A stretch of 43,726 nt of DNA from Planctomycetota bacterium (GTDB lineage Bacteria > Planctomycetota > Phycisphaerae > Sedimentisphaerales > Anaerohalosphaeraceae), in NCBI GenBank assembly GCA_022705405.1, contig JAKJEN010000005.1, positions 1 to 43,726 on the forward strand. Reading direction: 5' to 3'. This document shows, piece by piece, positions 1 to 43,726 of this stretch. Position numbers and translations under genes: made by a program. Under the pieces are notes generated by a model that was given only the letters and a program-made list of their open reading frames with translations, was not told where the DNA came from and ran no database searches. Each line of letters opens with the position of its first letter. Position 1 is the stretch's first letter.

Positions 1-202
1 ATTTCATATCTTTGATTGAATAAAAATTTGGGCCGGCTGAGGGTCTGCCCTGCCTGCCGTATCGGATGTTCTTTTGGGCCGATTCCTGCCGGCTTGAGGG
101 AAGAGTAGATCAAATTCCACTTTCTGATTGAAAAAGAGGAGGATTTTGATACATTTCGGGCTGGGAAACAAGGGAACCAATGTTCACAATTAGGGAGTAT
201 TT
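1..202. other. Upstream region of purD with its ribosome binding site
   Basis: I recognise no gene in this stretch. The only clear signal is a Shine-Dalgarno AGGGAG at 192-197, five bases before the ATG at 203, which fixes the purD start. An A/G-rich run near 130-142 also resembles a ribosome binding site but has no reading frame behind it. The preceding gene lies outside the window. Confidence 0.5.
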
Positions 203-1471
203 ATGAACGTTTTGCTGGTTGGCGGCGGGGGGCGTGAACACGCAATCGCCTGGAAATTAAGGCAATCCAAGAAGATGGCTCGGCTGTATATTGCTCCGGG
301 CAATCCGGGAACGGCGAAGATCGGCACGAACGTGGATATTTCGGATACGGATCTTGACGGGATTGTCCAATTTGCCCGAAATCAGCAGATTGATTTTGCC
401 GTCATCGGGCCGGAAGATCCGCTGTCGGCGGGGCTGGTGGATCGACTTGCGGCGGCGGGGATACGGGCCTTTGGCCCCAGCAAAGAGGCCGCTCAACTGG
501 AAGCGGACAAATCGTTTGCCAAGCATATAATGCGAGCCAACAGTATTCCGACGGCCGAGTCGCGGGTGTTCAGCGATTATGAGGATGCCAAGGCCTATAT
601 CGCCAGCCGCGATGAGCCGGTAGTCATCAAGGCCTCGGGGCTGGCCAAGGGCAAAGGGGTATTTGTCTGCGAGGACCCAGCCGACGGGATTTTGGCGGCC
701 GAGAAGATTATGGTCAACCGGATCTTCGGAAGCGCCGGCGGCAAAATCATTGTGGAAGATAAACTGCTGGGCCAGGAGGTCTCTATTTTGGCCTTTGTGG
801 ACGGCCGCAATATCTATGTGATGGAAAGCGCGCAGGACCACAAGCCCATCGGCGAGGGAGATACCGGTCCCAATACCGGCGGCATGGGCGCCTACAGTCC
901 GGCGCCGATAGTGACCGATGCGCTGATGGACCAGATCATCCGCGAGATTCTTGTGCCGACGGTGGACGGGATGAATCGCAACGATACGCCTTATAAAGGC
1001 GTGCTTTATGCGGGGCTGATGATTACCCAGGGAGGCCCGCGGGTTCTGGAATACAACGCCCGCTTCGGCGATCCGGAGACGCAGCCGATTCTGATGCGGA
1101 TGAAGGGCGATTTGCTGGAAGTGATGGAGGCCGTCTGCGATGGGCGGTTGTCGGAGGTCGAGATTCAGTGGGACCAGCGGCCGGCGGTTTGCGTGGTAAT
1201 GGCCTCCGGCGGCTATCCGGACGCCTATGAAAAGGGCAAGAAAATTTCCGGTCTGGATGAAGCGGCCCGGATGAAAGATGTGATGGTTTTTCAGGCGGGA
1301 ACTGCATACAAGGACGGGCATCTTGTCACGGCGGGCGGGCGGGCGCTGAATGTGACGGCCATTGGCGATACGATCGCACAGGCCAAAGCGCGCGCTTATG
1401 AAGCAGTCGATCAAATTCATTTTGACGGGGCGTATTACAGGCGAGATATCGCCGACAAGGCCCTTCGCTGA
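203..1471 (+). CDS. purD: Phosphoribosylamine--glycine ligase (GARS)
   Basis: PurD is an ATP-grasp ligase that joins 5-phosphoribosylamine to glycine in the second step of de novo purine synthesis in the cytoplasm. The 422-residue product opens with the Gly-rich MNVLLVGGGGREHAIAWKL, the hallmark of the family N-domain. It also has the GPEDPLSAG segment, the ATP-grasp lysine region GLAKGKGV, the NTGGMGAYSP loop and the metal/ATP site ARFGDPETQPIL. The length is normal for bacterial PurD. The ATG has AGGGAG five bases upstream. The next gene starts 47 bases downstream on the same strand, so co-transcription is possible, although the products are not functionally related. Nothing is missing from the family motifs. 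Confidence 0.97.
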   Translation: MNVLLVGGGGREHAIAWKLRQSKKMARLYIAPGNPGTAKIGTNVDISDTDLDGIVQFARNQQIDFAVIGPEDPLSAGLVDRLAAAGIRAFGPSKEAAQLEADKSFAKHIMRANSIPTAESRVFSDYEDAKAYIASRDEPVVIKASGLAKGKGVFVCEDPADGILAAEKIMVNRIFGSAGGKIIVEDKLLGQEVSILAFVDGRNIYVMESAQDHKPIGEGDTGPNTGGMGAYSPAPIVTDALMDQIIREILVPTVDGMNRNDTPYKGVLYAGLMITQGGPRVLEYNARFGDPETQPILMRMKGDLLEVMEAVCDGRLSEVEIQWDQRPAVCVVMASGGYPDAYEKGKKISGLDEAARMKDVMVFQAGTAYKDGHLVTAGGRALNVTAIGDTIAQAKARAYEAVDQIHFDGAYYRRDIADKALR

Positions 1472-1518
1472 AAGGGATCGAAAAGATCGACGGCTCATTT
1501 AAATGAAAAATATCAAGC

Positions 1519-4500
1519 ATGAAAAAAGCGAGCCACAATCGCCAGGATAAGCGTCGAAAACGCATGCGCCGGCTAAATCGTCTGTTTTGGGCAAGCGGAT
1601 TTGCGCTGGTTGGAATCCTTTTGGCGTATTTATTTTCCGGGTGGATGCTTGAGCCGCAAATCCGAAGACATCTGGAGAAACAAACCGGGGCAAAAGTTTA
1701 TCTTGAGTCAGCTCACTGGATCGGGCCTGCCTCGTTCCGGCTGGAGAATCTGCTGATTGCCTTGAATCCGGCGAATCCTTTGGAGACCGCCATCGTGCAG
1801 GCAAAGCGGGTGGATTGCTCCTTTTCATTGGTCGGATTGCTGCGTTTGCGGGCAGAGATTCGCACAGTGACGGTGCAGGAGGCGGTCATCCAGGCGCTGT
1901 ATGATCGCAGCCGCGGCGGATGGAATTTTTCTTCGCTTTCTTTTTTAAGCGAACCCAAAGAACCCTCTCGCGTGCCGGTGGTTTATCTGGACCGATCTGT
2001 TTTACGGGTGCAGGTTATGGAAGATGGCCGACGGCAGACGCTGACTCATGCCGGTCTGCAGGGCCGGATTCTCTCGGAAGAGGGGGGCAGGCGATACCGG
2101 TTTTCCCTGGAGGCGGCCGCAACGGCGGATTTTGCCGGCAGTCGGATCGAAGGGGTCTGGAAACGGGAAAAAGGACGGGGCTATGTTTCGCTGGAGGGGC
2201 GGATACAGATGCCGCTGATTTATATTTACGGGAACGCATGGAATTTGAATCCGATTCGTCTGAATTGCAGTTATCAAAAGGACTTGTTGTCGATCGAACA
2301 TTTTTCTTTTCAGATGGGAGAAGGAACTGCGCTGGTTCAGGGAACGCTGCAGGGGCCGGCGGGGCAAAAAGATCTGAATCTTGGGGTTCAGTTGGAAAAG
2401 ATCCGTCTGGCGGAGAATTCACGACCGAATACAATCGTGTATTCAGAACCGATACTGCAAATGCTGGATCCCGGATTGCAGCGTTTTTTGCGAAGATATC
2501 GCCCGGAGTGCGCGGCGGATGCACAGGTGCAGATTCAGGGACGTCTTTCGGATCTGGGCCGCAGTCAAATTACAGGGACCGTTCTGTGCCGGGATATCGC
2601 AATTACAGACCGGCAATTTCCCTACCGTCTGGAAAAGATGACCGGCCGCATTGAACTGCTGGGCAGAAATCTGGTTCTCAAGGACTTTCAGGTCCGCCAC
2701 GGCGATTCCCGCTTTACAGTCAGCGGCGGGGTTGAAAACATCGGCGCAAACGCCCGGATTGATCTGCGGGTATCCAGCGATCGGGTGGAGTTGACAGAGG
2801 ATATCAAGCAGGCCCTTCCTGAGGGTATGCAGCAGAAATGGTTTGAGTTTGCGCCGACGGGGGCCTGTACGGTGGACTATACTTTTCATCGCCGTCCTGA
2901 CGGTTCCCGGCGTTTACAGATGCGAACTGATCTGCTGGATGCCAGTTGTCTATACGATCGGTATCCCTATCCTCTTTCGCATTTGACCGGAACCCTTCTT
3001 TTTGATCCGAATTTTATTGAACTTCGGAATGTGATTTCCCGTCCGGGCAAAGGACAGGAGATTGCGATTGAAGGAATGATCAGTCGGATTCGCACGCCTG
3101 CGCCGCTGTGCGATTTGAAGATTCGGGCGCGCAGAGTACCTTTGGACTCCGCCCTGCGCAATGCCCTGCTCAAACCGCAGCGTCAGATACTCGAGGAGTT
3201 TGACGCCGTTGGATGGCTGGATCTGGACTTGGATGTGAAGGGAATTTACGAAGAACACAAGCCCCTGCCGTATCAAGCGAAGTATTCTATCCAGGCCGAT
3301 TCGCTGATCTGGAAGCGGTTTCCTCTGCCGCTGCATCAGGCGGCTGTCAGCGGTTCCTTTTCATCTGGATTGCTGACGATAGAGTCGCTGTCGGCCGTTG
3401 CCGGTCAAGGGCAGATCCGAGGAAACGGACAAATCCATCAGGCAGGTATTGATCCAGATCGGCCTGGAGGGGCCGTCTGGTTTTCAGTCGAAGATCTGTC
3501 TTTGGACACAGACTTTTGGAAGGCGATGCAGGCCGCCGGGGCGTATTCCAAGGTCTTTTCGAGGATGTATGCCGAAGGTACTGTGGATCTGACCGGTCAG
3601 TTTCTGGTGAACGATCCGCAGACCCAGGCCGAAGAAAACCAATTGACGATTCATTTTAAGGAGGGGTCTCTGGTCAGCCGACGGGAAGACTGGAGAAGCG
3701 GTCCGGCATCCGGAATTATTCATCTGCGCGATACGAAGATCGCTTTGCAGGACTGGACTATACAAAAGGCGCCGATCAATGATGCATTCTTTGATCTGAC
3801 GGCTCCGGTCGGAGGGGATTTGAGGTCTTTGCATCCGCAGGCGGAAGTTGATGTACGAGTGCAGCAGGCGCAATGGGATATGGCATCGACGTGTGCTTCT
3901 TATGACGGGCAAGGGCAGATCCAGATTCGCCAGGGTCGCCTTCCATCGTTGGCTATCGAGAATCTGGAGGGCTTTGTGCAGGGCCGTCTGAGCCGGCAAG
4001 TCGGGCAGGAATCGGCGCAAGGCAGCGGCCGATTCAATGTGCAGTCATTTTATGCGCTGGGCCGGGAGATTACCGATCTGTCTGGGTCCTGGTTTGCCGA
4101 TCCGAACAGCGGTCTGTCTTGTCCGTCTGTCACGGCCCAGTGCTATACGGGGAATGTGCGGGCTCGGGCGTTGTTTGAGTCTGCACAGCCGCAGATTCCC
4201 TTCCGGGCGGAAATGGAGTTTGAGGATATTTATCTGGGGCCGCTTTTAAAAGCCGGTCGGCCGCAAGCGGATGAGCAGACAGGAGAGGGCGACCAGCATT
4301 TTGCCGAAGGCCGGCTTCGCGGATCGATCGGTCTGAGCGGTCGGCTGGGCCGGCTGGATCGTCTTGAAGGGCGTGTGGATCTGGAGGCGCACCAACTGCA
4401 GATCGGTCGCGAGTCGCTTCTGGGGAATGCCCTGTCGCTGATGCAGTTGCGACAGCCCAATGACTATCTGTTTAATGAGATGCTTGTCAGGGCCTATTTG

Positions 4501-4764
4501 GACGGGTTGACTGTCCGAGGCGAACGAATTTTAATAGCCGGAAAAAACGATGTGTATCAGGGGCAGGGCACGCTGAATCTGAAGGACCATACAATTCAGA
4601 TGGAGTTGTCCGCCTTTGGGCGGCGCAGAGGCCAGCAGGCGACTTTGCTGACGGCTCTGGCAGAAAACCTTGGGGCGGCTCTTTCCAAGGTGGAAATCAC
4701 CGGCACGCTTGAGCAGCCGGAAATGAGGACGGTTCCTCTGCCGTTTATCCCGCGGCCGTTTTAG
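1519..4764 (+). CDS. AsmA/YhdP-like large membrane-anchored protein
   Basis: This 1081-residue protein has a basic N-terminus, one membrane segment at about residues 24-46, and then about 1000 residues of alternating beta-strand-type sequence with many DLxxxG-type turns. This architecture matches the AsmA, YhdP and TamB group, whose members span the periplasm as beta-rich bridges and are linked to phospholipid transport between membranes. The part after residue 850, with a GRLxGSIGLSGRLGRLD segment and the ending ITGTLEQPEM, resembles the AsmA-like C-terminal domain. The start follows the membrane-segment logic; no strong ribosome binding site is visible before the ATG. Its stop overlaps the stop of the convergent SH3 gene by four bases. 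Family assignment rests on architecture and is moderate. The transported lipid, if any, is unknown. Confidence 0.7.
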   Translation: MKKASHNRQDKRRKRMRRLNRLFWASGFALVGILLAYLFSGWMLEPQIRRHLEKQTGAKVYLESAHWIGPASFRLENLLIALNPANPLETAIVQAKRVDCSFSLVGLLRLRAEIRTVTVQEAVIQALYDRSRGGWNFSSLSFLSEPKEPSRVPVVYLDRSVLRVQVMEDGRRQTLTHAGLQGRILSEEGGRRYRFSLEAAATADFAGSRIEGVWKREKGRGYVSLEGRIQMPLIYIYGNAWNLNPIRLNCSYQKDLLSIEHFSFQMGEGTALVQGTLQGPAGQKDLNLGVQLEKIRLAENSRPNTIVYSEPILQMLDPGLQRFLRRYRPECAADAQVQIQGRLSDLGRSQITGTVLCRDIAITDRQFPYRLEKMTGRIELLGRNLVLKDFQVRHGDSRFTVSGGVENIGANARIDLRVSSDRVELTEDIKQALPEGMQQKWFEFAPTGACTVDYTFHRRPDGSRRLQMRTDLLDASCLYDRYPYPLSHLTGTLLFDPNFIELRNVISRPGKGQEIAIEGMISRIRTPAPLCDLKIRARRVPLDSALRNALLKPQRQILEEFDAVGWLDLDLDVKGIYEEHKPLPYQAKYSIQADSLIWKRFPLPLHQAAVSGSFSSGLLTIESLSAVAGQGQIRGNGQIHQAGIDPDRPGGAVWFSVEDLSLDTDFWKAMQAAGAYSKVFSRMYAEGTVDLTGQFLVNDPQTQAEENQLTIHFKEGSLVSRREDWRSGPASGIIHLRDTKIALQDWTIQKAPINDAFFDLTAPVGGDLRSLHPQAEVDVRVQQAQWDMASTCASYDGQGQIQIRQGRLPSLAIENLEGFVQGRLSRQVGQESAQGSGRFNVQSFYALGREITDLSGSWFADPNSGLSCPSVTAQCYTGNVRARALFESAQPQIPFRAEMEFEDIYLGPLLKAGRPQADEQTGEGDQHFAEGRLRGSIGLSGRLGRLDRLEGRVDLEAHQLQIGRESLLGNALSLMQLRQPNDYLFNEMLVRAYLDGLTVRGERILIAGKNDVYQGQGTLNLKDHTIQMELSAFGRRRGQQATLLTALAENLGAALSKVEITGTLEQPEMRTVPLPFIPRPF

Positions 4765-6203
4765 GAATCGGATTGAGGTTTGGAGGCCTCGGATTCTATT
4801 TTAATTTCATACATCACCGGTTCGGCGGCAGGTTGTGTCGGCGGTTCCAGGAAGGTCGGACTGGTTGCGGGCCGCACTGGGGCGGATCCAAAGATTGCTT
4901 CGACGCCTGATGTCAGCACAACCGGAATCATGGCCTTGGGATCATCGAGGATTGTGCCTTTGATGCCGACGATTTGCCCGATTAAGCCGTCGCACTGGGC
5001 CTGAATGGAAGAATCCCGCGTCAGCAGGTAGCAGAGAATCCGCTTGTTTTTGTCCATGATAAGATAGCGTTTTGGCCCGATCTGTCCGGTATAGACATTG
5101 GACGGCCGGAGGGTTCCGACAAACAGGTATTTGGCCTCGACGGGAACGGATTGTTCTCGCTGGGCCTGCTGAGCGGCCGCGATTCTGGCTCGCGCTTCCT
5201 GAAGGGCCTGGTCCTGCGTCTTCAGGTCTTTCTGAATCCGGCCGGCCAGTTCATAACTGGCGATGCGTGCCAGCAGACTTTTGGCATAGATTTCAGCCCG
5301 GCCGATATCGGGGGTTTCCATCAATTTATTCAGGGCCTCTTTGATGGGGGCATAATTCTGTTCGGGCAGGGCCTTCTTGAGCTGGGCCTCGATGTCGGCG
5401 TTGAGCTGCTGGCATTTCTGCAGGGCCAGCGATTCGACCGTCGGCGGCGCCGGCGCCGCGGGTTTGACTTCGGATTTGGCCTCTGCGGGCGGTTCCGGGG
5501 CAGGCGCGGGCGTCTTTGCAGGAGGCGGTGTCGGCGCAACCGGAGCTGCCGGAGCGACAGGAGCAGGCGCCGCTGCTGCGGGAGATTTTTCTTCCGCGGT
5601 ATCCGGCGCCGGGGCTTCTTCAGATTTTCGGGCCGACAAAGGCCCCAGCAGTTTGATGTATTCCATGCTCAGCCACAGATACGCATCGGCCGGCGGCTTG
5701 ATTTTGTAATAGTCTGCGTCCAGATCCGCCGGACCGAGCAATTCCACCAGGTCGCCTTTGTACAGTTTGACCTGCTGGGAGTGCGAATGAAGCGGTTCGA
5801 CGAAATCCGAACCCGCCCACACTCGCACATCATCGCCGGTCAGAACGCCTACCTTTGGATTGGATGGGTTCAGTTCCACATAGGTCTTGGAGATCCACGA
5901 ATAACTTCCCTCCGGCGGAACGATCTTGGCCCAGGCGTTATGGAGGACATCTACGACGGTGACTGTGTCGCCTGCTTTGAGTTTTCCGCAGCGGTAATAA
6001 CTGGTTCCCGGACCGGATCGGATATTGACATCGGTGCCGGTGATTTGCGCCGACTGCGGAAACTCCATTTCAATCAGTTTTTCAATTACGCTTCCGGCAG
6101 TTTGGCCCGACGCGGCAGCGGGGGTTTCGACCGCATCGGCCGCAGCCGCGAACACGCCTAACAATCCCAGAACATAGGCGATTGAGTTTATGCCAATGAA
6201 CAT
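4761..6203 (-). CDS. Secreted double-SH3-domain protein with Ala/Pro-rich linker
   Basis: The 480-residue product begins with a signal peptide of about 24 residues ending in AAAADA. Two bacterial SH3-type repeats follow at about residues 52-112 and 118-188. The first has the classic NIRSGPGTSYY motif, and each ends in a YxWLSxxYIxL or YSWISKTYVEL-type strand. A long Ala/Pro/Glu linker lies at about 193-255, followed by a charged helical region with coiled-coil character and a compact C-terminal domain containing KRYLIMDKNKRILCYLL. SH3b domains usually bind cell-wall peptides, so a periplasmic or wall-associated role is inferred. The ATG is preceded by GGAG eight bases upstream, which supports the start. 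The linker is highly biased in codons, and its complement reads as an artificial long frame. Confidence 0.8.
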   Translation of the reverse strand: MFIGINSIAYVLGLLGVFAAAADAVETPAAASGQTAGSVIEKLIEMEFPQSAQITGTDVNIRSGPGTSYYRCGKLKAGDTVTVVDVLHNAWAKIVPPEGSYSWISKTYVELNPSNPKVGVLTGDDVRVWAGSDFVEPLHSHSQQVKLYKGDLVELLGPADLDADYYKIKPPADAYLWLSMEYIKLLGPLSARKSEEAPAPDTAEEKSPAAAAPAPVAPAAPVAPTPPPAKTPAPAPEPPAEAKSEVKPAAPAPPTVESLALQKCQQLNADIEAQLKKALPEQNYAPIKEALNKLMETPDIGRAEIYAKSLLARIASYELAGRIQKDLKTQDQALQEARARIAAAQQAQREQSVPVEAKYLFVGTLRPSNVYTGQIGPKRYLIMDKNKRILCYLLTRDSSIQAQCDGLIGQIVGIKGTILDDPKAMIPVVLTSGVEAIFGSAPVRPATSPTFLEPPTQPAAEPVMYEIKIESEASKPQSDS

Positions 6204-6684
6204 GGTTTTTCTCCACTGAAAAGTTGTCCGGCCGGTAAACCGGAGATTTTTATTCTGTTTTTGTTCGATTCAGGTTATCACCGGAGAAAGGCCCTGTCAA
6301 ACGCTTTTATGGTTCAAGACCTTCCTTGGCAGTATTTTATGCATTTTCTATGTATCGGCAAATAATTCAATGGAAGGACAAAAATTGCATAAAAGCCACA
6401 AAAAACTGTTTTTGTTCAATTTGTGTCAATCCGGAAAGAAAATTTTACGCTGGGAAACCTGAAAAACGTGCATTTTTCCTTGTTATCAGTACTGAAAACA
6501 AGGTTTATGAATCTATTCGATTGTGCATCGAGATTCTCAGATTTTATGAAGATATGAACCATTTTATGAGACCTATAGTAAAAACATTAATGATTTATCG
6601 CAGAAAAAACCGAATAGATACTCATATAATCGATTTTTGGCATTATACTTGGCAACAGGATTTCATGTAGAAAGGAGTCCCATA
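6204..6684. other. AT-rich intergenic region between divergent genes
   Basis: About 480 bases separate the SH3 gene (leftward) from the CBM48 gene (rightward). Base composition is clearly more A/T-rich than the flanking genes. A frame of about 114 codons is open on the plus strand, but it has no ribosome binding site and no recognisable domain, and its composition is just that of AT-rich spacer, so I do not call it. Promoters for both neighbours must lie here; only one candidate -10 element was identified (6625-6630). Confidence 0.5.
6625..6677 (+). promoter_or_regulatory. Candidate -10 element and ribosome binding site for the CBM48 gene
   Basis: A perfect TATAAT lies at 6625-6630, but no good -35 element sits 16-18 bases upstream. 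A strong Shine-Dalgarno AAAGGAG at 6671-6677, seven bases before the ATG at 6685, decides that start over an in-frame upstream ATG at 6637. The leader would be about 45 bases. Confidence 0.35.
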
Positions 6685-6960
6685 ATGATCAGCCAAACAA
6701 GCAAAAAAGGCACAGTACGTTTTGTCTATAGCCCGGATGGCCCGGTAAAAAAAGTCTGTCTGGCAGGCACTTTTAACAACTGGAAACCCGTCGCGATGAA
6801 AAAGCAGGCCAACGGCGTTTATTCTCTGGAACGGGCTTTGCCAAAAGGACAGCACGAATACAAATTTGTAGTGGATGGCAACTGGCAATCCGATCCTGGC
6901 AACACGGATACTGTCCAAAACAATATGGGGACTGTCAATTCGGTTTTGATCGTCAAGTAA
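6685..6960 (+). CDS. Stand-alone CBM48 (AMPK-beta/isoamylase N-terminal type) glycan-binding protein
   Basis: The 91-residue protein is almost entirely one CBM48 domain. VCLAGTFNNW (residues 24-33) and YKFVVDGNW (59-67) supply the two tryptophans that normally stack on alpha-1,4-glucans, and the Asn pair at 79-80 matches the end of the sugar-binding loop. CBM48 normally sits at the N-terminus of branching or debranching enzymes, or on AMPK-beta. Here there is no catalytic domain and no signal peptide, so a cytoplasmic glycogen-binding role is inferred. The AAAGGAG ribosome binding site at 6671-6677 fixes the start. It is monocistronic by position, with no glycogen enzyme in the window. Confidence 0.85.
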   Translation: MISQTSKKGTVRFVYSPDGPVKKVCLAGTFNNWKPVAMKKQANGVYSLERALPKGQHEYKFVVDGNWQSDPGNTDTVQNNMGTVNSVLIVK

Positions 6961-7684
6961 CGGCCGATCAAAGAATCGCTGGTTTTCGTTCAGCAAGTCA
7001 ACCGCAGCTCGACAGAATCCAAAACTCTGCCGGGATTTGGGAGTTGTTGTCATTATTGACGCATGCGCCGTCTTTTCTTTCTGTGCGTTGTCAAACGACG
7101 GTCTGAAAAGCATTGTCTAATACCACGACTCCGTTTTGATGTGCTTTTCAAAATGGCATCACTGTAAAGTGCGGCCGCTGAATCTTTCGAAGACCAAATC
7201 CGGCAGTTCTATAAACCCGAATCACCGGCGGCGGCCAGGATAGGTTGCGGGCATATATTCCGTGCGCCAGCAAATTTTGCTGTGTTAGATCCTTTTTGAT
7301 GAGGGTCCTGCCGATTCTTTGTTTCTGTACTTTTGGCTGTAAATAAAAAAGTCCGACCTTATCAATTAAAAAAATCAACCTGCGAGAATCCTCAGTAAAG
7401 ATACAATATAACGACATATCGGATTTCAAACGCTTTGTTTCATTGCTCAAAATACGACGCTGCCGACCATGTATATCGATTAATTAGCAAAGGAAAATAT
7501 TGGTTTTTGGAAAGATTGTCCATACAATATGGAACTTTGGGTCAGAAAAATCTGTACTTGAAAGCGTGGAGCCATAAACAAGTATTTCGGGTGGTAAAAT
7601 CCTGCTAACCAATGGATAACTTACACTGACAGCAGAACTTCGCCGCACAGCAGCGGAATATTTGATGCGAGATTTCTGTATATA
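6961..7684. other. Long intergenic region before the propeller/redox cluster
   Basis: These 724 bases hold no gene I can support. A 100-codon frame on the minus strand (7148-7450) lacks a ribosome binding site and any recognisable motif. A weak sigma70-type pair, TTGGTT at 7500-7505 and TACAAT at 7523-7528 with a 17-base spacer, could drive the rightward gene at 7685, but its -35 match is poor. The region becomes A/T-rich from about 7300 onward, as expected for a regulatory spacer. Confidence 0.35.
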
Positions 7685-9076
7685 ATGTCCAGGTATATAT
7701 TCCCATGGCTGATACCGATGCTGCTTACGGCAGCAGGGGCAGGTCTGCTTCTGGGGTGGATTTATTCCTATTATTCCTATACGACCCTGCCGCGTTTGCC
7801 GGGCCAGGACGGCCGGCCGACATCCGCTGTCGCCGGCGAAACTTCTGATCAGCGAAAAGGAACCCTTCAGTTGTTTGATGGATCGCCTTCTTCGGCGACG
7901 GCGTCCTGGCCGGCGTTTCGCGGGCCTAATTATGACGGGATCAGCCCTGAAACTGTGTCGCTGATTCGATCCTTTCCGAAAGAGGGGCCGAAGAAGTTGT
8001 GGCGGATTTCACTGGGCGAAGGATATGCCGGAGCGGCAGTGAGGCACGGTCGGGTGTATGTGATTGATTATGACGCGGCGGCGCAGGCGGATGCGATCCG
8101 CTGTTTTTCATTGGACGACGGCCGAGAGATTTGGCGCTATAGTTATTCGGTGGCGATCAAGCGCAACCATGGGATGAGCCGCACAACGCCGGCGGTGGAT
8201 GATAATTTTGTAGTGACCATCGGGCCTCGATGTCAGGCGACCTGTCTGGATGCAAAAACGGGCGAGTTTAAATGGATGATTGATCTTGTCTCTCAATACG
8301 GCACAAAAGAGCCGCTGTGGTATGCCGGTCAATGTCCGCGGATTGAAAACGGTCGTGCAATAATCGCCCCGGGAGGCCGCTGCTTAATGATGGCGGTGGA
8401 CTGCCAAAGCGGACAGGTTGTCTGGCAAACGCCCAATCCGGACGGCTGGCAGATGACTCATTCTTCCATTTTGCCGATCCCGTACGCCGGCGGGCGGATG
8501 TATGTGTATTGCGCTGTTGGGGGCACAGCCGGGGTCTCGGCTGCCGATGGAGAACTTTTGTGGAAAACGGATGTCTGGACGCTGCGAATCAATGTGCCTT
8601 CGCCGGTTTGGCTGGGTAGCGGACAGATCTTTTTCTCCGCCGGCTATAATAAAGGGAGTATGAAACTTCAATTGAAAGAATCCGGCGCACAGACGACCTC
8701 GGAAGTTATGTTCTCGCTGGCTCCGGAGGTTTTTGGGGCGGATCAGCAGACACCGATCTTTTATGAGGGCTTTCTGTACGGAGTCCGTCCGAATGGAGAG
8801 ATGGTCTGTCTTGACGGCGATGGGAATATCGTATGGAGCAGCGGAAGCCAGACCAAATTCGGCTTAGGACCTTATATCATAGCGGATGGGATGATTCTTG
8901 CGCTCAATGACGACGGCGTTTTATCATTACTCGAAGCGCGCAGCGACAAGTATGTTTTCCTGGACAGCGCAAAGGTTCTGGAAGGGCCGGAAAGTTGGGG
9001 GCCGCCGGCGCTGGCTGAGGGACGGCTGATTGTTCGCGATATTCATACAATGGTATGTCTGGATCTGAGGCAATAG
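7685..9076 (+). CDS. Membrane-anchored PQQ-like beta-propeller protein
   Basis: The 463-residue protein has one N-terminal membrane helix (about residues 7-30) and then a PQQ-like/BamB-like propeller. The propeller opens with a WPAFRGPNYDGIS signature and contains repeated DAKTGEFKW, DCQSGQVVWQT and DGDGNIVW blades. The signature recurs in two other propellers of this region (12333-14090 and 18051-20501). In this family the fold usually serves as a protein or ligand scaffold, and quinoprotein dehydrogenase activity cannot be assumed because no calcium/PQQ active-site set was identified. It likely faces the periplasm. The gene precedes the redox operon by 92 bases in the same direction, and its own ribosome binding site is weak. 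Confidence 0.8.
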   Translation: MSRYIFPWLIPMLLTAAGAGLLLGWIYSYYSYTTLPRLPGQDGRPTSAVAGETSDQRKGTLQLFDGSPSSATASWPAFRGPNYDGISPETVSLIRSFPKEGPKKLWRISLGEGYAGAAVRHGRVYVIDYDAAAQADAIRCFSLDDGREIWRYSYSVAIKRNHGMSRTTPAVDDNFVVTIGPRCQATCLDAKTGEFKWMIDLVSQYGTKEPLWYAGQCPRIENGRAIIAPGGRCLMMAVDCQSGQVVWQTPNPDGWQMTHSSILPIPYAGGRMYVYCAVGGTAGVSAADGELLWKTDVWTLRINVPSPVWLGSGQIFFSAGYNKGSMKLQLKESGAQTTSEVMFSLAPEVFGADQQTPIFYEGFLYGVRPNGEMVCLDGDGNIVWSSGSQTKFGLGPYIIADGMILALNDDGVLSLLEARSDKYVFLDSAKVLEGPESWGPPALAEGRLIVRDIHTMVCLDLRQ

Positions 9077-9168
9077 CGCCGCCTGAGTTGTTTTCGGGGG
9101 TTCAAATGAATATAATGAAGCGACTTATCGAACGGACAGTAAACGCATAATAAAGGTTTTGTCAAACA

Positions 9169-10197
9169 GTGAAAGACAGATTCGGTAAAATAAACAACGG
9201 GTCGGCGGCGGTACTGCTTGCGATTGGGGCGTTTGCCGCCGGATTTACCGGCTATGTACTGCTGGATCGGGCCAATCATTCGGGGAAGAGAGCAGGGGCG
9301 GACTATCGGTATCCGATTGAAGAACTGGCTAAAATTGATCCTGCGAAGATTCTTTATCGGCAGGTTGGGACTGCGATTGAAACGGGGATGGAGTCGGCCG
9401 CAGCGATAGAAGCGGACTGGGCGGGTAATTTTTATGTCGCAGGCGATCGGGCTGTCGCGGTGTTTTCAGGAGATGGAAGCAAACGACGAGATATTCCGCT
9501 GGTGTCGGAACCTACGGCGATAGGCGTCGGAGAAGACGGGTTGATTTATGCGGGGCTTTCTGATCGGATCGAGGTGTATTCGTCGGACGGGCAGCAGGTA
9601 TCGGCCTGGGCGCCGATTCACACAGCTCTGCTGACGGCGATTGCGGCGGGAAAGACAGATGTATTTGCCGCCGATGCGCTGCACAAAATAGTCCGCCGCT
9701 TTGACAAACAGGGCAATCCGCTGGGGCTGATCGGGGCCAAAGATCCCGATCGAAACATCGAGGGGATCGTTGTGCCCAGTCCGTATTTTGATCTGCTGAT
9801 CGCGCCAGACGGTTTGCTGCGTGTGGTCAATCCCGGTCGGCACCGGATTGAGGCGTATACATTTGACGGATATCTGGAATGGCACTGGGGCCGTCCGTCC
9901 GTCGGGCTGGAAGGATTCAGCGGCTGCTGCAATCCGATTGCTCTGGCGGCGCTTCCGAAAGGCGGGTATGTGACCTGCGAAAAAGGGCTGGTTCGCGTAA
10001 AGGTCTATGATGAAGAGGGAAATCTGGTCGGCGTTGTGGCCGGGCCGGATCAACTGGGCTGGCAGGAACCTCTGCGGGTATGTGAAAAACCGGAGGATTG
10101 CATCAGCCGCGGTCTGGATGCAGCGGTAGATGGGCAGGGTCGAATTTATGTGCTGGATCAATCGAAAAATGTCGTTCGGATTTTTGAAAAGAAATAA
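9169..10197 (+). CDS. Membrane-anchored NHL-repeat beta-propeller protein
   Basis: The protein has 342 residues from a GTG start. It has a membrane helix at about 9-30 and then NHL-type repeats, seen as IEADWAGNFYVAGDRAVAVF, IGVGEDGLIYAGLSDRIEVY, LIAPDGLLRVVNPGRHRIEAY and AAVDGQGRIYVLDQSKNVV. A GFSGCCNP segment near residue 250 contains adjacent cysteines, and two more cysteines occur in RVCEKPEDC, so a metal or disulfide role is possible. NHL propellers are usually binding platforms. The stop codon overlaps the next ATG by one base, which makes it the first gene of the tightly packed redox operon. The start is the least certain part: the nearest A/G-rich element, AAAGG at 9152-9156, is 12 bases away. 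Confidence 0.75.
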   Translation: MKDRFGKINNGSAAVLLAIGAFAAGFTGYVLLDRANHSGKRAGADYRYPIEELAKIDPAKILYRQVGTAIETGMESAAAIEADWAGNFYVAGDRAVAVFSGDGSKRRDIPLVSEPTAIGVGEDGLIYAGLSDRIEVYSSDGQQVSAWAPIHTALLTAIAAGKTDVFAADALHKIVRRFDKQGNPLGLIGAKDPDRNIEGIVVPSPYFDLLIAPDGLLRVVNPGRHRIEAYTFDGYLEWHWGRPSVGLEGFSGCCNPIALAALPKGGYVTCEKGLVRVKVYDEEGNLVGVVAGPDQLGWQEPLRVCEKPEDCISRGLDAAVDGQGRIYVLDQSKNVVRIFEKK

Positions 10198-10463
10198 TGA
10201 TGACACAGAGAAACAGGATACAAAAACAGAAAGACGGCCGCCTTCAGGTCTCTCGCCGCGGATTTATAACCTCCGCGTGCCGGGCCGCCGCGCTGGCCGC
10301 GCTGGGCGGACTGGGGGCGGTCCTGGTTTTCAAACGAATTCGTCTGGAGCAGGAAGGCATGTGTCCTGATCCGTCCGGACTGGCCCCTTGCGGGGAATGC
10401 CGGGCGTACGCAAATTGTTTATTGCCGCGGGCGGTTTCGACCAGGAAAGGAGGACAAAAATGA
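10197..10463 (+). CDS. Small Tat-signal protein with four-cysteine motif
   Basis: This is an 88-residue protein. Its N-terminal half is a twin-arginine signal (SRRGFI at 19-24, then a hydrophobic Ala/Leu/Gly helix to about 45). The short mature part carries Cys56, Cys65, Cys68 and Cys74 in the spacing C-x8-C-x2-C-x5-C. That could hold one small metal site or contribute ligands to a cluster shared with a partner. Tat export suggests folding with a cofactor before export. It is translationally coupled on both sides: one base shared with the NHL gene and an ATGA overlap with the ferredoxin gene. I know no named family for it; its conserved position between an NHL propeller and a NapG-like ferredoxin would be the best clue to function. 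Confidence 0.75.
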   Translation: MMTQRNRIQKQKDGRLQVSRRGFITSACRAAALAALGGLGAVLVFKRIRLEQEGMCPDPSGLAPCGECRAYANCLLPRAVSTRKGGQK

Positions 10464-11020
10464 GCGATCAAAACGTTCCGTTATCGCGACGGCAGATTTT
10501 ACGGGATGGGCTGTGGACCGCTTCTTTGACGGCCTGCGGAGCGGCCGGCGCGGCGCTGGCGGCTCTGAGCAGGCGGGATTCCTATGTCTGGCAAATCAAT
10601 CCGCACAAGTGCATCGGCTGCGATCGATGTGCGACGCATTGCGTACTCAGCGAGTCGGCCGTCAAATGTGTGCATGCGTATTCGATGTGCGGATATTGCG
10701 ATCTGTGTACCGGCTATTTTGATCCGGATCCCAAGTCGCTGGATACAGGGGCCGAAAACCAGTTGTGCCCGACGGGGGCTATCCGCCGCCGGTTTATTGA
10801 AGAGCCGTATTTTGAGTTTACGATTGATGAAAAACTCTGCATCGGCTGCGCCAAATGCGTTGTGGGATGCTCGGCGTTCGGCAACGGGTCGCTGTTTCTT
10901 CAGATTCGCCATGACCGCTGCCTCAACTGCAACGAGTGCGCGATTGCCCGGGTTTGTCCGTCGCAGGCATTTGTGCGGGTTCCCAGTCGGCAGCCCTATT
11001 TGATGAAAGATCAGATATGA
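10460..11020 (+). CDS. Tat-exported ferredoxin with four [4Fe-4S] sites (NapG-like)
   Basis: The 186-residue protein has a Tat signal (SRRQIL at 9-14 plus a hydrophobic helix to about 36). The mature region is dense in cysteines: C51xxC54xxC57xxxC61, C77xxC80xxC83 with C103-Pro, C127xxC130xxC133xxxC137 and C154xxC157xxC160 with C166-Pro. This is the pattern of four [4Fe-4S] clusters seen in NapG/MauM-type periplasmic ferredoxins, which receive electrons from or give them to a NapH-type membrane partner; such a partner is encoded next. The ATG at 10460 has an excellent ribosome binding site AAAGGAGG (10446-10453) and overlaps the previous stop as ATGA. A longer in-frame start at 10388 would lie inside the previous gene and is rejected. 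Confidence 0.9.
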   Translation: MSDQNVPLSRRQILRDGLWTASLTACGAAGAALAALSRRDSYVWQINPHKCIGCDRCATHCVLSESAVKCVHAYSMCGYCDLCTGYFDPDPKSLDTGAENQLCPTGAIRRRFIEEPYFEFTIDEKLCIGCAKCVVGCSAFGNGSLFLQIRHDRCLNCNECAIARVCPSQAFVRVPSRQPYLMKDQI

Positions 11021-12336
11021 AAAAATCGGCTGCAAAGACGCTGATTGTCCTGATCATTCTGTTTTGGACCGGCTTGGCCGGCGGGGTTCGACGGCTTCCG
11101 CCTCCGCAGTTTGAGACCGACTACCAAATTCCGACGGCGACCGAACCGCCGCCTCGGATGAGCGTCTGGGACCCGGCGGATGTCGCTGTGCTGTTCGGTG
11201 CGCTGCTGTTGAGCTCGTGGCTGACGCTGAAAAAACGCAGCCGTCGCTGGATCGTGGGGCTGATGATTTTCAGTTTGGCGTATTTTGGTTTTTGGCGGAA
11301 GGGCTGTATTTGTCCCATCGGCGCTGTCGGCAATGTGTCTTTGTCGCTGTTTGATCCGTCCTATGCGCTGCCGGCTGCGGCGACGGCGTTTTTCCTGCTG
11401 CCGCTGCTGGCGGGCTTGTTTTTCGGTCGGGCTTTCTGCGGGGCGGTCTGTCCGCTGGGGGCCATTCAGGATCTGGTAGTCCTGCATCCGCTGATGGTGC
11501 CGGGCTGGATGGAGACGGCTCTGCGTCTGGGGGCCTGGCTCTATTTAGCGCTGTCGGTTTTGTATGCGGCTACCGGCAGCGGGCTGCTGATCTGCCGGTA
11601 TGATCCCTTTATCGCGTTCTTCCGTCTGAGTCCCAATTCGCTGCTGTGGCTGCTGGGGCTTTTGTTTTTGGCGGTGGGAGTTTTCATCGGTCGGCCGTAT
11701 TGCCGATTTGTCTGCCCTTATGGTCTGCTGCTTCGACAGGCGGGGCGGCTGTCGCGCCGTCATGTGACGATTACCCCCGATGAGTGCATTCACTGCCGGC
11801 TGTGCGAAGATGTTTGCCCCTTTGGCGCGATTGATAAGCCGACTGCTCACTGGCCGGCGGAAATTTTTGCGCGCGACCGAAGGCGAATGATTTTTTTGTT
11901 TGTTCTGCTTCCTGTTCTGGTCGCCGTGGGCGGCTGGATCGGTTATCGGGTTCATCCGGCGCTGGCACAGGGAAACCCGACTGTGGCTCTGGCCCGTCAG
12001 GTGCAGGAAATGGAATCCGGACGAATGACTGAACTGACCGATCCGATCAAAGCGTTTCATACCACCGGCACAAGCGTCGGGGCGCTCTATGCCCAGCGCG
12101 ACCAGGTTCTCCAAAAGTTTGCCGTCGGCGGTACGCTGGTCGGCGCATTTGTGGCTCTGATCGCAGCGGGCAAATTGATCGCTGTAAGCATTCATCGTGT
12201 GCGGACTGATTATCAGGCCAACCGGGCCGGGTGCCTGTCCTGCGGGCGATGCTTTGCCTACTGTCCGCGACAGCGGATTGCGGATAAACCGGAGAGCGCC
12301 GGCAACAGAGGATCGGAGAAGGAATCTGCTGTATGA
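11017..12336 (+). CDS. NapH-like polytopic membrane ferredoxin
   Basis: The product has 439 residues and about eight membrane helices (near 5-23, 52-70, 78-93, 121-138, 167-185, 209-226, 290-307 and 368-391). Cytoplasmic-type cysteine motifs follow the NapH/NosR/RdxA pattern: C97-x-C99-Pro, C141-x3-C145-Pro and C229-x3-C233-Pro beside helices, then a [4Fe-4S] site C257xxC260xxC263xxxC267-Pro. Unusually, after a last pair of helices there is a further ferredoxin motif C406xxC409xxC412xxxC416-Pro at the C-terminus. Family members move electrons between the quinone pool or cytoplasm and periplasmic Fe-S proteins. The ATG overlaps the previous stop as ATGA, so an upstream in-frame start at 10936 is not favoured. 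Confidence 0.88.
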   Translation: MKKSAAKTLIVLIILFWTGLAGGVRRLPPPQFETDYQIPTATEPPPRMSVWDPADVAVLFGALLLSSWLTLKKRSRRWIVGLMIFSLAYFGFWRKGCICPIGAVGNVSLSLFDPSYALPAAATAFFLLPLLAGLFFGRAFCGAVCPLGAIQDLVVLHPLMVPGWMETALRLGAWLYLALSVLYAATGSGLLICRYDPFIAFFRLSPNSLLWLLGLLFLAVGVFIGRPYCRFVCPYGLLLRQAGRLSRRHVTITPDECIHCRLCEDVCPFGAIDKPTAHWPAEIFARDRRRMIFLFVLLPVLVAVGGWIGYRVHPALAQGNPTVALARQVQEMESGRMTELTDPIKAFHTTGTSVGALYAQRDQVLQKFAVGGTLVGAFVALIAAGKLIAVSIHRVRTDYQANRAGCLSCGRCFAYCPRQRIADKPESAGNRGSEKESAV

Positions 12337-14090
12337 CGGATACGAATGATCAAAAATATCTGCTTCAGCAAAATCCGTGGTACCAGGCGTCCGCAGGTTC
12401 GGCGATTGTTTCGGGGGTATTTGCCGGAATTGTCCTTACACTCCTGCTGATTCAGACCTATCATATTCGATGGACCGACCCCAAGCAGACGGACAAACTG
12501 GCCGCCTTGCGAAAAAGTTATCAGAGCGGGCCGGCGGATGAAATCCTGGCTGAGGAAATCCGCCAGAAGGATACCCGACAGCGGCGCGCTCAATATGCCC
12601 GTTTGCAGTTTGTCCATCGGGGCTCTGTGCTGTTTGTATTCTGGCTGGCGGCGTTCGTCGGTTCGCTGACATGGATGCGGTCGTTTCGACAAAAACTGCC
12701 GCATCCGGTCCGGCAGACAGATCTTTCGATCCGACAGATTCAATTTGCCGACCGCTCTCGTCTGGCTGTGGCGATGGCGCTGACGCTGCTGGGCGGCGGA
12801 GGATTGTTTGTGGCTTTGCGCCCCGGGCAGCCGCCGACAAGCGGCGCCGCCGAGCAGGAGTTTGCGACAGGCCAAGCGGAAGATCGTCCCGTCTTTGCTT
12901 CCTGGGAGCAGATGAAACAGAACTGGCCTGTATTTCGCGGCCCTGAGGGCAGCGGGGTTTGCCCGTTTGAGAAGATCCCGACGCAGTGGGATGGACCCTC
13001 CGATCAAAATATCCGCTGGAAGACGGCTGTGCCGCTGTCCGGACACAATTCGCCGATTGTCTGGGACAAACGGGTTTTTCTGACCGGCGCTTCTGAGAAA
13101 AAACAGCAGATCTTTTGTTTTGACGCTGACAACGGGTCTTTGCTGTGGAACGGCGATGTCCCCGTTTCGACAGATCCCCAGCGGAAAGAGATGAGCATTT
13201 TGGAAGAGACCGGCTATGCGGCCTCTACCGCAGCGACCAACGGCGCGTATGTAGCGGCTATCTTTGCCGATGGGCAGGTTGGCTGTTTTGATTTGACGGG
13301 TAAACGGCAATGGGTCTGTTCGCTGGGAGTTCCGGCCAGCGCCTATGGCTACGCCGCTTCGCTGACGGTTTATGAGGATCGGCTGATTATTCAGATGGAT
13401 CAGGATTATGAGCCGGGCGCCAGCAAGTTGATTGCTCTTGATATAACCAGCGGAAAAACCCTGTGGCAGACGGAACGTCCTGTGCCCAACTCATGGTCCT
13501 CGCCGACGGTTGTTCAGCTGAACGGCAGGGCGCAGATTCTCGCCAGCGGCTCGCCCTGGGTGATCGGGTACGATCCGGCAGATGGGAAGGAATTATGGCG
13601 GGTGGAATGTCTGGGCGGCGATGTGGCGCCTACCCAGGTCGTTTCGCAGGGGAAGGTCTTTGCCGTAGAACCTTATACTCACCTTGTCGCGATTGATCCG
13701 GCGGCGCCGAGCGAGGAAGGAACGCCGGGGCGACTGCTGTGGGCGGCCGAGGGAAGTATCCCGGATATTTCCAGTCCGATTGTCAGCGAGCAGCTGGTCT
13801 GGACCCTTGATACAGGAGGGACTTTGGGTTGTTATGATATTCGCGATGGAAGTAAAGTGTACGCACAGGATCTGGATGCCATGTTTCAGGCCTCCGGTTC
13901 GCTGGTTGATCAGATACTGTATTTGCAGAGTACCAAAGGAAAAATGATTCTGCTGAAGGCAGGCAGTGTGTTTGAAAAAGTGGCGGAAAATGAGCTGGGC
14001 GAAGAAATCTTTGCCTCTGCGGCCTTTGCGCCGGGACGCATTTATTTGCGCGGAACCCATCATTTGTATTGTATTGAAACCAAGCTGTGA
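12333..14090 (+). CDS. Triple-helix membrane protein with PQQ-like beta-propeller
   Basis: This is a 585-residue fusion. Its N-terminal 165 residues contain three membrane helices (about 21-43, 96-115 and 143-162). The rest is a PQQ-like propeller starting with WPVFRGPEGSGV and showing blades such as FDADNGSLLWNG, LDITSGKTLWQT and YDPADGKELWRV. The three helices make it an integral partner rather than a simply anchored propeller, so it may dock on the NapH-like protein encoded immediately upstream. The start overlaps the previous stop (ATGA), with a GGAGAAGGA-type ribosome binding site upstream. The end overlaps the next GTG start. No catalytic residues for quinoprotein chemistry were identified. 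Confidence 0.82.
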   Translation: MTDTNDQKYLLQQNPWYQASAGSAIVSGVFAGIVLTLLLIQTYHIRWTDPKQTDKLAALRKSYQSGPADEILAEEIRQKDTRQRRAQYARLQFVHRGSVLFVFWLAAFVGSLTWMRSFRQKLPHPVRQTDLSIRQIQFADRSRLAVAMALTLLGGGGLFVALRPGQPPTSGAAEQEFATGQAEDRPVFASWEQMKQNWPVFRGPEGSGVCPFEKIPTQWDGPSDQNIRWKTAVPLSGHNSPIVWDKRVFLTGASEKKQQIFCFDADNGSLLWNGDVPVSTDPQRKEMSILEETGYAASTAATNGAYVAAIFADGQVGCFDLTGKRQWVCSLGVPASAYGYAASLTVYEDRLIIQMDQDYEPGASKLIALDITSGKTLWQTERPVPNSWSSPTVVQLNGRAQILASGSPWVIGYDPADGKELWRVECLGGDVAPTQVVSQGKVFAVEPYTHLVAIDPAAPSEEGTPGRLLWAAEGSIPDISSPIVSEQLVWTLDTGGTLGCYDIRDGSKVYAQDLDAMFQASGSLVDQILYLQSTKGKMILLKAGSVFEKVAENELGEEIFASAAFAPGRIYLRGTHHLYCIETKL

Positions 14091-16456
14091 AGACGACGCC
14101 TGAAGAAAAACCGTTGGATCTTGATTTTGTAGACCGTTTGACTGCGCGGGTCGGCGCTCGGCAGTCCCAGACGCTTGTGCATCTGCATGCAATTCAGAAA
14201 GAGTATGGGTACCTGCCTCCGGAGGCGCTCCAGCGGCTCAGTGAAGCGACGAAAAGGCCGCTCGATGAGTTGTGGGGCGTGGTCACTTTTTATGACCAGT
14301 TTCGATTTACTCCGGCCGGACAGCACCAAGTTCGAGTCTGCGTCGGCACGGCCTGTCATGTCAAGGGAGCCGATCTGGTCTATGACGCGATGCGGCGGCA
14401 TTTGGAGATTGCCGAGGGAAAAGATACGGATGCTCAGCGGCTGTTTACCGTTCAGCGGGTGGCCTGTCTGGGCTGCTGTACGCTGGCTCCGGCTGTTCAG
14501 ATCGGCAATGTCACCTATGGGCATGTCAGCAGTCAGACGGTTCCGCTGATCCTTCAGGATTTTCTGGAACGTCAAAAGGCGCTTAAGAGAGGCCCGGACA
14601 AAAAAGCCGTAAAGGCGGTCCAGGAGCCGGATGGCCAGATTCGGATTGGTCTTGGCTCCTGCTGCCAGGCCCGCGGCAGCGGCAAACTGTTGGATGCCAT
14701 AGAGCAGTCTGTGGCACGGCTGTCTATTCGAGCCCGGATAAAGCAGGTCGGCTGTGTCGGGATGTGTTATCAAACGCCTCTGTTGGAACTGGCGATGCCG
14801 TCGGGGCAGACGTTTTTATATACCCGGGTCGAACCGGAGGACGCCGAGTCCATTCTGCTGAAGCATTTTTCGCCGACCGGCCGAGGGCGATTGCTGATGA
14901 ACCGAATCGGCCGCACGCTGGATCGGTTCCTGACCGATACCATTGCCGAATCGGTCAGCCGTCATCCGGTCCATGTTCGCAATCCGCAGATTGCGGATTT
15001 TCTCGGTTGTCAGAAACGAGTGGCCACTGAACACTGCGGGATAATCAATCCGCTGGATTTGGAAGAGTATAAGCAAAAGGACGGATTTGCGGCTCTTGAA
15101 AAAATACTTCGGGAGGGAACGCCCGAAGAGGCGCTGGGTCAAATTGAAGCTTCGGGTCTTCGCGGGCGGGGCGGAGCGGGCTATCCGACCTATCTGAAGT
15201 GGTCGGCGGTGCAAAAGAGTCCGGCCTCGATCAAGCGAATCGTCTGCAATGGGGATGAGGGCGATCCCGGGGCGTTTATGGATCGAATGCTGATGGAATC
15301 GTATCCGCTGCGGATTTTGGAAGGGATGATTATCGCCGCCTGGACCGTTGGAGCGAGCGAAGGCCATTTGTATATTCGGGATGAATATCCGCTGGCTGTG
15401 GAACGGATACAGGGAGCGATAGAGATCTGCCAGGCGCATGGATATCTGGGCCAGCATATTCTGGGCACGGAGTTTTCGCTGGATCTTTCGATCTGCTGCG
15501 GGGCGGGGGCGTTTGTCTGCGGGGAAGAGACGGCGCTGATGGCCAGCATCGAGGGTCGTCGACCGATGCCCCGCCTGCGTCCGCCGTTTCCGGCTCAGCA
15601 TGGACTGTGGGGATGTCCTACTCTTATCAATAACGTCGAGACCTATTCCGTTGTGCCGTGGATTCTGCGAAACGGAGGCCGGGCCCTGGCCCAGATGGGC
15701 ACGCCCCAAAGCCGGGGCACCAAGGTCTTTGCCTTAGCCGGCAAGGTAATCCGGGGCGGGCTGATCGAGGTGCCGATGGGCGCAACTGTCCGTCAGATTG
15801 TGGAGGAAATCGGCGGGGGAGTCGGCGAGGGCAAAAAATTCAAGGCCGTTCAGATCGGCGGCCCCTCCGGCGGCTGTGTGCCGGCGGAATTGTCGGATAT
15901 CTCCGTCGATTACGAATCGCTGAGCGGCGCCGGCGCTATCATGGGTTCCGGCGGTCTGGTAGCGCTGGATGAAGGCGATTGTATGGTGGATATCGCCCGC
16001 TATTTTTTGGAGTTTACCCAGCAGCAATCCTGCGGAAAATGCACCTTCTGTCGAGTGGGCGCCAAGCGAATGCTCGAAATTCTTCAGCGGCTGTGCAACG
16101 GTCAGGGACACAAGGGAGATATTGAAAGACTGGAGGAACTGGCTCGACTGATCCGTCAGAACAGTCTGTGCGGACTGGGCCGCACTGCGCCCAACCCGGT
16201 TCTTTCAACGATCGCTCATTTTCGGGATGAATACGAAGCGCATATCAACGGCCGCTGCCCGGCTAAGCGGTGCCGGGCGATGATTCATTATTCAATCAAT
16301 ACAAATTGCATCGGCTGTACGCTCTGCGCACAGCATTGTCCGGCTGAGGCCATCGCGATGCGCCCGTATGAGCGGCACGAAATAGATCCGTCCAAATGCG
16401 TCCGATGCGGGACCTGCAAAAACGTCTGTCCGGCCGAGGCGGTGGATGTGGAATAA
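14087..16456 (+). CDS. NuoE-thioredoxin-NuoF-ferredoxin fusion, NAD(P)H-oxidising subunit (HydB/HndC-like)
   Basis: The product has 789 residues from a GTG start (GTGA overlap). Domain order is NuoE-like helical plus thioredoxin-fold [2Fe-2S] (C85-x4-C90 and C127-x3-C131), a second thioredoxin-like [2Fe-2S] domain (C192 or C193 with C223-x3-C227), and the NuoF core. The core has FMN-loop GRGGAGYPTYLKW (360-372), NGDEGDPGAFMDR (388-400) and CGAGAFVCGEETAL (471-484). The NuoF [4Fe-4S] site is C649xxC652xxC655 with C695, and two [4Fe-4S] ferredoxin motifs follow (C741-C751 and C771-C781). This is the diaphorase module of complex I and of bifurcating hydrogenases, which exchanges electrons between NAD(H), FMN and Fe-S clusters in the cytoplasm. 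All expected ligands are present. No hydrogenase or formate dehydrogenase catalytic subunit is encoded nearby. Confidence 0.93.
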   Translation: MKTTPEEKPLDLDFVDRLTARVGARQSQTLVHLHAIQKEYGYLPPEALQRLSEATKRPLDELWGVVTFYDQFRFTPAGQHQVRVCVGTACHVKGADLVYDAMRRHLEIAEGKDTDAQRLFTVQRVACLGCCTLAPAVQIGNVTYGHVSSQTVPLILQDFLERQKALKRGPDKKAVKAVQEPDGQIRIGLGSCCQARGSGKLLDAIEQSVARLSIRARIKQVGCVGMCYQTPLLELAMPSGQTFLYTRVEPEDAESILLKHFSPTGRGRLLMNRIGRTLDRFLTDTIAESVSRHPVHVRNPQIADFLGCQKRVATEHCGIINPLDLEEYKQKDGFAALEKILREGTPEEALGQIEASGLRGRGGAGYPTYLKWSAVQKSPASIKRIVCNGDEGDPGAFMDRMLMESYPLRILEGMIIAAWTVGASEGHLYIRDEYPLAVERIQGAIEICQAHGYLGQHILGTEFSLDLSICCGAGAFVCGEETALMASIEGRRPMPRLRPPFPAQHGLWGCPTLINNVETYSVVPWILRNGGRALAQMGTPQSRGTKVFALAGKVIRGGLIEVPMGATVRQIVEEIGGGVGEGKKFKAVQIGGPSGGCVPAELSDISVDYESLSGAGAIMGSGGLVALDEGDCMVDIARYFLEFTQQQSCGKCTFCRVGAKRMLEILQRLCNGQGHKGDIERLEELARLIRQNSLCGLGRTAPNPVLSTIAHFRDEYEAHINGRCPAKRCRAMIHYSINTNCIGCTLCAQHCPAEAIAMRPYERHEIDPSKCVRCGTCKNVCPAEAVDVE

Positions 16457-16459
16457 AAA

Positions 16460-18022
16460 ATGATCACTCTGGCGATAGACAATCAGAAAGTGCAGGTTCC
16501 TGCGGGGACCACCGTTCTTGAGGCGGCGGAAAAATTGGGGATAGCGATTCCCACGCTGTGCCATAAGCAGGGGTTTGAACCGTCCGCCGGCTGCATGGTC
16601 TGCGTGGTTCAGATCAGCGGTTTTTCCTGGCTGATGCCTTCCTGCGGCACGCCCGCCGAAGAGGGGATGGCGGTGCAAACCGGCACGAATGAAGTAAATC
16701 TGGCTCGCCGGGCGGCTTTGGAACTTTTGTTGAGCGATCATATCGGCGATTGCGAAGGCCCCTGCCGTCTGGGGTGCCCTGCGAATATGGATATCCCGCG
16801 CATGATTCGTTTTATCGCAGAAGGCCGCGCGGACAAGGCGATTGAAATTATCAGGCGGGATATAGCCCTGCCGGCGGTACTCGGGCGAATCTGCCCGGCT
16901 CCGTGTGAGAAGGTCTGCCGCCGGGCCGCTCAGGATGCGCCGGTATCCATCCGTCTGCTCAAGCGGTTTGCGGCGGATGCGGATCTTGACGCACCCGCGC
17001 CGTATCGGCCCGTATGCAAAAAGCCCACCGGCAGGAGCGTGGCGATTGTCGGGGCAGGTCCCTGCGGGCTTTCGGCGGCCTATTATCTGGCTCAAAAAGG
17101 ACATCGCTGTGTCCTGCTGGAAAAAAATGACCAGCCGGGGGGGATGCTTCGATGCGCAGAACTAAAGGAGAAACTGCCCAGCCGAATTCTGGATCGGGAA
17201 ATCAGCCGGATTATGGATCTGGGCGTGCAGCTGCAAGGGGGCAGAGAACTGGGGCGGGATTTTTCGCTGGAGCGTCTGCAAAAAGAATTCGATGCGGTAT
17301 TTCTTGCCATAGGTCAGCCGGATCATCGCCCGCCCCTTCGGCTGCCGCTTGAAATGAACGAGAAGAAGATCGTCGCCGACCGCCGCACTTTTCGAACGTC
17401 TCTGGAAGGGATCTTTGCCGGAGGCGGGGCGCTGAGCAGTCGGCGGATGTGCGTTAAGTCTGTTGCAGACGGCAAGGAAGCGGCTGAGGCGATAGACCAG
17501 TTTCTCCGCGGTCAGCCGCCGACTGGATTCCAGAAAGAATTTAACAGCCGCTTGGGAACGTTGACAAAAGAAGAATGGAAGGTTTTTGTAAATGGCGCCG
17601 ATCCGCAGGGCCGTCTGGAACCGGACAGCCCGGGCGGCGGCTTTACCGCTTTGCAGGCCCAGAGCCAGGCCCGCCGGTGCCTGCATTGCGATTGTCGAAA
17701 AAAGAAAAACTGCAAATTACGCAAACTGTCAACCGAGCTGAAAGCCGTTTCCGGAACGTATAGCGGACAGCGCAGAGGATATTCACGGATTGACGACCAT
17801 CCGGAGGCGATTTTTGAATCCGGCAAATGTATTCAGTGCGGTCTGTGCATTCAGGTATTAAAGCGAGCGGGGCTGGGGAAAGGGCTGACCTTTCGAGGCC
17901 GCGGATTCGGCGTGCAGATTGCCGCCGCTCTGGACGGGCCCATTCTGCAGACGGCCGCTGAAGCCGCAAGGCAATGCGTTCAGGTTTGCCCTACCGGCGC
18001 CTGGTCGCTGAAAAGTAAATAA
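16460..18022 (+). CDS. NuoG/HydA-type [2Fe-2S] plus GltD-like FAD protein lacking the NAD(P)H domain
   Basis: This 520-residue protein begins with a plant-type [2Fe-2S] domain (C34, C45, C48, C62), as in NuoG and HydA. A GltD/NfnB-type Fe-S helical domain follows (C98, C102, C106, C145, C149, C153), then an FAD Rossmann motif GAGPCGLSAAYYLA (198-211). After AIGQPD (283-288) the chain reaches the closing FAD motif TSLEGIFAGGGAL (313-325) within about 25 residues. In GltD the second, NAD(P)H-binding Rossmann domain occupies that gap, so it is absent here. The C-terminus has a Cys-rich segment (C407, C410, C412, C418) and a cluster site C457xxC460xxC463 with C506 and C510-Pro. It starts three bases after the NuoEF fusion and is inferred to pass electrons to or from it. 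Confidence 0.87.
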   Translation: MITLAIDNQKVQVPAGTTVLEAAEKLGIAIPTLCHKQGFEPSAGCMVCVVQISGFSWLMPSCGTPAEEGMAVQTGTNEVNLARRAALELLLSDHIGDCEGPCRLGCPANMDIPRMIRFIAEGRADKAIEIIRRDIALPAVLGRICPAPCEKVCRRAAQDAPVSIRLLKRFAADADLDAPAPYRPVCKKPTGRSVAIVGAGPCGLSAAYYLAQKGHRCVLLEKNDQPGGMLRCAELKEKLPSRILDREISRIMDLGVQLQGGRELGRDFSLERLQKEFDAVFLAIGQPDHRPPLRLPLEMNEKKIVADRRTFRTSLEGIFAGGGALSSRRMCVKSVADGKEAAEAIDQFLRGQPPTGFQKEFNSRLGTLTKEEWKVFVNGADPQGRLEPDSPGGGFTALQAQSQARRCLHCDCRKKKNCKLRKLSTELKAVSGTYSGQRRGYSRIDDHPEAIFESGKCIQCGLCIQVLKRAGLGKGLTFRGRGFGVQIAAALDGPILQTAAEAARQCVQVCPTGAWSLKSK

Positions 18023-18050
18023 AAACAGAGATCCTATTCAGGAGACCGGC

Positions 18051-20501
18051 ATGAAACACAGGATAGAAAAAAACTTGTTATTGCGGTCGATTATATGGAC
18101 GGCGGCACTGGGCGCTACTGTGTTTGCGGCTGACTGGCCGCATTGGCGCGGCCCGGATCGCAGCGGTATTTCCGCCGAAACCAATTGGAACCCCAAGGCC
18201 CTGTCGGATTCAACCAAGCCCCTCTGGACGGCCTCTGTGGGTACGGGTTTTTCCGCTGTATCCATCGCCGAAGGCAAGGCCATCACCATGGGCAATGTCG
18301 ATAAAACAACCGATATGGTCGTTTGCCTGGATGCGCTAACCGGGCAGAGTCTTTGGACCTATCGTTATGAGGAGCCGCTGACGTCCAATATGTATGAAGG
18401 CGGCCCCAGCGCTACTCCGACAATCCACGATAAAAAAGTTTACACCGTCAGCAAAAGCGGAAAAATGCTGTGTCTGGATCTGGAGACGGGCGCGCTGATC
18501 TGGCGTCGGCAGACCGACTGCAAGAAGCCGGAATGGGGATTTGCCGGCTCGCCGGTGATTCTGGAGGAGAAAGCGATTTACAATATCGGCTCTTGCGGCC
18601 TTGCGCTGGATAAGGAGACCGGGCAGATCCTCTGGCAGAGCGGTCGGGAAGAGTCGGGCTATGCGACGGCCGTGCCGTTTACGATGGACGGCAAGACGCA
18701 GCTGGCTCTGTTCAGCAAAGAGCATCTGTACAGTGTGGATCCGGCAGACGGCAGGATTCTCTGGTCCTATCCGTGGAAGACCAACTGGGATGTCAACGCC
18801 TCCGATCCGATTCTAAAAGACGATGAAGCTCTGATTACCTCCGGCTATAACCATGGAGCGACCCTGCTGAAGATCAGCGGCTCTGAAGTTCGGTCGGTCT
18901 GGGAAAACAAAAACCTGCGGTCGCAGCTGTCCGGCCCGGTTCTGATCAACGGCTATATTTACGGAATTGATGAAAATCAGCTGGCCTGCCTGGACTGGAA
19001 GAGCGGACAGGTCCGCTGGACCGAGAAGACCGTCGGCAAAGGCAGTCTGACCGCTGCGGGGGATAAATTGATTGTCCTGAGCGACAAAGGGCGGCTGATC
19101 ATTGCTCAGGCGACGGATGAACAGTTTGCGGTTCTTTCATCGGCGCAGATTCTCAGCGGCCGCTGCTGGACGACTCCGGTTCTGGCCAATGGACTGATCT
19201 ATGCAAGGAATGCCAAAGGAGATCTTGTTTGCATTGATCTGCGCATCGCCGCCGCTGCGTCTGCGCTCGATTCAGAGCCGGTAATTACCGCGGCGGAACT
19301 GGGCGGCCGGACGGTTTCTCAAGACTGGTCCTGCTGGCAGGGCCCGGATCGTAATAACAAAAGCCCCGAGACCGGACTGCTCAAGAAATGGCCGCCGGAA
19401 GGCCCTGCGCTGTTGTGGTCGGCTGAGGATCTGGGAAGCGGGTATTCCTCTGCGTCTGTGGCGAACAAAAAAATATATGTGACCGGATTGAAAAATAAAC
19501 GGGGCGTGTTGTCGTGTCTGGACTGGGATGGAAAGCTGATCTGGACGGCCGATTACGGGCCGGAGTGGACGGGCTCCTATCCGGGCGTTCGCAGCAGTCC
19601 GGTGATTTGGGACGGCGCAGTCTATGTCGTCAGCGGAAACGGCCAGATCGGCTGCTATAGCGCTGAAACCGGCAAGGAACTGTGGGCCGCCGATCCGTTT
19701 CGCGAGTTTGAGGGCAAGATGCCGCAATGGGGTATCGCAATGTCGCCTGTGCTGGTGGAAGGCAAACTGATCTTTACCGTCGGCAGCCCCAAAGCCGCCG
19801 CGGTAGCGCTGGATGCTAAAAAAGGGCATATCGTCTGGAAATCGGCGGGTTTGGACGAGCGGCCCACGTATTGTACGCCGGCGGTGTTTCAGTGGGGCGG
19901 CCGAACCATCTTGGCCGGAATGACGCAGGCCCATCTGTTTGCGGTCGATGCCCGAACCGGAGATTTGTTTTGGAGCTATCCGATGGCCGATTATCTGTCG
20001 GGTCGAAACCGACAGATACACCCCAATACCCCGGTCTTTTGGAACGGGGGACTGCTGTTTACCAGCGGCTACGATATGGGCGCAATAAAATTTTCCATTA
20101 CGTCCGACGGCTGGACATTTCAAAAGGAGTGGACGAATGCGGAATTTGACTGCCATCATGGAGGCGTAGTCTATCAGGACGGCTATGTATATGGAACGAC
20201 CTGGAAAGGCAATGACGACGGGTTGTGGGCTTGCATCGACTGGAAGACCGGAGAAATGATGTATGCCCAGCGATGGCACAACAAGGGCTCGATTCTCTGG
20301 GCCGACGGCTTATTTTATGCGTATGCGGAAAAAGCAGGCGCTGTGGGACTTATCAAAGCCGATCCGAAAGAGTTTCAGGCGATTAGCGAATTCCTGATAA
20401 CGCAAGGGAAGGGAGAACACTGGGCTCACCCTGTAATCAGCGGCGGGCGTCTTTTTATCCGGCATGGCGAGGTCTTGATGGCGTATGATATAAAGTCATA
20501 A
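18051..20501 (+). CDS. Secreted tandem PQQ-like beta-propeller protein
   Basis: The 816-residue protein has an N-terminal signal peptide (about 1-27, ending VFAA) and two propellers in tandem. Each half opens with the same signature: WPHWRGPDRSGIS near residue 30 and WSCWQGPDRNNKSPE near residue 426. Many blades show the D-x-x-T/S-G-x-x-x-W pattern, for example LDLETGALIWRR and YSAETGKELW. With no membrane helix beyond the signal, it is predicted to be periplasmic or extracellular. AGGAG at 18040-18044 lies six bases before the ATG. It follows the flavoprotein gene by 28 bases and probably ends the redox transcript. A scaffold role is as likely as an enzymatic one. Confidence 0.85.
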   Translation: MKHRIEKNLLLRSIIWTAALGATVFAADWPHWRGPDRSGISAETNWNPKALSDSTKPLWTASVGTGFSAVSIAEGKAITMGNVDKTTDMVVCLDALTGQSLWTYRYEEPLTSNMYEGGPSATPTIHDKKVYTVSKSGKMLCLDLETGALIWRRQTDCKKPEWGFAGSPVILEEKAIYNIGSCGLALDKETGQILWQSGREESGYATAVPFTMDGKTQLALFSKEHLYSVDPADGRILWSYPWKTNWDVNASDPILKDDEALITSGYNHGATLLKISGSEVRSVWENKNLRSQLSGPVLINGYIYGIDENQLACLDWKSGQVRWTEKTVGKGSLTAAGDKLIVLSDKGRLIIAQATDEQFAVLSSAQILSGRCWTTPVLANGLIYARNAKGDLVCIDLRIAAAASALDSEPVITAAELGGRTVSQDWSCWQGPDRNNKSPETGLLKKWPPEGPALLWSAEDLGSGYSSASVANKKIYVTGLKNKRGVLSCLDWDGKLIWTADYGPEWTGSYPGVRSSPVIWDGAVYVVSGNGQIGCYSAETGKELWAADPFREFEGKMPQWGIAMSPVLVEGKLIFTVGSPKAAAVALDAKKGHIVWKSAGLDERPTYCTPAVFQWGGRTILAGMTQAHLFAVDARTGDLFWSYPMADYLSGRNRQIHPNTPVFWNGGLLFTSGYDMGAIKFSITSDGWTFQKEWTNAEFDCHHGGVVYQDGYVYGTTWKGNDDGLWACIDWKTGEMMYAQRWHNKGSILWADGLFYAYAEKAGAVGLIKADPKEFQAISEFLITQGKGEHWAHPVISGGRLFIRHGEVLMAYDIKS

Positions 20502-20561
20502 AACATGATCAGATACACAAAACCTTATGAGCATAACTTTAAAACGAGAGGAATTGGGGAC

Positions 20562-21365
20562 ATGAAAAACTGTATGATTATGTCGACGACGTTTTTACTA
20601 ACAATGGCTTGGGTCGTTTTTTCCGTGCAGGGGGGACCGATTGAAATTGCGAATTATTCGTTTGAGATTCCGGTGTTGGATCCCGACGCGTTTCCGGCTT
20701 CTCCGGTAGCGCCGTTCTGGATCGAACTGGATCTGGATCCTGAGTACAGCTCCAATACGGGGATTTTCAAAAATCAGCCGCCGAACAGCCCGGCCGGAGA
20801 TCATATCGTCAATGTGGACGGCGACCAGCTGGCTTTTCTGAACAGCCAGACGGGCAACGGCTTTCTACAGATTCTTTCGGCAGTTTTTCAACCGGGATTC
20901 AGTTATCGGCTGCAGGCCGATATTTGCCCTTCAACACGGTATCATCCCAGTACCGATGAGCCGATCGATGTCCTGACGCTGGGTTTCTGTACGGAACCCG
21001 ATCGAAATGATTTTGTTGTCTCTGTGGTGCCGGCGACGGCGATCGTTAAAAATCGGCTGATAACTTTTTCGCTGTTTCTTCCGACAGTCCAGCCGACTGA
21101 TCCATGGGCCGGCAAGGCAATCGGTATTTCTATTCGCGCTATCGGTAATGCCGGCGGTTACTGGGATATTGACAATGTACGATTAACGGAATATTCACAA
21201 ATTCCGGAGTTTACAGGGGATTCATTTGTTAATCTGGAGGATTTGTCTGCGATGGCGGCCGAATGGCAGTCCTGTGCGGATCCGCTGACGGATGTGACAG
21301 GGGATCAATGCGTAGATCTTGATGATCTTGTGATTTTGGCGGATTTCTGGCTGCAGCATGTCTGA
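20562..21365 (+). CDS. Secreted protein with dockerin-like C-terminal tail
   Basis: The product has 267 residues, with a signal peptide (about 1-24). A beta-rich domain resembling carbohydrate-binding or PEP-CTERM-associated jelly-roll domains follows (IANYSFEIP near the start, GGYWDIDNVRL near 205). The last 50 residues contain two calcium-loop-like repeats, GDSFVNLEDLSAMAAEW and GDQCVDLDDLVILADFW. Such dockerin-like tails, ending in a D-L-x-x-L-A-x-x-W-L motif, are frequent on secreted proteins of Phycisphaerae. The ATG at 20562 is chosen because of GAGAGGAA at 20546-20553; an upstream in-frame ATG at 20505 would bury the signal peptide. Its 3' end overlaps the prepilin-like gene by eight bases, so the two are probably produced together. 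Confidence 0.8.
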   Translation: MKNCMIMSTTFLLTMAWVVFSVQGGPIEIANYSFEIPVLDPDAFPASPVAPFWIELDLDPEYSSNTGIFKNQPPNSPAGDHIVNVDGDQLAFLNSQTGNGFLQILSAVFQPGFSYRLQADICPSTRYHPSTDEPIDVLTLGFCTEPDRNDFVVSVVPATAIVKNRLITFSLFLPTVQPTDPWAGKAIGISIRAIGNAGGYWDIDNVRLTEYSQIPEFTGDSFVNLEDLSAMAAEWQSCADPLTDVTGDQCVDLDDLVILADFWLQHV

Positions 21366-22149
21366 AATAGAGATAAAGCGATTGCCTGCTTGCGGCCTGC
21401 GCCGGCAGTTCGGTTTTACACTGATTGAACTGCTGGTGACGATTGGGGTTATTGCCCTTCTGCTGTCGGTCCTTTTGCCCTCGCTCAGGAAGGCCCGCCA
21501 GCAGGCCCGGAAGATGGCCTGCCTGTCCAACCTGCGTCAGGTCGGAATAGCGATCCATGCTTATGCTCAAGACTTTGACGACCAAATCCCTTTCGGTCCG
21601 GAAGGGCTGCCGATGATGGGATCAAACTTTTATACCGTCACAGGCAATGTGACCAGTCTGCTTTCGCTGCTAAACGGTCAGCCGGTCGGGCTGGGGCTGT
21701 TGCTGAGTCATTATTTGGCCAGCCAGCCCAAGACGCTGTTTTGCCCTGGAGCCGACCAGCCCTCTGAGGCCGATTATCAATTAGCGCGGGTCGGCCGTCT
21801 TCAGGCACAAAGCGACTATTACTACCGGCACGCTTCTGTGGCGCTGCTGACAGGCGCTCCGGATCTGTCTCACATACGGCTGAGTCAGCTTGGAAAAAAT
21901 CGAAACGGCCGTTCCATTCATGCGCTGGCGATGGATGTTCAATTCCTGGCTCACTACTCACTGGCTCCGTTTGGAGTTATTACTCGCAGCAGTCATCAGA
22001 AAAGATTTGTCAATATTTTAATGGCAGACGGACAGGTTCTGTCCGAAGATAATTCCGACGGGCGATATACCATTGATGTTGGGATTTATCCGTATGACGC
22101 CCTTGATAAAATCCTTCAGAGGTTTGAATTGGCAGACACGCTTCGCTAA
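21358..22149 (+). CDS. Prepilin-type N-terminal methylation-domain protein (type II secretion pseudopilin-like)
   Basis: The 263-residue protein has a type IV prepilin signal QFG|FTLIELLVTIGVIALL, with cleavage expected after Gly19, Phe at +1 and Glu at +5, followed by a hydrophobic helix. The conserved SNLRQVGIAIHAYAQDFDD region and a C-terminal VNILMADGQV motif match the large planctomycete family of secreted prepilin-like proteins with H-x9-DG-type ends. Family members are thought to be surface pseudopilins of unknown ligand. The start overlaps the end of the dockerin-like gene, and no independent ribosome binding site is evident, suggesting coupling. No pilus assembly genes are nearby. 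Confidence 0.9.
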   Translation: MSEIEIKRLPACGLRRQFGFTLIELLVTIGVIALLLSVLLPSLRKARQQARKMACLSNLRQVGIAIHAYAQDFDDQIPFGPEGLPMMGSNFYTVTGNVTSLLSLLNGQPVGLGLLLSHYLASQPKTLFCPGADQPSEADYQLARVGRLQAQSDYYYRHASVALLTGAPDLSHIRLSQLGKNRNGRSIHALAMDVQFLAHYSLAPFGVITRSSHQKRFVNILMADGQVLSEDNSDGRYTIDVGIYPYDALDKILQRFELADTLR

Positions 22150-22732
22150 ATCTGAAGAATATATGTCAACTATTCTTTGTATTTAATAAAAATCGATTCT
22201 TCCTGTTTTCTCTATACTAAAAAATTTTCCATTTTTAGTTGCAAAATCTGGTACGCCCTATAACAATAGATTTAATTGAAAAAGAAAAATCGTTTATTTT
22301 TAAGACATCATAAATTCTCTAAATTAACAGAGTGAGGAAGCGCTTATTTGTTCTTTTAATAATGCTACAGCATAGATAATTCATAAGTAAATTATCATAA
22401 AATAGTTATAGGTGATGTTTATATTATATTTTGACGATTTTTTATTGCACATTATGAGTCAAAATAGGCAAACTATGCAATAAGATTCTTTTTTGATTTA
22501 TAAGACTTGGTTTTGCACTCTGATTTCGACATCGAAAATGCACTCTTTGGAGTTAATTGTGCTGCGTAGTGTAGTATTGATTATCGGACAATTTTTGATT
22601 ATCGGACGTTGTAACGCTTTAACTATCTCATCCAAATTGACCGGATAGAAAATCTTTCTTACTTTTTATAAAGAAGAAAGGTTTGTTTTTGGGGGCGTTA
22701 ATTTTGACAACTAATTTTTTCGAGAAGAAAAA
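22150..22732. other. AT-rich spacer with direct repeats
   Basis: This region of 583 bases is strongly A/T-rich and has no coding signal. A weak AT stem-loop (AAGAATA at 22155-22161 with TATTCTT at 22171-22177) follows the prepilin gene and may contribute to termination. A pair of 13-base direct repeats lies at 22577-22607, upstream of the secreted-protein gene at 22733. The start of that gene has only a purine-rich GAGAAGAAAAA leader. Confidence 0.5.
22577..22607. repeat. Two direct repeats of TTGATTATCGGAC
   Basis: The 13-base unit TTGATTATCGGAC occurs at 22577-22589 and again at 22595-22607, without mismatches and with an 18-base period. They are 126 bases upstream of the ATG at 22733. Tandem sites on the order of two helical turns apart are typical of regulator binding, but no regulator is identified. 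Confidence 0.6.
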
Positions 22733-24112
22733 ATGAACAGTCCGAAATTTCATAGATCGTTATTTTTGATGCTTCTTGGAATTTCAATCTCCGTGCAAGC
22801 TCATACCCTATCTCCGGATCAATATCTGATCTGGGGTCTGGACAGCCAGGACGTTCAGATTCCAGTCGGCAGCGTAATTACCGAAGCGGTATTAACCATT
22901 CATGATTTCGTTCCATCCAAGGCACGATTTAATCTGCATCTTCTGGACAATACCGCTGTCGGCGTTCAATTGGGCGTCAAGGAGCAACCAGGCAATATAT
23001 TCGATGGTTTTGGCACTCTTTTGACGGGCAATGCATCAGGAGGTAAGTGGATCTGCCGACTTAGCCAGATTAACCCAGCCAATTCTCCCATGCGAACTAT
23101 ATTCGGCGATTCTTTTAAGATGACTCTATCTAACGGGTCAGAGGTTTCTTTTTCCTCGGCCCTTCTGGAATTGATGGATTATATCGGCAATGGCGGAGGG
23201 TTTGGACTGGGGTTTAGCTTTACGGATGTTTGCACCTTTTCGCAGATCACCCTGGACATTATTGCCAAGTCTTATGCAGGAGGGTATCAAGAGAAGGTAT
23301 ATTCCTTCCAGATTTCACAGATGTATGTCTATGATCCTGTTTTGGGAACTTGGGTTTATCAGGGCAGCGACGGCCAATCGGAATGGGAGATTCAGGAAGA
23401 TGATCCTTATGTGCCCTTAACCGTGACAAATTGCCAAGTCATTGCCGGCGAGACGATTGGTCAGGATACCCTAACGATCAGCGGTACATTTGATCGAGTT
23501 TTATCCAACCTTCCCCAGAGCTCTGCGATTAAGACGGAAAATCAACCTGGGCAGATAACGACCCTTGTTGTCGATTTTGCTAATCGGACCTTCGAGGTAG
23601 TCGCGACCCGAGTGGATCTGAGCGGATTGTCCAGCCCGATCCAGATAAATCTGTTAGTGGGTTCTTATCTGATGACCGGCCAGGTCGATGAGACCATAAT
23701 CAATGGCGATGAGCTGATTCCCTTGCGATTAATGCGCGGCTATCAGGATCAGTTGCGGGTGAGCGAGGTTGCCGTCAATAAAGGGCAGGCCCCAGGGACC
23801 GATACGCTGACGGTTTGCGGCGAAATTACAACGGACAATCCCGGCATCAATCTGACCAATCAGAAGGTCATTATCAACTGGGGCGATCAGCCCTTTGTGA
23901 TTCCTATCGGCTCGTTTATCCAGACTAAAAATCTCAATAAGTATGCCTGCAAGGTTGATGTTCCCGGAGGATTTGTGGACTGCCTGATTGATTTTGACCG
24001 GTGTCTGTTTACGATCAATCTAAGTAAGGCGTCCCTGGATGTCGCTTCAGGCCGGGTAAAGTTTATGATTCGATTTGCCCAGTTCAAACAGTTTGAATAT
24101 GTGCAAATGTAA
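22733..24112 (+). CDS. Secreted protein of unknown function with two homologous beta-rich repeats
   Basis: I do not recognise a named family for this 459-residue protein. A signal peptide (about 1-23, ending SVQA) is followed by a beta-rich N-terminal domain with LSPDQYLIWGLD near its start. Two related units follow, at about 230-340 and 341-459. Both start with a V-x-x-G-x-x-x-G-x-DTLTI/V-x-G pattern (GQDTLTISG and GTDTLTVCG) and later contain a V/I-DF-x-x-R/C-x-F segment (VVDFANRTFEV and LIDFDRCLFTI). The repeats look like immunoglobulin-like or cohesin-like surface modules, but that is inference. The gene stands alone between a long AT-rich spacer and an intrinsic terminator, just before the polysaccharide locus. 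Confidence 0.65.
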   Translation: MNSPKFHRSLFLMLLGISISVQAHTLSPDQYLIWGLDSQDVQIPVGSVITEAVLTIHDFVPSKARFNLHLLDNTAVGVQLGVKEQPGNIFDGFGTLLTGNASGGKWICRLSQINPANSPMRTIFGDSFKMTLSNGSEVSFSSALLELMDYIGNGGGFGLGFSFTDVCTFSQITLDIIAKSYAGGYQEKVYSFQISQMYVYDPVLGTWVYQGSDGQSEWEIQEDDPYVPLTVTNCQVIAGETIGQDTLTISGTFDRVLSNLPQSSAIKTENQPGQITTLVVDFANRTFEVVATRVDLSGLSSPIQINLLVGSYLMTGQVDETIINGDELIPLRLMRGYQDQLRVSEVAVNKGQAPGTDTLTVCGEITTDNPGINLTNQKVIINWGDQPFVIPIGSFIQTKNLNKYACKVDVPGGFVDCLIDFDRCLFTINLSKASLDVASGRVKFMIRFAQFKQFEYVQM

Positions 24113-24154
24113 ATTTTATCCTCTCCCATTTATTTTTATATCTCCGATTCCACG

Positions 24155-24183
24155 ACCACCAGGGATTAACTGGTGGTTTTTTT
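24155..24183 (+). terminator. Intrinsic terminator after the two-repeat secreted protein
   Basis: A perfect 8-base stem, ACCACCAG (24155-24162) and CTGGTGGT (24170-24177), has a 7-base loop and is followed by seven T residues. It lies 43 bases past the stop of the secreted-protein gene and separates it from the exporter genes. Confidence 0.93.
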
Positions 24184-24299
24184 ATTGGAAGAAAACTTTC
24201 GCGTTTTGGCCCATTTTTTTGTTGTTTTTTTTGAATAAATTCCTTATAAAATCAAGCGAAAAGAAGACCGAGAATATCTCATAGATTTTTTAAAAATCG

Positions 24300-25058
24300 A
24301 TGCTGCTTAAGAACCTTAATTTGGTCCTGTACCGCTCAGCCGCCGAACTGAAAAGCGAAGCAACGAGAACGTACGCCGGTTATTTATGGTGGATTTTGGA
24401 CCCTCTTCTGAGCTTGGGGGTTTATTACGTCGCCTTCAACTATATTTTTCATCGTAAAACCGAGCATTTTGCCGTTTTCCTGTTCAGCGGAATTGTGGTG
24501 TATCGTTTTTTTTCCGGTACGGTCGTCCGCGGCGCCGGCAGTATTATAGCCGGCCATAGTCTGATGTATTATATGTATTTTCACAAAATCCTTTTCCCTT
24601 TGTCTGTGGTTGTGGTTAACTTAATCAAATTTTTGATAACGTTATTGCTGGTGATCGCAGTTGTCTGGATTTCGGGGTTTCGGCCGACCTGGTCTTATTT
24701 GGCGCTGCCGTTTTTAATCGGGCTGGTCGTATTAATTTCAACAGGGGTTTCTTTAGTGTGCGCAGCGCTGACTCCTTTTTTTCCTGATTTTCAGTTGCTT
24801 TTATCCACGATACTCCATCTCCTGATATTTCTATCCGGAGTTTTTTATGAAATCAGTAAATTGACTCCGAGGATGCAGTCGATTATTCGTTTGAATCCAT
24901 TGGCGGTGCTGATCGAACAGATTCGTGGAATTCTCTTATATGGTCAATGGCCCAATCTAATTTTTCTTTTGCCCGGATTATTGGTAAGCATTCTTTTAAT
25001 TGTTTTGGGCTGGTGGCTGATTCATAAATTTAATCGATATTATCCCAAATTAAGATGA
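24300..25058 (+). CDS. ABC-2 type polysaccharide export permease (Wzm-like)
   Basis: This is a 252-residue, six-helix membrane protein. The N-terminal segment YAGYLWWILDPLLSLGVYYV matches the amphipathic start and first helix of Wzm/KpsM-type permeases, and the central SGIVVYRFFSG and SGVFYEISKL segments fit the ABC-2 fold. It would export a lipid-linked glycan across the inner membrane together with the ATPase encoded 13 bases downstream. The ribosome binding site before the ATG is weak. It is the first gene of the rightward polysaccharide cluster; its promoter must lie in the 116 bases after the terminator. Confidence 0.88.
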   Translation: MLLKNLNLVLYRSAAELKSEATRTYAGYLWWILDPLLSLGVYYVAFNYIFHRKTEHFAVFLFSGIVVYRFFSGTVVRGAGSIIAGHSLMYYMYFHKILFPLSVVVVNLIKFLITLLLVIAVVWISGFRPTWSYLALPFLIGLVVLISTGVSLVCAALTPFFPDFQLLLSTILHLLIFLSGVFYEISKLTPRMQSIIRLNPLAVLIEQIRGILLYGQWPNLIFLLPGLLVSILLIVLGWWLIHKFNRYYPKLR

Positions 25059-25071
25059 TTTGAGAGAGGAT

Positions 25072-25833
25072 ATGAAGAACGATTTAATTTTTGATCTGCG
25101 CGATATTGGAGTGCGTTATCGAAAAGTTGCTTCAATGCCTTGGAAAAATAATAGTTTTTGGGCTCTCAAGCAGGTTTCGTTTCAGATTTTTCGCGGCCAG
25201 ATTCTGGGCTTGATTGGCCGAAACGGGGCTGGAAAAAGCACGCTTCTTCGGGTGCTGGCCGGAATTATTCGGCCGGATTGCGGAACCTGTTCTCGTGCCG
25301 ATGTAAGGATTACTCTGCAATCGGCCAATGCCGGGTTTGATCAACGGCTGACCGGGCGTCAGAATGTGATGCTGAAGGGGTTGCTTCTCGGGATGGAGAA
25401 ACGGCAGATTCTGCGATCAATGGACCGTATTATGGAGTTGGCGGATATCGGAGAGTTTATCGATCAGCCGATGATGTATTATTCCAGCGGAATGAAGGCG
25501 CGCCTTGGTTTTTCGATCTCTTATTTTGTCGAAACGGATGTGATTTTGCTGGATGAAGCGCTGTCCCCTGGCGATGCAGCGTTTAAGGCAAAGGCCAACG
25601 AATTGATAAAGAAGAAAATTCAGAGTCATCATACGGTGGTAATGGCTAGCCATTCGATCTCGAATATTCAGGACTTATGCGATCGGGTGATTCATTTGGA
25701 AAAGGGATGTTCTCTGGAAGAACTGCCTGTGGAACAGAGTCTTCAACGATATCTTCAGGCAAGAGGGAAGCGACTGCCGCTTGACTCCAAGTCCCCAAAA
25801 TCCTGTTTAGAGGAAGTTTCTGCAGACAGATAA
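25072..25833 (+). CDS. ABC transporter ATPase for polysaccharide export (Wzt-like)
   Basis: The 253-residue protein has Walker A GRNGAGKST (49-57), signature YYSSGMKARLGFSIS (about 136-150) and Walker B VILLDEALSPGD (about 156-167). The MKARLGFS signature with LDEALSPGD is characteristic of the O-antigen/teichoic-acid/capsule exporter ATPases. There is no C-terminal carbohydrate-binding domain of the kind found in O8/O9-type Wzt, so chain-end recognition is not expected. I chose the ATG at 25072, after GAGAGAGGA; a TTG at 25060 is a possible four-codon-longer start. It is paired with the permease upstream. Confidence 0.92.
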   Translation: MKNDLIFDLRDIGVRYRKVASMPWKNNSFWALKQVSFQIFRGQILGLIGRNGAGKSTLLRVLAGIIRPDCGTCSRADVRITLQSANAGFDQRLTGRQNVMLKGLLLGMEKRQILRSMDRIMELADIGEFIDQPMMYYSSGMKARLGFSISYFVETDVILLDEALSPGDAAFKAKANELIKKKIQSHHTVVMASHSISNIQDLCDRVIHLEKGCSLEELPVEQSLQRYLQARGKRLPLDSKSPKSCLEEVSADR

Positions 25834-25880
25834 ATTGTCGTTTTTTCAAACATAGTATCGGATGCATATTGTAAAAAAAT

Positions 25881-27005
25881 ATGAAACACAAAGAAGACGC
25901 ACACAACCCTGTATTGTATATTCATCTGGGGCCGGGAAAAACCGGAACGACGGCTATTCAGAAATTTTTATTTGATAATCGTTCCCGTTTGTTATGTCAT
26001 GGAATTTGTTATCCGGATTTTAATCACCCATCCGCTCCTCGGCTTAAAGAACCCTTTAAGCTTGCTTCCCATATGTTCGCATGGAATCTTGGATTTGGAG
26101 ACCAGAAAGCAAAGGAGGAGACGACGTTTATCGAGGATTCCTGGTGGAAAAGCCGCCTGGCTGCAAATTGTCCGACGGTAGTTTTTTCTTCTGAATTTTT
26201 TTGCGGTCGTCCGAGTCAGGAAAAGATTGACCGACTTCAGGAAACCGCAGCCCGCTTGGGTTTTCCAAAGGTCAAATACATTTATTATTTTCGTCGTCCC
26301 GATCTGCTTGTAGAAAGCAGGTATCAGCAGGCAGTCAAAAAACGCGGCCAATACCAGCCTATTCTCTGGAACAAGAACGAAAGCCACCGAATTCATTCGG
26401 CATTTAAGATGTACGTTGAAAATGTCGGTACCGAAAACATGATCGTACGGGTTTTCGAAAAAGGGCAGTTTTTCGGAGGAGACATTTTCCGGGATTTTCT
26501 GCATGCGATTGGCCGAGACTGGTCGGATGAATACTTGCTTCCCAATGACAAAGAAACCAATGTAGGTTGGCATAAGGATCTGATCCTGATTATGCGGCTG
26601 GCCAATCAGTATTTGACAGAACCCCATCAAATCGATTGGATTCGCAGATATTGTATCATTATGTTTCGAACTCTATACGAAGGTCGCAAGGAGGGGTACG
26701 GAATGCTGACAGAAGATCAGCGAAAGCAGATCCTGTCACACTATGATCCGTTTCATAAAAAAATCGCAAAAACGTATCTGGGACGCCCTGACGGAAAACT
26801 TTTTTACGAGCCGATTTTATCCTCTAATCCTCAGGCAGGATCAAACGAAACTATCTCTCCTGAAAAGGCAGGAGCGATTCTTGACTTTTTACAAAAAAAG
26901 GATCAAAAAGCGCTGGCGCTGCTTAAAAAAGCTGCCTCATTAGGAATGAATTCTGAGGAAGAAGAGATTCGACAGGTATCTAAGACTCTCTGTTCTCTTT
27001 TTTAG
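25881..27005 (+). CDS. Sulfotransferase family protein (PAPS-dependent)
   Basis: The product has 374 residues. Near the N-terminus, IHLGPGKTGTTAIQKFL carries the 5'-phosphosulfate loop (G17-PGKTGTT24), and FRRPDLLVESRY (137-148) matches the 3'-phosphate loop with its Arg and Ser. The enzyme is predicted to transfer sulfate from PAPS to a hydroxyl on a glycan. There is no signal peptide, so it acts in the cytoplasm before export. Placement between the ABC exporter and glycosyltransferases, and the presence of PAPS synthesis genes in the facing operon, support sulfation of the exported polysaccharide. The ribosome binding site is weak. The acceptor sugar cannot be deduced. Confidence 0.85.
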   Translation: MKHKEDAHNPVLYIHLGPGKTGTTAIQKFLFDNRSRLLCHGICYPDFNHPSAPRLKEPFKLASHMFAWNLGFGDQKAKEETTFIEDSWWKSRLAANCPTVVFSSEFFCGRPSQEKIDRLQETAARLGFPKVKYIYYFRRPDLLVESRYQQAVKKRGQYQPILWNKNESHRIHSAFKMYVENVGTENMIVRVFEKGQFFGGDIFRDFLHAIGRDWSDEYLLPNDKETNVGWHKDLILIMRLANQYLTEPHQIDWIRRYCIIMFRTLYEGRKEGYGMLTEDQRKQILSHYDPFHKKIAKTYLGRPDGKLFYEPILSSNPQAGSNETISPEKAGAILDFLQKKDQKALALLKKAASLGMNSEEEEIRQVSKTLCSLF

Positions 27006-27043
27006 TTTAGAAACTTTTTTACGATAGAGTCGAAGGGCAGGAA

Positions 27044-27115
27044 ATGAGCAAAAAAACGAGAAAGGCAACAGTATTCCTCAGCGGTCAAAACAGAAGATCT
27101 GCATCAGGAGGATAG
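27044..27115 (+). CDS. Possible 23-residue basic leader peptide
   Basis: An ATG at 27044 has GAAGGG (27032-27037) six bases upstream and opens a 23-codon frame. It begins MSKKTRKATVFLS, ends in SASGG, and is rich in Lys and Arg. The stop TAG at 27113-27115 is one base before the ATG of the large glycosyltransferase gene, and that gene's AGGAGG ribosome binding site lies inside the last codons of this frame. The arrangement suggests translational coupling, but the frame could be fortuitous. Confidence 0.3.
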   Translation: MSKKTRKATVFLSGQNRRSASGG

Positions 27116-27116
27116 G

Positions 27117-30100
27117 ATGAAAACCAGTTCTTTATTCCGGAAAATAAGGAGTTGGCTCTTGGAGGTCCGGATCTATCGGTCTATCCGGCGAAGCGGTTTA
27201 TTCGATCAGGAGTATTACCTTTATACCAATCTCGACGTAGCCCGCTCCTGTGCGAATCCGATCTGGCATTATATTCGCAGGGGGTGGAAAGAGGGCCGCA
27301 ATCCCAGCGCCTCATTCGATACCCGAAGGTATCTGCAAACCTATCCGCAAGCGCGGCAAAGCGGGATCAATCCTTTGTTTCATTATATCCAATATGGGAA
27401 AAAAGGGGGTTTTTCAACTGCTCCTCAGATCTCAAAAGAGCAGACAATTCAGAAAGAACCGTCTCCAATGCCAGTTTCTGCGCTGCGGCATCTTGCGCCT
27501 ACGATTCACTGGAGTTATCGGATCAGCGAATCGCAGCTTCTGGAGAGAGTGCGAGAATACAGGGCTCAGAAATCTTCCCGAAAAGCCAAAGTTGTTGTAT
27601 ATACAGCGATCATCGGCGGCAAGGATAACCTGATAGTCCCCGAGTATATCGTGAAGGAATGGGATTATGTTTGTTTTTCGGATATGGAAATTCCCGGCGA
27701 GCATATTTTTGAAATCCGCAGGCCGGACTATCTGGATGCCGATCCGAGGCGAACAGCCCGCTTTCTTAAAACCCATCCTCACCTGTATTTTCAGGAGTAT
27801 GTCTGCGCCGTTTGGCTGGATTCGAGCATTTTAATTCGCGGACCGCATTTGGAGACAATGGTAAATCGCTGCTTGGAACAGGACATTCTTTTTATGTGCA
27901 ATCCGCATCCAAATCGGGACTGTTTGTTTGAAGAACTGGCTAAGTGTATTCATTTAATGAAAGATGACCACAGAGTGATGAAAAGCCAGGTCAAGCGATA
28001 TAAACGGGAAGGGTACCCCAAGCAGAACGGGATGCTGGAAACCGGTATTCTGATTCGCCGACACAATGACCATCGGGTGATCGACCTGGATAATGACTGG
28101 TGGAATGAAATCAGCGGCGGCAGTTGCAGGGACCAGCTTTCGGTGATGTATGTCCTCTGGAAGCATCAGCTTCCATATACGCTAATGGAGAATATGAAGA
28201 ATATCCGCTATCATGAGGGGAACGACTATTGCCTGTTTCTTCATGAGGGCAGGTGCAATACTTTGATCCCTCCATATGTTCTGCCTTCTTTTATGAAAAA
28301 GTCAAACTCGCAGCCGTCGGCGTCTGTTTCCGGATTCGTTTCCGAAGATCTCAGGCCTCTGGAGGGCGAACGGATCGATATCGTCGTATGTGTTCATAAT
28401 GCCCTGGATGATGTGCGGCGCTGTTTGGAATCGGTTTGGGCGGCGCTGCTGTCCTCGCATCGACTCTTTTTAATCGATGATGGATCCGAGACCGCCACAG
28501 CGCATTATCTAAGACAGTTTGCCGAACGCTCCCTGGACCGGATAATTCTTATTCGAAATGACAAAACCCAAGGTTATACACGGTCGGCTAACCAAGGCCT
28601 TAAGTTAACCGACGCTCCTTTTGTAATACTGCTGAACAGCGATACTCTGGTTCCTGTCGGCTGGTCGCTCAAATTGCTGCAGGCGGCCAAATCCCTGCCG
28701 GGGACAGGGATGGTAGGGCCTCTGTCCAATGCAGCTTCCTGGCAGTCGCTTCCATGGATTTATGATTTTCAGACGGGCCAGATGGCCGTCAATGAACTGC
28801 CACCGGGTCAGGATCTCGAATCGATGAATCGTTTGTGCGAGATACATTCGGGTTATCCGAATTTTCCTCGTGTTCCGCTGATCAACGGTTTTTGTTTCGG
28901 AATTTGGAGGCAGGTTTTAGAGAAGATCGGTTATCTGGATGAAAAGGCGTTTCCCATAGGATACGGAGAAGAAGATGATCTGGCCATGCGTGCCCTGAAT
29001 GCAGGTTTTATGCATGTCATTGCAACGCATTGTTTTGTGTACCATGCCAAATCAAAAAGTTTCAGAAAAAAAGAACGAAATCAGCTGATTACGGCCGGTA
29101 GAAAAACACTATTTGAGCGATATGGAGCGCATCGCATCAATTGCAGCGTTCAGACTATGCTGAAAAATTCAATGATCCAGGCGGTTCGGCAGGCAGTCAA
29201 CAACGCCTGCGGATTGCGTCCGCAAAGCCAAACGATAAATCAAGTCGCGCCGGTTTCGGATCAAGATTCACACATTATTTTGAAAGAAGCGATCTCTACA
29301 GAACGGCTTTCCGATATTTCCGCCTTGAAATCTCTGCTCTCAGAATATAACATTCAGTTTTTTGAATTTGGCTGTTCCAAGGGCGACGGACTTTCCTGGA
29401 CAGAGCAGAAAACCGGGTACAAAGGACTGGGATTTGACACAGATCCCCAAAAATTGCAGATTGCCAGCGAAAGAGGACTGTTGTGCTGCAATCAGAATAT
29501 TCTGGACTTGCCCAATATTAAACTGGTTTCTTTTACCACGTTATTTCATTTCCTTGAACATCTGGAGTCGGTCAAACAAGCGAGGGAGTTTATTCTCAAG
29601 GCCTGCGCTGTCAGCCGAGATTATGTTTATATTCGTCAGCCCTATTTTGATGCAGATTCCTGGCTCTTTTGCATGGGATTTAAAACCTTTTATTCGCACT
29701 GGACTGGGCACAGAAACCGGATGGTCCTGCCGGATTTTTTTTATATTTTGGAAGAGTGTAGGAACGAGAATTTAATTCGCGATTATAAATTAGCCGTTAA
29801 AATGCCGATCCAGGATAGCAGCAGCCCTATGATCCACAGTCTGTCTTCTGTGAAGGATTCACTGCATTATGACCCCTGCAGCCATCCAGCAAAAAAGACA
29901 GGGGTCCCTTTTTTCTTTCCTGTTTTTTATGAAACTGTGGCCATTCTGAAGATTGGAGACAGGCAGCCGGATCTTTTATGGAAAGAATGGAGCTCGGATG
30001 CGACTGTTGTTTATGATAGTCGGAAGGGAAGAATCACCAATCTCTTAAATCCGGAAATGAAAGATATCAGTATCTTGGACGCAAACCCCACCGCGATGGT

Positions 30101-30182
30101 TTCACGACAGACGGAAACGATGAAAGTTGCTCATGCAATGATGCAGAGACCTTCGGATGAGATTCGATCATGTGGGCATTAA
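27117..30182 (+). CDS. Four-module glycan-synthesis protein: DUF616-type, GT2 and methyltransferase-like domains
   Basis: This protein has 1021 residues. Module 1 (about 28-99) has two copies of a motif ending N-P-x-x-HY-x-x-x-G, common at the N-terminus of multidomain bacterial glycosyltransferases. Module 2 (about 158-380) resembles the DUF616/TOD1-like transferase domain: KVVVYTAIIGGKD, AVWLDSSILIRG and MLETGILIRRH. Module 3 (about 420-690) is a GT2 domain with IDIVVCVHNALDDV, FLIDDGSE and ILLNSDT. Module 4 (about 745-880) looks like a SAM-dependent methyltransferase: EFGCSKGDGLSW, LGFDTDPQKLQIA and FHFLEHL. It probably builds and possibly methylates the exported glycan. The AGGAGG ribosome binding site at 27106-27111 fixes the start. 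Confidence 0.83.
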   Translation: MKTSSLFRKIRSWLLEVRIYRSIRRSGLFDQEYYLYTNLDVARSCANPIWHYIRRGWKEGRNPSASFDTRRYLQTYPQARQSGINPLFHYIQYGKKGGFSTAPQISKEQTIQKEPSPMPVSALRHLAPTIHWSYRISESQLLERVREYRAQKSSRKAKVVVYTAIIGGKDNLIVPEYIVKEWDYVCFSDMEIPGEHIFEIRRPDYLDADPRRTARFLKTHPHLYFQEYVCAVWLDSSILIRGPHLETMVNRCLEQDILFMCNPHPNRDCLFEELAKCIHLMKDDHRVMKSQVKRYKREGYPKQNGMLETGILIRRHNDHRVIDLDNDWWNEISGGSCRDQLSVMYVLWKHQLPYTLMENMKNIRYHEGNDYCLFLHEGRCNTLIPPYVLPSFMKKSNSQPSASVSGFVSEDLRPLEGERIDIVVCVHNALDDVRRCLESVWAALLSSHRLFLIDDGSETATAHYLRQFAERSLDRIILIRNDKTQGYTRSANQGLKLTDAPFVILLNSDTLVPVGWSLKLLQAAKSLPGTGMVGPLSNAASWQSLPWIYDFQTGQMAVNELPPGQDLESMNRLCEIHSGYPNFPRVPLINGFCFGIWRQVLEKIGYLDEKAFPIGYGEEDDLAMRALNAGFMHVIATHCFVYHAKSKSFRKKERNQLITAGRKTLFERYGAHRINCSVQTMLKNSMIQAVRQAVNNACGLRPQSQTINQVAPVSDQDSHIILKEAISTERLSDISALKSLLSEYNIQFFEFGCSKGDGLSWTEQKTGYKGLGFDTDPQKLQIASERGLLCCNQNILDLPNIKLVSFTTLFHFLEHLESVKQAREFILKACAVSRDYVYIRQPYFDADSWLFCMGFKTFYSHWTGHRNRMVLPDFFYILEECRNENLIRDYKLAVKMPIQDSSSPMIHSLSSVKDSLHYDPCSHPAKKTGVPFFFPVFYETVAILKIGDRQPDLLWKEWSSDATVVYDSRKGRITNLLNPEMKDISILDANPTAMVSRQTETMKVAHAMMQRPSDEIRSCGH

Positions 30183-30499
30183 ATTTCTTTGAATTAGCAA
30201 AATTTTGCTATATGGGTCAGTCAATGATATCTGCAGAGAATCTGACTTTGTCCAGTAGGAAAAGACATGGAGACATCTGCGATTTTTCGCAGGCCAAGCG
30301 CGGGGCCCGTGAGGATTTTGTCTCTTATCGAGCCGATTTAACCGCGCAGGAGGCCATCCGTATCGCATCGCTTTATGAGGAGGTAAAAAAAGAACTCCGA
30401 TTGCGGAAAATCGTTGGGGTTCAAAACGAAACCTTGTACGGCCAAGAGGGCGGGATTGGCAGCAAACGAGCGGGATTGTCGGATCAGGATATACAATAA
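30170..30499 (+). CDS. Unrecognised 109-residue protein, possibly the front half of a split gene
   Basis: I do not recognise this product. The ATG overlaps the end of the preceding gene by 13 bases. The second half, with SLYEEVKKELRLRK, has helical, coiled-coil-like character, as often seen ahead of the S-R-S-W linker segment in bacterial glycosyltransferases. Its TAA stop at 30497-30499 is immediately followed, in the same frame, by the ATG of the next gene, whose product supplies just such a linker. It may therefore be the N-terminal part of one 230-residue protein interrupted by a stop, or a coupled partner. No membrane segment or signal peptide is visible. Confidence 0.4.
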   Translation: MWALNFFELAKFCYMGQSMISAENLTLSSRKRHGDICDFSQAKRGAREDFVSYRADLTAQEAIRIASLYEEVKKELRLRKIVGVQNETLYGQEGGIGSKRAGLSDQDIQ

Positions 30500-30862
30500 A
30501 TGACTACAGAATTGAAACATGCCAACCAGGCCCTTTTTGAGGCAAGGAAAATAATGGCAGAACAGGAAAAAACTCTGAAAAAATATCGTCAGGAGCTTTA
30601 TAGCGTATACCGTTCACGCTCCTGGCGGTTTACGCGGCCGCTGCGGGGGGCTGCAGAAGGAATCCGATATCTGAGCACGGCAGCTTTCAGACCCAATGTT
30701 CGATGGGTTCTCAAAAAGTTGTACTATCTGATACCCGGATTTTTTCGTAACACCTGGTTTTTGGAAAAAATGAAAAATGGATTTAAAGAGAAGGAACATC
30801 ATTACTCCCGGCAGCAGTGGATTCAGCAGGATCTCATCCCCAAGGGACTTTTCGATGATTGA
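30500..30862 (+). CDS. Small coiled-coil and S-R-S-W linker-type protein
   Basis: The product has 120 residues. An N-terminal helical segment (about 1-35, HANQALFEARKIMAEQEKTL) is followed by YSVYRSRSWRFTRPLRGAAE (36-55). That motif is frequently found in bacterial glycosyltransferase polypeptides between a coiled coil and a catalytic domain. Here the piece stands alone; the GT2 domain is encoded by the next gene, which overlaps it by eight bases. It is in frame with, and directly abuts, the preceding gene (TAA then ATG). The simplest reading is a linker/scaffold subunit or a fragment of an ancestral multi-domain transferase. No catalytic residues are visible. Confidence 0.55.
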   Translation: MTTELKHANQALFEARKIMAEQEKTLKKYRQELYSVYRSRSWRFTRPLRGAAEGIRYLSTAAFRPNVRWVLKKLYYLIPGFFRNTWFLEKMKNGFKEKEHHYSRQQWIQQDLIPKGLFDD

Positions 30863-31778
30863 TATTCTGCTGCCTGCTTATAATGCCGGTTCTTTTTTAG
30901 CTCAGACCATCGAATCCATACGACTTCAGGACCAGCCGGGATGGCGCCTGCTGATTCGCGACGGCGGTTCCGACGACGGCACACCCGAAATAATCAGGGA
31001 TTATGCAAAACAGTTTCCACAGACTATTCGAGGGTTTTATTCTGAAACGAGGAATTCTCCGATCCAAAGCATTTCGAGTCTGTTGGCGGAAAGTTCAGCG
31101 CCGTATATTATGTTTTGTGATCAGGATGATGTGTGGCTTCCGGATAAAATCTCAAAATGTATGGCTCGTTTTTGCCAGGATACAGACGGGCGTGAGATGG
31201 ACTTTCCGCGACTTCTTTTTACAGACAAACAGGTGGTCGATCGGAATCTGAACCGGCTGCATAATTCTTGTTTTAGTTATCAAGGTTTGAATCCTCGATC
31301 TGTCTCGTTCAGCCGACTTTTGGTTCAGAATATCCCCAGCGGCTGTACGATGCTGTTCAATCGTGCCCTGGCGAAATTATGTACTCCCATCCCTTCGGAT
31401 GCGGTTATGCATGACCATTGGGTAAGTTTGACTGCGGCGGCATTTGGACGGATTATCTATCTTGAACAGCCTACGGTTTTATACCGCCAGCATGATCGAA
31501 ACTATTATGGGGCTCAGCCCTATGGGGTGCGCTATTTGGGGGATCTGGCACGAAGCGGGGCAAAAGCCATCCGGAAACGTTTTTATCAAAATGTAATGCA
31601 GGCGCAGGCTTTTTTGGAGATCCACCAAAACCGTTTATCAGAATCGCATCTTCAAATTCTGGAGGCGTTTGCATCTCTGTACGTAAAGGGCTGGCTACAG
31701 CGAAGAAAAATTCTGTGGCAGTATAAAATACTGAAAACCGGCTTTGCCCGCAATGTGGGGATGATGCTCATTGTATAA
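30855..31778 (+). CDS. Family 2 glycosyltransferase
   Basis: This 307-residue GT-A fold enzyme starts MIDILLPAYNAGSFL, with the nucleotide-sugar site RDGGSDDGT (35-43) and the metal-binding stretch CDQDDVWLPDK (88-98). The CDQDDVW form is typical of rhamnosyl- and galactosyltransferases of polysaccharide loci. The acceptor-side residues MHDHW and VLYRQHDRNYYG also match this subgroup. It acts in the cytoplasm on a lipid-linked glycan. The start at 30855 overlaps the previous gene by eight bases; a longer in-frame start at 30777 lies deeper in that gene and is less likely. The donor sugar is not predictable. Confidence 0.9.
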   Translation: MIDILLPAYNAGSFLAQTIESIRLQDQPGWRLLIRDGGSDDGTPEIIRDYAKQFPQTIRGFYSETRNSPIQSISSLLAESSAPYIMFCDQDDVWLPDKISKCMARFCQDTDGREMDFPRLLFTDKQVVDRNLNRLHNSCFSYQGLNPRSVSFSRLLVQNIPSGCTMLFNRALAKLCTPIPSDAVMHDHWVSLTAAAFGRIIYLEQPTVLYRQHDRNYYGAQPYGVRYLGDLARSGAKAIRKRFYQNVMQAQAFLEIHQNRLSESHLQILEAFASLYVKGWLQRRKILWQYKILKTGFARNVGMMLIV

Positions 31779-33018
31779 AAAGACGTTCAAACCGCCGAAA
31801 ATACAAATCGAACCGCTCCGCAAGACCGCCGGTCGGCAGCCCTTGGTCCCTGATCTTAGCCGGCTGCGGATGGCCTTTGTTTGCGATTGGCTGACGGCCG
31901 TACGCGGCGGGGAGCGCTGTTTGAAGGCCCTCTGTCAAAAGGCGCCAAATGCGGATTTATTTACGCTGGTCTATGATCCGGATAGAATGAAGGGTGTTTT
32001 TGACGGGCATGCCGTTCAAACCAGTTTTATCCAGAATCTTCCCGGAGGGACTCGTTTTTTCCGGTACTATTTGCCGCTGTTTCCAAAGGCCATTGAATCG
32101 TTTGATTTCAGCGGATATGACTGTGTGGTCAGTTTTAGCCATTGCGTAGCCAAGGGAGTCAAAGTTCCCCGCCAAATCCCTCATATCTGTTATTGCCATA
32201 CTCCGGTTCGCTATGCCTGGGATATGGCGGAAATTTATCTGAATGGCCTGCCGGTTCCTCAACGATGGCTTCTTTCGTTATATTTGAAAAGACTGAGACG
32301 GTGGGATCTGGCCTCTCTTGATCGAGTCACCTGTTTTTTGGCCAACAGTATTCACATTCGAGATAAAATTCAGCGGCTTTATGGACGCTCGGCACGAGTG
32401 ATTTATCCGCCGGTAGATCTGAAGCGATTTTCTGTTTCGCAGACGAGCGGGTCCTATTATTTGGTGTTATCGGCGCTGGTCCCCTATAAACGAGTGGATC
32501 TGGCTGTTGAGGCATTCAATCAAAACGGAAAAAAACTGATTGTAGCCGGCGTCGGACCGGAATTCCGGCGTCTTCAAAAAAAAGCCGCCTCGCAAATCGA
32601 ATTTGTTTATGGTCCTGATGACTCGACAGTAGAACAGTTGTACGCTGACTGCAAGGCCTTGATTTTCCCCGGGCAGGAAGATTTTGGAATTGTACCGCTG
32701 GAGGCCCAGGCCAGCGGAAAACCGGTGATCGCTTATCGTGGAGGAGGGGCTCTGGAAACGGTTATCGACAGCAGCCGTCCGCAGCCAACCGGCCTTTTTT
32801 TTGATCAACAAACGACGCCTTCTCTGATCGACGCCGTCCGGCGGTTTGAATCCTGCTGCGATCTGTTTGATCCCCAAAACTGTCGTCAAAATGCAGAGCG
32901 TTTTGGCGTAGAGCGTTTTCAGAAGGAAATGGTTGAGCAGATCAGTGAGGCGACGGCTTCTTTGGCGGAAGCCGGAAGATCTGTATCTGTTCATCGATCG
33001 AGGGAATGTCCGTCCTGA
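31771..33018 (+). CDS. Family 4 glycosyltransferase
   Basis: The product has 415 residues from a TTG start overlapping the preceding stop. The GT-B fold is shown by the N-terminal FVCDWLTAVRGGERCLKAL, the RVIYPPVDLKRF joint, the ALVPYKRVDLAVEAF donor segment and the E-x7-E signature EDFGIVPLE within PGQEDFGIVPLEAQASGKPV. These are retaining transferases using nucleotide-activated mannose, glucose or similar sugars. The core domain begins only around residue 34, so an ATG at 31870 is an alternative start; neither has a strong ribosome binding site. The last 77 bases overlap the end of the convergent membrane transferase gene. It is the final gene of the rightward cluster. Confidence 0.88.
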   Translation: MYKKTFKPPKIQIEPLRKTAGRQPLVPDLSRLRMAFVCDWLTAVRGGERCLKALCQKAPNADLFTLVYDPDRMKGVFDGHAVQTSFIQNLPGGTRFFRYYLPLFPKAIESFDFSGYDCVVSFSHCVAKGVKVPRQIPHICYCHTPVRYAWDMAEIYLNGLPVPQRWLLSLYLKRLRRWDLASLDRVTCFLANSIHIRDKIQRLYGRSARVIYPPVDLKRFSVSQTSGSYYLVLSALVPYKRVDLAVEAFNQNGKKLIVAGVGPEFRRLQKKAASQIEFVYGPDDSTVEQLYADCKALIFPGQEDFGIVPLEAQASGKPVIAYRGGGALETVIDSSRPQPTGLFFDQQTTPSLIDAVRRFESCCDLFDPQNCRQNAERFGVERFQKEMVEQISEATASLAEAGRSVSVHRSRECPS

Positions 33019-34429
33019 TCGGTATAGCCGTCGGCGGAATCGATAAAGACGGATCGGGAGGATTTGAAAGGACTGCCCACTGCGCAGAACGCAGAGCGGA
33101 TGGCGATGCAATTTTGTATTGTCGCTGAGCGTAAAAGCCGATCCGGTTGTCAACGACCGCCAGTTGATGATCGATGGGAACGGTTTGCTCAAGCCAAAGA
33201 CCGACTTGTTTATAAACGCTTTTTTTAATGTGCAGCGGCTGTAATAACTTGACAATCCAGGGCAGCAGCGCTGCAGCCAAAAACAGATACACATATATTC
33301 GCAGTCGACATGGAGGGCGGCTCAGAGGCCGCAGGGTCTGTACGATTCCTTCCCAAAGCAAACCCGATGAAAAAACCACCAGCGGCATCAAATGCCGATT
33401 GCTGATATAGCCGTAAAATACAAACAGACCAAGCAATAGAACCATCCATAAAATAATGAATAGAGCCAGAAACTGCTGCACAGGAGTATTCTTCCGGAAA
33501 GATAGAATCGTCCGAATCGCCTGATAACCCCAGGGCACAATCATCAGCCACAGAAGATTAAAAGCGGATTTAAGAAAATGAACCATCCCCTCTGCTGTCC
33601 GGGAGATTGCCTCAGATGCAAACGGATGTGAAATTTCCGCGAGGAGTGTGGCGTTTTCAATTGCCGGCATGGGTTCCTGAACAATGATTTTCTGTGTAAA
33701 TCTTCCGATGTTTTTTTTGGGAAATATCGCTTCCTTTATCAGAATATACGGACTGATCACGGCAAGCGCCGCCAGCGTCATCGTCAATCCGTGCAGGCAA
33801 TGTTTTTTCCGGTTGTCTGAAAACCAGATAGAGCGGATCAGAATATACAGCCAAAAAACCGGTACAAAGATCAGACCTTCCGGCCGAATCCAGAAAGCCA
33901 GCCCCGCCGCTGTTCCTGAGATAAGAAAATAACGAAAGCAGGGCGAGGCGATGCCCTTCAGGCACAACAGCAGGGAAAGCGCCTCAAACAGTAGCGCGGG
34001 CCAGTCGCTTAACACATCCGAGCCGTGATTGGCAAACTTGGGAATCAGCAGCACGAAAAGCGTATTTAAAAACGCGGTTTGTCGTCGGCCAAGCCGGATA
34101 AAAATCAAATAAATCACAGCCAGGGCCAGCAATCGGCACAGCAGCACAACTCCCTGGCCTAACAGGATATTTCCTTCCGCCGACTGGATCGGCCCACAAA
34201 AGATTTGTACAACTTGCCGAGCGGCATACAGCATCCAGGGGAATCCCGGATGTTGATCGTATGTGCGGATGGCTTTCAGAGGACTGTCTGCCAACTGTTT
34301 GGCAAATTCCAAAAAAAGGACCGAGTCATTAGAAATACAGGCCGATGTCCACAGTTTATAAATTCCCAGAAGACCTGCGGCAACAAGCAGAATCGCCAGA
34401 GGGCGGATCGCCGGCTTGTCAGTTTCCAT
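32942..34429 (-). CDS. GT-C membrane glycosyltransferase (GT39/ArnT-like)
   Basis: This 495-residue polytopic protein has about ten or more membrane helices. The first outer loop contains CISNDSVLFLEFAKQL and YDQHPGFPWML, resembling the acidic and H-P-x-x-P motifs of PMT/ArnT-type enzymes that use polyprenyl-phosphate sugars on the outer face of the membrane. A soluble C-terminal tail of about 90 residues follows the last helix. It is the last gene of the leftward operon that begins with cysC. Its start overlaps the sugar-phosphate transferase gene by 11 bases, and its end overlaps the convergent GT4 gene by 77 bases. It may decorate the polysaccharide after export, but that is inference. Confidence 0.78.
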   Translation of the reverse strand: METDKPAIRPLAILLVAAGLLGIYKLWTSACISNDSVLFLEFAKQLADSPLKAIRTYDQHPGFPWMLYAARQVVQIFCGPIQSAEGNILLGQGVVLLCRLLALAVIYLIFIRLGRRQTAFLNTLFVLLIPKFANHGSDVLSDWPALLFEALSLLLCLKGIASPCFRYFLISGTAAGLAFWIRPEGLIFVPVFWLYILIRSIWFSDNRKKHCLHGLTMTLAALAVISPYILIKEAIFPKKNIGRFTQKIIVQEPMPAIENATLLAEISHPFASEAISRTAEGMVHFLKSAFNLLWLMIVPWGYQAIRTILSFRKNTPVQQFLALFIILWMVLLLGLFVFYGYISNRHLMPLVVFSSGLLWEGIVQTLRPLSRPPCRLRIYVYLFLAAALLPWIVKLLQPLHIKKSVYKQVGLWLEQTVPIDHQLAVVDNRIGFYAQRQYKIASPSALRSAQWAVLSNPPDPSLSIPPTAIPIRTDIPSIDEQIQIFRLPPKKPSPH

Positions 34430-35837
34430 TTTTTCCTTTCAGAATATGAAACGGAGTTCGAATCAGAATCTGCAGGTCCAGCCAATAAGACCAATTCTGT
34501 ACATAGTACAGGTCATATTGAATGCGTTTTCGGATGGATGTATCTCCTCGAAAGCCGTGGATTTGAGCCCAGCCGGTCATACCGGCCTTGACCTTGTGAC
34601 GAAACATATATTTTTTATAGGTTTTCGAAAAGGTTTTCACAAAGTGCGGCTGTTCCGGGCGCGGTCCCACCAGACTCATCTGGCCTTTGATCACATTAAA
34701 CAGTTGGGGAAGTTCATCCAGTCCGAACCGTCGGAGAAATTTTCCGAGTTTTGTCTGACGAGGGTCATTCCGCACAGTCCAAGCCGGTTCTGAAGCATCT
34801 GCGGCGTTCATGGTGCGGAACTTCAGGATCTCAAACTCTCTTTGATCCATACCCATTCGGCGCTGACGGTACAAAACCAGCCCGCCGCTGGTGATTTTAA
34901 TAAGGCAGGCAATCAGGAGCATCGGCATGGCCAGCAGGATTATCAAAACCGCTGCCGTCAATCGGTCCAGAATGTCCTTGAGAAGGATGTTCACTCCAAT
35001 CAGAGGCGATTCTGACGCCGTAAACAGTACGCACGACCCAAGCGTTACAGCAGACGGTTTAGCGAATGAGACCATCCCGGTCCAGTCCGGCAGCAGGCGA
35101 ATGGTGATTCCATTGGCCTGAAGTTCATTGAGGATTCCGGAGATCGATTCAATGGGCAAGCCGCTTCGAGTCAGGTAAATTTCATCGAGATGGTTTTTTC
35201 TGGCCAGTTCGGGCAATCTGTCCAAATGGCCATACACCGGGATCCCGTCTATCGTCTTGCCCTGCAGATGCGGCTTGTTGTCTATAAAAAAACAGCAATT
35301 CAATCCGAAATATTCAAAGTCCCGGATCTGCCGAAACAGTTTCATCGCGTTTTTTCCGGTGCCAATAATTCCATAATGGCGCAGATTATACCCCCGTGAA
35401 CGAAAAAAACGAAGAATCTGAATCATCGCAAGGTGGGCAATCGGTACTCCTGCCAGCAGAGAAAACAAGAATAAAAATAGAAAAACACGGGAATAAGGAG
35501 ATTTTTCTGAATAATATAAAAACAGGATTACAAAGACATATCCCAGAAGAAGCGATTCAATCTGTTTTCGCAAATGGCTGAAAATGGGTTCCACGCGAAC
35601 AGAACGATAGATGCCTCGGGCCTTTCGACACAGAAAAAAAATAAGAAGGACCGGCAGGGTCAGGGCGGCAAAATGTGAATATGACGGGATTCCATGGTGG
35701 GCAAACCACCCGGAATAGAAACGAAGGAAGTACACGCCATTCCAAAGCAGCCCGATTATCAGGGTATCGCAGAGAACCCGAAGAAAACTTATATATGCAT
35801 AATGTTGTTTCAACATCGCTGCAACCGGATTATTCAA
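34419..35837 (-). CDS. Polyprenyl-phosphate sugar-1-phosphate transferase (WbaP/EpsE-type initiating enzyme)
   Basis: This 472-residue protein has four or five N-terminal membrane helices, then a nucleotide-binding-like domain (HYGIIGTGKNAMKLF), then a re-entrant helix and the bacterial sugar transferase domain from about 285. The domain has EFEILKFRTM, RFGLDELPQLFNVIKGQMSL, VGPRPE and GMTGWAQIHGFRGDT. Such enzymes start polysaccharide assembly by attaching hexose-1-phosphate to undecaprenyl phosphate. The start drawn is a TTG in a TTGA overlap with cysQ; an ATG at 35816 is seven codons inside. Being in one operon with the PAPS genes ties glycan initiation to sulfate activation. Confidence 0.93.
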   Translation of the reverse strand: MNNPVAAMLKQHYAYISFLRVLCDTLIIGLLWNGVYFLRFYSGWFAHHGIPSYSHFAALTLPVLLIFFLCRKARGIYRSVRVEPIFSHLRKQIESLLLGYVFVILFLYYSEKSPYSRVFLFLFLFSLLAGVPIAHLAMIQILRFFRSRGYNLRHYGIIGTGKNAMKLFRQIRDFEYFGLNCCFFIDNKPHLQGKTIDGIPVYGHLDRLPELARKNHLDEIYLTRSGLPIESISGILNELQANGITIRLLPDWTGMVSFAKPSAVTLGSCVLFTASESPLIGVNILLKDILDRLTAAVLIILLAMPMLLIACLIKITSGGLVLYRQRRMGMDQREFEILKFRTMNAADASEPAWTVRNDPRQTKLGKFLRRFGLDELPQLFNVIKGQMSLVGPRPEQPHFVKTFSKTYKKYMFRHKVKAGMTGWAQIHGFRGDTSIRKRIQYDLYYVQNWSYWLDLQILIRTPFHILKGKNGN

Positions 35838-36604
35838 TGCAACCGGATTTGTTCAATCAGTTTGGGCAACAGTTCCGGACTGCCTGCAAACAGGCCGTCC
35901 AGCAGGGTGTTGGGCTGGTTAAACAAGCGCTTGCGATTGGATTTTTCGACGACCTGCCCTCCGGCGGCCTCTACCAGCAAAACGCCGGCCGCCACATCCC
36001 ACTCGTTTTTGGGAACCAGCGTAAACGTCCCATCCGCCAGGCCCGCCGATACGCAGGCCAGTTTGTAGGCCACCGAACCCATCGGGATGACCTCAAACGG
36101 CGCCTCGGCAAATCGGCGCCATTCCCCTCGCCGTACCTCGCTGCGGCTGGCCAGAATCTTCGCTCCGTCAAGATCCTTTTTGTCGCTGACCTGAATCGAT
36201 TTTCCGTTTAAAGTGGCTCCGTCTTCATCGCTGCCCAGAAAGATCTGGCCGGTTGCGGGACTGCAAATCCCCGCAGCGATCGGCTTGCCATTTTCGGCCA
36301 GGGCGATGGAGATGCACCATTCCGGAATCCCTTCGATAAACTCGCGCGTGCCGTCCAGCGGATCGACGATCCAGACCCGTTCTTTCATCAGTCGACTTTG
36401 GTCGTCGACGGTTTCTTCCGAAAGCCAGCCCTCGCCGTTGCGCAAAAGGACATCTTTCAGCGTCCGATCCAAAAGCACATCCGCCTCGGTCACCGGATCT
36501 CCGCCCGACTTTTTTCGGGAGGCGATCCGGCCGGGTGTAAACTCTGCCAGCGCTTCCCGGGCCGCCTCCAGGGCCTGCTGAATTCGATACAGATCCGCGT
36601 TCAT
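35834..36604 (-). CDS. cysQ: 3'(2'),5'-bisphosphate nucleotidase (PAP phosphatase)
   Basis: The product has 256 residues of the inositol-monophosphatase fold. Lithium-sensitive metal-binding motifs are present: DPVTEAD (36-42), LSEE (61-64), WIVDPLDGT (78-86) and a C-terminal NEWDVAAG near 205. CysQ hydrolyses PAP, the inhibitory by-product of PAPS-dependent sulfotransferases, to AMP and phosphate. Three bases separate its ATG from the stop of cysN, and its stop overlaps the next start. Its placement among sulfate-activation genes favours CysQ over inositol or histidinol phosphatase, although the fold alone does not separate these. Confidence 0.88.
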   Translation of the reverse strand: MNADLYRIQQALEAAREALAEFTPGRIASRKKSGGDPVTEADVLLDRTLKDVLLRNGEGWLSEETVDDQSRLMKERVWIVDPLDGTREFIEGIPEWCISIALAENGKPIAAGICSPATGQIFLGSDEDGATLNGKSIQVSDKKDLDGAKILASRSEVRRGEWRRFAEAPFEVIPMGSVAYKLACVSAGLADGTFTLVPKNEWDVAAGVLLVEAAGGQVVEKSNRKRLFNQPNTLLDGLFAGSPELLPKLIEQIRLH

Positions 36605-36606
36605 TT

Positions 36607-38409
36607 TTAGATACTGAAAATAATTCCTTTCTGCTGCAGCAGCCGCTTGATCTGACTGAGCGTTTCATTCAGATTTTCCAGAGACTCAATATGCAGATCG
36701 ATTTTGATATCCGTCGGCTCTGCTCCCAGCCAAAGTACCTCTATCAAATCGCTGTCTACCGCGTTGCGGATGATCTCCAGATCTTCCTGAGTCAGGCCGA
36801 TGGCTGTAACGATCAGAATGATCCCGGCATCCAGCATCAGATTGGCTACTTCGCCCAGACGCCGCAGGTGCTCGGGCCGATGCGACTGGTTCGGCCCCGG
36901 CGTTTTGATGTCCGCATCCACGCCGTAGAGAACATTGGCGATTCCCATAAAATACACCAGTTTGCCCTCGGCGAACAATTTTTTTTCAATCGCCCTTGCC
37001 AGTTCTTTTTTTCCTGCATTTTTATGCCCGGTCACCAGCAGCAGACAGGCCTTCTGACTGAGCCGCTCCCATCGGCGCTCGCGACTGACTGCGCTTAAGG
37101 CCCATTTGAGGTTTCGCCGCATGACCTGCTGGCGCAGCGGTTCCTGGGAATCCGGCAGGGCCTGGCGGATAATGCCGCCTCCTCGAATCTCATAGTTATC
37201 GACGATTACAAAACGGCTCAAAGCCGGAATAGCGTCAGCTGTGTCAAACGCCATTGCCCGATCGGTCTTTATGATGCATTCGGCCACATTGTGGTAGTCA
37301 ATCTGGTCTTTTTTGTCTTTGGCGTTCAGTTCCGCCGCGTCCATCACCGAGAGAATCTCTTCAATCCGTCCCGGCTGTTTGGCCGTGCCGATCTTAAACA
37401 GATATTCCTTTTGAGGCGTCAGCGGCTCTTTGCCCATCCAAAACAAGTTGACCTTCATCCTTCGGCTGACCTGCGGGCCGATGTCTTTGGCTTGTACAGC
37501 CACCTGGCCGCGCGCCACATAGATCTGTTCTTCCAGCGTAAACGCCGCTGCCTGAGCCGCTTGATAGGAAGACGGCGGCTGGGTCGCAAACCGCTCCAAA
37601 GAACGAATGACTCCCTTCTTGCCGGATGGATAGAAAATCACTTCATCGCCCGGCCGAATCGCTCCGGTCTCCACCGTCCCGGCGATGATCCTTCGCGTAT
37701 CGCCGGCTCGAGTGAACTTATAAACATCCTGGACCGGCATCCGAAAGGGCTTGTCCAGCGGCGGCGGCTCCTTGATAAAGCCGTCCAGCGCCTCCAGCAC
37801 AGTCGGCCCTTTGTACCAGTCCATCCGCCTGCTGGCGACGGCGATATTGTCCCCCTGCATTCCGCTGACTGGAATAAACGAGCCGCTCAGAACGATTTCG
37901 CTTAAAAACCGGCTGTATTCCTGAACAATAGCATCAAATACTGGGCGGCTGTAATCCACCAGGTCCATTTTGTTGATGGCCACTGTCAGCTGGCGGATTC
38001 CGAGCATCGAAAGCATATATCCATGACGGCGGGAATTTTCGCGCACTCCCTCGGCTGCGTCGATGACCAACACCGCCGCCTCCGCATGGGAAGCCCCGGT
38101 TACCATATTTCGCAAAAACTCAATATGCCCCGGCGCGTCAATGATGATGTAATGCCGTTTTTCGGATTTGAAGAAAATCCGCGCCGAATCAATCGTGATA
38201 CCCTGGGCCTGCTCATCTTTAAGAGCGTCCAGAAGAAAGGCATACTCAAACGGCTTGCTTGTGCGTCGGCACAGTTCCTGGATTTGCTGAAGTTTGCCCT
38301 GGGGCAGCGAATCGGTGTCGGCCAGCAATCGTCCGATCACTGTGCTCTTGCCGTGATCGACATGTCCGGCAATCACGATATTCATTTTTTCATCAGTTGC
38401 TGGAATCAT
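36607..38409 (-). CDS. cysN: Sulfate adenylyltransferase large subunit fused to a degenerate APS-kinase-like domain
   Basis: The product has 600 residues. Residues 1-430 are the GTPase subunit of ATP sulfurylase, with GHVDHGKST (15-23), DAPGHIEF (91-98) and NKMD (146-149), followed by EF-Tu-like beta barrels. CysN couples GTP hydrolysis to APS formation by CysD. From about 452 the chain aligns in layout with APS kinase ([18 protein letters not shown]), but the P-loop reads GHKNAGKK, with Lys instead of Ser/Thr, and the DGDN motif reads GIAN (489-492). The kinase half is therefore probably inactive, and a separate complete cysC is in the same operon. The ATG is 30 bases after cysD; an ATG eight codons in (38385) is possible. 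Confidence 0.92.
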
Positions 38410-38439
38410 TCCATATTTTCTTTTTCATTTTTTTGGTTC

Positions 38440-39324
38440 TTACATATATCCTTCGCGCCGCAGCGTTTCCAGTCCGCCGCCGTCTTCGGCATCCTGCGCT
38501 CGACCGCTGCGTTCGGCGATGTTTTTCAGTTGTCCGCTGCGCAGTTCTTCGATGATCTCCTGCGGGTTGCGCGCCGTCGAGTCTATCGGAAACGTGCACG
38601 GCCAGCATCCGAGCGAACGATAACGCTTTCCTGCGCCCTGATCGTAATACAGAGATACCGTCGGAATTTTCTCCCGTTCGATGTATTCCCAGACGTTCAG
38701 TTCCGTCCAGTCCAGCAGGGGGTGGATCCGCACATGCGTGCCGGGGGCAAAATCCGTCTTGTACTGGTTCCAGAACTCCGGCGGCTGGTCGGCAATGTCC
38801 CACTCGCTGGCCCGATCGCGCCGTGAAAAATACCGTTCTTTGGATCGCGAACCCTCCTCGTCGGCCCGAAGTCCTACGATGACGCCGGTAAATGGATCAT
38901 GATTGGGGTCTGTCTCATATCGATTTGCGGCATGGTTAAATCGATAACGCGGCCACTGCCCGCTGAGTGTGTTTTTGAGGGCCTCTGTTTTAAGCAGTTT
39001 GCAGCATCGCAGACGGTCTGCGTTGCCGTCCGGATAGGTCTCCTTGCGATCCAACGCCTCGGTATTCATCCCATAGATCATATCCAGCTGCCATTGGCGA
39101 GTCAGTTGATCTCGATATTCGATCATTTCCGGGATTTTATATCGGGTATCGATATGGATCAGCGGAAACGGCACATGACCCAGAAAGGCCTTTCGGCTCA
39201 GCCACAGCAGAACCGTACTGTCCTTTCCAATGGACCAAAGCATGCACAAACTCTTAAAGTTTGCGTATGCCTCACGCAAAATATGAATGCTCAGGTTTTC
39301 CAGTTGTTCCAAATGATCGGACAT
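38440..39324 (-). CDS. cysD: Sulfate adenylyltransferase small subunit
   Basis: CysD is the catalytic subunit that makes APS from ATP and sulfate, in complex with CysN. The 294-residue product has the PP-loop SIGKDSTV (31-38), the family core [12 protein letters not shown], and a C-terminal half containing [30 protein letters not shown] and [11 protein letters not shown]. Length and motifs are normal for the family. It begins six bases after the stop of cysC and is followed 30 bases later by cysN. No PAPS or APS reductase gene accompanies it in the window, which suggests the APS is destined for sulfation rather than cysteine synthesis. Confidence 0.96.
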
Positions 39325-39330
39325 AGGTTC

Positions 39331-39864
39331 TCACATGAACAAATTAATTTTGTCAAGGATTTGCGATACACTTTGCTCTATAGTTTGATGTTCTGTGTCA
39401 ATGATTAATTCCGGTTTTTCTGGTTCTTCATAGGGGTCATCCAAGCCGGTAAACTGTTGGATCTTCCCGGTTGTTGCTTTTTTATATAATCCCTTGACAT
39501 CCCTGCGCTTGCATTCCTCAAGCGAGGCCTTGACCCAGACTTCAATAAACTGTTTGCAAAGCCCCCTGACAAACCGCCGTGCCTTTCTGTAAGGCGAGAT
39601 AAAAGAAGCAATTACAATTACACCGTGATGTTCAAGCCGGCTGGCCATATAGCCCACACGCTGAATATGCTCATCCCTGGCTTGCCTGTCAAAACCGGTA
39701 TTGGGAAAGATTCCTCGCAGAATATCGCCGTCCAGCCGCTCGATTTTTCGCCCTTTTTGGCTCAAAATTTTAGCCAGGCGGTCGGCAATTGTGCTCTTGC
39801 CTGAGCCGCTAAGTCCCGTCAGCCAGATGACAAATCCTGGTTTTTCCGTTTCTGATTTTGACAA
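39331..39864 (-). CDS. cysC: Adenylylsulfate kinase (APS kinase)
   Basis: The 177-residue enzyme phosphorylates APS to PAPS, the sulfate donor for sulfotransferases. The intact P-loop GLSGSGKST (17-25), the substrate motif LDGDILR (44-50), FISPYR (88-93), DVKGLYKKA (122-130) and FTGLDDPYEEP (138-148) are all present. It has a TTG start; AAAGGA and GGGA lie upstream on the minus strand. An ATG slightly further upstream is out of frame. It is the first gene of a six-gene leftward operon (cysC, cysD, cysN, cysQ, sugar-phosphate transferase, GT-C). It should supply the kinase activity missing from the CysN tail. Confidence 0.95.
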   Translation of the reverse strand: MSKSETEKPGFVIWLTGLSGSGKSTIADRLAKILSQKGRKIERLDGDILRGIFPNTGFDRQARDEHIQRVGYMASRLEHHGVIVIASFISPYRKARRFVRGLCKQFIEVWVKASLEECKRRDVKGLYKKATTGKIQQFTGLDDPYEEPEKPELIIDTEHQTIEQSVSQILDKINLFM

Positions 39865-39901
39865 TCCCGTAAATTCCTTTCATGCATTGTAATGTCCGGC
39901 A

Positions 39902-39930
39902 AAAATACCATATTAACCCGGAACAAACAA
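39902..39930 (-). promoter_or_regulatory. Candidate promoter of the cysC operon
   Basis: Read on the minus strand, TTGTTT (39930-39925) and TATTTT (39907-39902) are separated by 17 bases, about 38 bases before the TTG start of cysC. Both hexamers are imperfect, so the call is tentative. Confidence 0.3.
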
Positions 39931-39970
39931 CCCTTCTGTCGAGTATTAAGAACAATTTGCCGTCAAGGGC

Positions 39971-39984
39971 ATCGATTTATCGAT
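39971..39984. repeat. Palindromic ATCGATTTATCGAT beside the rubrerythrin promoter
   Basis: ATCGAT occurs twice with a two-base spacer (39971-39976 and 39979-39984). Its last base is the first base of the -35 element of the promoter at 39984-40012. A regulator binding here could block or recruit polymerase. The identity of any regulator is unknown. Confidence 0.45.
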
Positions 39985-40012
39985 TGAAAGGACGCGGCGT
40001 ATTCATTATGAT
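39984..40012 (+). promoter_or_regulatory. Sigma70-type promoter for the rubrerythrin-like gene
   Basis: TTGAAA (39984-39989) and TATGAT (40007-40012) are spaced by exactly 17 bases. Each matches five of six consensus positions. Transcription would begin near 40019, about 43 bases before the ATG at 40062. Confidence 0.6.
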
Positions 40013-40061
40013 GTCAAGAGATAAAACCGTTGTTTGAATGGATTGGAAAGGGTATCGGATT

Positions 40062-40544
40062 ATGGATATTTTTGAGTTCGCACTCCAGATGGAAAAAGAC
40101 GGGGCCAAATTCTATCGAGATATTGCCCAAAAAACAAAGCATGATCCGGTCCGGGCGGTTTTAGAGATACTGGCCGAGGAGGAAGATAAACATTACCAGG
40201 CCATTCTGGCTATTCAAAAAGCCGAGCATAATATGACAGAAACCGAGATCCTTGATTCTGCGCGAAATATCTTTCAGCGGGTCCGAGATTTTGGGGAAGA
40301 TTTTGACGCCGAGGCCGATCAGGTCAAACTGTATGAACAGGCCCTTGAACTGGAATACAAAAGCCGGGCCTTTTATCTGGACCGGGCTGATCAGGTCAAA
40401 CTGCCGCGGCAAAAAGAGTTATTTAAGATCCTGGCAGAGGAGGAGGCCCAGCACATCACCCTGTTGGAAAACCTGTCTGAGTTTGCCGCCCGCCCGCAGC
40501 ACTGGCTCGAAAACGCCGAGTTTTTCCACGCGGAGGAATACTGA
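40062..40544 (+). CDS. Rubrerythrin/ferritin-like diiron protein
   Basis: This 160-residue four-helix protein has diiron ligands in the expected places: E11 (MEKDGAKFY), E41xxH44 (EEEDKHY), E98 (LELEYKSRAFY) and E128xxH131 (EEEAQHITLL). This is the ferritin-like part of rubrerythrin without the rubredoxin tail. Family members reduce peroxide or handle iron and are common in anaerobes. The start at 40062 is set by GGAAAGGG (40045-40052) nine bases upstream; an in-frame ATG at 40038 lies before that signal. It is transcribed divergently from the cysC operon and appears monocistronic. Confidence 0.9.
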   Translation: MDIFEFALQMEKDGAKFYRDIAQKTKHDPVRAVLEILAEEEDKHYQAILAIQKAEHNMTETEILDSARNIFQRVRDFGEDFDAEADQVKLYEQALELEYKSRAFYLDRADQVKLPRQKELFKILAEEEAQHITLLENLSEFAARPQHWLENAEFFHAEEY

Positions 40545-40650
40545 CAGGCAGCAAACAGGCCCTTCAGGGAAACAGACCCATAGAAATTGATCTGCTTGTC
40601 GGAATACTCTGGCAGAAGATGGCAATAAGTGAGGATTGATTCGATATTTA

Positions 40651-41460
40651 TCATCTGAATCGATTGGGGTTATTTTCCGGCGAGGAAGTCAAGTCGGCCG
40701 AATCCATCAAATAGCCGTGTTTATACAGCCAGCGCATGATCCCTCGCCGCAGGAACCGAAACGGTTTTGCCAGGATGCGGTGAATCTGAATCCAGATACT
40801 CCTGCGATAACTTTCTTCTCGCTGGCTTGGGCTGAGCAGATCAGGTCGAAGCCGACGTTTGTGTTTGAGCAGATGATAATGATCTTCCTTTTGAAATCGG
40901 CGACATATTCGGCCGCTCCGACCCCAGGCCATTGAAATTTGAAAATCAATCAGATACGGTCGTCCGTCTGCGCCTACCAGGATATTGCCCCTCTTGTTCA
41001 GATCAATATAACAAATATGCCGCTGGTGAATTCTGCCGAGCAATTCCTCCAGTTCTTCAAAAAAGTTATCCGGAATGGACGGTTTTTCATCCAGCGAACG
41101 GCCGTCAATATATAGATAGGCAAATCCGTTTTTACCCCAGGATCCTGCCAGTTGCGGAACCTGGTCCAAATCTTCCAGTTGTCGGAGGATTTGCATTTCC
41201 CGCCGAGTCAGGAACCGACCCAGCCAGGACAGCGGAATTTTACAAAACGGCTGGATTCGATTGATTTTTAATACAACGGGGCGGAGAGAACCGATTGAAT
41301 TGGGCGGAGCGTCTAAGGTTGTCTCATAATAACCCGTAGCCGCAAAAAAATCATGCTTGAATGTCCGCACATGTTGATAGCGATGGTTTTTTATAGTAAT
41401 TTCTTTCGGCAGCCCTTCTCTGCCGCACGCATACAAATCGGATTTCAGCCGTTTCAACAT
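40651..41460 (-). CDS. Lipopolysaccharide-kinase/RIO-type kinase-fold protein
   Basis: The product has 269 residues from the ATG at 41460. The protein-kinase-like fold shows a candidate lysine K65 (VVLKINR), a catalytic loop YIDLNKRGNIL with D153 and N158, and a metal motif LIDFQ with D172. The D-L-N-x-x-N and DFQ forms resemble Kdo/heptose kinases and RIO-like kinases rather than eukaryotic-type Ser/Thr kinases. The C-terminal basic tail RRGIMRWLYKHG may contact the membrane. The frame is open further upstream to 41646, but that stretch contains the terminator of the next gene. AGGGAA lies eight bases before 41460, so this start is preferred. The substrate is probably a lipid-linked sugar, by family analogy. 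Confidence 0.72.
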   Translation of the reverse strand: MLKRLKSDLYACGREGLPKEITIKNHRYQHVRTFKHDFFAATGYYETTLDAPPNSIGSLRPVVLKINRIQPFCKIPLSWLGRFLTRREMQILRQLEDLDQVPQLAGSWGKNGFAYLYIDGRSLDEKPSIPDNFFEELEELLGRIHQRHICYIDLNKRGNILVGADGRPYLIDFQISMAWGRSGRICRRFQKEDHYHLLKHKRRLRPDLLSPSQREESYRRSIWIQIHRILAKPFRFLRRGIMRWLYKHGYLMDSADLTSSPENNPNRFR

Positions 41461-41550
41461 GCTCCCGGTTCCCTGATCTTTAGATTGCCAAAAAGCTTTA
41501 TGATAGGGATTTTGGGCCAAATAGCAATCTTCAATCAGGAACAACCGCCG

Positions 41551-41601
41551 AATAAATAAAAAAACCGAATTTCCAATTCCATGAAACGGAAACTCGGTTT
41601 T
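41551..41601 (-). terminator. Intrinsic terminator of the PEP-CTERM-like gene
   Basis: On the minus strand a 14-base stem (41601-41588 with 41574-41561, one G-U pair) has a 13-base loop and runs into a seven-T tract. It lies 35 bases after the stop at 41636 and before the kinase gene. Confidence 0.88.
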
Positions 41602-41635
41602 CAAATGTGGTTTGCTGAAAAAAATGGTCAATTGC

Positions 41636-42120
41636 CTACACAACAACTTTCCGCATCCGTAAGAAACGGACAGTCAAAAGTCCTATGGATCCGAGCAAAA
41701 TAGAGCCCGGGGCCGGTACGACCGCCGTGGGCACAGTTCTTCCGATGTGGACGGAACCGATTGACTTTTGAAGTTTGAGCCAGCTTGGCGTCCGGCTCAA
41801 CCGGCCTGAAGAGCTCGTCCAGTTTAAAGAGTCCCACGAATCCGACCAATTCGGCAATGTGCTTGATGTAATGGAGGACAGATTAGCGGGCATCGAAAGA
41901 GCGGCGACGGTTTGACTGTTCCAATCTGTTCCAAGATGGCCGGTTGCGGAGGCAAGTTCAAGCGCTAAAAGATCGGGCCATCTGTTTTCTGCTGTCTGTG
42001 TAATGATTACCTGGCTTGAAGCGGAGGACTCAATTAAGACCGGAGCAGCGGTTGCCGCTGCTGTCAGCAGTGCGGTTAATGCTGCAACGAAAACCCTTGT
42101 CTGACTGTGTTTGTTAGCAT
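41636..42120 (-). pseudogene. PEP-CTERM-like secreted protein with a frameshift in the signal peptide
   Basis: An ATG at 42120, with GAAGGGAG at 42138-42131 upstream on the minus strand, opens MLTNTVRQG and then stops after 14 codons. One frame over, the sequence reads a complete signal peptide core (VFVAALTALLTAAATAAP). It stays open for about 140 residues to the C-terminal anchor VPAPGSILLGSIGLL, followed by RFLRMRK. One extra base in the GGG run near 42094-42096 would join start and body perfectly. The tail matches PEP-CTERM sorting signals (V-P-x-P, hydrophobic helix, basic end) recognised by exosortase. The gene is either recently inactivated or carries a sequencing error. A strong terminator follows it. 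No exosortase is encoded in the window. Confidence 0.75.
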
Positions 42121-42221
42121 CCTTGGCTTTCTCCCTTCAATAGAAGTTCGTCTTAAATTTTAAAATTACTGCCTGATGATACGCAGCAAATAAACGAGAT
42201 GTTTTTGGAAAATTGAAAAAA

Positions 42222-42227
42222 ATTATA
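42222..42227 (-). promoter_or_regulatory. Candidate -10 element of the PEP-CTERM-like gene
   Basis: The minus strand reads a perfect TATAAT here, about 100 bases before the ATG at 42120. No matching -35 hexamer was found at normal spacing. A 14-base A/T-rich palindrome centred on ACGCGT lies just upstream (42237-42250). Confidence 0.3.
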
Positions 42228-42276
42228 CAAACGCAAAAAAAACGCGTTTTTGACTAACAAGATGTACAGGTTCCGA

Positions 42277-42327
42277 TTTGCGGATATTACCCCAACCTAT
42301 TGTCCGCAAAGAAGTTCCACAGGAACT
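42277..42327 (-). terminator. Two hairpins directly after ispG
   Basis: On the minus strand, AGTTCC-TGT-GGAACT (42327-42313) begins immediately after the ispG stop codon. A second stem of eight bases, TTTGCGGA with TCCGCAAA (42310-42303 and 42284-42277, 18-base loop), follows it. Neither has a long T-tract, so they may end or stabilise the ispG transcript; function is uncertain. Confidence 0.4.
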
Positions 42328-42329
42328 AT

Positions 42330-43388
42330 TTACAGGCGGGCGATTTCCTCCCGCAGGGCCTCCAGCAGTTTATCTTCCGCTACAGCGGCGATTTTTTGCC
42401 CGTGCCGATATAAAACCCCCTTTCCCTTGCCTGCACAGACCGCCACGTCCGCATCCGCCGCCTCCCCAGGTCCGTTTACGATGCACCCCATTACCGCCAC
42501 CCGAATTGGTTTGTGCAGCGTCTTCAATTCGTTTTTGACTTTTTTGGCCAAAGCAATCACGTCGATCTGGCAGCGTCCGCAGGTCGGACAGACGATCAGT
42601 TCCGGTTCTTCGGCCTGGATCAATCCCAACGGCTGCAAAATCGCTTTGGCGATCTGCACCTCTTGAACCGGATCGCCCGCAGCGCTGACTCGGATCGTGT
42701 CGCCGATCCCCTCCGCCAGCAGCGCCCCGATTGCCACCGCAGACGGAACCGCCGCATCCTCCGGCAGTCCGGCATGCGTGAGTCCGATATGGATCGGATA
42801 AGCAAAGTGCGCTGCCAGCGTCCGGTTGATCGCAATGGTTCGCAGGGTATCGGCGCTTTTGGCGCTGAGCACCAGGTTGTCAAAGCCCGCCTTTTCAAAC
42901 AGCCGGATGTACTCGGTCATCTCCTCCCGCATCAGATCTACCCGTCGGTCGGTCTGAACGTCTCCGGCTTTCAGGTCTCGGATACTTGCCTCGTTGACCC
43001 CGATCCGAATGGCGATCCGATGCCGCCTGGCACAATCAATGATCCGCCGGATGTCAGCGGCCTTTTTGATGTTTCCCGGATTCAGACGGATTTTGACGGC
43101 GCCGGCCTCAATGGCCTCAATGGCCCGTTCCGGCGAAAAATGAATATCCGCAATCAACGGCACCGAAACCTTCTGTACAATCTGCGCGAAGGCCTGGGTG
43201 TCCTTCTGCGTCGCTGCGGCGATACGAACCAGCCCGCAGCCGGCAGCGGCTAACCGGCTGACCTGCTGCACACAGGCGGATATATCGGTTGTGAAGACCT
43301 TGGCCATCGACTGGATCACCACCGGATGTTCCGATCCGATCCGTACTGATCCTGCGACGGCTGTTCGGGTTTTTCTTCGTTCAATCAT
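42330..43388 (-). CDS. ispG: (E)-4-hydroxy-3-methylbut-2-enyl-diphosphate synthase
   Basis: IspG (GcpE) converts methylerythritol cyclodiphosphate to HMBPP in the MEP isoprenoid pathway, using a [4Fe-4S] cluster. The 352-residue protein has the TIM-barrel start VRIGSEHPVVIQSMAKVFTTD and a C-terminal cluster site: CPTCGRC (C267, C270) and MGCIVNGPGE (C302 and Glu309), all four ligands expected for the family. The ATG at 43388 is chosen because the family N-terminus begins there; the frame is open upstream to 43574, but that part overlaps the EamA gene and has no family similarity. The ribosome binding site is weak (AGAGG, 13 bases away). It lies 44 bases after the EamA gene on the same strand. 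Confidence 0.96.
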   Translation of the reverse strand: MIERRKTRTAVAGSVRIGSEHPVVIQSMAKVFTTDISACVQQVSRLAAAGCGLVRIAAATQKDTQAFAQIVQKVSVPLIADIHFSPERAIEAIEAGAVKIRLNPGNIKKAADIRRIIDCARRHRIAIRIGVNEASIRDLKAGDVQTDRRVDLMREEMTEYIRLFEKAGFDNLVLSAKSADTLRTIAINRTLAAHFAYPIHIGLTHAGLPEDAAVPSAVAIGALLAEGIGDTIRVSAAGDPVQEVQIAKAILQPLGLIQAEEPELIVCPTCGRCQIDVIALAKKVKNELKTLHKPIRVAVMGCIVNGPGEAADADVAVCAGKGKGVLYRHGQKIAAVAEDKLLEALREEIARL

Positions 43389-43432
43389 CTTTGCAAGGAT
43401 ACCTCTGTTTGCCTTGTTTTTCAAATAAAAGT

Positions 43433-43726
43433 TCAAGCGCCGACAGCGCCTTTGGCGAGTTTGCTTTGTTTTTTCAAACCTCTTGCCATATACGCTGCCG
43501 CGGAACCCAGCACGATCAGTCCTCCCAAAAGAGCCCACGGTCCCGGCCGCTCGCCCATCAGCAGAAGGACCCACAGCGGATTGAGGATCGGCTCAAGGAT
43601 CGGGATCATGATGGCCTCCATCGCAGAGACATGCCGGATCGCAAGGCAGTACAGCACATAAGAAAGACCCAGTTGGAAAACCCCCAGAAAACCCAGCGAC
43701 AGCCAGCTGGCTGAATCCTGCGGCGG
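43433..43726 (-). CDS. EamA/DMT-superfamily transporter, C-terminal part (runs off the right edge)
   Basis: About 97 residues are visible, open at the window edge. The sequence has three hydrophobic helices. Helix and loop text such as LGFLGVFQLGLSYVLYCLAI, EAIMIPILEPILNPLW and GERPGPWALLGGLIVLG matches the last repeat of EamA proteins, in which the A-x-x-x-x-x-E-P-x-x-x-x-x-W/L motif is typical. The chain ends with a basic, soluble tail (ARGLKKQSKLAKG). The substrate is unknown; family members export amino acids, nucleotide-sugars or drugs. The true start lies beyond 43726. Confidence 0.85.
   Translation of the reverse strand, partial: PPQDSASWLSLGFLGVFQLGLSYVLYCLAIRHVSAMEAIMIPILEPILNPLWVLLLMGERPGPWALLGGLIVLGSAAAYMARGLKKQSKLAKGAVGA

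Follow-up and report, generated by a model that had tools for sequence, protein, structure and literature searches.

The DNA analysed here, a stretch of 43,726 nucleotides from a member of the Planctomycetota (hereafter the window), encodes P0001, a flavoprotein subunit resembling BfuA and StnC from which the NADP(H) domain is cleanly excised, and the excision is spread through the phylum. We propose, with reasonable though far from full confidence, that P0001 is the BfuA of a Bfu/Stn-type bifurcating complex whose NADP(H) arm is being dismantled and whose third partner is a membrane module encoded in the same gene cluster, and that the enzyme, thus rewired, probably serves electron transfer across the cell membrane. 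Among electron bifurcators the Bfu enzymes make up the fourth class, and in the survey of the family 17 BfuB clades have no assigned function (PMC9304861). No description of a Bfu variant devoid of the NADP domain was found in open-licence papers, and the putative combination of a bifurcating core with a StnC-like subunit stripped of that domain would be a Bfu/Stn-type variant previously undescribed in the literature searched. The variant is widespread, and its conserved cluster suggests a third partner on the other side of the membrane; its natural series from an intact to a dismantled NADPH arm could tell apart the requirements of bifurcation and the contribution of the input arm. The variant also suggests a way in which cytosolic NADH and ferredoxin might be connected with extracytoplasmic chemistry in bacteria that have no detectable menaquinone genes.

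Table 1. Features of the gene cluster and of P0001, in positions of the window
Feature	Position	Strand	Remarks
PQQ1, membrane-anchored PQQ-like beta-propeller	7685..9076	+	
NHL-like propeller, membrane-anchored	9169..10197	+	invariant GCCNP motif
Polyferredoxin, predicted Tat-exported	10460..11020	+	RR-x-F/L signal, 18 invariant Cys
NapH-like polytopic membrane protein	10936..12336	+	conserved Cys motifs; true start probably near 11017
PQQ2, membrane-anchored PQQ-like beta-propeller	12333..14090	+	predicted TM segments, then propeller
P0002, fused BfuC (NuoE)-BfuB (NuoF)	14087..16456	+	FMN, C1, B1-B4, B5-like site
P0001, BfuA/StnC-like subunit without NADP(H) domain	16460..18022	+	520 aa
P0001 N-terminal [2Fe-2S] domain, cluster A1	16460..16735	+	C34/C45/C48/C62; Fer2_4 7.9e-17
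P0001 DPD_II-type domain, two [4Fe-4S]	16736..16987	+	Fer4_20 3.3e-20
P0001 distal [4Fe-4S] ligands	within 16736..16987	+	H94/C98/C102/C153
P0001 FAD-proximal [4Fe-4S] ligands	within 16736..16987	+	C106/C145/C149/K168
P0001 FAD-binding Rossmann domain	17027..17509	+	residues 190-350; GAGPCGL, E221, GG227-228
P0001 junction, NADP(H) domain excised between two crossover strands	17294..17416	+	residues 279-319
P0001 cluster A3 ligands	17678..17713	+	C407, C410, C412, C418
P0001 cluster A2 ligands	17822..18013	+	C457, C460, C463, C510
PQQ3, double PQQ-like propeller	18051..20501	+	signal-like N-terminus; downstream in some loci only

Excision of the NADP(H) domain from P0001

P0001 possesses the minimum of a Bfu-family BfuA, namely the A1 [2Fe-2S] and A2 [4Fe-4S] sites (ligands in Table 1), and the ligands of A1-A3 are invariant wherever the alignment rows have letters (A1 cysteines in 74/74 aligned sequences, A3 ligands in 73/73 aligned rows). 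The cysteines of the DPD_II domain are presumably divided between its two clusters as listed, an assignment that we take from DPD homology and from the pattern of co-loss. K168 matches K170 of StnC, a lysine near the FAD-proximal cluster (PMC10482914), and is Lys in 34/34 close sequences while varying farther out; the corresponding proximal ligand of NfnB is a Glu, and C114 of StnC is replaced by I112 in P0001. The FdhF-like tail is not present, and the second cluster of the C-terminal ferredoxin-like domain, A4, is lost, as was likewise described for Thermococcus sibiricus Nfn-BfuA (PMC9304861).

In GltD and NfnB, a second Rossmann domain that binds NADP splits the FAD domain, and this hallmark is absent from P0001 by Pfam, alignment and superposition, as is that of the Type 1 Nfn-Bfu/Stn enzymes, the NADP(H) domain in BfuA/StnC. 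Pfam recognized a single FAD-type Rossmann fold in P0001 and no second nucleotide-binding domain. The motifs AIGQPD (residues 283-288, 17306-17323) and TSLEGIFAGGGAL (residues 313-325, 17396-17434) are separated by 24 residues. The closest solved relatives, Caldicellulosiruptor NfnABC (9BOV_A), Sporomusa StnC (8OH5_C) and T. sibiricus NfnA (9N5U_A), were each matched by phmmer in pieces flanking their NADP domain, and residues ~272-286 of P0001 matched 9bov_A twice, on either side of that domain. When the two halves of intact GltD-type proteins were explicitly aligned to P0001 one by one, residues 279-287 fitted the crossover strand on either side of the NADP domain, which places the removal of that domain exactly between the two strands.

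The AlphaFold model of residues 188-352 (pLDDT 77.6, pTM 0.81) superposed on StnC residues 189-500 (8OH5_C) with 163/165 residues aligned and a Z of 23.6, on 9BOV_A residues 189-501 with a Z of 24.8, and on NfnB (5JCA_L) with a Z of 24.7. In these superpositions, 160-163 residues were matched over target spans of 312-322, so that about 150-160 residues are missing from P0001. The full-length model was poor (pLDDT 45.9), and the structural support therefore covers the FAD segment of P0001. P0001 shares with NfnB of NfnAB (5JCA) and with GltD the DPD_II cluster domain and the fold of the FAD domain (Z 19-25), but differs from both in lacking the NADP(H) domain, and no NfnA or GltB partner is encoded in the cluster.

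Of 74 aligned sequences, 65 have a gap of 9-54 residues between the crossover strands and nine have one of 161-186, with none intermediate. Such a short gap might also come from an error of assembly or sequencing, or from decay of the gene into a pseudogene, and the source assembly is indeed fragmented into 323 contigs; but the same gap recurs in 65 relatives from many genomes, nearly all with uninterrupted frames, and purifying selection acts on the FAD domain (dN/dS of 0.10-0.32 within and around the window's genus, with several of the underlying synonymous distances near saturation). This explanation, whose chance we consider negligible, was rejected on account of the conserved family and the dN/dS values. 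A first-pass annotation of the window had described P0001 as a GltD/NfnB-like flavoprotein with its NAD(P)H-binding domain deleted, and Pfam, phmmer, the alignment and the FAD-segment model all agree with it; the match to the NfnB/GltD fold and the sharing of the deletion by the family, for which it had called, were both borne out. It placed the deletion at 17303-17375, which is the right spot, but the end of this span falls at about residue 306, short of the second motif. It also held that FAD and Fe-S sites are retained, as the motifs and cluster ligands in Table 1 confirm, and that electrons inside P0001 would move only between clusters and FAD, which agrees with the loss of the one domain and the keeping of these motifs. 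An NADP domain elsewhere in the chain was sought by Pfam, phmmer and the FAD-segment model, and none was detected.

The adjoining core P0002 and the place of bifurcation

P0002 joins Nuo51 FMN, SLBB (a match under Pfam's cut-off), NADH_4Fe-4S, 4Fe-4S ferredoxin and thioredoxin-like [2Fe-2S] domains in one fusion. Its nearest solved relatives are the B subunits of Caldicellulosiruptor NfnABC, Sporomusa Stn and T. sibiricus NfnABC, and phmmer aligned its BfuB part over the whole length with 9BOV_B and 8OH5_B (StnB). The B2 residues C632, H719, C724 and C729 are each conserved in 72/72 sequences, and the absence of the B2 histidine is a mark of non-bifurcating homologues (PMC9304861). All eight cysteines of B3 and B4 are likewise found in 72/72, the B1 residues in 69-72/72 (C655 in 69/72) and C670 as Cys in 62/72, and the C1 cysteines are invariant in every row with letters. 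The B5-like site comprises four cysteines (192, 193, 223 and 227), of which 192, 193 and 227 vary among relatives. Residues 192 and 227 (window 14660-14770) each appear as Cys in 18 of 29 close sequences and as Ser in the other 11; these are totals rather than row-by-row counts, and their equality suggests a joint change.

On these features P0002 is assigned to the Bfu core by the published definition (PMC9304861), with a B5 site that is variable in relatives, and the pair is predicted to belong to the Bfu family by every sequence feature tested apart from that site; for want of the NADP domain it falls outside Nfn-Bfu/Stn proper. Compared with Nfn-Bfu/StnABC (Sporomusa ovata StnC, 8OH5; Caldicellulosiruptor, 9BOV; Thermococcus sibiricus, 9N5U), the domain order [2Fe-2S], DPD_II, FAD, A3, A2 is the same, the B subunit is as in P0002, and the A4 ligands are missing as in T. 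sibiricus. P0001 differs in lacking both the NADP(H) domain and the FdhF-like C-terminal domain, and here BfuC and BfuB are fused and their gene lies with those of a NapH-like membrane module.

The first-pass annotation had associated P0001 with a NuoF fusion, rightly, as P0001 is encoded beside the NuoEF fusion P0002, and had suggested that the FAD of P0001 could bifurcate, which the present data do not support. The fold is as in NfnB (Z 24.7 to 5JCA_L), and R231 of P0001 aligns with R239 of StnC (R201 of NfnB), as an NfnB-like bifurcating FAD would have it. However, position 231 is Arg in only 24/34 close relatives, the cluster lacks an NfnA partner and P0001 a hydride donor site, two lineages have no FAD domain at all, and a capable Bfu core adjoins. 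Moreover, P0001 belongs to a StnC-like family, and the FAD of StnC, the closest one characterised, has been demonstrated not to bifurcate (PMC10482914), whereas the bifurcation signature sits in the NuoEF fusion. We consider bifurcation at the FAD of P0001 very improbable. Since the StnC FAD is non-bifurcating, bifurcation was assigned by homology to the FMN centre of P0002, and, if it occurs, it would belong to this FMN and not to the FAD of P0001.

Stages of loss and constraint across the phylum

Some match was found in 59/59 relative genomes, and full-length relatives in 33 genomes including that of the window, at about 36-66% identity. Strong matches, some of them NADP-intact, occurred in 60/298 genomes of the class and 39/392 of the phylum. 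No relative was found in viral contigs, and a search of genome contigs returned only GltD proteins of the Oscillospiraceae/Ruminococcaceae type.

The cluster loci exhibit several states. The NADP domain is excised in P0001 and at most loci, and is present with a decayed motif at two (GDGQEA and GAGQEA, no RR; L137 and L139). It is intact at L138 (GGGNTAMD...YRRT), in the cluster PQQ1-NHL-ferredoxin-NapH-BfuC-BfuB, and at L155, whose cluster is similar and whose contig begins within NapH. The FAD-proximal ligands are changed at C106, C145 and C149 in L136, L144 and L147, and at C145 and C149 only in L151, while C98, C102 and C153 are unchanged in all four; in L161 the proximal ligands are lost similarly and the GxGxxG motif is destroyed too. 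The FAD domain is gone in L159 (343 aa) and L166 (390 aa), which stand apart in the BfuB tree. These states point to an NADPH arm that may be in the course of being dismantled while clusters A1-A3 persist, where the order of the steps is read from extant states and not reconstructed. NADPH might still be a substrate, if the FAD were reduced in trans by free NAD(P)H or by another subunit with a nucleotide-binding domain, and L138 and L155 do keep a full NADP domain; but the decayed motifs of L137 and L139 leave this hardly any likelihood, as does the search of other cluster proteins, which gave no second Rossmann NAD(P) domain.

The cluster-linked BfuA proteins formed one group with support 99 when rooted on stand-alone Stn-like proteins, in trees that come from quick searches and have many weak branches. 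The quick BfuA tree required three state changes for the deletion, and in some members the linker reaches 48-54 residues. Several independent deletions, considered on these two grounds, are not required, since a single deleted clade was not rejected (AU p 0.707), and one deletion event is possible.

It could also be that the FAD arm of P0001 is a structural remnant that electrons bypass, with the chain consisting of A1-A2-A3 and the distal cluster only. Five loci without proximal-cluster ligands and two without the FAD domain, all keeping A1-A3, are as this would predict, and the relative conservation of the FAD domain is below that of intact homologues: the FAD_N/A1 identity ratio stands at 1.18 for intact sequences, a small sample of six, versus 0.83-0.86 for deleted ones, which would indicate constraint relaxed but not absent. 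Against it, the window's order retains a near-invariant GxGPxGL, D/E221 and GG together with all proximal ligands including K168 (34/34), and DPD_II is the best conserved long domain (dN/dS 0-0.11 in and near the window's genus). The FAD-domain dN/dS given above likewise indicates that this domain still matters in the window's lineage, and we regard a mere remnant as rather unlikely.

The BfuA of the window groups with proteins of the same genus (64-66% identity), and its BfuB with those of L062/L065 (67-68%, versus 60-61% to same-genus relatives). This disagreement between the two trees suggests gene exchange inside the operon.

The membrane module as a candidate third partner

At most loci, the homologues of P0001 and P0002 sit in a cluster of 7-8 genes, ordered in the window as PQQ1-NHL-Tat ferredoxin-NapH-like-PQQ2-BfuCB-BfuA-PQQ3, with short or overlapping spacing from the ferredoxin onward. 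Counted over loci with enough flanking (upstream) sequence, NuoEF adjoins BfuA in 66/71, the NapH-like gene is near it in 52/58, the Tat ferredoxin in 46/51 and the NHL gene in 26/27, and PQQ3 lies downstream in 18/58. NapH and the other module genes were found at none of the five stand-alone NADP-intact homologues. The linkage exceptions are L042, with BfuCB-BfuA and no NapH nearby, L049, L130, L146 and L153, with no adjacent NuoEF, and L046. At L049 (G002, same genus), BfuA and PQQ3 lie beside unrelated genes with no BfuCB or NapH-like genes upstream, and the locus is either rearranged or misassembled. At L136, L147, L151, L154 and L155, the NapH-like protein is short or partial and no PQQ2 is adjacent, and the BfuCB frame is N-terminally extended, to about 960-1060 aa.

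A twin-arginine signal was present on the ferredoxin in the relatives inspected, and N-terminal hydrophobic segments on PQQ1, NHL and PQQ2 in most relatives. The NapH-like protein scores far under the cut-off of the NapH NCBIfam model and is therefore called NapH-like only. The NapGH-type features comprise its invariant Cys motifs and the RR signal on the NapG-like ferredoxin; NapG is a Tat-exported ferredoxin, as in this module. The cluster propellers lack CxxCH haem motifs and an FMN-binding domain was not detected, so no terminal acceptor is evident. The NHL-like propeller is without a Pfam family and had matches in 40/392 genomes of the phylum, mainly carriers of the cluster.

Among other candidates for the third partner, [FeFe] hydrogenase was rejected, as it had no match in the window's genome (89% complete) and, though patchily present among relatives, was seen in none of their clusters. 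Complex I was likewise set aside, the window's genome giving one weak Complex1_49kDa match only. Rnf was found in most relatives. In 23/33 genomes that carry the cluster (12 of the 23 are at least 95% complete), neither MqnA/D nor MenD scored above cut-off; menaquinone is therefore probably not obligatory, though scavenged or other quinones might still serve the NapH-like module as quinol donors. NapH-like modules have been proposed as electron carriers to or from extracytosolic enzymes (PMC8238504), and the membrane module appears, from its gene neighbourhood, to be the best candidate. The NADP-intact members in the same cluster indicate that NADP(H) and the membrane module have coexisted, so that the third electron partner could be something other than the module.

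P0001 and P0002 might, alternatively, form a cytosolic Bfu complex with an unlinked soluble enzyme, the membrane genes being co-regulated yet separate. Type 2/3 Bfu enzymes do draw electrons via extra subunits (PMC9304861), and the membrane genes are not nearby at some loci; the linkage of the NapH-like gene in 52/58, the tight spacing in the window and the lack of any other redox enzyme between the genes speak against such an arrangement, which we think distinctly unlikely.

In the favoured reading, that of a Bfu/Stn-type complex with the membrane module as third partner, the FMN centre of P0002 would couple NAD(H) and ferredoxin, and electrons could follow a path FMN-B1-A1-A2-A3-distal cluster ending in P0001, such that NADH and reduced ferredoxin would jointly drive electrons outward to an acceptor outside the cytoplasm, or the flow would run the other way. 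In the lineage of the window, the FAD and the proximal cluster may have been kept as an end-of-chain flavin, which could act as a docking or exchange site for the membrane partner or as an electron buffer, and without which other lineages manage. More tentatively, as a possibility to which we give about one chance in three, the whole might be a quinone-independent membrane-bound bifurcating complex coupling cytosolic NAD(H) and ferredoxin, through a NapH-like wire and the Tat polyferredoxin, to an extracytoplasmic partner, and descended from an NADPH transhydrogenase that lost the NADP domain, the proximal cluster and finally the FAD domain in successive steps.

Sub-type I BfuB of Hydrogenedentota, reported in Planctomycetota too, carries DPD_II and a FAD/NAD(P) domain (PMC11406978) and resembles the present system in joining a GltD-type module to the Bfu core, but there the module is on the BfuB of an [FeFe] hydrogenase, whereas here it is on BfuA with no hydrogenase domain. 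NapGH/NapH-like systems (PMC8238504) share the polytopic 4Fe-4S membrane protein and differ in that here there is no FMN-binding domain, the cytosolic partner is the Bfu core, and most genomes with this module have no detectable menaquinone synthesis genes.

Elsewhere in the window, glycosyltransferase and bacterial sugar transferase genes (27117-35837) probably serve surface polysaccharide synthesis, and the minus strand at 36607-39864 encodes sulfate assimilation functions, namely a CysN/C-like GTPase with APS kinase, a PAPS reductase domain and an APS kinase.
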